Source of the DNA: Coriaria nepalensis
Lineage: Eukaryota > Streptophyta > Magnoliopsida > Cucurbitales > Coriariaceae
Assembly: GCA_027186245.1 (NCBI GenBank)
Contig: CP114483.1
Location: forward strand, 12,234,220 to 12,298,219
Length of the DNA: 64,000 nt
Direction: 5' to 3'
The notes under the pieces are model-generated. The model was not told the origin of the DNA and made no database searches. It saw nothing but the letters and a program-made list of their open reading frames with translations. Positions 1 through 64,000 of this stretch are shown one piece after another; position 1 is the stretch's first letter; each line of letters begins with the position of its first letter. The position numbers were made by a program, and so were the translations under genes.

Positions 1-1
1 G

Positions 2-144
2 CTATTAATCTATTGAAGACAACAATGCATTCCTTTAGCCTTAAAAAGCATGTCATTCAGTCTTTTCATGTCATTAAATTGTTTGAAAGCACGTCGAACC
101 AATTCTATGTTTGCATTTAAAACATGACTTTCATGCATAACTTG
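2..144 (+). repeat. Subunit A (~143 bp)
   Basis: A begins C(A/T)ATTAATCTATTGAAGACA and ends CATGCATAACTTG or CATGCATTACTTG. It holds two copies of CATGTCATT 18 bp apart. Three recurring haplotypes are visible across the window: ACGTCGAACCAATTCTATG, ACATCGAACCAATTATATG (usually with CACTAC after the TTTAAAA) and ACGTCGAACCAATTCTACG (usually with CATTACTTG). These haplotypes are the main markers used to follow duplications. The 9-bp insertion of the 13-monomer repeat also falls in A. Confidence 0.85.
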
Positions 145-280
145 CAAATGATCTATTGAAGAAAACTATGCATTTTTTTAGCCTTAAAGTCGTATTATTG
201 CGTCTCTTTTGATCATTAAATCATTCAAAATCACTTCATACGAAATTCGCAGTTTAAACATGACTTTCGTGCATAACTTG
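145..280 (+). repeat. Subunit B (~136 bp)
   Basis: B begins CAAATGATCTATTGAAGAAA, aligned with the start of A, then has a T-tract of usually seven T before AGCCTTAAAGTCG. It ends CGTGCATAACTTG or CGTGCATTACTTG. It is the shortest subunit, having lost a few bases after CCTTAAA relative to A and C. In most of the window it carries TTCGTACGAA and the octamer GTTTAAAC. In the 18-27 kb subfamily GTTTAAAC becomes CTTTAAAC. Confidence 0.85.
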
Positions 281-422
281 TCGTTGATCGATTCAAGGCA
301 ACAACACATTTGTTTAGCCATAAAATCATGTCATTGAGTCTCTCATAGTCATGAAATCATTCTAAATTAATCTGAACGAATTCTATTTTCGCCCTTCAAA
401 CATGATTTTCTTACATAACTTG
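281..422 (+). repeat. Subunit C (~141-142 bp)
   Basis: C begins (T/C)CGTTGATCGATTCAAGGCA, aligned with the TGATCTATTGAAGA start of B, continues TTTAGCCTTAAAATCATG, and ends CTTACATAACTTG. It is the only subunit with GAATTC. It alone produces the two monomer lengths: CATTCTAAATTAAT gives 421 bp and CATTTTAATTAAT gives 420 bp. Confidence 0.85.
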
Positions 423-1684
423 CAATTAATCTATTGAAGACAACAATGCATTCCTTTAGCCTTGAAAAGCATGTCATTCAGTCTTTTCATGTCATTAAAG
501 TGTTTGAAAGCACGTCGAACCAATTCTATGTTTGCATTTAAAACACGACTTTGATGCATAACTTGCAAATGCTCTATTAAAGAAACCTATGCATTTTTTT
601 AGACTTAAAGTCGTATTATTGCGTCTCTTTTAGTTATTAAATGATTCCAAATCACTTCGAATGAAATTCGCAGTTTAAACATGACTTTCGTGCATAACTT
701 GCCGTTGATCGATTCAAGGCAACAACGCATTTGTTTAGCCTTAAAATCATGTCATTGAGTCTCTTGTAGTCATGAAATCATTCTAAATTAATCCGAACGA
801 ATTCTATTTTCGCCCTTCAAACATGATTTTCTTACATAACTTGCTATTAATCTATTGAAGACAACAATGCATTCCTTTAGCCTTAAAAAGCATGTCATTC
901 AGTCTTTTCATGTCATTAAATTGTTTGAAAGCACGTCGAACCAATTCTATGTTTGCATTTAAAACACGACTTTGATGCATAACTTGCAAATGCTCTATTA
1001 AAGAAACCTATCATTTTTTTAGACTTAAAGTCGTATTATTGCGTCTCTTTTGGTCATTAAATCATTCAATATAACTACGAACGAAATTCGCAGTTTAAAC
1101 ATGAGTTTCGTGCATCACTTGCCGTTCATCGATTCAACGCAACAACGCATTTGTTTAGCCTTAAAATCATGTCATTGAGTCTCTTGTAGTCATGAAATCA
1201 TTCTAAATTAATCCGAACGAATTCTATTTTCGCCCTTCAAACATGATTTTCTTACATAACTTGCTATTAATCTATTGAAGACAACAATGCATTCCTTTAG
1301 CCTTGAAAAGCATGTCATTCAGTCTTTTCATGTCATTAAAGTGTTTGAAAGCACGTCGAAACAATTCTATGTTTGCATTTAAAACACGACTTTCATGCAT
1401 AACTTGCAAATGATCTATTGAAGAAAACTATGCATTTTTTTAGATTTAAAGTCGTATTATTGCGTCTCTTTTAGTCATTAAATCATTCAATATAACTACG
1501 AACGAAATTCGCAGTTTAAACATGAGTTTCGTGCATCACTTGCCGTTCATCGATTCAAGCCAACAACGCATTTGTTTAGCCTTAAAATCATGTCATTGAG
1601 TCTCTTGTAGTCATGAAATCATTCTAAATTAATCCGAACGAATTCTATTTTCGCCCTTCAAACATGATTTTCTTACATAACTTG

Positions 1685-3366
1685 CTATTAATCTATTGAA
1701 GACAACAATGCATTCCTTTAGCCTTAAAAAGCATGTCATTCAGTCTTTTCATGTCATTAAATTGTTTGAAAGGACGTCGAACCAATTCTATGTTTGCATT
1801 TAAAACACGACTTTCATGCATAACTTGCAAATGATCTATTGAAGAAAACTATGCATTTTTTTAGCCTTAAAGTCGTATTATTGCGTCTCTTTTGGTCATT
1901 AAATCATTCAAAATCACTGCGTACGAAATTCGCAGTTTAAACATGACTTTCGTGCATAACTTGCCGTTGATCGATTCAAGGCAACAACGCATTTGTTTAG
2001 CCTTAAAATCATGTCATTGAGTCTCTTGTAGTCATGAAATCATTTTAATTAATCCGAACAAATTCTATTTTCGCCCTTCAAACATGATTTTCTTACATAA
2101 CTTGCAATTAATCTATTGAAGACAACAATGCATTCCTTTAGCCTTGAAAAGCATGTCATTCAGTCTTTTCATGTCATTAAATTGTTTGAAAGCACGTCGA
2201 ACCAATTCTATGTTTGCATTTAAAACACGACTTTCATGCATAACTTGCAAATGATCTATTGAAGAAAACTATGCATTTTTTTAGACTTAAAGTCGTATTA
2301 TTGCGTCTCTTTTAGTCATTAAATCATTCAATATAACTACGAACGAAATTCGCAGTTTAAACATGAGTTTCGTGCATCACTTGCCGTTCATCGATTCAAG
2401 CCAACAACGCATTTGTTTAGCCTTAAAATCATGTCATTGAGTCTCTTGTAGTCATGAAATCATTCTAAATTAATCCGAACGAATTCTATTTTCGCCCTTC
2501 AAACATGATTTTCTTACATAACTTGCTATTAATCTATTGAAGACAACAATGCATTCCTTTAGCCTTAAAAAGCATGTCATTCAGTCTTTTCATGTCATTA
2601 AATTGTTTGAAAGGACGTCGAACCAATTCTATGTTTGCATTTAAAACACGACTTTCATGCATAACTTGCAAATGATCTATTGAAGAAAACTATGCATTTT
2701 TTTAGCCTTAAAGTCGTATTATTGCGTCTCTTTTGGTCATTAAATCATTCAAAATCACTGCGTACGAAATTCGCAGTTTAAACATGACTTTCGTGCATAA
2801 CTTGCCGTTGATCGATTCAAGGCAACAACGCATTTGTTTAGCCTTAAAATCATGTCATTGAGTCTCTTGTAGTCATGAAATCATTTTAATTAATCCGAAC
2901 AAATTCTATTTTCGCCCTTCAAACATGATTTTCTTACATAACTTGCAATTAATCTATTGAAGACAACAATGCATTCCTTTAGCCTTGAAAAGCATGTCAT
3001 TCAGTCTTTTCATGTCATTAAATTGTTTGAAAGCACGTCGAACCAATTCTATGTTTGCATTTAAAACACGACTTTCATGCATAACTTGCAAATGATCTAT
3101 TGAAGAAAACTATGCATTTTTTTAGACTTAAAGTCGTATTATTGCGTCTCTTTTAGTCATTAAATCATTCAATATAACTACGAACGAAATTCGCAGTTTA
3201 AACATGAGTTTCGTGCATCACTTGCCGTTCATCGATTCAAGCCAACAACGCATTTGTTTAGCCTTAAAATCATGTCATTGAGTCTCTTGTAGTCATGAAA
3301 TCATTCTAAATTAATCCGAACGAATTCTATTTTCGCCCTTCAAACATGATTTTCTTACATAACTTG
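1685..3366. repeat. Tandem duplication of a two-monomer unit (841 bp)
   Basis: 1685-2525 and 2526-3366 read as the same 841-bp dimer. Both hold one 420-bp-type and one 421-bp-type monomer, both have the rare AAAGGACGTCG variant (about 1770 and 2611), both have CACTGCGTACG and AATCCGAACAAATTC. I found no difference by eye. The next monomer at 3367 starts CAATTAAT instead of CTATTAAT, which ends the match. The near-identity suggests a recent unequal exchange. Confidence 0.85.
2045..2052. other. Example of the PacI octamer that marks 420-bp monomers
   Basis: TTAATTAA lies in the C subunit where CATTTTAATTAAT replaces CATTCTAAATTAAT. It is present in nearly all monomers of 7.5-18 kb and 36-64 kb and absent from most monomers of 1-7.5 kb and 18-27 kb, so it separates the two C forms cleanly. 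Confidence 0.85.
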
Positions 3367-4860
3367 CAATTAATCTATTGAAGACAACAATGCATTCCTT
3401 TAGCCTTGAAAAGCATGTCATTCAGTCTTTTCATGTCATTAAAGTGTTTGAAAGCACGTCGAACCAATTCTATGTTTGCATTTAAAACACTACTTTCATG
3501 CATAACTTGCAAATGATCTATTGAAGAAAACTATGCATTTTTTTAGCCTTAAAGTCGTATTATTGCGTCTCTTTTGATCATTAAATCATTCAAAATCACT
3601 TCATACGAAATTCGCAGTTTAAACATGACTTTCGTGCATAACTTGTCGTTGATCGATTCAAGGCAATAACACATTTGTTTAGCCATAAAATCATGTCATT
3701 GAGTCTCTCATAGTCATGAAATCATTCTAAATTAATCTGAACGAATTCTATTTTCGCCCTTCAAACATGATTTTCTTACATAACTTGCAATTAATCTATT
3801 GAAGACAACAATGCATTCCTTTAGCCTTGAAAAGCATGTCATTCAGTCTTTTCATGTCATTAAAGTGTTTGAAAGCACGTCGAACCAATTCTATGTTTGC
3901 ATTTAAAACACGACTTTCATGCATAACTTGCAAATGATCTATTGAAGAAAACTATGCATTTTTTTAGCCTTAAAGTCGTATTATTGCGTCTCTTTTAGTC
4001 ATTAAATCATTAAATATAACTACGAACGAAATTCGCAGTTTAAGCATGAGTTTCGTGCATCACTTGCCGTTCATCGATTCAAGGCAACAACGCATTTGTT
4101 TAGCCTTAAAATCATGTCATTGAGTCTCTTGTAGTCATGAAATCATTCTAAATTAATCCGAACGAATTCTATTTTCGCCCTTCAAACATGATTTTCTTAC
4201 ATAACTTGCTATTAATCTATTGAAGACAACAATGCATTCCTTTAGCCTTAAAAAGCATGTCATTCAGTCTTTTCATGTCATTAAATTGTTTGAAAGCACG
4301 TCGAACCAATTCTATGTTTGCATTTAAAACATGACTTTCATGCATAACTTGCAAATGATCTATTGAAGAAAACTATGCATTTTTTTAGCCTTAAAGTCGT
4401 ATTATTGCGTCTCTTTTGGTCATTAAATCATTCAAAATCACTGCGTACGAAATTCGCAGTTTAAACATGACTTTCGTGCATAACTTGCCGTTGATCGATT
4501 CAAGGCAACAACGCATTTGTTTAGCCTTAAAATCATGTCATTGAGTCTCTTGTAGTCATGAAATCATTTTAATTAATCCGAACAAATTCTATTTTCGCCC
4601 TTCAAACATGATTTTCTTACATAACTTGCAATTAATCTATTGAAGACAACAATGCATTCCTTTAGCCTTGAAAAGCATGTCATTCAGTCTTTTCATGTCA
4701 TTAAATTGTTTGACAGCACGTCGAACCAATTCTATGTTTGCATTTAAAACACGACTTTCATGCATAACTTGCAAATGATCTATTGAAGAAAACTATGCAT
4801 TTTTTAGCCTTAAAGTCGTATTATTGGGTCTCTTTTGGTCATTAAATCATTGAAAATCAC

Positions 4861-4885
4861 TTCGTACGAAATTCGCAGTTTAAAC
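4861..4885. repeat. Example of the two B-subunit palindromes
   Basis: TTCGTACGAA at 4861-4870 is a perfect 10-bp palindrome containing a BsiWI site. GTTTAAAC at 4878-4885 is a perfect 8-bp palindrome (PmeI site). The pair recurs at the same spacing in most B subunits. The first is often changed to TTCATACGAA, and in the 18-27 kb subfamily the second becomes CTTTAAAC. Whether any protein binds here cannot be told from sequence. Confidence 0.8.
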
Positions 4886-5047
4886 ATGACTTTCGTGCAT
4901 AACTTGCCGTTGATCGATTCAAGGCAACAACGCATTTGTTTAGCCTTAAAATCATGTCATTGAGTCTCTTGTAGTCATGAAATCATTCTAAATTGATCCG
5001 AACAAATTCTATTTTCGCCCTCAAACATGATTTTCTTACATAACTTG

Positions 5048-5889
5048 CATTTAATCTATTGAAGACAACAATGCATTCCTTTAGCCTTGAAAAGCATGTC
5101 ATTCAGTCTTTTCATGTCATTAAAGTGTTTGAAAGCACGTCGAACCAATTCTATGTTTGCATTTAAAACACGACTTTCATGCATAACTTGCAAATGATCT
5201 ATTGAAGAAAACTATGCATTTTTTTAGCCTTAAAGTCGTATTATTGCGTCTCTTTTAGTCATTAAATCATTAAATATAACTACGAACGAAATTCGCAGTT
5301 TAAACATGAGTTTCGTGCATCACTTGCCGTTCATCGATTCAAGGCAACAACGCATTTGTTTAGCCTTAAAATCATGTCATTGAGTCTCTTGTAGTCATGA
5401 AATCATTCTAAATTAATCCAAACGAATTCTATTTTCGCCCTTCAAACATGATTTTCTTACATAACTTGCAATTAATCTATTGAAGACAACAATGCATTCC
5501 TTTAGCCTTGAAAAGCATGTCATTCAGTCTTTTCATGTCATTAAAGTGTTTGAAAGCACGTCGAACCAATTCTATGTTTGCATTTAAAACACGACTTTCA
5601 TGCATAACTTGCAAATGATCTATTGAAGAAAACTATGCATTTTTTTAGCCTTAAAGTCGTATTATTGCGTCTCTTTTAGTCATTAAATCATTAAATATAA
5701 CTACGAACGAAATTCGCAGTTTAAACATGAGTTTCGTGCATCACTTGCCGTTCATCGATTCAAGGCAACAACGCATTTGTTTAGCCTTAAAATCATGTCA
5801 TTGAGTCTCTTGTAGTCATGAAATCATTCTAAATTAATCCAAACGAATTCTATTTTCGCCCTTCAAACATGATTTTCTTACATAACTTG
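5048..5889. repeat. Two adjacent near-identical monomers
   Basis: Monomers 5048-5468 and 5469-5889 share ATTAAATATAACTACG in B and the otherwise rare AATCCAAACG in C. They differ at the first bases (CATTTAAT versus CAATTAAT). This is a single-monomer duplication, the smallest step size seen in the array. Confidence 0.7.
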
Positions 5890-7572
5890 CTATTAATCTA
5901 TTGAAGACAACAATGCATTCCTTTAGCCTTAAAAAGCATGTCATTCAGTCTTTTCATGTCATTAAATTGTTTGAAAGCACGTCGAACCAATTCTATGTTT
6001 GCATTTAAAACATGACTTTCATGCATAACTTGCAAATGATCTATTGAAGAAAACTATGCATTTTTTTAGACTTAAAGTCGTATTATTGCGTCTCTTTTAG
6101 TCATTAAATCATTCAATATAACTACGAACGAAATTCGCAGTTTAAGCATGAGTTTCGTGCATCACTTGCCGTTCATCGATTCAAGGCAACAACGCATTTG
6201 TTTAGCCTTAAAATCATGTCATTGAGTCTCTTGTAGTCATGAAATCATTCTAAATTAATCCGAACGAATTCTATTTTCGCCCTTCAAACATGATTTTCTT
6301 ACATAACTTGCTATTAATCTATTGAAGACAACAATGCATTCCTTTAGCCTTAAAAAGCATGTCATTCAGTCTTTTCATGTCATTAAATTGTTTGAAAGCA
6401 CGTCGAACCAATTCTATGTTTGCATTTAAAACATGACTTTCATGCATAACTTGCAAATGATCTATTGAAGAAAATTATGCATTTTTTTAGCCTTAAAGTC
6501 GTATTATTGCGTCTCTTTTGGTCATTAAATAATTCAATATAACTACGAACGAAATTCGCAGTTTAAGCATGAGTTTCGTGCATCACTTGCCGTTCATCGA
6601 TTCAAGGCAACAACGCATTTGTTTAGCCTTAAAATCATGTCATTGAGTCTCTTGTAGTCATGAAATCATTCTAAATTAATCCGAACGAATTCTATTTTCG
6701 CCCTTCAAACATGATTTTCTTACATAACTTGCTATTAATCTATTGAAGACAACAATGCATTCCTTTAGCCTTAAAAAGCATGTCATTCAGTCTTTTCATG
6801 TCATTAAATTGTTTGAAAGCACGTCGAACCAATTCTATGTTTGCATTTAAAACACGACTTTGATGCATAACTTGCAAATGCTCTATTAAAGAAACCTATG
6901 CATTTTTTTAGACTTAAAGTCGTATTATTGCGTCTCTTTTAGTTATTAAATGATTCCAAATCACTTCGAATGAAATTCGCAGTTTAAACATGACTTTCGT
7001 GCATAACTTGCCGTTGATCGATTCAAGGCAACAAAGCATTTGTTTAGCCTTAAAAACATGTCATTGAGTCTCTTGTAGTCATGAAATCATTCTAAATTAA
7101 TCTGAACGAATTCTATTTTCGCCCTTCAAACATGATTTTCTTACATAACTTGCTATTAATCTATTGAAGACAACAATGCATTCCTTTAGCCTTAAAAAGC
7201 ATGTCATTCAGTCTTTTCATGTCATTAAATTGTTTGAAAGCACGTCGAACCAATTCTATGTTTGCATTTAAAACACGACTTTGATGCATAACTTGCAAAT
7301 GATCTATTGAAGAAACCTATGCATTTTTTTAGACTTAAAGTCGTATTATTGCGTCTCTTTTGGTCATTAAATCATTCAAAATCACTTCGTACGAAATTCG
7401 CAGTTTAAACATGAGTTTCGTGCATAACTTGCCGTTCATCGATTCAAGGCAACAACGCATTTGTTTAGCCTTAAAATCATGTCATTGAGTCTCTTGTAGT
7501 CATGAAATCATTTTAATTAATCCGAACGAATTCTATTTTCGCCGTTGAAACATGATTTTCTTACATAACTTG

Positions 7573-9252
7573 CAATTAATCTATTGAAGACAACAATGCA
7601 TTCCTTTAGCCTGAAAAACCATGTCATTCAGTCTTTTCATGTCATTAAATTGTTTGAAAGCACATCGAACCAATTATATGTCTGCATTTAAAACACTACT
7701 TTCATGCATAACTTGCAATGGATCTATTGAAGAAAACTATTCATTTTTTTAGCCTTAAAGTCGTATTATTGCGTCTCTTTTGGTCATTAAATCATTCAAA
7801 ATCACTTCGTACGAAATTCGCAGTTTAAACATGACTTTCGTGCATTACTTGCCGTTCATCGATTCAAGGCAACAACGCATTTGTTTAGCCTTAAAATCAT
7901 GTCATTGAGTCTCTTGTAGTCATGAAATCATTTTAATTAATCCGAACGAATTCTATTTTCGCCCTTCAAACATGATTTTCTTACATAACTTGCAATTAAT
8001 CTATTGAAGACAACAATGCATTCCTTTAGCCTTATAAAGCATGTCATTCAGTCTTTTCATGTCATTAAATTGTTTGAAAGCACATCGAACCAATTATATG
8101 TCTGCATTTAAAACACTACTTTCATGCATAACTTGCAAATGATCTATTCAAGAAAACTATGCATTGTTTTAGCCTTAAAGTCGTATTATTGCATCTCTTT
8201 TGGTCATTAAATCATTCAAAATCACTTCGTACAAAATTCGCAGTTTAAACATGACTTTCGTGCATTACTTGCCGTTGATCGATTCAAGGCAACAACGCAT
8301 TTGTTTAGCCTTAAAATCATGTCATTGAGTCTCCTGTAGTCATGAAATCATTTTAATTAATCCGAACGAATTCTATTTTCGCCCTTCAAACATGATTTTC
8401 TTACATAACTTGCAATTAATCTATTGAAGACAACAATGCATTCCTTTAGCCTTAAAAAGCATGTCATTCAGTCTTTTCATGTCATTAAATTGATTGAAAG
8501 CACGTCGAACCAATTATATGTCTGCATTTAAAACACTACTTTCATGCATAACTTGCAATGGATCTATTGAAGAAAACTATTCATTTTTTTAGCCTTAAAG
8601 TCGTATTATTGCGTCTCTTTTGGTCATTAAATCATTCAAAATCACTTCGTACGAAATTCGCAGTTTAAACATGACTTTCGTGCATTACTTGCCGTTCATC
8701 GATTCAAGGCAACAACGCATTTGTTTAGCCTTAAAATCATGTCATTGAGTCTCTTGTAGTCATGAAATCATTTTAATTAATCCGAACGAATTCTATTTTC
8801 GCCCTTCAAACATGATTTTCTTACATAACTTGCAATTAATCTATTGAAGACAACAATGCATTCCTTTAGCCTTAAAAAGCATGTCATTCCGTCTTTTCAT
8901 GTCATTAAATTGTTTGAAAGCACATCGAACCAATTATATGTCTGCATTTAAAACACTACTTTCATGCATAACTTGCAAATGATCTATTCAAGAAAACTAT
9001 GCATTGTTTTAGCCTTAAAGTCGTATTATTGCATCTCTTTTGGTCATTAAATCATTCAAAATCACTTCGTACGAAATTCGCAGTTTAAACATGACTTTCG
9101 TGCATAACTTTCCGTTCATCGATTCAAGGCAACAACGCATTTGTTTTGCCTTAAAATCATGTCGTTGAGTCTCTTGTAGTCATGAAATCATTTTAATTAA
9201 TCCGAACGAATTCTATTTTCGCCCTTCAAACATGATTTTCTTACATAACTTG
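7573..9252. repeat. Two-monomer repeat, 840-bp period
   Basis: Monomers at 7573 and 8413 share CAATGGATC and CTATTCATTTT in B; monomers at 7993 and 8833 share CTATTCAAG, GCATTGTTTTAG and GCATCTC. The alternation gives an 840-bp period over two copies. The copies differ at scattered sites, such as TTATAAAGC at 8032 and TTGATTGAAAG near 8491, so this dimer looks older than the 1685-3366 one. Confidence 0.75.
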
Positions 9253-10932
9253 CAATTAATCTATTGAAGACAACAATGCATTCCTTTAGCCTTAAAAAGC
9301 ATGTCATTCAGTCTTTTCATGTCATTAAATTGTTTAAAAGCACATCGAACCAATTCTACATTTGCATTTAAAACACTACTTTCATGCATAACTTGCAAAT
9401 GATCTATTGAAGAAAACTTTGCATTTTTTTAGACTTAAAGTCGTATTATTGCGTCTCTTTTGGTCATTAAATCATTCAAAATCACTTCGTACGAAATTCG
9501 CAGTTTAAACATGACTTTCGTGCATTACTTGCCGTTCATCGATTCAAGGCAACAACGCATTTGTTTAGCCTTAAAATCATGTCATTGAGTCTCTTGTAGT
9601 CATGAAATCATTTTAATTAATCCGAACGAATTCTATTTTCGCCCTTCAAACATGATTTTCTTACATAACTAGCAATTAATCGATTGAAGACAACAATGCA
9701 TTCCTTTAGCCTTAAAAAGCATGTCATTCAGTCTTTTCATGTCATTAAATTCTTTGAAAGCACATCGAACCAATTATATGTCTGCATTTAAAACACGACT
9801 TTCATGCATTACTTGCAAATGATCTATTGAAGAAAACTATGCATTTTTTTAGCCTTAAAGTCGTATTATTGCATCTCTTTTGGTCATTAAATCATTCAAA
9901 ATCACTTCGTACGAAATTCGCAGTTTAAACATGACTTTCGTGCATTACTTGCCGTTGATCGATTCAAGGCAACAACGCATTTGTTTAGCCTTAAAATCAT
10001 GTCATTGAGTCTCTTGTAGTCATCAAATCATTTTAATTAATCCGAACGAATTCTATTTTCGCCCTTCAAACATGATTTTCTTACATAACTTACAATTAAT
10101 CTATTGAAGACAACAATGCATTCCTTTAGCCTTAAAAAACAGGTCATTCAGTCTTTTCAGGTCATTAAATTGTTTGAAAGCACATCGAACCAATTATATG
10201 TCTGCATTTAAAACACTACTTTCATGCATAACTTGCAAATGATCTATTGAAGAAAACTATGCATTTTTTTAGCCTTAAAGTCGTATTATTGCGTCTCTTT
10301 TGGTCATTAAATCATTCAAAATCACTTCGTACGAAATTCGCAGTTTAAACATGACTTTCGTGCATAACTTGCCATTGATCGATTCAAGGCAACAACGCAT
10401 TTGTTTAGCCTTAAAATCATGTCATTAAGTCTCTAGTAGTCATGAAATCATTTTAATTAATCCGAACGAATTCTATTTTCGCCCTCCAAACATGATTTTC
10501 TTACATAACTTGCAATTAATGTATTGGAGACAACAATGCATTCCTTTAGCCTGAAAAAGCATGTCATTCAGTGTTTTCATGTCATTAAATTGTTTGAAAG
10601 CACATCGAACCAATTCTACGTTTGCATTTAAAACACGACTTTCATGCATTACTTGCAAATGATCTATTGAAGAAAACTATGCATTTTTTTAGCCTTAAAG
10701 TCGTATTATTGGGTCTCTTTTGGTCATTAAATCACTCAAAATCACTTCGTACGAAATTCGCAGTTTAAACATGACTTTCGTGCATTACTTGCCGTTGATC
10801 GATTCAAGGCAACAACGCATTTGTTTAGCCTTAAAATCATGTCATTGAGTCTCTTGTAGTCATCAAATCATTTTAATTAATCCGAACGAATTCTATTTTC
10901 GCCCTTCAAACATGATTTTCTTACATAACTTA

Positions 10933-11353
10933 CAATTAATCTATTGAAGACAACAATGCATTCCTTTAGCCTTAAAAAGCATGTCATTCAGTCTTTTCAT
11001 GTCATTAAATTGTTTGAAAGCACGTCGAACCAATTCTATGTTTGCATTTAAAACACGACTTTGATGCATAACTTGCAAATGCTCTATTAAAGAAACCTAT
11101 GCATTTTTTTAGACTTAAAGTCGTATTATTGCGTCTCTTTTAGTTATTAAATGATTCCAAATCACTTCGAATGAAATTCGCAGTTTAAACATGACTTTCG
11201 TGCATAACTTGCCGTTGATCGATTCAAGGCAACAACGCATTTGTTTAGCCTTAAAATCATGTCATTGAGTCTCTTGTAGTCATGAAATCATTCTAAATTA
11301 ATCCGAACGAATTCTATTTTCGCCCTTCAAACATGATTTTCTTACATAACTTG
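10933..11353. repeat. Island of a domain-1 monomer inside domain 2
   Basis: This monomer has the combination TTTGATGCATAACTTG, GCTCTATTAAAGAAACC, TAGTTATTAAATGATTCC and CACTTCGAATG, plus the 421-bp C form. The same combination is seen in the monomers starting at 423 and about 6731 but not in its neighbours. The surrounding monomers are 420-bp type. It looks like a monomer-sized transfer from domain 1, by conversion or by unequal exchange. Confidence 0.8.
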
Positions 11354-14300
11354 CAATTAATCTATTGAAGACAACAATGCATTCCTTTCGCCTGAAAAAG
11401 CATGTCATTCAGTGTTTTCATGTCATTAAATTGTTTGAAAGCACATCGAACCAATTATATGTCTGCATTTAAAACACTACTTTCATGCATAACTTGCAAA
11501 TGATCTATTGAAGAAAACTATGCATTTTTTTAGCCTTAAAGTCGTATTATTGCATCTCTTTTGGTCATTAAATCATTCAAAATCACTTCGTACGAAATTC
11601 GCAGTTTAAACATGACTTTCGTGCATTACTTGCCGTTGATCGATTCAAGGCAACAACGCATTTGTTTAGCCTTAAAATCATGTCACTGAGTCTCTTGTAG
11701 TCATGAAATCATTTTAATTAATCCGAACGAATTCTATTTTCGCCCTTCAAACATGATTTTCTTACATAACTTGCAATTAATCTATTGAAGACAACAATGC
11801 ATTCCCTTAGCCTTAAAAAACAGGTCATTCGGTCTTTTCATGTCATTAAATTGTTTGAAAGCACATCGAACCAATTATATGTCTGCATTTAAAACACTAC
11901 TTTCATGCATAACTTGCAAATGATCTATTGAAGAAAACTATGCATTTTTTTAGCCTTAAAGTCGTATTATTGCGTCTCTTTTGGTCATTAAATCATTCAA
12001 AATCACTTCGTACGAAATTCGCAGTTTAAACATGACTTTCGTGCATAACTTGCCGTTGATCGATTCAAGGCAACAACGCATTTGTTTAGCCTTAAAATCA
12101 TGTCATTAAGTCTCTTGTAGTCATGAAATCATTTTAATTAATCCGAACGAATTTTATTTTCGCCCTCCAAACATGATTTTCTTACATAACTTGCAATTAA
12201 TCTATTCAAGACAACAATGCATTCCTTTAGCCTTAAAAAGCATGTCATTCAGTCTTTTCATGTCATTAAATTGTTTGAAAGCACGTCGAACCAATTATAT
12301 GTCTGCATTTAAAACACTACTTTCATGCATAACTTGCAAATGATCTATTGAAGAAAACTATGCATTTTTTTAGCCTTAAAGTCGTATTATTGCGTCTCTT
12401 TTGGTCATTAAATCATTCAAAATCACTTCGTACGAAATTCGCAGTTTAAACGTGACTTTCGTGCATTACTTGCCGTTGATCGATTCAAGGCAACAACGCA
12501 TTTCTTTAGCCTTAAAATCATGTCATCGAGTCTCTTGTAGTCATGAAATCATTTTAATTAATCCGAACGAATTCTATTTTCGCGCTTCAAACATGATTTT
12601 CTTACATAACTTGCAATTAATCTATTGAAGACAACAATGCATTCCTTTCGCCTGAAAAAGCATGTCATTCAGTGTTTTCATGTCATTAAATTGTTTGAAA
12701 GCACATCGAACCAATTATATGTCTGCATTTAAAACACTACTTTCATGCATAACTTGCAAATGATCTATTGAAGAAAACTATGCATTTTTTTAGCCTTAAA
12801 GTCGTATTATTGCATCTCTTTTGGTCATTAAATCATTCAAAATCACTTCGTATGAAATTCGCAGTTTAAACATGACTTTCGTGCATTACTTGCCGTTCAT
12901 CGATTCAAGGCAACAACGCATTTGTTTAGCCTTAAAATCATGTCACTGAGTCTCTTGTAGTCATGAAATCATTTTAATTAATCCGAACGAATTCTATTTT
13001 CGCCCTTCAAACATGATTTTCTTACATAACTTGCAATTAATCTATTGAAGACAACAATGCATTCCTTTAGCCTTAAAAAACATGTCATTCAGTCTTTTCA
13101 TGTCATTAAATTGTTTGAAAGCACATCGAACCAATTATATGTCTGCATTTAAAACACTACTTTCACGCATAACTTGCAAATGACCTATTGAAGAAAACTA
13201 TGCATTTTTTTAGCCTTAAAGTCGTATTATTGCGTCTCTTTTGGTCATTAAATCATTCAAAATCACTTCGTACGAAATTCGCAGTTTAAACATGACATTC
13301 GTGCATTACTTGCCGTTGATCGATTCAAGGCAACAACGCATTTGTTTAGCCTTAAAATCATGTCATTGAGTCTCTTGTGCTCATCAAATCATTTTAATTA
13401 ATCTGAACGAATTCTATTTTCGCCCTTCAAACATGATTTTCTTACATAACTTGCAATTAATCTATTGGAGACAACAATGCATTCCTTTAGCCGTAAAAAG
13501 CATGTCATTCAGTCTTTTCATGTCATTAAATTGTTTGAAAGCACATCGAACCAATTCTACGTTTGCATTTAAAACACGACTTTCATGCATTACTTGCAAA
13601 TGATCTACTGAAGAAAACTACACATTTTTTTAGCCTTAAAGTCGTATTATTGCATCTCTTTTAGTCATTAAATCATTCAAAATCACTTCGTACGAAATTC
13701 GCAGTTTAAACATGACTTTCGTGCATTACTTGCCGTTGATCGATTCAAGGCAACAACGCATTTGTTTAGCCTTAAAATCATGTCATTGAGTCTCTTGTAG
13801 TCCTGAAATCATTTTAATTAATCCGAACGAATTCTATTTTCGCCGTTCAAACATGATTTTCTTACATAACTTGCAATTAATCTATTCAAGACAACAATGC
13901 ATTCCTTTAGCCTTAAAAAGCATGTCATTCAGTCTTTTCATGTCATTGAATTGTTTGAAAGCACGTCGAACCAATTCTACGTTTGCATTTAAACACGACT
14001 TTCATGCATTACTTGCAAATGATCTACTGAAGAAAACTATGCATTTATTTAGACTTAAAGTCGTATTATTGCGTCTCTTTTGGTCATTAAATCATTCAAA
14101 ATCACTTCGTACGAAATTCGCAGTTTAAACATGACTTTCGTGCATTACTTGCCGTTGATCGATTCAAGGCAACAACGCATTTCTTTAGCCTTAAAATCAT
14201 GTCATTGAGTCTCTTGTAGTCATGAAATCAGTTTAATTAATCCGAACGAATTCTATTTTCGCCCTTCAAACATGATTTTCTTACATAACTTGCAATTAAT

Positions 14301-14944
14301 CTATTGAAGACAACAATGCATTCCTTTAGCCTTAAAAAGCAAGTCATTCAGTCTTTTCATGTCATTAAATTGTTTGAAAGCACGTCGAACCAATTCTACG
14401 TTTGCATTTAAAACACGACTTTCATGCATTAATTGCAAATGATCTACTGAAGAAAACTATGCATTTTTTTAGCCTTAAAGTCGTATTATTGCGTCTCTTT
14501 TGGTCATTAAATCATTCAAAATCACTTCGTACGAAATTCGCACTTTAAACATGACTTTCATGCATAAATTGCCGTTGATCGATTCAAGGCAACAACGCAT
14601 TTCTTTAGCCTTAAAATCATGTCATTGAGTCTCTTGTAGTCATGAAATCATTCTAAATTAATCCGAAAGAATTCTATTTTTGCCCTTCAAACATGATTTT
14701 CTTACATAACTTGCAATTCATCTATTGGAGACAACAATGCATTCCTTTAGCCTTAAAAAGCATGTCATTCAGTCTTTTCATGTCATTAAATTGTTTGAAA
14801 GCACATCGAACCAATTCTACGTTTGCATTTAAAACACGACTTTCATGCATTACTTGCAAATGATCTACTGAAGAAAACTACGCATTTTTGTAGCCTTAAA
14901 GTCGTATTATTGCGTCTCTTTTAGTCATTAAATCATTCAAAATC

Positions 14945-17236
14945 ACTTCGTACGAAATTCGCAGTTTAAACATGACTTTCGTGCATTACTTGCCGTTCAT
15001 CGATTCAAGGCAACAACGCATTTGTTTAGCCTTAAAATCATGTCATTAAGTCTCTTGTAGTCATGAAATCATTTTAATTAATCCGAACGAATTCTATTTT
15101 CGCCCTCCAAACATGATTTTCTTACATAACTTGCAATTAATCTATTCAAGACAACAATGCATTCCTTTAGCCTTAAAAAGCATGTCATTCAGTCTTTTCA
15201 TGTCATTAAATTGTTTGAAAGCACATCGAACCAATTCTACGTTTGCATTTAAAACACGACTTTCTTGCATTACTTGCAAATGATCTACTGAAGAAAACTA
15301 TGCATTTTTTTAGACTTAAAGTCGTATTATTGCGTCTCTTTAAGTCATTAAATCATTCAAAATCACTTCGTACGAAATTCGCAGTTTAAACGTGACTTTC
15401 GTGCATAACTTGCCGTTGATCGATTCAAGGCTACAACGCATTTGTTTAGCCTTAAAATCATGTCATTGAGTGTCTTGTAGTCATGAAATCATTTTAATTA
15501 ATCCGAACGAATTCTATTTTCGCCCTTCAAACATGATTTTCTTACATAACTTGCAATTAATCTATTGAAGACAACAATGCATTCCTTTAGCCTTAAAAAG
15601 CATGTCATTCAGTCTTTTCATGTCATTGAATTGTTTGAAAGCACGTCGAACCAATTCTACGTTTGCATTTAAAACACGACTTTCATGCATTACTTGCAAA
15701 TGATCTACTGAAGAAAACTATGCATTTTTTTAGACTTAAAGTCGTATTATTGCGTCTCTTTTAGTCATTAAATCATTCAATATCACTTCGTACGAAATTC
15801 GCAGTTTAAACATGACTTTCGTGCATTACTTGCCGTTGATCGATTCAAGGCAACAACGCATTTGTTTAGCCTTAAAATCATGTCATTGAGTCTCTTGTAG
15901 TCATGAAATCATTTTAATTAATCCGAACGAATTCTATTTTCGCCCTTCAAACATGATTTTCTTACATAACTTGCAATTAATCTATTGAAGACAACAATGC
16001 ATTCCTTTAGCCTTAAAAAGCATGTCATTTTAGTCTTTTCATATCATTAAATTGTTTGAAAGCACATCGAACCAATTATATGTCTGCATTTAAAACACTA
16101 CTTTCATGCATAACTTGCAAATGATCTATTCAAGAAAACTATGCATTTTTTTAGCCTTAAAGTCGTATTATTGCATCTCTTTTGGTCATTAAATCATTCA
16201 AAATCACTTCGTACGAAATTCGCAGTTTAAACATGACTTTCGTGCATTACTTGCCGTTCATCGATTCAAGGCAACAACGCATTTGTTTAGCCTTAAAATC
16301 ATGTCATTAAGTCTCTTGTAGTCATGAAATCATTTTAATTAATCCGAACGAATTCTATTTTCGCCCTCCAAACATGATTTTCTTACATAACTTGCAATTA
16401 ATCTATTCAAGACAACAATGCATTCCTTTAGCCTTAAAAAGCATGTCATTCAGTCTTTTCATGTCATTAAATTGTTTGAAAGCACGTCGAACCAATTCTA
16501 CGTTTGCATTTAAAACACGACTTTCATGCATTACTTGCAAATGATCTACTGAAGAAAACTATGCATTTTTTTAGACTTAAAGTCGTATTATTGCATCTCT
16601 TTAAGTCATTAAATCATTCAAAATCACTTCGTACGAAATTCGCAGTTTAAACGTGACTTTCGTGCATAACTTGCCGTTGATCGATTCAAGGCTACAACGC
16701 ATTTGTTTAGCCTTAAAATCATGTCATTGAGTCTCTTGTAGTCATGAAATCATTTTAATTAATCCGAACGAATTCTATTTTCGCCCTTCAAACATGATTT
16801 TCTTACATAACTTGCAATTAATCTATTGAAGACAACAATGCATTCCTTTAGCCTTAAAAAGCATGTCATTCAGTCTTTTCATGTCATTGAATTGTTTGAA
16901 AGCACGTCGAACCAATTCTACGTTTGCATTTAAAACACGACTTTCATGCATTACTTTCAAATGATCTACTGAAGAAAACTATGCATTTTTTTAGACTTAA
17001 AGTCGTATTATTGCGTCTCTTTTAGTCATTAAATCATTCAATATCACTTCGTACGAAATTCGCAGTTTAAACATGACTTTCGTGCATTACTTGCCGTTGA
17101 TCGATTCAAGGCAACAACGCATTTGTTTAGCCTTACAATCATGTCATTGAGTCTCTTGTAGTCATGAAATCATTTTAATTAATCCGAACGAATTCTATTT
17201 TCGCCCTTCAAACATGATTTTCTTACATAACTTGCA
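14945..17236. repeat. Three-monomer duplication, 1261-bp offset
   Basis: About 14,945-15,975 matches about 16,205-17,236 with an offset of 1261 bp. Shared markers in order: GTCATTAAGTCTC, CGCCCTCCAAACATG, CTATTCAAGAC, TCTCTTTAAGTC, AAACGTGAC, GGCTACAACGC, GTCATTGAATTG and TCAATATCAC. The extra base over 1260 comes from CATTTTAGTC near 16,028. Edges are approximate. Confidence 0.75.
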
Positions 17237-17999
17237 ATTAATCTATTGAAGACAACAATGCATTCCTTTCGCCTGAAAAAGCATGTCATTCAGTGTTTTC
17301 ATGTCATTAAATTGTTTGAAAGCACATCGAACCAATTATATGTCTGCATTTAAAACACTACTTTCATGCATAACTTGCAAATGATCTATTGAAGAAAACT
17401 ATGCATTTTTTTAGCCTTAAAGTCGTATTATTGCATCTCTTTTGGTCATTAAATCATTCAAAATCACTTCGTATGAAATTCGCAGTTTAAACATGACTTT
17501 CGTGCATTACTTGCCGTTCATCGATTCAAGGCAACAACGCATTTGTTTAGCCTTAAAATCATGTCACTGAGTCTCTTGTAGTCATGAAATCATTTTAATT
17601 AATCCGAACGAATTCTATTTTCGCCCTTCAAACATGATTTTCTTACATAACTTGCAATTAATCTATTGAAGACAACAATGCATTCCTTTAGCCTGAAAAA
17701 GCATGTCATTCAGTGTTTTCATGTCATTAAATTGTTTGAAAGCACATCGAACCAATTATATGTCTGCATTTAAAACACTACTTTCACGCATAACTTGCAA
17801 ATGACCTATTGAAGAAAACTATGCATTTTTTTAGCCTTAAAGTCGTATTATTGCGTCTCTTTTGGTCATTAAATCATTCAAAATCACTTCGTACGAAATT
17901 CGCAGTTTAAACATGACTTTCGTGCATTACTTGCCGTTCATCGATTCAAGGCAACAACGCATTTGTTTAGCCTTAAAATCATGTCATTGAGTCTCTTGT

Positions 18000-20900
18000 A
18001 GTCATGAAATCATTCTATTTAATCCGAACGAATCCTATTTTCGCCCTTCCAACATGATTTTCTTACATAACTTGCAATTAATCTATTGGAGACAACAATG
18101 CATTCCTTTAGCCTTAAAAAGCATGTTATTCAGTCTTTTCATGTCATTAAATTGTTTGAAAGCACGTCGAACCAATTCTATGTTTGCATTTAAAACACGA
18201 CTTTCATGCATAACTTGCAAATGATCTATTGAAGAAAACTATGCATTTTTTTATCCTAAAAGTTGTATTATTGCGTCTGTTTTACTCATTAAATCATTCA
18301 AAATCACTTCATTCGAAATTCGCACTTTAAACATGACTTTTGTGCATAAATTGCCGTTCATCGATTTAAGGCAATAACGCATTTGTTTAGCCTTAAAATC
18401 ATGTCATTGAGTCTCTTGTAGTCATGAAATCATTCTAAATTAATCGGAACGAATTCTATTATTGCCCTTCAAACATGATTTTCTTACATAACTTGCAATT
18501 AATCTATTGAAGACAACAATGCATTCCTTTAGCCTTAAAAACCATCTCATTCAGTCTGTTCATGTCATTAAATTGTTTGAAAGCATGTCGAACCGATTCT
18601 ATGTTTGCATTTAAAACACGACTTTCATGCATAACTTGCAAACGATCTATTGAAGAAAACTATGCATTTTTTTAGCCTTAAAATCGTATTCTTGCGTCTC
18701 TTTTAGTCATTAAATCATTCAAAATCACTTCATACGAAATTCGCACTTTAAACACGACTTTCGTGCATAACCTGCCGTCGATCGATTCAAAGCAACAACG
18801 CATTTGTGTAGCCTTAAAATGATGTGATTGAGTCTCTTGTAGTCATGAAATCATTTTTATTAATCCGAACGAATTCTATTTTCGCCCTTCAAACATGATT
18901 TTCTTACATAACTTGCAATTAATCTATTGAAGACAACAATGCATTCCTTTTGCCTTAAAAAGCATGTCATTCAGTCTTTTCATGTCATTAAATTGTTTGA
19001 AAGCACGTCGAACCAATTCTATGTTTGCATTTAAAACACGACTTTCATGCATAACCCGCAAATGATCTATTGACGAAAACTATGCATTTTTTTATCCTAA
19101 AAGTCGTATTATTGCGTCTGTTTTACTCATTAAATCATTCAAAATCACTTCATACGAAATTCGCACTTTAAACATGACTTTTGTGCATAAATTGCCGTTC
19201 ATCGATTCAAGGCAACAACGCATTTGTTTAGCCTTAAAATCATGTCATTGAGTCTCTTGTAGTCATGAAATCATTCTAGATTAATCCGAACGAATTCTAT
19301 TTTCGCCCTTCAAACATGATTTTCTTACATAACTTGCAATTAATCTATTGAAGACAACACTGCATTCCTTTAGCCTTAAAAAGCATGTCATTCAGTCTTT
19401 TCATGTCATTGAATTGTTTGAAAGCACGTCGAACCAATTCTACGTTTGCATTTAAAACACGACTTTCATGCATTACTTGCAAATGATCTACTGAAGAAAA
19501 CTATGCATTTTTTTAGACTTAAAGTCGTATTATTGCATCTCTTTAAGTCATTAAATCATTCAAAATCACTTCGTACGAAATTCGCAGTTTAAACGTGACT
19601 TTCGTGCATAACTTGCCGTTGATCGATTCAAGGCTACAACGCATTTGTTTAGCCTTAAAATCATGTCATTGAGTCTCTTGTAGTCATGAAATCATTTTAA
19701 TTAATCCGAACGAATTCTATTTTCGCCCTTCAAACATGATTTTCTTACATAACTTGCAATTAATCTATTGAAGACAACAATGCATTCCTTTAGCCTTAAA
19801 AAGCATGTCATTCAGTCTTTTCATGTCATTGAATTGTTTGAAAGCACGTCGAACCAATTCTACGTTTGCATTTAAAACACGACTTTCATGCATTACTTTC
19901 AAATGATCTACTGAAGAAAACTATGCATTTTTTTAGACTTAAAGTCGTATTATTGCGTCTCTTTTAGTCATTAAATCATTCAATATCACTTCGTACGAAA
20001 TTCGCAGTTTAAACATGACTTTCGTGCATTACTTGCCGTTGATCGATTCAAGGCAACAACGCATTTGTTTAGCCTTACAATCATGTCATTGAGTCTCTTG
20101 TAGTCATGAAATCATTTTAATTAATCCGAACGAATTCTATTTTCGCCCTTCAAACATGATTTTCTTACATAACTTGCAATTAATCTATTGAAGACAACAA
20201 TGCATTCCTTTAGCCTTAAAAAGCATGTCATTCAGTCTTTTCATGTCATTAAATTGTTTGAAAGCACATCGAACCAATTATATGTCTGCATTTAAAACAT
20301 TACTTTCATGCATAACTTGCAAATGATCTATTGAAGAAAACTATGCATTTTTTTAGCCTTAAAGTCGTATTATTGCGTCTCTTTTGGTCATTAAATCATT
20401 CAAAATCACTTCGTACGAAATTCGCAGTTTAAACATGACTTTCGAGCATAACTTGCCGTTCATCGATTCAAGGCAACAACGCATTTGTTTAGCCTTAAAA
20501 TCATGTCATTGAGTCTCTTGTAGTCATGAAATCATTTTAATTAGTCCGAACGAATTCTATTTTCGCCCTTCAAACATGATTTTCTTACATAACTTGCAAT
20601 TAATCTATTGAAGACAACAATGCATTCCTTTAGCCTGAAAAAGCATGTCATTCAGTCTTTTCATGTCATTAAATTGTTTGAAAGCACGTCGAACCAATTC
20701 TATGTTTGCATTTAAAACACGACTTTCATGCATAACTTGCAAATGATCTATTGAAGAAAACTATGCATTTTTTTAGCTTTAAAGTCGTATGCTTGCGTCT
20801 CTTTTAGTCATTAAATCATTCAAAATCACTTCATCCGAAATTCGCACTTTAAACATGACTTTCGTGCATAAATTGCCGTTGATTGATTCAAGGCAACAAC

Positions 20901-22733
20901 GCATTTGTTTAGCCTTAAAATCATGTCATTGAGTCTCTTGTAGTCATGAAATCATTTCAATTAATCCGAACGAATTCTATTTTGACCCTTCGAACATGAT
21001 TTTCTTACATAACTTGCAATTAATCTATTGAAGACAACACTGCATTCCTTTAGCCTTAAAAAGCATGTCATTCAGTCTTTTCATGTCATTAAATTGTTTG
21101 AAAGCACGTCGAACCAATTCTATGTTTGCATTTAAAACACGACTTTCATGCATAACTTGCAAATGATCTATTGAAGAAAACTATGCATTTTTTTAGCCTT
21201 AAAGTCGTATTCTTGCGTCTCTTTTAGTCATTAAATCATTCAAAATCACTTCATACGAAATTCGCACTTTAAAAATGACTTTCGTGCATAACTTGCCGTG
21301 GATCGATTCAAGGCAACAACGCATTTGTTTAGCCTAAAAATCATGTCGTTGAGTCTCTTGTAGTCATGAAATCATTCTATTTAATCCGAACGAATCCTAT
21401 TTTCGCCCTTCCAACATGATTTTCTTACATAACTTGCAATTAATCTATTGGAGACAACAATGCATTCCTTTAGCCTTAAAAAGCATGTTATTCAGTCTTT
21501 TCATGTCATTAAATTGTTTGAAAGCACGTCGAACCAATTCTATGTTTGCATTTAAAACACGACTTTCATGCATAACTTGCAAATGATCTATTGAAGAAAA
21601 CTATGCATTTTTTTATCCTAAAAGTCGTATTATTGCGTCTGTTTTACTCATTAAATCATTCAAAATCACTTCATACGAAATTCGCACTTTAAACATGACT
21701 TTTGTGCATAAATTGCCGTTCATCGATTCAAGGCAATAACGCATTTGTTTAGCCTTAAAATCATGTCATTGAGTCTCTTGTAGTCATGAAATCATTCTAA
21801 ATTAATCCGAACGAATTCTATTATTGCCCTTCAAACATGATTTTCTTACATAACTTGCAATTAATCTATTGAAGACAACAATGCATTCCTTTAGCCTTAA
21901 AAACCATCTCATTCAGTCTGTTCATGTCATTAAATTGTTTGAAAGCACGTCGAACCAATTCTATGTTTGCATTTAAAACACGACTTTCATGGATAACTTG
22001 CAAATGATCTATCGAAGAAAACTATGCATTTTCTTAGCCTTAAAGTCGTATTCTTGCGTCTCTTTTAGTCATTATATTATTCAAAATCACTTCATACGAA
22101 ATTCGCACTTTAAACATGACTTTTGTGCATAAATTGCCGTTCATCGATTCAAGGCAATAACGCATTTGTTTAGCCTTAAAATCATGTCATTGAGTCTCTT
22201 GTAGTCATGAAATCATTCTAAATTAATCCGAACGAATTCTATTATTGCCCTTCAAACATGATTTTCTTACATAACTTGCAATTAATCTATTGAAGACAAC
22301 AATGCATTCCTTTTGCCTTAAAAAGCATGTCATTCAGTCTTTTCATGTCATTAAATTGTTTGAAAGCACGTCGAACCAATTCTATGTTTGCATTTAAAAC
22401 ACGACTTTCATGCATAACCCGCAAATGATCTATTGACGAAAACTATGCATTTTTTTATCCTAAAAGTCGTATTATTGCGTCTGTTTTACTCATTAAATCA
22501 TTCAAAATCACTTCATACGAAATTCGCACTTTAAACATGACTTTTGTGCATAAATTGCCGTTCATCGATTCAAGGCAACAACGCATTTGTTTAGCCTTAA
22601 AATCATGTCATTGAGTCTCTTGTAGTCATGAAATCATTCTAGATTAATCCGAACGAATTCTATTTTCGCCCTTCAAACATGATTTTCTTACATAACTTGC
22701 AATTAATCTATTGAAGACAACACTGCATTCCTT
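18000..22733. repeat. Eight-monomer duplication, 3362-bp offset
   Basis: About 18,000-19,370 pairs with about 21,362-22,733. Shared rare variants: CATTCTATTTAATCC with AATCCTATTTTC (18,011 and 21,373), GCATGTTATTC, ACCATCTCATTC with TCTGTTC (18,541 and 21,903), CCTTTTGCC, and CATAACCCGC with TTGACGAAAAC (19,051 and 22,414). The offset is 3362-3363 bp, or eight monomers. The middle monomer's B and C subunits differ between the copies, so one copy was patched afterwards. Confidence 0.75.
19430..20205. repeat. Domain-2 block transplanted into domain 3
   Basis: This segment matches about 16,490-17,263 with an offset of 2942 bp, seven monomers. Both copies have GCATCTCTTTAAGTC, AAACGTGAC, GGCTACAACG, GTCATTGAATTG, CATTACTTTCAAATG and the very rare GCCTTACAATC (17,131 and 20,073). 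Flanking monomers on both sides belong to the domain-3 subfamily or to other haplotypes, so the match is confined to roughly two monomers. Confidence 0.75.
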
Positions 22734-24540
22734 TAGCCTTAAAAAGCATGTCATTCAGTCTTTTCATGTCATTAAATTGTTTGAAAGCACGTCGAACCAA
22801 TTCTATGTTTGCATTTAAAACCCGACTTTCATGCATAACTTGCAAATGATATATTGAAGAAAACTATGCATTTTTTTAGCCTTAAAGTCGTATTCTTGCG
22901 TCTCCTTTAGTCATTAAATCATTCAAAATCACTTCATACGAAATTCGCACTTTAAAAATGACTTTCGTGCATAACTTGCCATTGATCGATTGAGGCAACA
23001 ACGCATTTGTTTAGCCTTAAAATCATGTGATTGAGTCTCTTGTAGTCATGAAATCATTCTAAATTAATCCGAACGAATTCTATTTTCGCCCTTCGAACAT
23101 GATTTTCTTACCTAACTTGCAATTAATCTATTGAAGACAACACTGCATTCCGTTAGGCTTAAAAAGCATGTCATTCAGTCTTTTCATGTCATTAAATTGT
23201 TTGAAAGCACGTCGAACCAATTCTATGTTTGCATTTAAAACACGACTTTCATGCATAACTTGCAAATGATCTATTGAAGAAAACTATGCATTTTTTTATC
23301 CTAAAAGTCGTATTATTGCGTCTGTTTTACTCATTAAATTATTCAAAATCACTTCATACGAAATTCGCACTTTAAACATGACTTTCGTGCATAAATTGCC
23401 GTTGATCGATTCAAGGCAACAACGCATTTGTCTAGCCTTAAAATCATGTCATTGAGTCTCTTGTAGTCATGAAATCATTCTAAATTAATCCGAACGAATT
23501 CTATTTTCGTCCTTCAAACATGATTTTCTTACATAACTTGCAATTAATCTATTGAAGACAACACTGCATTCCTTTAGCCTTAAAAAGCGTGTCATTCAGT
23601 CTTTTCATGTCATTAAATTGTTTGAAAGCACGTCGAACCAATTCTATGTTTGCATTTAAAACACGACTTTCATGCATAACTTGCAAATGATCTATTGAAG
23701 AAAACTATGCATTTATTTAGCCTTAAAGTCGTATTATTGCGTCTCTTTTGGTCATTAAATCATTCAAAATCACTTCGTACGAAATTCGCAGTTTAAACAT
23801 CACTTTCGTGCATAACTTGCCGTTCATCAATTCAAGGCAAAAAATCATTTGTTTTAGCCTTAAAATCATGTCATTGAGTCTCTTGTAGTCATGAAATCAT
23901 TCTAAATTAATCCGAACGAATTCTATTTTCGCCCTTCGAACATGATTTTCTTACATAACTTGCAATTAATCTATTGAAGACAACACTGCATTCCATTAGG
24001 CTTAAAAAGCATGTCATTCAGTCTTTTCATGTCATTAAATTGTTTGAAAGCACGTCGAACCAATTCTATGTTTGCATTTAAAACACGACTTTCATGCATA
24101 ACTTGCAAATGATCTATTGAAGAAAACTATGCATTTTTTTATCCTAAAAGTCGTATTATTGCGTCTGTTTTACTCATTAAATCATTCAAAATCACTTCAT
24201 ACGAAATTCGCACTTTAAACATGACTTTCGTGCATAAATTGCCGTTGATCGATTCAAGGCAACAACGCATTTGTTTAGCCTTAAAATCATGTCATTGAGT
24301 CTCTTGTAGTCGTGAAATCATTCTAAATTAATCCGAACGAATTCTATTTTCGCCCTTCAAACATGATTTTCTTACATAACTTGCAATTAATCTATTGAAG
24401 ACAACACTGCATTCCTTTAGCCTTAAAAAGCATGTCATTCAGTCTATTCATGTCATTAAATTGTTTGAAAGCACGTCGAACCAATTCTATGTTTGCATTT
24501 AAAACACGACTTTCATGCATAACTTGCAAATGATCTATTG

Positions 24541-26640
24541 AAGAAAACTATGCATTTTTTTAGCCTTAAAGTCGTATTATTGCGTCTCTTTTGGTCATTA
24601 AATCATTCAAAATCACTTCGTACGAAATTCGCAGTTTAAACATGACTTTCGTGCATAACTTGCCGTTCATCGATTCCAGGCAACAACGCATTTGTTTAGC
24701 CTTAAAATCATGTCATTGAGTCTCTTGTAGTCATGAAATCATTCTAAATTAATCCGAACGAATTCTATTTTCGCCCTTCAAACATGATTTTCTTACATAA
24801 CTTGCAATTAATCTATTGAAGACAACACTGCATTCCTTTACCCTTAAAAACCATGTCATTCGGTCTTTTCATGTCATTAAATTGTTTGAAAGCACGTCGA
24901 ACCAATTCTATGTTTGCATTTAAAACACGACTTTCATGCATAACTTCCAAATGATCTATTGAAGAAAACTATGCATTTTTTTAGCCTTAAAGTCGTATTC
25001 TTGTGTCTCTTTTAGTCATTAAATCATTCAAAATCACTTCATACGAAATTCACACTTTACACATGACTTTCGTGCATAAATTGCCGTTGATCGATTCAAG
25101 GCAACAACGCATTTGTTTAGCCTAAAAATCATGTCATTGAGTCTCTTGTAGTCATGAAATCATTCTATTTAATCCGAACGAATTTTATTTTCGCCCTCCA
25201 AACATGATTTTCCTACATGACTTGCAATTAATCTATTGAAGACAACAATGCATTCCTTTAGCCTTAAAAACCATGTCATTCAGTCTTTTCATGTCATTAA
25301 ATTGTTTGAAAGCACGTCGAACCAATTCTATGTTTGCATTTAAAACACGACTTTCATGGATAACTTGCAAATGATCTATCGAAGAAAACTATGCATTTTC
25401 TTAGCCTTAAAGTCGTATTCTTGCGTCTCTTTTAGTCATTATATTATTCAAAATCACTTCATACGAAATTCGCACTTTAAACATGACTTTCGTGCATAAC
25501 TTGCCGTCGATCGATTCAAGGCAACAACGCAGTTGTTTGGCCTTAAAACGATGTCACTGAGTCTCTTGTAGTCATGAAATCATTTTTATTAATCCGAACG
25601 AATTCTATTTTCGCCCTTCAAACATGATTTTCTTACATAACTTGCAATTAATCTATTGAAGACAACAATGCATTCCTTTACCCTTAAAAACCATGTCATT
25701 CAGTCTTTTCATGTCATTAAATTGTTTGAAAGCACGTCGAACCAATTCTATGTTTGCATTTAAAACACGACTTTCATGCATAACTTGCAAATGATCTATC
25801 GAAGAAAACTATGCATTTTGTTAGCCTTAAAGTCGTATTCTTGCGTCTCTTTTAGTCATTAAATCATTCAAAATCACTTCATACGAAATTCGCACTTTAA
25901 ACATGACTTTCATGCATAAATTGCCGTTGATCGATTCAAGGCAACAACGCATTTCTTTAGCCTTAAAATCATGTCATTGAGTCTCTTGTAGTCATGAAAT
26001 CATTCTAAATTAATCCGAACGAATTCTATTTTTGCCCTTCAAACATGATTTTCTTCCATAACTTGGAATTAATCTATTGAAGACAACAATGCATTCCTTT
26101 AGCCTTAAAAACCACGTCATTCAGTCTTTTCATGTCATTAAATTGTTTGAAAGCACGTCGAACCAATTCTATGTTTGCATTTAAAACACGACTTTCATGC
26201 ATAACTTGCAAATGATCTATTGAAGAAAACTATGCATTTTTTTAGCCTTAAAGTCGTATTATTGCGTCTCTTTTGGTCATTAAATCATTCAAAATCACTT
26301 CGTACGAAATTCGCAGTTTAAACATGACTTTCGTGCATAACTTGCCGTTCATCGATTCCAGGCAACAACGCATTTGTTTAGCCTTAAAATCATGTCATTG
26401 AGTCTCTTGTAGTCATGAAATCATTCTAAATTAATCGGAACGAATTCTATTTTCGCCCTTCAAACATGATTTTCTTACATAACTTGCAATTAATCTATTG
26501 AAGACAACACTGCATTCCTTTAGCCTTAAAAAGCATGTCATTCAGTCTTTTCATGTCATTAAATTGTTTGAAAGCACGTCGAACCAATTCTATGTTTGCA
26601 TTTAAAACACGACTTTCATGCATAACTTGCAAATGATCTA
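24541..26640. repeat. Four-monomer spaced repeat carrying GATTCCAGGC
   Basis: The rare GATTCCAGGC variant of the C start appears at 24,672 and 26,353, 1681 bp apart (four monomers plus one base), in the same local setting (a B subunit of the GGTCATTAAATC, CGTACG type followed by the 421-bp C form). It recurs at 29,717 and 33,920. The stretch between also has pairs of CCTTAAAAACCA(C/T)GTC and CTATCGAAG variants (25,378, 25,797, 26,640), showing dense local reshuffling. Confidence 0.6.
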
Positions 26641-27299
26641 TCGAAGAAAACTATGCATTTTGTTAGCCTTAAAGTCGTATTCTTGCGTCTCTTTTAGTCA
26701 TTAAATCATTCAAAATCACTTCATACGAAATTCGCACTTTAAACATGACTTTCATGCATAAATTGCCGTTGATCGATTCAAGGCAACAACGCATTTCTTT
26801 AGCCTTAAAATCATGTCATTGAGTCTCTTGTAGTCATGAAATCATTCTAAATTAATCCGAAAGAATTCTATTTTTGCCCTTCAAACATGATTTTCTTCCA
26901 TAACTTGCAATTAATCTATTGAAGACAACAATGCATTCCTTTAGCCTTAAAAACCACGTCATTCAGTCTTTTCATGTCATTAAATTGTTTGAAAGCACAT
27001 CGAACCAATTCTATGTTTGCATTTAAAACACGACTTTCATGCATAACTTGCAAAAGATCTATTGAAGAAAACTATGCATTTTTTTAGCCTTAAAGTCGTA
27101 TTATTGCGTCTCTTTTGGTCATTAAATCATTCAAAATCACTTCGTACGAAATTCGCAGTTTAAACATAACTTTCGTGCATAACTTGCCGTTTATCGATTC
27201 AAGGCAACAATGCATTTGTTTAGCCTTAAAATCATGTCATTGAGTCGCTTGTAGTCATGAAATCATTTTAATTAATCTGAACGAATTCTATTTTCGCCC

Positions 27300-30200
27300 T
27301 TCGAACATGATTTTCTTACATAACTTGCAATTAATCTATTGAAGACAACACTGCATTCCTTTAGCCTTAAAAAGCATGTCATTCAGTCTTTTCATGTCAT
27401 TAAATTGTTTGAAAGCACGTCGAACCAATTCTATGTTTGCATTTAAAACACGACTTTCATGCATAACTTGCAAATGATCTACTGAAGAAAACTATGCATT
27501 TTTTTAGACTTAAAGTCGTATTATTGCGTCTCTTTAAGTCATTAAATCATTCAAAATCATTTCGTACGAAATTCGCAGTTTAAACGTGACTTTCGTGCAT
27601 AACTTGCCGTTGATCGATTCAAGGCTACAACGCATTTGTTTAGCCTTAAAATCATGTCATTGAGTCTCTTGTAGTCATGAAATCATTTTAATTAATCCGA
27701 ACGAATTCTATTTTCGCCCTTCAAACATGATTTTCTTACATAACTTGCAATTAATCTATTGAAGACAACAATGCATTCCTTTAGCCTTAAAAGCATGTCA
27801 TTCAGTCTTTTCATGTCATTGAATTGTTTGAAAGCACGTCGAACCAATTCTACGTTTGCATTTAAAACACGACTTTCATGCATTACTTGCAAATGATCTA
27901 CTGAAGAAAACTATGCATTTTTTTAGACTTAAAGTCGTATTATTGCGTCTCTTTTGGTCATTAAATCATTCAAAATCACTTCGTACGAAATTCGCAGTTT
28001 AAACATGACTTTCGTGCATTACTTGCCGTTGATCGAGTCAAGGCAACAACGCATTTCTTTAGCCTTAAAATCATGTCATTGAGTCTCTTGTAGTCATGAA
28101 ATCATTTTAATTAATCCGAACGAATTCTATTTTCGCCCTTCAAACATGATTTTCTTACATAACTTGCAATTAATCTATTGAAGACAACAATGCATTCCTT
28201 TAGCCTTAAAAAGCATGTCATTCAGTCTTTTCATGTCATTAAATTGTTTGAAAGCACGTCGAACCAATTCTACGTTTGCATTTAAAACACGACTTTCATG
28301 CATTAATTGCAAATGATCTACTGAAGAAAACTATGCATTTTTTTAGCCTTAAAGTCGTATTATTGCGTCTCTTTTGGTCATTAAATCATTCAAAATCACT
28401 TCGTACGAAATTCGCAGTTTAAACATGACATTCGTGCATAACTTGCCATTGATCGATTCAAGGCAACAATGCATTTGTTTAGCCTTAAAATCATGTCATT
28501 GAGTCTCTTGTAGTCATGAAATCATTCTAAATTAATCCGAACGAATTCTATTTTCGCCCTTCGAACATGATTTTCTTACATAACTTGCAATTAATCTATT
28601 GAAGACAACACTGCATTCCGTTAGGCTTAAAAAGCATGTCATTCAGTCTTTTCATGTCATTAAATTGTTTGAAAGCACGTCGAACCAATTCTATGTTTGC
28701 ATTTAAAACACGACTTTCATGCATTACTTGCAAATGATCTACTGAAGAAAACTACGCATTTTTTTAGCCTTAAAGTCGTATTATTGCGTCTCTTTTAGTC
28801 AATAAATCATTCAAAATCACTTCGTACGAAATTCGTAGTTTAAACATGACTTTCGTGCATTACTTGCCGTTGATCGATTCAAGGCAACAACGCATTTGTT
28901 TAGCCTTAAAATCATGTCATTGAGTCTCTTGTAGTCATGAAATCATTTTAATTAATCCGAACGAATTCTATTTTCGCCCTTCAAACATGATTTTCTTACA
29001 TAACTTGCAATTAATCTATTGAAGACAACAATGCATTCCTTTAGCCTTAAAAAGCATGTCATTCAGTCTTTTCATGTCATTAAATTGTTTGAAAGCACGT
29101 CGAACCAATTCTACGTTTGCATTTAAAACACGACTTTCATGCATTAATTGCAAGTGATCTATTGAAGAAAACTATGCATTTTTTTAGCCTTAAAGTCGTA
29201 TTATTGTGTCTCTTTTGGTCATTAAATCATTCAAAATCACTTCGTACGAAATTCGCAGTTTAAACATGACTTTCGTGCATTACTTGCCGTTGATCGATTC
29301 AAGGCAACAACGCATTTGTTTAGCCTTAAAATCATGTCATTGAGTCTCTTGTAGTCATGAAATCATTCTAAATTAATCCGAACGAATTCTATTTTTGCCC
29401 TTCAAACATGATTTTCTTCCATAACTTGCAATTAATCTATTGAAGACAACAATGCATTCCTTTAGCCTTAAAAACCACGTCATTCAGTCTTTTCATGTCA
29501 TTAAATTGTTTGAAAGCACGTCGAACCAATTCTATGTTTGCATTTAAAACACGACTTTCATGCATAACTTGCAAAAGATCTATTGAAGAAAACTATGCAT
29601 TTTTTTAGCCTTAAAGTCGTATTATTGCGTCTCTTTTGGTCATTAAATCATTCAAAATCACTTCGTACGAAATTCGCAGTTTAAACATGACTTTCGTGCA
29701 TAACTTGCCGTTCATCGATTCCAGGCAACAACGCATTTGTTTAGCCTTAAAATCATGTCATTGAGTCTCTTGTAGTCATGAAATCATTCTAAATTAATCG
29801 GAACGAATTCTATTTTCGCCCTTCAAAAATGATTTTCTTACATAACCTGCAATTAATCTATTGAAGACAACACTGCATTCCTTTAGCCTTAAAAAGCATG
29901 TCATTCAGTCTTTTCATTTCATTAAATTGTTTGAAAGCACGTCGAACCAATTCTATGTTTGCATTTAAAACACGACTTTCATGCATAACTTGCAAATGAT
30001 CTATTGAAGAAAACTATGCATTTTTTTGGCCTTAAAGTCGTATTCTTGCGTCTCTTTTAGTCATTAAATCATTCAAAATCACTTCATACGAAATTCGCAC
30101 TTTAAAAATGACTTTCGTGCATAACTTGCCGTTGATCGATTCAAGGCAACAACGCATTTGTTTAGCCTTAAAATCATGTCATTGAGTGTCTTGTAGTCAT

Positions 30201-31935
30201 GAAATCATTCTAAATTAATCCGAACGAATTCTATTTTCGCCCTTCGAACATGATTTTCTTACATAACTTGCAATTAATCTATTGAAGACAACACTGCATT
30301 CCTTTAGCCTTAAAAAGCATGTCATTCAGTCTTTTCATGTCATTAAATTGTTTGAAAGCACGTCGAACCAATTCTATGTTTGCATTTAAAACACGACTTT
30401 CATGCATAACTTGCAAATGATCTACTGAAGAAAACTATGCATTTTTTTAGACTTAAAGTCGTATTATTGCGTCTCTTTAAGTCATTAAATCATTCAAAAT
30501 CATTTCGTACGAAATTCGCAGTTTAAACGTGACTTTCGTGCATAACTTGCCGTTGATCGATTCAAGGCTACAACGCATTTGTTTAGCCTTAAAATCATGT
30601 CATTGAGTCTCTTGTAGTCATGAAATCATTTTAATTAATCCGAACGAATTCTATTTTCGCCCTTCAAACATGATTTTCTTACATACCTTGCAATTAATCT
30701 ATTGAAGACAACAATGCATTCCTTTAGCCTTAAAAGCATGTCATTCAGTCTTTTCATGTCATTGAATTGTTTGAAAGCACGTCGAACCAATTCTACCTTT
30801 GCATTTAAAACACGACTTTCATGCATTACTTGCAAATGATCTACTGAAGAAAACTATGCATTTTTTTAGACTTAAAGTCGTATTATTGCGTCTCTTTTGG
30901 TCATTAAATCATTCAAAATCACTTCGTACGAAATTCGCAGTTTAAACATGACTTTCGTGCATTACTTGCCGTTGATCGAGTCAAGGCAACAACGCATTTC
31001 TTTAGCCTTAAAATCATGTCATTGAGTCTCTTGTAGTCATGAAATCATTTTAATTAATCCGAACGAATTCTATTTTCGCCCTTCAAACATGATTTTCTTA
31101 CATAACTTGCAATTAATCTATTGAAGACAACAATGCATTCCTTTAGCCTTAAAAAGCATGTCATTCAGTCTTTTCATGTCATTAAATTGTTTGAAAGCAC
31201 ATCGAACCAATTCTACGTTTGCATTTAAAACACGACTTTCATGCATTAATTGCAAATGATCTACTGAAGAAAACTATGCATTTTTTTAGCCTTAAAGTCG
31301 TATTATTGCGTCTCTTTTGGTCATTAAATCATTCAAAATCACTTCGTACGAAATTCGCAGTTTAAACATGACATTCGTGCATAACTTGCCATTGATCGAT
31401 TCAAGGCAACAATGCATTTGTTTAGCCTTAAAATCATGTCATTGAGTCTCTTGTAGTCATGAAATCATTCTAAATTAATCCGAATGAATTCTATTTTCGC
31501 CCTTCGAACATGATTTTCTTACATAACTTGCAATTAATCTATTGAAGACAACACTGCATTCCGTTAGGCTTAAAAAGCATGTCATTCAGTCTTTTCATGT
31601 CATTAAATTGTTTGAAAGCACGTCGAACCAATTCTATGTTTGCATTTAAAACACGACTTTCATGCATTACTTGCAAATGATCTACTGAAGAAAACTACGC
31701 ATTTTTTTAGCCTTAAAGTCGTATTATTGCGTCTCTTTTAGTCAATAAATCATTCAAAATCACTTCGTACGAAATTCGTAGTTTAAACATGACTTTCGTG
31801 CATTACTTGCCGTTGATCGATTCAAGGCAACAACGCATTTGTTTAGCCTTAAAATCATGTCATTGAGTCTCTTGTAGTCATGAAATCATTTTAATTAATC
31901 CGAACGAATTCTATTTTCGCCCTTCAAACATGATT
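27300..31935. repeat. Seven-monomer duplication, 2943-bp offset
   Basis: About 27,300-28,990 matches about 30,243-31,935. Shared markers in order: TTCGAACATG, AATCATTTCGTACG, AAACGTGAC, GGCTACAACG, a one-base deletion giving CCTTAAAAGCATG (27,786 and 30,728), GATCGAGTCAAGG, CATTAATTGC, GACATTCGTGC, CCGTTAGGC, GTCAATAAATC and ATTCGTAG. The deletion keeps a minus-strand frame open for 66 codons in both copies. The match stops where the second copy reads CTATTCAAGAC. Confidence 0.85.
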
Positions 31936-34900
31936 TTCTTACATAACTTGCAATTAATCTATTCAAGACAACAATGCATTCCTTTAGCCTTAAAAAGCAT
32001 GTCATTCAGTCTTTTCATGTCATTAAATTGTTTGAAAGCACGTCGAACCAATTCTACGTTTGCATTTAAAACACTACTTTCATGCATAACTTGCAATGGA
32101 TCTGTTGAAGAAAACTATTCATTTTTTTTAGCCTTAAAGTCGTATTATTGCGTCTCTTTTGGTCATTAAATCATTCAAAATCACTTCGTACGAAATTCGC
32201 AGTTTAAACATGACTTTCGTGCATTACTTGCCGTTCATCGATTCAAGGCAACAACGCATTTGTTTAGCCTTAAAATCATGTCATTGAGTCTCTTGTAGTC
32301 ATGAAATCATTTTAATTAATCCGAACGAATTCTATTTTCGCCCTTCAAACATGATTTTCTTACATAACTTGCAATTAATCTATTCAAGACAACAATGCAT
32401 TCCTTTAGCCTTAAAAAGCATGTCATTCAGTCTTTTCATGTCATTAAATTGTTTGAAAGCACGTCGAACCAATTCTACGTTTGCATTTAAAACACTACTT
32501 TCATGCATAACTTGCAATGGATCTATTGAAGAAAACTATTCATTTTTTTAGCCTTAAAGTCGTATTATTGCGTCTCTTTTGGTCATTAAATCATTCAAAA
32601 TCACTTCGTACGAAATTCGCAGTTTAAACATGACTTTCGTGCATTACTTGCCGTTCATCGATTCAAGGCAACAACGCATTTGTTTAGCCTTAAAATCATG
32701 TCATTGAGTCTCATGTAGTCATGAAATCATTTTAATTAATCCGAACGAATTCTATTTTCGCCCTTCAAACATGATTTTCTTACATAACTTGCAATTAATC
32801 TATTGAAGACAACAATGCATTCCTTTAGCCTTAAAAAGCATGTCATTCAGTCTTTTCATGTCATTAAATTGTTTGAAAGCACGTCGAACCAATTCTACGT
32901 TTGCATTTAAAACACTACTTTCATGCATAACTTGCAATGGATCTATTGAAGAAAACTATTCATTTTTTTAGCCTTAAAGTCGTATTATTGTGTCTCTTTT
33001 GGTCATTAAATCATTCAAAATCACTTCGTACGAAATTCGCAGTTTAAACATGACTTTCGTGCATTACTTGCCGTTCATCGATTCAAGGCAACAACGCATT
33101 TGTTTAGCCTTAAAATCATGTCATTGAGTCTCTTGTAGTCATGAAATCATTTTAATTAATCCGAACGAATTCTATTTTCGCCCTTCAAACATGATTTTCT
33201 TACATAACTTGCAATTAATCTATTGAAGACAACAATGCATTCCTTTAGCCTTAAAAAGCATGTCATTCAGTCTTTTCCTGTCATTAAATTGTTTGAAAGC
33301 ACATCGAACCAATTATATGTCTGCATTTAAAACACTACTTTCATGCATAACTTGCAAATGATCTATTCAAGAAAACTATGCATTGTTTTAGCCTTAAAGT
33401 CGTATTATTGCATCTCTTTTGGTCATTAAATCATTCAAAATCACTTCGTACGAAATTCGCAGTTTAAACATGACTTTCGTGCATTACTTGCCGTTGATCG
33501 ATTCAAGGCAACAACGCATTTGTTTTGCCTTAAAATCATGTCATTGAGTCTCTTGTAGTCATGAAATCATTTTAATTAATCCGAACGAATTCTATTTTCG
33601 CCCTTCAAACATGATTTTCTTACATAACTTGCAATTAATCTATTGAAGACAACAATGCATTCCTTTATCCTTAAAAAACATGTCATTCAGTCTTTTCATG
33701 TCATTAAATTGTTTGAAAGCACATCGAACCAATTATATGTCTGCATTTAAAACATTACTTTCATGCATAACTTGCAAATGATCTATTGAAGAAAACTATG
33801 CATTTTTTTAGCCTTAAAGTTGTATTATTGCGTCTCTTTTGGTCATTAAATCATTCAAAATCACTTCGCACGAAATTCGCAGTTTAAACATGACTTTCGT
33901 GCATAACTTGCCGTTCATCGATTCCAGGCAACAACGCATTTGTTTAGCCTTAAAATCATGTCATTGAGTCTCTTGTAGTCATGAAATCATTCTAAATTAA
34001 TCGGAACGAATTCTATTTTCGCCCTTCAAACATGATTTTCTTACATAACTTGCAATTAATCTATTGAAGACAACACTGCATTCCTTTAGCCTTAAAAAGC
34101 ATGTCATTCAGTCTTTTCATGTCATTAAATTGTTTGAAAGCACGTCGAACCAATTCTATGTTTGCATTTAAAACACGACTTTCATGCATAGCTTGCAAAT
34201 GATCTATTGAAGAAAACTATGCATTTTTTTGGCCTTAAAGTCGTATTCTTGCGTCTCTTTTAGTCATTAAATCATTCAAAATCACTTCATACGAAATTCG
34301 CACTTTAAAAATGACTTTCGTGCATAACTTGCCGTTGATCGATTCAAGGCAACAACGCATTTGTTTAGCCTTAAAATCATGTCATTGAGTGTCTTGTAGT
34401 CATGAAATCATTCTAAATTAATCCGAACGAATTCTATTTTCGCCCTTCGAACATGATTTTCTTACATAACTTGCAATTAATCTATTGAAGACAACACTGC
34501 ATTCCTTTAGCCTTAAAAAGCATGTCATTCAGTCTTTTCATGTCATTAAATTGTTTGAAAGCACGTCGAAACAATTCTATGTTTGCATTTAAAACACGAC
34601 TTTCATGCATAACTTGCAAATGATCTACTGAAGAAAACTATGCATTTTTTTAGACTTAAAGTCGTATTATTGCGTCTCTTTAAGTCATTCAATCATTCAA
34701 AATCACTTCGTACGAAATTCGCAGTTTAAACGTGACTTTCGTGCATAACTTGCCGTTGATCGATTCAAGGCTACAACGCATTTGTTTAGCCTTAAAATCA
34801 TGTCATTGAGTCTCTTGTAGTCATGAAATCATTTTAATTAATCCGAACGAATTCTATTTTCGCCCTTCAAACATGATTTTCTTACATAACTTGCAATTAA

Positions 34901-35743
34901 TCTATTGAAGACAACAATGCATTCCTTTAGCCTTAAAAGCATGTCATTCAGTCTTTTCATGTCATTGAATTGTTTGAAAGCACGTCGAACCAATTCAACG
35001 TTTGCATTTAAAACACGACTTTCATGCATTACTTGCAAATGATCTACTGAAGAAAACTATGCATTTTTTTAGACTTAAAGTCGTATTATTGCGTCTCTTT
35101 TGGTCATTAAATCATTCAAAATCACTTCGTACGAAATTCGCAGTTTAAACATGACTTTCGTGCATTACTTGCCGTTGATCGAGTCAAGGCAACAACGCAT
35201 TTCTTTGGCCTTAAAATCATGTCATTGAGTCTCTTGTAGTCATGAAATCATTTTAATTAATCCGAACGAATTCTATTTTCGCCCTTCAAACATGATTTTC
35301 TTACATAACTTGCAATTAATCTATTGAAGACAACAATGCATTCCTTTAGCCTTAAAAAGCATGTCATTCAGTCTTTTCATGTCATTAAATTGTTTGAAAG
35401 CACGTCGAACCAATTCTACGTTTGCATTTAAAACACGACTTTCATGCATTAATTGCAAATGATCTACTGAAGAAAACTATGCATTTTTTTAGCCTTAAAG
35501 TCGTATTATTGCGTCTCTTTTGGTCATTAAATCATTCAAAATCACTTCGCACGAAATTCGCAGTTTAAACATGACATTCGTGCATAACTTGCCATTGATC
35601 GATTCAAGGCAACAATGCATTTGTTTAGCCTTAAAATCATGTCATTGAGTCTCTTGTAGTCATGAAATCATTCTAAATTAATCCGAACGAATTCTATTTT
35701 CGCCCTTCGAACATGATTTTCTTACATAACTTGCAATTAATCT
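29600..35743. repeat. Ten-monomer duplication, 4203-bp offset
   Basis: About 29,600-31,540 matches about 33,803-35,743. Shared markers: GATTCCAGGC (29,717 and 33,920), AATCGGAACG, TTTTTTTGGCC, GAGTGTCTTG, TTCGAACATG (30,244 and 34,447), AAACGTGAC, GGCTACAACG and the CCTTAAAAGCATG deletion. The third copy of this block therefore lies ten monomers from the second, while the first and second are seven apart. After 35,743 the later copy no longer follows the earlier one. Confidence 0.85.
31951..33211. repeat. Three homogenised consecutive monomers
   Basis: Monomers 31951-32371, 32372-32791 and 32792-33211 are nearly the same. All combine CAATTCTACG and CACTAC in A, CAATGGATC and CTATTCATTTT in B, and TTCATCGATTC in C. 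The first two also share CTATTCAAGAC. The first has one extra T in its T-tract and GGATCTGTTG. This looks like recent single-monomer amplification. Confidence 0.8.
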
Positions 35744-36830
35744 ATTGAAGACAACAATGCATTCCTTTAGCCTTAAAAAGCATGTCATTCAGTCTTTTCA
35801 TGTCATTAAATTGTTTGAAAGCACGTCGAACCAATTCTACGTTTGCATTTAAAACACTACTTTCATGCATAACTTGCAATGGATCTATTGAAGAAAACTA
35901 TTCATTTTTTTAGCCTTAAAGTCGTATTATTGCGTCTCTTTTGGTCATTAAATAATTCAAAATCACTTCGTACGAAATTCGCAGTTTAAACATGACTTTC
36001 GTGCATTACTTGCCGTTCATCGATTCAAGGCAACAACGCATTTGTTTAGCCTTAAAATCATGTCATTGAGTCTCTTGTAGTCATGAAATCATTTTAATTA
36101 ATCCGAACGAATTCTATTTTCGCCCTTCAAACATGATTTTCTAACATAACTTGCAATTAATCTATTGAAGACAACAATGCATTCCTTTAGCCTTAAAAAG
36201 CATGTCATTCAGTCTTTTCATGTCATTAAATTGTTTGAAAGCACATCGAACCAATTATATGTCTGCATTTAAAACACTACTTTCATGCATAACTTGCAAA
36301 TGATCTATTCAAGAAAACTATGCATTGTTTTAGCCTTAAAGTCGTATTATTGCATCTCTTTTGGTCATTAAATCATTCAAAATCACTTCGTACGAAATTC
36401 GCAGTTTAAACATGACTTTCGTGCATTACTTGCCGTTGATCGATTCAAGGCAACAACGCATTTGTTTTGCCTTAAAATCATGTCATTGAGTCTCTTGTAG
36501 TCATGAAATCATTTTAATTAATCCGAACGAATTCTATTTTCGCCCTTCAAACATGATTTTCTTACATAACTTGCAATTAATCTATTGAAGACAACAATGC
36601 ATTCCTTTGGCCTTAAAAAACATGTCATTCAGTCTTTTCATGTCATTAAATTGTTTAAAAGCACATCGAACCAATTATATGTCTGCATTTAAAACATTAC
36701 TTTCATGCATAACTTGCAAATGATCTATTGAAGAAAACTATGCATTTTTTTAGCCTTAAAGTCGTATTATTGCGTCTCTTTTGGTCATTAAATCGTTCAA
36801 AATCACTTCGTACGAAATTCGCAGTTTAAA
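32815..36830. repeat. Seven-monomer duplication, 2942-bp offset
   Basis: About 32,815-33,840 matches about 35,757-36,780. The series is a CAATGGATC monomer, then one with CTATTCAAG, GCATTGTTTTAG and GTTTTGCC, then one with CCTTAAAAAACATG and AACATTAC. The copies differ at single sites, for example TTTTCCTGTC near 33,284, TTTATCC near 33,665 against TTTGGCC near 36,607. The join at 35,743-35,757 is where the ten-monomer copy skips three monomers. Confidence 0.75.
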
Positions 36831-37839
36831 CATGACTTTCGTGCATTACTTGCCGTTCATCGATTCAAGGCAACAACGCATTTGTTTAGCCTTAAAATCA
36901 TGTCATTGAGTCTCTTGTAGTCATGAAATCATTTTAATTAATCCGAACGAATTCTATTTTCGCCCTTCAAACATGATTTTCTTACATAACTTGCAATTAA
37001 TCTATTGAAGACAACAATGCATACCTTTAGCCTTAAAAAGCATGTCATTCAGTCTTTTCATATCATTAAATTGTTTGAAAGCACATCGAACCAATTATAT
37101 GTCTGCATTTAAAACACTACTTTCATGCATAACTTGCAAATGATCTATTGAAGAAAACTATGCATTTTTTTAGCCTTAAAGTCGTATTATTGCGTCTCTT
37201 TTGGTCATTAAATCGTTCAAAATCACTTCGTACGAAATTCGCAGTTTAAACATGACTTTCGTGCATTACTTGCCGTTCATCGTTCAAGGCAACAACGCAT
37301 TTGTTTAGCCTTAAAATCATGTCATTGAGTCTCTTGTAGTCATGAAATCATTTTAATTAATCCGAACGAATTCTATTTTCGCCCTTCAAACATGATTTTC
37401 TTACATAACTTGCAATTAATCTATTGAAGACAACAATGCATACCTTTAGCCTTAAAAAGCATGTCATTCAGTCTTTTCATGTCATTAAATTGTTTGAAAG
37501 CACATCGAACCAATTATATGTCTGCATTTAAAACACTACTTTCATGCATAACTTGCAAATGATCTATTCAAGAAAACTATGCATTTTTTTAGCCTTAAAG
37601 TCGTATTATTGCGTCTCTTTTGGTCATTAAATCATTCAAAATCACTTCGCACGAAATTCGCAGTTTAAACATGACTTTCGTGCATAACTTGCCGTTGCTC
37701 GATTCAAGGCAACAACGCATTTGTTTAGCCTTAAAATCATGTCATTGAGTCTCTTGTAGTCATGAAATCATTTTAATTAATCCGAACGAATTCTATTTTC
37801 GCCCTTCAAACATGATTTTCTTACATAACTTGCAATTAA

Positions 37840-40015
37840 TCTACTGAAGACAACAATGCATTCCTTTAGCCTTAAAAAGCATGTCATTCAGTCTTTTCAT
37901 GTCATTAAATTGTTTGAAAGCACATCGAACCAATTATATGTCTGCATTTAAAACACTACTTTCGTGCATAACTTGCAAATGATCTATTCAAGAAAACTAT
38001 GCATTTTTTTAGCCTTAAAGTCGTATTATTGCGTCTCTTTTGGTCATTAAATCATTCAAAATCACTTCGTACGAAATTCGCAGTTTAAACATGACTTTCG
38101 TGCATTACTTGCCGTTCATCCATTCAAGGCAACAACGCATTTGTTTAGCCTTAAAATCATGTCATTGAGTCTCTTGTAGTCATGAAATCATTTTAATTAA
38201 TCCGAACGAATTCTATTTTCGCCCTTCAAACATGATTTTCTTACATAACTTGCAATTAATCTATTGAAGACAACAATGCATTCCTTTAGCCTTAAAAAGC
38301 ATGTCATTCAATCTTTTCATGTCATAAAATTGTTTGAAAGAACATCGAACCAATTATATGTCTGCATTTAAAACACTACTTTCATGCATAACTTGCAAAT
38401 GATCTATTGAAGAAAACTATGCATTTTTTTAGCCTTAAAGTCGTATTATTGCGTCTCTTTTGGTCATTAAATCATTCAAAATCACTTCGTACGAAATTCG
38501 CAGTTTAAACATGACTTTCGTGCATAACTTGCCGTTGATCGATTCAAGGCAACAACGCATTTGTTTAGCCTTAAAATCATGTCATTGAGTCTCTTGTAGT
38601 CATGAAATCATTTTAATTAATCCGAACGAATTCTATTTTCGCCCTTCAAACATGATTTTCTTACATAACTTGCAATTAATCTATTGAAGACAACAATGCA
38701 TTCCTTTAGACTTAAAAAGCAAGTCATTCAGTCTTTTCATGTCATTAAATTGTTTGAAAGCGTATCGAACCAATTATATGTCTGCATTTAAAACACTACT
38801 TTCATGCATAACTTGCAAATGATCTATTCAAGAAAACTATGCATTGTTTTAGCCTTAAAGTCGTATTATTGCATCTCTTTTGGTCATTAAATCATTCAAA
38901 ATCACTTCGTACGAAATTCGCAGTTTAAACATGACTTTCGTGCATTACTTGCCGTTGATCGATTCAAGGCAACAACGCATTTGTTTTGCCTTAAAATCAT
39001 GTCGTTGAGTCTCTTGTAGTCATGAAATCATTTTAATTAATCCGAACGAATTCTATTTTCGCCCTTCAAACATGATTCTCTTACATAACTTGCAATTAAT
39101 CTATTGAAGACAACAATGCATTCCTTTAGCCTTAAAAAGCATCTCATTCAGTCTTTTCATGTCATTAAATTGTTTGAAAGCACATCGAACCAATTATATG
39201 TCTGCATTTAAAACACTACTTTCATGCATAACTTGCAAATGATCTATTCAAGAAAACTATGCATTTTTTTAGCCTTAAAGTCGTATTATTGCGTCTCTTT
39301 TGGTCATTAAATCATTCAAAATCACTTCGTACGAAATTCGCAGTTTAAACATGACTTTCGTGCATTACTTGCCGTTCATCCATTCAAGGCAACAACGCAT
39401 TTGTTTAGCCTTAAAATCATGTCATTGAGTCTCTTGTAGTCATGAAATCATTTTAATTAATCCGAACGAATTCTATTTTCGCCCTTCAAACATGATTTTC
39501 TTACATAACTTGCAATTAATCTATTCAAGAAAACAATGCATTCCTTTAGCCTTAAAAAGGATGTCATTCAATCTTTTCATGTCATTAAATTGTTTGAAAG
39601 AACATCGAACCAATTATATGTCTGCATTTAAAACACTACTTTCATGCATAACTTGCAAATGATCTATTGAAGAAAACTATGCATTTTTTTAGCCTTAAAG
39701 TCGTATTATTGCGTCTCTTTTGGTCATTAAATCATTCAAAATCACTTCGTACGAAATTCGCAGTTTAAACATGACTTTCGTGCATAACTTGCCGTTGATC
39801 GATTCAAGGCAACAACGCATTTGTTTAGCCTTAAAATCATGTCATTGAGTCTCTTGTAGTCATGAAATCATTTTAATTAATCCGAACGAATTCTATTTTC
39901 GCCCTTCAAACATGATTTTCTTACATAATTTGCAATTAATCTATTGAAGACAACAATGCATTCCTTTAGACTTAAAAAGCAAGTCATTCAGTCTTTTCAT
40001 GTCATTAAATTGTTT
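37840..40015. repeat. Three-monomer duplication, 1260-bp offset
   Basis: About 37,840-38,755 matches about 39,100-40,015 at exactly 1260 bp. Markers: TTCATCCATTCAAGG (38,117 and 39,377), GAAAGAACATCG (38,336 and 39,596), and TTTAGACTTAAAAAGCAAG (38,705 and 39,965). The copies differ by a few substitutions, such as GAAAGCGTATCG near 38,756 where the later copy changes to another haplotype. Confidence 0.8.
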
Positions 40016-43000
40016 GAAACCACGTCGAACCAATTCTACGTTTGCATTTAAAACACGACTTTCATGCATTACTTGCAAATGATCTACTGAAGAAAACTAT
40101 GCATTTTTTTAGACTTAAAGTCGTATTATTGCGTCTCTTTTAGTCATTAAATCATTCAATATCACTTCGTACGAAATTCGCAGTTTAAACACGACTTTCG
40201 TGCATTACTTGCCGTTGATCGATTCAAGGCAACAACGCATTTGTTTAGCCTTAAAATCATGTCATTGAGTCTCTTGTAGTCATGAAATCATTTTAATTAA
40301 TCCGAACGAATTCTATTTTCGCCCTTCAAACATGATTTTCTTACATAACTTGCAATTAATCTATTGAAGACAACAATGCATTCCTTTAGCCTTAAAAAGC
40401 ATGTCATTTAGTCTTTTCATGTCATTAAATTGTTTGAAAGCACATCGAACCAATTATATGTCTGCATTTAAAACACTGCTTTCATGCATAACTTGCAATG
40501 GATCTATTGAAGAAAACTATTCATTTTTTTAGCCTTAAAGTCGTATTATTGCGTCTCTTTTGGTCATTAAATCATTCAAAATCACTTCATACGAAATTCG
40601 CAGTTTAAACATGACTTTCGTGCATTACTTGCCGTTCATCGATTCAAGGCAACAACGCATTTGTTTAGCCTTAAAATCATGTCATTGAGTCTCTTGTAGT
40701 CATGAAATCATTTTAATTAATCCGAACGAATTCTATTTTCGCCCTTCAAACATGATTTTCTTACATAACTTGCAATTAATCTATTGAAGACAACAATGCA
40801 TTCCTTTAGACTTAAAAAGCATGTCATTCAGTCTTTTCATGTCATTAAATTGTTTGAAAGCACATCGAACCAATTATATGTCTGCATTTAAAACACTACT
40901 TTCATGCATAACTTGCAAATGATCTATTCAAGAAAACTATGCATTGTTTTAGCCTTAAAGTCGTATTATTGCATCTCTTTTGGTCATTAAATCATTCAAA
41001 ATCACTTCGTACGAAATTCGCAGTTTAAACATGACTTTCGTGCATTACTTGCCGTTGATCGATTCAAGGCAACAACGCATTTGTTTTGCCTTAAAATCAT
41101 GTCATTGAGTCTCTTGTAGTCATGAAATCATTTTAATTAATCCGAACGAATTCTATTTTCGCCCTTCAAACATGATTTTCTTACATAACTTGCAATTAAT
41201 CTATTGAAGACAACAATGCATTCCTTTAGCCTTAAAAAGCATGTCATTCAGTCTTTTCATGTCATTAAATTGTTTGAAAGCACATCGAACCAATTATATG
41301 TCTGCATTTAAAACACTACTTTCATGCATAACTTGCAATGGATCTATTGAAGAATACTATTCATTTTTTTAGCCTTAAAGTCGTATTATTGCGTCTCTTT
41401 TGGTCATTAAATCATTCAAAATCACTTCGTACGAAATTCGCAGTTTAAACATGACTTTCATGCATTACTTGCCGTTGATCGATCCAAGGCAACAGCGCAT
41501 TTGTTTAGCCCTAAAATCATGTCATTGAGTCACTTGTAGTCATCAAATCATTTTAATTAATCCGAACGAATTCTATTTTCGCCCTTCAAACATGATTTTC
41601 TTACATAACTTGCAATTAATCTATTGAAGACAACAATGCATTCCTTTAGCCTTAAAAAGCATGTCATTCCGTCTTTTCATGTCATTAAATTGTTTGAAAG
41701 CACGTCGAACCAATTCTACGTTTGCATTTAAAACACTACTTTCATGCATAACTTGCAAATGATCTATTCAAGAAAACTATGCATTTTTTTAGCCTTAAAG
41801 TCGTATTATTGCGTCTCTTTTGGTCATTAAATCATTCCAAATCACTTCGTACGAAATTCGCAGTTTAAACATGACTTTCGTGCATTACTTGCCGTTGATC
41901 GATTCAAGGCAACAACGCATTTGTTTAGCCTTAAAATCATGTCATTGAGTCTCTTGTAGTCATGAAATCATTTTAATTAATCCGAACGAATTCTATTTTC
42001 GCCCTTCAAACATGATTTTCTTACATAACTTGCAATTAATCTATTGAAGACAACAATGCATTCCTTTAGCCTTAAAAAGCATGTCATTCAGTCTTTTCAT
42101 GTCATTAAATTGTTTGAAAGCACGTCGAACCAATTCTACGTTTGCATTTAAAACACGACTTTCATGCATTAATTGCAAATGATCTATTGAAGAAAACTAT
42201 GCATTTTTTTAGCCTTAAAGTCGTATTAGTGCGTCTCTTTTGGTCATTAAATCATTCAAAATCACTTCGTACGAAATTCGCAGTTTAAACATGACTTTCG
42301 TGCATTACTTGCCGTTCATCGATTCAAGGCAACAACGCATTTGTTTAGCCTTAAAATCATGTCATTGAGTCTCTTGTAGTCATCAAATCATTTTAATTAA
42401 TCCGAACGAATTCTACTTTCGCCCTTCAAACATGATTTTCTTACATAACTTGCAATTAATCTATTGAAGACAACAATGCATTCCTTTAGCCTTAAAAAGC
42501 ATGTCATTCAGTCTTTTCATGTCATTAAATTGTTTGGAAGCACGTCGAACCAATTCTACGTTTGCATTTAAAACACGACTTTCATGCATTACTTGCAAAT
42601 GATCTACTGAAGAAAACTATGCATTTTTTTAGACTTAAAGTCGTATTATTGCGTCTCTTTTAGTCATTAAATTATTCAATATCACTTCGTACGAAATTCG
42701 CAGTTTAAACATGACTTTCGTGCATTACTTGCCGTTGATCGATTCAAGGCAACAACGCATTTGTTTAGCCTTAAAATCATGTCATAGAGTCTCTTGTAGT
42801 CATGAAATCATTTTAATTAATCCGAACGAATTCTGTTTTCGCCCATCAAACATGATTTTCTTACATAACTTGCAGTTAATCTATTGAAGACAACAATGCA
42901 TTCCTTTAGCCTTAAAAAACATGTCATTCAGTCTTTTCATGTCATTAAATTGTTTGAAAGCACATCGAACCAATTATATGTCTGCATTTGAAACACTACT

Positions 43001-44635
43001 TTCATGCATAACTTGCAAATGATCTATTGAAGAAAACTATGCATTTTTTTAGCCTTAAAGTCGTATTATTGCGTCTCTTTTGGTCATTAAATCATTCAAA
43101 ATCACTTCGTACGAAATTCGCAGTTTAAACATGACTTTCGTGCATTACTTGCCGTTCATCGATTCAAGGCAACAACGCATTTGTTTAGCCTTAAAATCAT
43201 GTCACAGAGTCTCTTGTAGTCATGAAATCATTTTAATTAATCCGAACGAATTCTGTTTTCGCCCATCAAACATGATTTTCTTACATAACTTGCAGTTAAT
43301 CTATTGAAGACAACAATGCATTCCTTTAGCCTTAAAAAACATGTCATTCAGTCTTTTCATGTCATTAAATTGTTTGAAAGCACATCGAACCAATTATATG
43401 TCTGCATTTGAAACACTACTTTCATGCATAACTTGCAAATGATCTATTGAAGAAAACTATGCATTTTTTTAGCCTTAAAGTCGTATTATTGCGTCTCTTT
43501 TGGTCATTAAATCATTCAAAATCACTTCGTACGAAATTCGCAGTTTAAACATGACTTTCGTGCATTACTTGCCGTTCATCGATTCAAGGCAACAACGCAT
43601 TTGTTTAGCCTTAAAATCATGTCACAGAGCCTCTTGTAGTCATGAAATCATTTTAATTAATCCGAACGAATTCTATTTTCGCCCTTCAAACATGATTTTC
43701 TTACATAACTTGCAATTAATCTATTGAAGACAACAATGCATTCCTTTAGCCTTAAAAAACATGTCATTCAGTCTTTTCATGTCATTAAATTGTTTGAAAG
43801 CACATCGAACCAATTATATGACTGCATTTAAAACACTACTTTCATGCATAACTTGCAAATGATCTATTGAAGAAAACTATGCATTTTTTTAGCCTTAAAG
43901 TCGTATTATTGCGTCTCTTTTGGTCATTAAATCATTCAAAATCACTTCGTACGAAATTCGCAGTTTAAACATGACTTCCGTGCATTACTTGCCGTTCATC
44001 GATTCAAGGCAACAACGCATTTGTTTCGCCTTAAAATCATGTCATTGAGTCTCTTGTAGTCATGAAATCATTTTAATTAATCCGAACGAATTCTGTTTTC
44101 GCCTTTCAAACATGATTTTCTTACATAACTTGCAATTAATCTATTGAAGACAACAATGCATTCCTTTAGCCTGAAAAAGCATGTCATTCAGTGTTTTCAT
44201 GTCATTAAATTGTTTGAAAGCACGTCGAACCAATTCTATGTTTGCATTTAAAACACGACTTTCATGCATTACTTGCAAATGATCTACTGAAGAAAACTAT
44301 GCATTTTTTTAGACTTAAAGTCGTATTATTGTGTCTCTTTTAGTCATTAAATCATTCAATATCACTTCGTATGAAATTCGCAGTTTAAACATGACTTTCG
44401 TGCATTACTTGCCGTTCATCGATTCAAGGCAACAACGCATTTGTTTAGCCTTAAAATCATGTCACAGAGCCTCTTATAGTCATGAAATCATTTTAATTAA
44501 TCCGAACGAATTCTATTTTCGCCCTTCAAACATGATTTTCTTACATAACTTGCAATTAATCTATTGAAGACAACAATGCATTCCTTTAGCCTTAAAAAAC
44601 ATGTCATTCAGTCTTTTCATGTTATTAAATTGTTT

Positions 44636-44652
44636 GAAAGCACTGAAAGCAC
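44636..44652 (+). repeat. 9-bp insertion marker, HOR unit 1, first
   Basis: GAAAGCACTGAAAGCAC replaces the usual single GAAAGCAC in subunit A. It looks like a slipped direct duplication of GAAAGCAC with a T between. It lies next to GTTATTAAATTG, another private variant. Confidence 0.93.
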
Positions 44653-46324
44653 GTCGAACCAATTCTACGTTTGCATTTAAAACACGACTTTCATGCATTA
44701 CTTGCAAATGATCTACTGAAGAAAACTATGCATTTTTTTAGACTTAAAGTCGTATTATTGCGTCTCTTTTAGTCATTAAATCATTCAATATCACTTCGTA
44801 CGAAATTCGCAGTTTAAACATGACTTTCGTGCATTACTTGCCGTTGATCGATTCAAGGCAACAACGCATTTGTTTAGCCTTAAAATCATGTCATTGAGTC
44901 TCTTGTAGTCATGAAATCATTTTAATTAATCCGAACGAATTCTATTTTCGCCCTTCAAACATGATTTTCTTACATAACTTGCAATTAATCTATTGAAGAC
45001 AACAATGCATTCCTTTAGCCTTAAAAAGCATGTCATTCAGTCTTTTCATGTCATTAAATTGTTTGAAAGCACATCGAACCAATTATATGTCTGCATTTAA
45101 AACACTACTTTCATGCATAACTTGCAATGGATCTATTGAAGAAAACTATTCATTTTTTTAGCCTTAAAGTCGTATTATTGCGTCTCTTTTGGTCATTAAA
45201 TCATTCAAAATCACTTCGTACGAAATTCGCAGTTTAAACATGACTTTCATGCATTACTTGCCGTTGATCGATCCAAGGCAACAGCGCATTTGTTTAGCCC
45301 TAAAATCATGTCATTGAGTCACTTGTAGTCATCAAATCATTTTAATTAATCCGAACGAATTCTATTTTCGCCCTTCAAACATGATTTTCTTACATAACTT
45401 GCAATTAATCTATTGAAGACAACAATGCATTCCTTTAGCCTTAAAAAGCATGTCATTCAGTCTTTTCATGTCATTAAATTGTTTGAAAGCACGTCGAACC
45501 AATTCTACGTTTGCATTTAAAACACTACTTTCATGCATAACTTGCAAATGATCTATTCAAGAAAACTATGCATTTTTTTAGCCTTAAAGTCGTATTATTG
45601 CGTCTCTTTTGGTCATTAAATCATTCCAAATCACTTCGTACGAAATTCGCAGTTTAAACATGACTTTCGTGCATTACTTGCCGTTGATCGATTCAAGGCA
45701 ACAACGCATTTGTTTAGCCTTAAAATCATGTCATTGAGTCTCTTGTAGTCATGAAATCATTTTAATTAATCCGAACGAATTCTATTTTCGCCCTTCAAAC
45801 ATGATTTTCTTACATAACTTGCAATTAATCTATTGAAGACAACAATGCATTCCTTTAGCCTTAAAAAGCATGTCATTCAGTCTTTTCATGTCATTAAATT
45901 GTTTGAAAGCACGTCGAACCAATTCTACGTTTGCATTTAAAACACGACTTTCATGCATTAATTGCAAGTGATCTATTGAAGAAAACTATGCATTTTTTTA
46001 GCCTTAAAGTCGTATTATTGTGTCTCTTTTGGTCATTAAATCATTCAAAATCACTTCGTACGAAATTCGCAGTTTAAACATGACTTTCGTGCATTACTTG
46101 CCGTTCATCGATTCAAGGCAACAACGCATTTGTTTAGCCTTAAAATCATGTCACAGAGCCTCTTGTAGTCATGAAATCATTTTAATTAAGCCGAACGAAT
46201 TCTATTTTCGCCCTTCAAACATGATTTTCTTACATAACTTGCAATTAATCTATTGAAGACAACAATGCATTCCTTTAGCCTTAAAAAACATGTCATTCAG
46301 TCTTTTCATGTTATTAAATTGTTT

Positions 46325-46341
46325 GAAAGCACTGAAAGCAC
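46325..46341 (+). repeat. 9-bp insertion marker, HOR unit 1, second
   Basis: Same GAAAGCACTGAAAGCAC, exactly 1689 bp after the first, in the duplicated copy of the monomer. Confidence 0.93.
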
Positions 46342-49300
46342 GTCGAACCAATTCTACGTTTGCATTTAAAACACGACTTTCATGCATTACTTGCAAATGA
46401 TCTACTGAAGAAAACTATGCATTTTTTTAGACTTAAAGTCGTATTATTGCGTCTCTTTTAGTCATTAAATCATTCAATATCACTTCGTACGAAATTCGCA
46501 GTTTAAACATGACTTTCGTGCATTACTTGCCGTTGATCGATTCAAGGCAACAACGCATTTGTTTAGCCTTAAAATCATGTCATTGAGTCTCTTGTAGTCA
46601 TGAAATCATTTTAATTAATCCGAACGAATTCTATTTTCGCCCTTCAAACATGATTTTCTTACATAACTTGCAATTAATCTATTGAAGACAACAATGCATT
46701 CCTTTAGCCTTAAAAAGCATGTCATTCAGTCTTTTCATGTCATTAAATTGTTTGAAAGCACATCGAACCAATTATATGTCTGCATTTAAAACACTACTTT
46801 CATGCATAACTTGCAATGGATCTATTGAAGAAAACTATTCATTTTTTTAGCCTTAAAGTCGTATTATTGCGTCTCTTTTGGTCATTAAATCATTCAAAAT
46901 CACTTCGTACGAAATTCGCAGTTTAAACATGACTTTCATGCATTACTTGCCGTTGATCGATCCAAGGCAACAGCGCATTTGTTTAGCCCTAAAATCATGT
47001 CATTGAGTCACTTGTAGTCATCAAATCATTTTAATTAATCCGAACGAATTCTATTTTCGCCCTTCAAACATGATTTTCTTACATAACTTGCAATTAATCT
47101 ATTGAAGACAACAATGCATTCCTTTAGCCTTAAAAAGCATGTCATTCAGTCTTTTCATGTCATTAAATTGTTTGAAAGCACGTCGAACCAATTCTACGTT
47201 TGCATTTAAAACACTACTTTCATGCATAACTTGCAAATGATCTATTCAAGAAAACTATGCATTTTTTTAGCCTTAAAGTCGTATTATTGCGTCTCTTTTG
47301 GTCATTAAATCATTCCAAATCACTTCGTACGAAATTCGCAGTTTAAACATGACTTTCGTGCATTACTTGCCGTTGATCGATTCAAGGCAACAACGCATTT
47401 GTTTAGCCTTAAAATCATGTCATTGAGTCTCTTGTAGTCATGAAATCATTTTAATTAATCCGAACGAATTCTATTTTCGCCCTTCAAACATGATTTTCTT
47501 ACATAACTTGCAATTAATCTATTGAAGACAACAATGCATTCCTTTAGCCTTAAAAAGCATGTCATTCAGTCTTTTCATGTCATTAAATTGTTTGAAAGCA
47601 CGTCGAACCAATTCTACGTTTGCATTTAAAACACGACTTTCATGCATTAATTGCAAATGATCTATTGAAGAAAACTATGCATTTTTTTAGCCTTAAAGTC
47701 GTATTATTGCGTCTCTTTTGGTCATTAAATCATTCAAAATCACTTCGTACGAAATTCGCAGTTTAAACATGACTTTCGTGCATTACTTGCCGTTCATCGA
47801 TTCAAGGCAACAACGCATTTGTTTAGCCTTAAAATCATGTCATTGAGTCTCTTGTAGTCATGAAATCATTTTAATTAATCCGAACGAATTCTACTTTCGC
47901 CCTTCAAACATGATTTTCTTACATAACTTGCAATTAATCTATTGAAGACAACAATGCATTCCTTTAGCCTTAAAAAGCATGTCATTCAGTCTTTTCATGT
48001 CATTAAATTGTTTGGAAGCACGTCGAACCAATTCTACGTTTGCATTTAAAACACGACTTTCATGCATTACTTGCAAATGATCTACTGAAGAAAACTATGC
48101 ATTTTTTTAGACTTAAAGTCGTATTATTGCGTCTCTTTTAGTCATTAAATCATTCAATATCACTTCGTACGAAATTCGCAGTTTAAACATGACTTTCGTG
48201 CATTACTTGCCGTTGATCGATTCAAGGCAACAACGCATTTGTTTAGCCTTAAAATCATGTCATAGAGTCTCTTGTAGTCATGAAATCATTTTAATTAATC
48301 CGAACGAATTCTGTTTTCGCCCATCAAACATGATTTTCTTACATAACTTGCAGTTAATCTATTGAAGACAACAATGCATTCCTTTAGCCTTAAAAAACAT
48401 GTCATTCAGTCTTTTCATGTCATTAAATTGTTTGAAAGCACATCGAACCAATTATATGTCTGGATTTGAAACACTACTTTCATGCATAACTTGCAAATGA
48501 TCTATTGAAGAAAACTATGCATTTTTTTAGCCTTAAAGTCGTATTATTGCGTCTCTTTTGGTCATTAAATCATTCAAAATCACTTCGTACGAAATTCGCA
48601 GTTTAAACATGACTTTCGTGCATTACTTGCCGTTCATCGATTCAAGGCAACAACGCATTTGTTTAGCCTTAAAATCATGTCACAGAGTCTCTTGTAGTCA
48701 TGAAATCATTTTAATTAATCCGAACGAATTCTGTTTTCGCCCATCAAACATGATTTTCTTACATAACTTGCAGTTAATCTATTGAAGACAACAATGCATT
48801 CCTTTAGCCTTAAAAAACATGTCATTCAGTCTTTTCATGTCATTAAATTGTTTGAAAGCACATCGAACCAATTATATGTCTGCATTTGAAACACTACTTT
48901 CATGCATAACTTGCAAATGATCTATTGAAGAAAACTATGCATTTTTTTAGCCTTAAAGTCGTATTATTGCGTCTCTTTTGGTCATTAAATCATTCAAAAT
49001 CACTTCGTACGAAATTCGCAGTTTAAACATGACTTTCGTGCATTACTTGCCGTTCATCGATTCAAGGCAACAACGCATTTGTTTAGCCTTAAAATCATGT
49101 CACAGAGCCTCTTGTAGTCATGAAATCATTTTAATTAATCCGAACGAATTCTATTTTCGCCCTTCAAACATGATTTTCTTACATAACTTGCAATTAATCT
49201 ATTGAAGACAACAATGCATTCCTTTAGCCTTAAAAAACATGTCATTCAGTCTTTTCATGTCATTAAATTGTTTGAAAGCACATCGAACCAATTATATGAC

Positions 49301-50113
49301 TGCATTTAAAACACTACTTTCATGCATAACTTGCAAATGATCTATTGAAGAAAACTATGCATTTTTTTAGCCTTAAAGTCGTATTATTGCGTCTCTTTTG
49401 GTCATTAAATCATTCAAAATCACTTCGTACGAAATTCGCAGTTTAAACATGACTTCCGTGCATTACTTGCCGTTCATCGATTCAAGGCAACAACGCATTT
49501 GTTTCGCCTTAAAATCATGTCATTGAGTCTCTTGTAGTCATGAAATCATTTTAATTAATCCGAACGAATTCTGTTTTCGCCTTTCAAACATGATTTTCTT
49601 ACATAACTTGCAATTAATCTATTGAAGACAACAATGCATTCCTTTAGCCTGAAAAAGCATGTCATTCAGTGTTTTCATGTCATTAAATTGTTTGAAAGCA
49701 CGTCGAACCAATTCTATGTTTGCATTTAAAACACGACTTTCATGCATTACTTGCAAATGATCTACTGAAGAAAACTATGCATTTTTTTAGACTTAAAGTC
49801 GTATTATTGTGTCTCTTTTAGTCATTAAATCATTCAATATCACTTCGTATGAAATTCGCAGTTTAAACATGACTTTCGTGCATTACTTGCCGTTCATCGA
49901 TTCAAGGCAACAACGCATTTGTTTAGCCTTAAAATCATGTCACAGAGCCTCTTATAGTCATGAAATCATTTTAATTAATCCGAACGAATTCTATTTTCGC
50001 CCTTCAAACATGATTTTCTTACATAACTTGCAATTAATCTATTGAAGACAACAATGCATTCCTTTAGCCTTAAAAAACATGTCATTCAGTCTTTTCATGT
50101 TATTAAATTGTTT

Positions 50114-50130
50114 GAAAGCACTGAAAGCAC
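50114..50130 (+). repeat. 9-bp insertion marker, HOR unit 2, first
   Basis: Same insertion exactly 5478 bp after 44,636, confirming the HOR period. Confidence 0.93.
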
Positions 50131-51802
50131 GTCGAACCAATTCTACGTTTGCATTTAAAACACGACTTTCATGCATTACTTGCAAATGATCTACTGAAGA
50201 AAACTATGCATTTTTTTAGACTTAAAGTCGTATTATTGCGTCTCTTTTAGTCATTAAATCATTCAATATCACTTCGTACGAAATTCGCAGTTTAAACATG
50301 ACTTTCGTGCATTACTTGCCGTTGATCGATTCAAGGCAACAACGCATTTGTTTAGCCTTAAAATCATGTCATTGAGTCTCTTGTAGTCATGAAATCATTT
50401 TAATTAATCCGAACGAATTCTATTTTCGCCCTTCAAACATGATTTTCTTACATAACTTGCAATTAATCTATTGAAGACAACAATGCATTCCTTTAGCCTT
50501 AAAAAGCATGTCATTCAGTCTTTTCATGTCATTAAATTGTTTGAAAGCACATCGAACCAATTATATGTCTGCATTTAAAACACTACTTTCATGCATAACT
50601 TGCAATGGATCTATTGAAGAAAACTATTCATTTTTTTAGCCTTAAAGTCGTATTATTGCGTCTCTTTTGGTCATTAAATCATTCAAAATCACTTCGTACG
50701 AAATTCGCAGTTTAAACATGACTTTCATGCATTACTTGCCGTTGATCGATCCAAGGCAACAGCGCATTTGTTTAGCCCTAAAATCATGTCATTGAGTCAC
50801 TTGTAGTCATCAAATCATTTTAATTAATCCGAACGAATTCTATTTTCGCCCTTCAAACATGATTTTCTTACATAACTTGCAATTAATCTATTGAAGACAA
50901 CAATGCATTCCTTTAGCCTTAAAAAGCATGTCATTCAGTCTTTTCATGTCATTAAATTGTTTGAAAGCACGTCGAACCAATTCTACGTTTGCATTTAAAA
51001 CACTACTTTCATGCATAACTTGCAAATGATCTATTCAAGAAAACTATGCATTTTTTTAGCCTTAAAGTCGTATTATTGCGTCTCTTTTGGTCATTAAATC
51101 ATTCCAAATCACTTCGTACGAAATTCGCAGTTTAAACATGACTTTCGTGCATTACTTGCCGTTGATCGATTCAAGGCAACAACGCATTTGTTTAGCCTTA
51201 AAATCATGTCATTGAGTCTCTTGTAGTCATGAAATCATTTTAATTAATCCGAACGAATTCTATTTTCGCCCTTCAAACATGATTTTCTTACATAACTTGC
51301 AATTAATCTATTGAAGACAACAATGCATTCCTTTAGCCTTAAAAAGCATGTCATTCAGTCTTTTCATGTCATTAAATTGTTTGAAAGCACGTCGAACCAA
51401 TTCTACGTTTGCATTTAAAACACGACTTTCATGCATTAATTGCAAGTGATCTATTGAAGAAAACTATGCATTTTTTTAGCCTTAAAGTCGTATTATTGTG
51501 TCTCTTTTGGTCATTAAATCATTCAAAATCACTTCGTACGAAATTCGCAGTTTAAACATGACTTTCGTGCATTACTTGCCGTTCATCGATTCAAGGCAAC
51601 AACGCATTTGTTTAGCCTTAAAATCATGTCACAGAGCCTCTTGTAGTCATGAAATCATTTTAATTAAGCCGAACGAATTCTATTTTCGCCCTTCAAACAT
51701 GATTTTCTTACATAACTTGCAATTAATCTATTGAAGACAACAATGCATTCCTTTAGCCTTAAAAAACATGTCATTCAGTCTTTTCATGTTATTAAATTGT
51801 TT

Positions 51803-51819
51803 GAAAGCACTGAAAGCAC
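51803..51819 (+). repeat. 9-bp insertion marker, HOR unit 2, second
   Basis: Same insertion 1689 bp after 50,114 and 5478 bp after 46,325. Confidence 0.93.
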
Positions 51820-54800
51820 GTCGAACCAATTCTACGTTTGCATTTAAAACACGACTTTCATGCATTACTTGCAAATGATCTACTGAAGAAAACTATGCAT
51901 TTTTTTAGACTTAAAGTCGTATTATTGCGTCTCTTTTAGTCATTAAATCATTCAATATCACTTCGTACGAAATTCGCAGTTTAAACATGACTTTCGTGCA
52001 TTACTTGCCGTTGATCGATTCAAGGCAACAACGCATTTGTTTAGCCTTAAAATCATGTCATTGAGTCTCTTGTAGTCATGAAATCATTTTAATTAATCCG
52101 AACGAATTCTATTTTCGCCCTTCAAACATGATTTTCTTACATAACTTGCAATTAATCTATTGAAGACAACAATGCATTCCTTTAGCCTTAAAAAGCATGT
52201 CATTCAGTCTTTTCATGTCATTAAATTGTTTGAAAGCACATCGAACCAATTATATGTCTGCATTTAAAACACTACTTTCATGCATAACTTGCAATGGATC
52301 TATTGAAGAAAACTATTCATTTTTTTAGCCTTAAAGTCGTATTATTGCGTCTCTTTTGGTCATTAAATCATTCAAAATCACTTCGTACGAAATTCGCAGT
52401 TTAAACATGACTTTCATGCATTACTTGCCGTTGATCGATCCAAGGCAACAGCGCATTTGTTTAGCCCTAAAATCATGTCATTGAGTCACTTGTAGTCATC
52501 AAATCATTTTAATTAATCCGAACGAATTCTATTTTCGCCCTTCAAACATGATTTTCTTACATAACTTGCAATTAATCTATTGAAGACAACAATGCATTCC
52601 TTTAGCCTTAAAAAGCATGTCATTCAGTCTTTTCATGTCATTAAATTGTTTGAAAGCACGTCGAACCAATTCTACGTTTGCATTTAAAACACTACTTTCA
52701 TGCATAACTTGCAAATGATCTATTCAAGAAAACTATGCATTTTTTTAGCCTTAAAGTCGTATTATTGCGTCTCTTTTGGTCATTAAATCATTCCAAATCA
52801 CTTCGTACGAAATTCGCAGTTTAAACATGACTTTCGTGCATTACTTGCCGTTGATCGATTCAAGGCAACAACGCATTTGTTTAGCCTTAAAATCATGTCA
52901 TTGAGTCTCTTGTAGTCATGAAATCATTTTAATTAATCCGAACGAATTCTATTTTCGCCCTTCAAACATGATTTTCTTACATAACTTGCAATTAATCTAT
53001 TGAAGACAACAATGCATTCCTTTAGCCTTAAAAAGCATGTCATTCAGTCTTTTCATGTCATTAAATTGTTTGAAAGCACGTCGAACCAATTCTACGTTTG
53101 CATTTAAAACACGACTTTCATGCATTAATTGCAAATGATCTATTGAAGAAAACTATGCATTTTTTTAGCCTTAAAGTCGTATTATTGCGTCTCTTTTGGT
53201 CATTAAATCATTCAAAATCACTTCGTACGAAATTCGCAGTTTAAACATGACTTTCGTGCATTACTTGCCGTTCATCGATTCAAGGCAACAACGCATTTGT
53301 TTAGCCTTAAAATCATGTCATTGAGTCTCTTGTAGTCATGAAATCATTTTAATTAATCCGAACGAATTCTACTTTCGCCCTTCAAACATGATTTTCTTAC
53401 ATAACTTGCAATTAATCTATTGAAGACAACAATGCATTCCTTTAGCCTTAAAAAGCATGTCATTCAGTCTTTTCATGTCATTAAATTGTTTGGAAGCACG
53501 TCGAACCAATTCTACGTTTGCATTTAAAACACGACTTTCATGCATTACTTGCAAATGATCTACTGAAGAAAACTATGCATTTTTTTAGACTTAAAGTCGT
53601 ATTATTGCGTCTCTTTTAGTCATTAAATCATTCAATATCACTTCGTACGAAATTCGCAGTTTAAACATGACTTTCGTGCATTACTTGCCGTTGATCGATT
53701 CAAGGCAACAACGCATTTGTTTAGCCTTAAAATCATGTCATAGAGTCTCTTGTAGTCATGAAATCATTTTAATTAATCCGAACGAATTCTGTTTTCGCCC
53801 ATCAAACATGATTTTCTTACATAACTTGCAGTTAATCTATTGAAGACAACAATGCATTCCTTTAGCCTTAAAAAACATGTCATTCAGTCTTTTCATGTCA
53901 TTAAATTGTTTGAAAGCACATCGAACCAATTATATGTCTGGATTTGAAACACTACTTTCATGCATAACTTGCAAATGATCTATTGAAGAAAACTATGCAT
54001 TTTTTTAGCCTTAAAGTCGTATTATTGCGTCTCTTTTGGTCATTAAATCATTCAAAATCACTTCGTACGAAATTCGCAGTTTAAACATGACTTTCGTGCA
54101 TTACTTGCCGTTCATCGATTCAAGGCAACAACGCATTTGTTTAGCCTTAAAATCATGTCACAGAGTCTCTTGTAGTCATGAAATCATTTTAATTAATCCG
54201 AACGAATTCTGTTTTCGCCCATCAAACATGATTTTCTTACATAACTTGCAGTTAATCTATTGAAGACAACAATGCATTCCTTTAGCCTTAAAAAACATGT
54301 CATTCAGTCTTTTCATGTCATTAAATTGTTTGAAAGCACATCGAACCAATTATATGTCTGCATTTGAAACACTACTTTCATGCATAACTTGCAAATGATC
54401 TATTGAAGAAAACTATGCATTTTTTTAGCCTTAAAGTCGTATTATTGCGTCTCTTTTGGTCATTAAATCATTCAAAATCACTTCGTACGAAATTCGCAGT
54501 TTAAACATGACTTTCGTGCATTACTTGCCGTTCATCGATTCAAGGCAACAACGCATTTGTTTAGCCTTAAAATCATGTCACAGAGCCTCTTGTAGTCATG
54601 AAATCATTTTAATTAATCCGAACGAATTCTATTTTCGCCCTTCAAACATGATTTTCTTACATAACTTGCAATTAATCTATTGAAGACAACAATGCATTCC
54701 TTTAGCCTTAAAAAACATGTCATTCAGTCTTTTCATGTCATTAAATTGTTTGAAAGCACATCGAACCAATTATATGACTGCATTTAAAACACTACTTTCA

Positions 54801-55591
54801 TGCATAACTTGCAAATGATCTATTGAAGAAAACTATGCATTTTTTTAGCCTTAAAGTCGTATTATTGCGTCTCTTTTGGTCATTAAATCATTCAAAATCA
54901 CTTCGTACGAAATTCGCAGTTTAAACATGACTTCCGTGCATTACTTGCCGTTCATCGATTCAAGGCAACAACGCATTTGTTTCGCCTTAAAATCATGTCA
55001 TTGAGTCTCTTGTAGTCATGAAATCATTTTAATTAATCCGAACGAATTCTGTTTTCGCCTTTCAAACATGATTTTCTTACATAACTTGCAATTAATCTAT
55101 TGAAGACAACAATGCATTCCTTTAGCCTGAAAAAGCATGTCATTCAGTGTTTTCATGTCATTAAATTGTTTGAAAGCACGTCGAACCAATTCTATGTTTG
55201 CATTTAAAACACGACTTTCATGCATTACTTGCAAATGATCTACTGAAGAAAACTATGCATTTTTTTAGACTTAAAGTCGTATTATTGTGTCTCTTTTAGT
55301 CATTAAATCATTCAATATCACTTCGTATGAAATTCGCAGTTTAAACATGACTTTCGTGCATTACTTGCCGTTCATCGATTCAAGGCAACAACGCATTTGT
55401 TTAGCCTTAAAATCATGTCACAGAGCCTCTTGTAGTCATGAAATCATTTTAATTAATCCGAACGAATTCTATTTTCGCCCTTCAAACATGATTTTCTTAC
55501 ATAACTTGCAATTAATCTATTGAAGACAACAATGCATTCCTTTAGCCTTAAAAAACATGTCATTCAGTCTTTTCATGTTATTAAATTGTTT

Positions 55592-55608
55592 GAAAGCACT
55601 GAAAGCAC
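55592..55608 (+). repeat. 9-bp insertion marker, partial HOR unit 3
   Basis: Same insertion 5478 bp after 50,114. The HOR pattern is lost about 200 bp further on and no second marker follows, so this is the truncated last unit. Confidence 0.93.
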
Positions 55609-55799
55609 GTCGAACCAATTCTACGTTTGCATTTAAAACACGACTTTCATGCATTACTTGCAAATGATCTACTGAAGAAAACTATGCATTTTTTTAGACT
55701 TAAAGTCGTATTATTGCGTCTCTTTTAGTCATTAAATCATTCAATATCACTTCGTACGAAATTCGCAGTTTAAACATGACTTTCGTGCATTACTTGCCG

Positions 55800-58700
55800 T
55801 TCATCGATTCAAGGCAACAACGCATTTGTTTAGCCTTAAAATCATGTCATTGAGTCTCTTGTAGTCATGAAATCATTTTAATTAATCCGAACGAATTCTA
55901 CTTTCGCCCTTCAAACATGATTTTCTTACATAACTTGCAATTAATCTATTGAAGACAACAATGCATACCTTTAGACTTAAAAAGCATGTCATTCAGTCTT
56001 TTCATGTCATTAAATTGTTTGAAAGCACGTCGAACCAATTCTACGTTTGCATTTAAAACACGACTTTCATGCATTACTTGCAAATGATCTACTGAAGAAA
56101 ACTATGCATTTTTTTAGACTTAAAGTCGTATTATTGCGTCTCTTTTAGTCATTAAATCATTCAAAATCACTTCGTACGAAATTCGCAGTTTAAACATGAC
56201 TTTCGTGCATAACTTGCCGTTGATCGATTCAAGGCAACAACGCATTTGTTTAGCCTTAAAATCATGTCATTGAGTCTCTTGTAGTCATGAAATCATTTTA
56301 ATTAATCCGAACGAATTCTATTTTCGCCGTTCAAACATGATTTTCTTACATAACTTGCAATTAATCTATTGAAGACAACAATGCATTCCTTTAGCCTGAA
56401 AAAGCATGTCATTCAGTCTTTTCATGTCATTAAATTGTTTGAAAGCACATCGAACCAATTATATGTCTGCATTTAAAACACTACTTTCATGCATAACTTG
56501 CAAATGATCTATTCAAGAAAACTATGCATTGTTTTAGCCTTAAAGTCATATTATTGCATCTCTTTTGGTCATTAAATCATTCAAAATCACTTCGTACGAA
56601 ATTCGCAGTTTAAACATGACTTTCGTGCATTACTTGCTGTTGATCGATTCAAGGCAACAACGCATTTGTTTAGCCTCAAAATCGTGTCATTGAGTCTCTT
56701 GTAGTCATGAAATCATTTTAATTAATCTGAACGAATTCTATTTTCCCCCTTCAAACATGATTTTCTTACATAACTTGCAATTAATCTATTGAAGACAACA
56801 ATGCATTCCTTTAGACTTAAAAAGCATGTCATTCAGTCTTTTCATGTCATTAAATTGTTTGAAAGCACATCGAACCAATTATATGTCTGCATTTAAAACA
56901 CTACTTTCATGCATAACTTGCAAATGATCTATTCAAGAAAACTATGCATTTTTTTAGCCTTAAAGTCGTATTATTGCGTCTCTTTTGGTCATTAAATCAT
57001 TCAAAATCACTTCGTACGAAATTCGCAGTTTAAACATGACTTTCGTGCATAACTTGCCGTTGATCGATTCAAGGCAACAACGCATTTGTTTAGCCTTAAA
57101 ATCATGTCATTGAGTCTCTTGTAGTCATGAAATCATTTTAATTAATCCGAACGAATTCTATTTTCGCCGTTCAAACATGATTTTCTTACATAACTTGCAA
57201 TTAATCTATTGAAGACAACAATGCATTCCTTTAGCCTGAAAAACCATGTCATTCAGTCTTTTCATGTCATTAAATTGTTTGAAAGCACATCGAACCAATT
57301 ATATGTCTGCATTTAAAACACTACTTTCATGCATAACTTGCAAATGATCTATTCAAGAAAACTATGCATTGTTTTAGCCTTAAAGTCATATTATTGCATC
57401 TCTTTTGGTCATTAAATCATTCAAAATCACTTCGTACGAAATTCGCAGTTTAAACATGACTTTCGTGCATTACTTGCCGTTGATCGATTCAAGGCAACAA
57501 CGCATTTGTTTAGCCTCAAAATCGTGTCATTGAGTCTCTTGTAGTCATGAAATCATTTTAATTAATCCGAACGAATTCTATTTTCCCCCTTCAAACATGA
57601 TTTTCTTACATAACTTGCAATTAATCTATTGAAGACAACAATGCATTCCTTTAGACTTAAAAAGCATGTCATTCAGTCTTTTCATGTCATTAAATTGTTT
57701 GAAAGCACATCGAACCAATTATATGTCTGCATTTAAAACACAACTTTCATGCATAACTTGCAATGGATCTATTGAAGAAAACTATTCATTTTTTAGCCTT
57801 AAAGTCGTATTATTGCGTCTCTTTTGGTCATTAAATCATTCAAAATCACTTCGTACGAAATTCGCAGTTTAAACATGACTTTCGTGCATTACTTGCCGTT
57901 CATCGATTCAAGGCAACAACGCATTTGTTTAGCCTTAAAATCATGTCACAGAGTCTCTTGTAGTCATGAAATCATTTTAATTAATCCGAACGAATTCTAT
58001 TTTCGCCCTTCAAACATGATTTTCTTACATAACTTGCAATTAATCTATTGAAGACAACAATGCATTCCTTTAGCCTGAAAAAGCATGTCATTCAGTCTTT
58101 TCATGTCATTAAATTGTTTGAAAGCACATCGAACCAATTATATGTCTGCATTTAAAACACTACTTTCATGCATAACTTGCAAATGATCTATTCAAGAAAA
58201 CTATGCATTGTTTTAGCCTTAAAGTCATATTATTGCATCTCTTTTGGTCATTAAATCATTCAAAATCACTTCGTACGAAATTCGCAGTTTAAACATGACT
58301 TTCGTGCATTACTTGCCGTTGATCGATTCAAGGCAACAACGCATTTGTTTAGCCTCAAAATCGTGTCATTGAGTCTCTTGTAGTCATGAAATCATTTTAA
58401 TTAATCCGAACGAATTCTATTTTCGCCGTTCAAACATGATTTTCTTACATAACTTGCAATTAATCTATTGAAGACAACAATGCATTCCTTTAGCCTGAAA
58501 AACCATGTCATTCAGTCTTTTCATGTCATTAAATTGTTTGAAAGCACATCGAACCAATTATATGTCTGCATTTAAAACACTACTTTCATGCATAACTTGC
58601 AAATGATCTATTCAAGAAAACTATGCATTGTTTTAGCCTTAAAGTCATATTATTGCATCTCTTTTGGTCATTAAATCATTCAAAATCACTTCGTACGAAA

Positions 58701-59714
58701 TTCGCAGTTTAAACATGACTTTCGTGCATTACTTGCCGTTGATCGATTCAAGGCAACAACGCATTTGTTTAGCCTCAAAATCGTGTCATTGAGTCTCTTG
58801 TAGTCATGAAATCATTTTAATTAATCCGAACGAATTCTATTTTCCCCCTTCAAACATGATTTTCTTACATAACTTGCAATTAATCTATTGAAGACAACAA
58901 TGCATTCCTTTAGACTTAAAAAGCATGTCATTCAGTCTTTTCATGTCATTAAATTGTTTGAAAGCACATCGAACCAATTATATGTCTGCATTTAAAACAC
59001 TACTTTCATGCATAACTTGCAATGGATCTATTGAAGAAAACTATTCATTTTTTAGCCTTAAAGTCGTATTATTGCGTCTCTTTTGGTCATTAAATCATTC
59101 AAAATCACTTCGTACGAAATTCGCAGTTTAAACATGACTTTCGTGCATTACTTGCCGTTCATCGATTCAAGGCAACAACGCATTTGTTTAGCCTTAAAAT
59201 CATGTCACAGAGTCTCTTGTAGTCATGAAATCATTTTAATTAATCCGAACGAATTCTATTTTCGCCCTTCAAACATGATTTTCTTACATAACTTGCAATT
59301 AATCTATTGAAGACAACAATGCATTCCTTTAGCCTTAAAAAACATGTCATTCAGTCTTTTCATGTCATTAAATTGTTTGAAAGCACATCGAACCAATTAT
59401 ATGTCTGCATTTAAAACATTACTTTCATGCATAACTTGCAATGGATCTATTGAAGAAAACTATTCATTTTTTAGCCTTAAAGTCGTATTATTGCGTCTCT
59501 TTTGGTCATTAAATCATTCAAAATCACTTCGTACGAAATTCGCAGTTTAAACATGACTTTCGGGCATAACTTGCCGTTGATCGATTCAAGGCAACAACGC
59601 ATTTGTTTAGCCTCAAAATCGTGTCATTGAGTCTCTTGTAGTCATGAAATCATTTTAATTAATCCGAACGAATTCTATTTTCCCCCTTCAAACATGATTT
59701 TCTTACATAACTTG
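55800..59714. repeat. Mosaic of two- and three-monomer repeats after the HOR
   Basis: A monomer type with CATTGTTTTAGCC, AAAGTCATATTATTGCATC and GCCTCAAAATCGTG appears at about 56,528, 57,368, 58,208 and 58,628. A type starting TTTAGACTTAAAAAGC appears at about 56,812, 57,652 and 58,911. The spacings of 840, 840 and 420 bp, and 840 and 1259 bp, show a dimer that became a trimer. The odd base comes from a T-tract one T shorter than the usual seven (57,785; again 59,045 and 59,465). The C variant TATTTTCCCCC is nearly private to this stretch. Confidence 0.8.
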
Positions 59715-62700
59715 CAATTAATCTATTGAAGACAACAATGCATTCCTTTAGCCTTAAAAAGCATGTCATTCAGTCTTTTCATGTCATTAAATTGTTTGAA
59801 AGCACATCGAACCAATTATATGTCTGCATTTAAAACACTACTTTCATGCATAACTTGCAATGGATCTATTGAAGAAAACTATTCATTTTTTTAGCCTTAA
59901 AGTCGTATTATTGCGTCTCTTTTGGTCATTAAATCATTCAAAATCACTTCGTACGAAATTCGCAGTTTAAACATGACTTTCGTGCATTACTTGCCGTTCA
60001 TCGATTCAAGGCAACAACGCATTTGTTTAGCCTTAAAATCATGTCACAGAGTCTCTTGTAGTCATGAAATCATTTTAATTAATCCGAACGAATTCTATTT
60101 TCGCCCTTCAAACATGATTTTCTTACATAACTTGCAATTAATCTATTGAAGACAACAATGCATTCCTTTAGCCTTAAAAAACATGTCATTCAGTCTTTTC
60201 ATGTCATTAAATTGTTTGAAAGCACATCGAACCAATTATATGTCTGCATTTAAAACATTACTTTCATGCATAACTTGCAAATGATCTATTGAAGAAAACT
60301 ATGCATTTTTTTAGCCTTAAAGTCGTATTATTGCGTCTCTTTTGGTCATTAAATCATTCAAAATCACTTCGTACGAAATTCGCAGTTTAAACATGACTTT
60401 CGTGCATAACTTGCCGTTGATCGATTCAAGGCAACAATGCATTTGTTTAGCCTTAAAATCATGTCATTGAGTCTCTTGTAGTCATGAAATCATTTTAATT
60501 AATCTGAACGAATTCTATTTTCGCCCTTCAAACATGATTTTCTTACATAACTTGCAATTAATCTATTGAAGACAACAATGCATTCCTTTTGCCTGAAAAA
60601 GCATGTCATTCAGTCTTTTCATGTCATTAAATTGTTTGAAAGCACATCGAACCAATTATATGTCTGCACTTAAAACATTACTTTCATGCATAACTTGCAA
60701 ATGATCTATTGAAGAAAACTATGCATTTTTTTAGCCTTAAAGTCGTATTATTGCGTCTCTTTTGGTCATTAAATCATTCAAAATCACTTCGTACGAAATT
60801 CGCAGTTTAAAAATGACTTTCGTGCATAACTTGCCGTTGATCGATTCAAGGCAACAACGCATTTGTTTAGCCTTAAAATCATGTCATTGAGTCTCTTGTA
60901 GTCATGAAATCATTTTAATTAATCCGAACGAATTCTATTTTCGCCGTTCAAACATGATTTTCTTACATAACTTGCAATTAATCTATTGAAGACAACAATG
61001 CATTCCTTTAGCCTTAAAAAACATGTCATTCAGTCTTTTCATGTCGTTAAATTGTTTTGAAAGCACATCGAACCAATTATATGTCTGCATTTAAAACACT
61101 ACTTTCATGCATAACTTGCAAATGATCTATTCAAGAAAACTATGCATTTTTGTAGCCTTAAAGTCGTATTATTGCGTCTCTTTTGGTCATTAAATCATTC
61201 AAAATCACTTCGTACGAAATTCGCAGTTTAAACATGACTTTCGTGCATTACTTGCCGTTCATCGATTCAAGGCAACAACGCATTTGTTTAGCCTTAAAAT
61301 CATGTCACAGAGTCTCTTGTAGTCATGAAATCATTTTAATTAATCCGAACGAATTCTATTTTCGCCCTTCAAACATGATTTTCTTACATAACTTGCAATT
61401 AATCAATTGAAGACAACAATGCATTCCTTTAGCCTTAAAAAACATGTCATTCAGTCTTTTCATGTCATTAAATTGTTTTGAAAGCACATCGAACCAATTA
61501 TATGTCTGCATTTAAAACACTACTTTCATGCATAACTTGCAAATGATCTATTCAAGAAAACTATGCATTTTTTTAGCCTTAAAGTCGTATTATTGCGTCT
61601 CTTTTGGTCATTAAATCATTCAAAATCACTTCGTACGAAATTCGCAGTTTAAACATGACTTTCGTGCATTACTTGCCGTTCATCGATTCAAGGCAACAAC
61701 GCATTTGTTTAGCCTTAAAATCATGTCACAGAGTCTCTTGTAGTCATGAAATCATTTTAATTAATCCGAACGAATTCTATTTTCGCCCTTCAAACATGAT
61801 TTCCTTACATAACTTGCAATTAATCTATTGAAGACAACAATGCATTCCTTTAGCCTTAAAAAACATGTCATTCAGTCTTTTCATGTCATTAAATTGTTTG
61901 AAAGCACATCGAACCAATTATATGTCTGCATTTAAAACACTACTTTCATGCATAACTTGCAAATAATCTATTGAAGAAAACTATGCATTTTTTTAGCCTT
62001 AAAGTCGTATTATTGCGTCTCTTTTGGTCATTAAATCATTCAAAATCACTTCGTACGAAATTCGCAGTATCAACATGACTTTCGTGCATTACTTGCCGTT
62101 CATCGATTCAAGGCAACAACGCATTTCTTTAGGCTTAAAATCATGTCATTGAGTCTCTTGTAGTCATGAAATCATTTTAATTAATCCGAACGAATTCTGT
62201 TTTCGCCCTTCAAACATGATTTTCTTACATAACTTGCAATTAATCTATTGAAGACAACAATGCATTCCTTTTGCCTGAAAAAGCATGTCATTCAGTCTTT
62301 TCATGTCATTAAATTGTTTGAAAGCACATCGAACCAATTATATGTCTGCATTTAAAACACTACTTTCATGCATAACTTGCACATGATCTATTAAAGAAAA
62401 CTATGCATTTTTTTAGCCTTAAAGTCGTATTACTGCGTCTCTTTTGGTCATTAAATCATTCAAAATCACTTCGTACGAAATTCGCAGTTTAAACATGACT
62501 TTCGTGCATAACTTGCCGTTGATCGATTCAAAGCAACAACGCATTTGTTTAGCCTTAAAATCATGTCATTGAGTCTCTTGTAGTCATGAAATCATTTTAA
62601 TTAATCCGAACGAATTCTATTTTTGCCCTTCAAACATGATTTTCTTACATAACTTGCAATTAATCAATTGAAGACAACAATGCATTCCTTTAGCCTTAAA

Positions 62701-64000
62701 AAGCATGTCATTCAGTCTTTTCATGTCATTAAATTGTTTGAAAGCACATCGAACCAATTATATGTCTGCATTTAAAACACTACTTTCATGCATAACTTGC
62801 AATGGATCTATTGAAGAAAACTATTCATTTTTTTAGCCTTAAAGTCGTATTATTGCGTCTCTTTTGGTCATTAAATCATTCAAAATCACTTCGTACGAAA
62901 TTCGCAGTTTAAACATGACTTTCGTGCATTACTTGCCGTTCATCGATTCAAGGCAACAACGCATTTGTTTAGCCTTAAAATCATGTCACAGAGTCTCTTG
63001 TAGTCATGAAATCATTTTAATTAATCCGAACGAATTCTATTTTCGCCCTTCAAACATGATTTTCTTACATAACTTGCAATTAATCTATTGAAGACAACAA
63101 TGCATTCCTTTTGCCTGAAAAAACATGTCATTCAGTCTTTTCATGTCATTAAATTGTTTGAAAGCACATCGAACCAATTATATGTCTGCACTTAAAACAT
63201 TACTTTCATGCATAACTTGCAAATGATCTATTGAAGAAAACTATGCATTTTTTTAGCTTTAAAGTCGTATTATTGCGTCTCTTTTGGTCATTAAATCATT
63301 CAAAATCACTTCGTACGAAATTCGCAGTTTAAACATGACTTTCGTGCATAACTTGCCGTTGATCGATTCAAGGCAACAATGCATTTGTTTAGCCTTAAAA
63401 TCATGTCATTGAGTCTCTTGTAGTCATGAAATCATTTTAATTAATCTGAACGAATTCTATTTTCGCCCTTCAAACATGATTTTCTTACATAACTTGCAAT
63501 TAATCTATTGAAGACAACAATGCATTCCTTTTGCCTGAAAAAGCATGTCATTCAGTCTTTTCATGTCATTAAATTGTTTGAAAGCACATCGAACCAATTA
63601 TATGTCTGCACTTAAAACATTACTTTCATGCATAACTTGCAAATGATCTATTGAAGAAAACTATGCATTTTTTTAGCCTTAAAGTCGTATTATTGCGTCT
63701 CTTTTGGTCATTAAATCATTCAAAATCACTTCGTACGAAATTCGCAGTTTAAAAATGACTTTCGTGCATAACTTGCCGTTGATCGATTCAAGGCAACAAC
63801 GCATTTGTTTAGCCTTAAAATCATGTCATTGAGTCTCTTGTAGTCATGAAATCATTTTAATTAATCCGAACGAATTCTATTTTCGCCGTTCAAACATGAT
63901 TTTCTTACATAACTTGCAATTAATCTATTGAAGACAACAATGCATTCCTTTAGCCTTAAAAAACATGTCATTCAGTCTTTTCATGTCGTTAAATTGTTTT
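59715..64000. repeat. Seven-monomer HOR, period 2942 bp, cut by the window end
   Basis: The unit 59,715-62,656 restarts at 62,657 and continues to the last base. Shared markers: CAATGGATC with CACAGAGTC, then AACAATGCATTTG with AATCTGAACG, then CTTTTGCCTGAAAAAGC with CTGCACTTAAAACATTAC and GTTTAAAAATGAC, then ATGTCGTTAAATTGTTTT (61,043 and 63,985). The extra two bases over 2940 come from two ATTGTTTTGAAAG monomers. One patch near 63,105-63,195 in the second copy carries the neighbouring monomer's variants. Confidence 0.85.

What the first reader, a model, noticed from the sequence alone, without database searches (positions are those of the whole stretch)
41090..55800. Recent 13-monomer higher-order repeat with an exact 5478-bp period
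Two complete and two partial units line up base for base at 5478 bp, including five 9-bp insertions at 44,636, 46,325, 50,114, 51,803 and 55,592. Only a handful of substitutions separate the units by eye, far fewer than separate neighbouring monomers. In centromeric satellites, long near-identical HORs mark the most recently expanded part of an array (known for human alpha satellite); applying that here is inference.
Basis: partly seen in the sequence, partly recalled or inferred. Interest (0 to 1): 0.75.

Follow-up and report, generated by a model that had tools for sequence, protein, structure and literature searches.

The report
Newly duplicated block in plant satellite
A 15-kb stretch of a plant's probably centromeric satellite DNA holds a block repeated in the order X-Y-X-Y-X, and its few sequence differences suggest how a higher-order repeat can be born by one or two out-of-step exchanges; the process is known, but this is a clean example of it.

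Summary
At a lag of exactly 5478 bp, window 40883-50606 matches 46361-56084 with 28 mismatches in 9724, including a 6968-bp run with none. The five 9-bp insertions (exact TGAAAGCAC duplications) are real, and their exact 25-base junction occurs five times in the 316-Mb assembly, all here.

The anatomy is finer than "13-mer". The tract is X-Y-X-Y-X: X is a 9-mer of 420-bp units (3789 bp) and Y a 4-mer (1689 bp) that looks like X with five monomers deleted. The middle X equals the left part of X3 plus the right part of X1 with 0 mismatches in 3789 bp. One in-register unequal exchange, or out-of-register break-induced replication, turning XYX into XYXYX explains this. A false extra assembly-graph loop would look the same; reads longer than 12.4 kb would decide.

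The tract is about 2.7 units, not an expanded HOR array. In the 264 kb examined, identity outside it is flat at lags of 1 to 30 monomers, and other local repeats are comparably homogeneous. The host is an unidentified plant with giant blocks of this ~142-bp satellite family. "Centromeric" is likely but untested.

Verdict: real, recent, ordinary mechanism, unusually legible.

The parts
1..64000 (+). 420-bp satellite array filling the whole window; each 420-bp unit is an A-B-C trimer of ~144/137/139-bp sub-repeats
   Evidence: TRF 4-63999, period 420, 96% matches; 152 complete monomers in the window, mean 97.2% to consensus; sub-repeats
41001..55938 (+). X-Y-X-Y-X tract, the '5478-bp higher-order repeat'; near-identity starts just after 41000
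   Evidence: lag-5478 and lag-10956 diagonals; monomer cluster string
41194..44982 (+). X1: nine-monomer unit, 3789 bp
44983..46671 (+). Y1: four-monomer unit, 1689 bp; looks like X lacking 2100 bp (five monomers)
46672..50460 (+). X2: hybrid, identical to X3-left joined to X1-right (0 mismatches in 3789)
   Evidence: three breakpoints tested
50461..52149 (+). Y2: identical to Y1 (0 differences in 1689)
52150..55938 (+). X3: nine-monomer unit, 9 differences from X1
42986..44475 (+). interval (X1 coordinates) within which the recent exchange must have switched; X1, X2 and X3 identical here
   Evidence: diagnostic sites 42985 and 44476
44635..44643 (+). 9-bp insertion 1 (TGAAAGCAC tandem duplication), in X1
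46324..46332 (+). 9-bp insertion 2, in Y1
50113..50121 (+). 9-bp insertion 3, in X2
51802..51810 (+). 9-bp insertion 4, in Y2
55591..55599 (+). 9-bp insertion 5, in X3
45823..46242 (+). monomer '45' in Y1: left part closest to X monomer 38, right part to 43 (or 41); presumed deletion joint

Best explanation
This is a young, local higher-order repeat in a plant satellite array, made by ordinary short-range out-of-register recombination. Inferred history: (1) a 9-bp slippage duplication marks one monomer; (2) a nine-monomer block X carrying it is duplicated (X X); (3) an out-of-register exchange between monomer 38 of the second X and monomer 43 of the first yields X Y X, Y lacking five monomers; (4) very recently, an in-register unequal exchange between X1 and X3 (of sister chromatids, most simply), or break-induced replication restarting one XY unit back, yields X Y X Y X. 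Shown here: the XYXYX order, the hybrid nature of X2, the private markers and the absence of differences between the two newest copies. Inferred: the order of events, the deletion polarity and the molecular pathway. The tract is probably neutral array turnover in what is likely the centromeric satellite; no function beyond that of the array is indicated.
For: The monomer cluster string reads 36-44*, 36 37 45 44*, 36-44*, 36 37 45 44*, 36-44*. Lengths add up: 3789 + 1689 = 5478, and 3789 - 1689 = 2100 = 5 x 420. X2 = X3-left + X1-right with 0 mismatches for each of three breakpoints tested across 42986-44475. A base at 42985 absent from the 583 monomers outside the tract is shared by X2 and X3 only, and a rare one at 44476 (10 of 583) by X1 and X2 only. 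Y1 = Y2 exactly. Y fits X3-left + X1-right minus 2100 bp best of four parent choices (4 vs 5, 7, 8 mismatches). The exact 9-bp junction occurs nowhere else in the assembly. Near-identical twins are local in the 264 kb read: 408 of 619 monomers have one, median distance 6 monomers vs 76 after shuffling (200 shuffles, which did not require equal length). Deletion of monomers from a ten-mer HOR giving four- and six-mer variants is described for human chromosome 5 (PMC11062924, passages seen). Unequal exchange and BIR as models of HOR formation: PMC8997354 (passages seen).
Against: The parents of monomer 45 are not unique. With free choice among the other monomers, another pair fits with 1 mismatch, and 42 of 64 twinless monomers tested can be explained by some two-parent join with 3 or fewer mismatches. 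For pairs five monomers apart, 0.42% of about 20,000 random draws fit as well as 38/43 (3 mismatches), so the deletion joint is supported, not proved; the right part of 45 fits monomer 41 as well as 43 of X3 (1 mismatch each). The parent choice for Y rests on 4 vs 5 mismatches. Unequal exchange, BIR and gene conversion are not distinguishable from one haplotype. [quoted passage not shown] Copy number rests on the assembly.
Confidence: 0.74

Rival explanations
1. Assembly artefact: the true sequence is X Y X, and the assembler walked the loop between the identical 1490-bp stretches of X1 and X3 once too often (or miscounted the loops).
For: A false second traversal would give exactly what is seen: zero differences between the loops and a single clean switch in X2. 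The assembly is scaffolded, with 13 of 20 scaffold lengths multiples of 2500, so it is not a finished one. No reads are available here.
Against: The shared exact stretch is only 1490 bp and X1 and X3 differ at 9 sites in 3789; accurate reads of 10 kb or more would resolve it (general knowledge). The contig runs at least 254,966 bases through satellite without a gap, which suggests long reads. Other zero-difference tandem copies of different periods occur along it; these do not discriminate, since they could be of either kind.
Confidence: 0.14
2. Array-wide or chromosome-wide HOR of which the window shows one segment (the alpha-satellite-like case of a long homogenised HOR domain).
For: 5478-bp periodicity with very high identity locally; satellites of the same family occur as other n-mers on other scaffolds.
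Against: The 9-bp junction is found 5 times only. Outside the tract identity is flat, 0.963-0.967, at lags 1-30 monomers, with no rise at 13 (0.9644).
Confidence: 0.03
3. Patchwise gene conversion rather than duplication: older copies at 13-monomer spacing were recently overwritten by one another.
For: Conversion homogenises neighbours and leaves no length change; X1, X2, X3 share long identical tracts.
Against: Conversion would need a tract of several kb with a single switch point, and the X Y X Y X order must already exist; the one-switch pattern is simpler as one exchange.
Confidence: 0.09

Closest known systems
Human alpha satellite D5Z2 HOR variants (ten-mer giving 4-mer and 6-mer variants by deletion; PMC11062924, passages seen)
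   Same: A longer HOR unit accompanied by a shorter variant explained by loss of whole monomers
   Different: Different sequence, plant host, <3 compound units here instead of large arrays; no kinetochore data here; no CENP-B box (motif recalled) in 254,966 bp
Arabidopsis CEN178 arrays (described in review PMC11579429, passages seen)
   Same: Plant satellite of nucleosome-scale repeat with local homogenisation and private variants
   Different: Basic repeat ~142 bp organised first as an ABC trimer of 420 bp; no CENH3 data here
Salicaceae tandem arrays Palv156 (centromeric) and Palv148/Salix180 (non-centromeric) (PMC12046899, passages seen)
   Same: Plant satellites with HOR blocks, some centromeric and some not

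Membership tests
Higher-order repeat (HOR) in a satellite array | A set of distinguishable monomers repeated in the same order | tested here: met
   XYXYX monomer string; lag-13 identity 0.9968 vs 0.9676 at lag 1
Higher-order repeat (HOR) in a satellite array | Copies of the unit much more alike than monomers within it | tested here: met
   Y1/Y2 0 differences, X1/X3 9 in 3789; neighbours ~3% apart
Higher-order repeat (HOR) in a satellite array | Many tandem copies forming a homogenised domain | tested here: not met
   About 2.7 units only; junction found 5 times in the assembly
Functional centromeric satellite | Bound by CENH3 | not testable with these tools
   No ChIP or CUT&Tag data
Functional centromeric satellite | One large array per chromosome, same family on several chromosomes | tested here: inconclusive
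   Satellite in 12 of 20 samples on C3 (every sample from 9.0 to 26.7 Mb), 8 of 10 on C1, 1 of 10 on C10 (66% to the window consensus); other scaffolds not sampled
Alpha satellite (primate) | ~171-bp monomer, CENP-B box in part of the monomers, primate host | tested here: not met
   ~142-bp repeat; 0 CENP-B boxes; plant desaturase genes in the genome
Most recently expanded layer of the array | Youngest, most homogeneous part of the array | tested here: inconclusive
   Longest exact repeat in 264 kb, but another local block has a higher mean best local match; most of the C3 block could not be read

The most novel reading that the evidence does not exclude
The window catches an alphoid-like, four-level HOR system in a plant (142-bp sub-repeat, 420-bp ABC trimer, 9-mer X with deletion variant Y, XY compound) at the step where a new HOR is being born in a giant array, with the two founding exchanges readable at base level. 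In the same genome, different blocks carry 2-, 3-, 4- and 5-mers of the same ~142-bp family, much as human chromosomes carry their own alpha-satellite HORs.
Probability: 0.35. Interest if true: 0.5.

Novelty: new member of a known kind. Interest (0 to 1): 0.33.

Why it matters
How HORs start is debated: unequal exchange, break-induced replication or conversion (PMC8997354, PMC11579429, passages seen). Where HORs have many copies the first steps are likely to be overwritten (inference). Here the copies are few and carry private markers, so the first steps can be written down and tested in other individuals: haplotypes with XX, XYX or XYXYX should exist. The 9-bp junction is a ready single-locus marker inside an array that is otherwise hard to map. 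The mechanism itself is already known.

Tried and rejected
Rejected: one array-wide 13-mer HOR (flat identity at lags 1-30 outside the tract); three full copies of 5478 (the diagonal is 9724, less than 10956); a clean, unique 38/43 origin for monomer 45 (supported at 0.42% among pairs five apart, but other parents fit too); CENP-B boxes (0; motif recalled); Rfam families at the gathering score (0 matches in the window); DNA relatives in the plasmid collection (none for a 1261-base piece).

Led nowhere: naming the host. My first guess, castor bean (recalled assembly size), was not supported: in the 120 best rows listed per search, the desaturase proteins reach at most 89% (Ricinus 85%) and 91% identity, spread over many flowering plants, without one close relative; phmmer against the PDB did not settle it. 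Salicaceae as host is also unsupported (Populus and Salix 80-82%, 87-89%). Searching papers for the satellite's own letters found nothing (0 papers); searches by repeat length found no matching satellite (0 papers, 11 of 12 listed, listing only); some searches were read as listings, and four papers by passages. A test of chromosome-specific n-mers by whole-genome search with L087 and L073 did not complete.

The first decomposition of the 264 kb slipped phase after breaks and was replaced; 4 of 623 units of odd length (480) at breaks were dropped before the identity matrix (619 kept).
Full report
Setting. The window lies at G000:C3:12234220-12298219 of a 316.5-Mb assembly in 20 scaffolds. The host is a plant: it has stearoyl-ACP desaturase genes whose best listed relatives, at up to 89% and 91% identity, are spread over many flowering plants, mostly eudicots (120 rows listed each), and CCCTAAA telomere-like starts on C6 and C20. 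The species is not identified. The 64 kb are one 420-bp satellite; 152 complete monomers of 419-429 bp follow one another and average 97.2% identity to the consensus. Each 420-bp unit is three sub-repeats A, B, C of about 144, 137 and 139 bp, 75-79% alike.

Observation. The 5478-bp period is exact. The diagonal covers 40883-50606 against 46361-56084 with 28 mismatches in 9724 bp, 18 of them in the decaying ends; 6968 bp in a row are identical. The five 9-bp insertions are exact duplications of TGAAAGCAC at the same monomer column; the exact junction is found five times in the assembly and all five are here. Monomer shuffling gives runs of at most 2 against 22 observed (300 shuffles).

Anatomy. 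Clustering monomers by single linkage at no more than 2 differences gives the order 36-37-38-39-40-41-42-43-44*, then 36-37-45-44*, then the nine, the four and the nine again (the star marks the insertion). So the tract is X Y X Y X, with X = 3789 bp and Y = 1689 bp. The '13-mer' is the compound XY. Y differs from X by 2100 bp, five monomers.

How it arose. X1 and X3 differ at 9 of 3789 sites; X2 differs from X1 at 6 (left side) and from X3 at 3 (right side). X2 equals X3-left plus X1-right with no mismatch for the three breakpoints tested between 42986 and 44475. A base at 42985 (0 of 583 monomers outside the tract) is shared by X2 and X3; one at 44476 (10 of 583) by X1 and X2. That is the signature of one in-register unequal exchange between X1 and X3 of an X Y X precursor. 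Break-induced replication restarting one unit back gives the same product. Y is best explained as X3-left joined to X1-right with five monomers lost (4 mismatches in 1689; other parent pairs 5, 7, 8), as an out-of-register exchange between the two members of an X X precursor would give. This second inference is weaker: monomer 45 can also be assembled from other monomers.

Age (inference). No difference in 5478 bp gives an upper 95% limit of about 3/5478 = 0.055% divergence. With a recalled Arabidopsis rate of 7e-9 per site per generation that is below roughly 40,000 generations, if conversion has not erased differences. X1 and X3 (0.24%) separated earlier.

Is it the youngest part of the array? 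In the 264 kb read, local near-identity is common: 408 of 619 monomers have a twin with at most 2 differences, at a median distance of 6 monomers against 76 when shuffled. Of 30 exact repeat pairs of 1260 bp or more, in 20 merged intervals, 6 belong to this tract. This tract has the longest (6968 bp; next 2943), but a 3-mer block 60-70 kb away has a higher mean best local match (0.9996 vs 0.9983 and 0.9965). Outside the tract identity is flat over lags 1 to 30 (0.963-0.967): no array-wide HOR in this stretch.

Is it centromeric? On C3, 12 of 12 samples between 9.0 and 26.7 Mb are satellite over their whole length and none of the 7 readable samples outside is (20 samples, 1 unreadable; two of the 12, at 12.7 and 13.1 Mb, were placed in or next to the stretch already known). 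All 12 keep the ABC order, one with a sub-repeat missing or shortened, on both strands. On C1, 8 of 10 samples are satellite: 2 ABC-type, 6 of the same ~142-bp family (68-71% to the window consensus) with periods 710, 709, 429, 431, 426 and 284 bp. On C10, 1 of 10 samples is satellite, with a 569-bp period and only 66% identity. A 39-base word with up to 3 mismatches hits 114,313 places; at about 2.7 hits per kb in ABC-type samples (55 in 20.4 kb) this means about 42 Mb. A large block in mid-scaffold and a family shared by scaffolds fit a centromeric satellite, but there is no CENH3 evidence, and abundant plant satellites can lie elsewhere (PMC12046899, passages seen, including part of the abstract). 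The mixed strands on C3 and C1, the mixed n-mers on C1, and 13 of 20 scaffold lengths in multiples of 2500 (that this is a scaffolding signature is recalled) also leave room for satellite contigs gathered by scaffolding.

Assembly caveat. An extra walk round the loop between the identical 1490-bp parts of X1 and X3 would produce the same sequence. Only reads above about 12.4 kb (42985 to 55432) can exclude it.

Known or new. HORs, their deletion variants and their origin by unequal exchange or BIR are known (PMC8997354, PMC11062924, PMC11579429; passages seen). [quoted passage not shown] the plant review doubts unequal meiotic crossover as a general mechanism and prefers conversion or inter-sister exchange. 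An inter-sister exchange or BIR is compatible with what is seen here, where there are fewer than three units. The specific satellite was not found in print, which is weak evidence since the host is unknown.

Noticed in passing
G000:C3 9.0-26.7 Mb; C1 9-51 Mb (samples): Giant satellite blocks: 12 of 12 C3 samples and 8 of 8 C1 samples in these ranges are satellite over their whole length, on changing strands; ABC-type alone is estimated at about 42 Mb genome-wide. Real giant arrays or satellite contigs gathered by scaffolding.
   Followed up: partly
L073, L078, L079, L077, L087 vs window: Same ~142-bp family in different n-mers: 710 bp (5), 284 (2), 426-431 (3), 569 (4), next to the 420-bp ABC trimer, reminiscent of chromosome-specific alpha-satellite HORs.
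   Followed up: partly
G000:C3:12203759-12213429 (L024, L023): A 1262-bp three-monomer repeat in several copies, with a higher mean best local match than the reported HOR.
   Followed up: partly
G000:C3 near 12304021, 12313067, 12324215 (L009-L011): Three phase breaks with the same 167-base offset, spaced by 9046 and 11148 bp, which are also lags of long near-identical copies: another local HOR with its own junction marker.
   Followed up: partly
window 42874 and 43294: Monomers 40 and 41 of X are 99.3% alike, an older duplication inside X.
   Followed up: no
L029 (C5:4169740-4170804): Desaturase-like reading frame with three in-frame stops, probably a pseudogene.
   Followed up: no
L036 and L041 (starts of C5 and C10): Scaffold starts of G-rich GTGGGG-like low-complexity repeats, 78% GC.
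   Followed up: no
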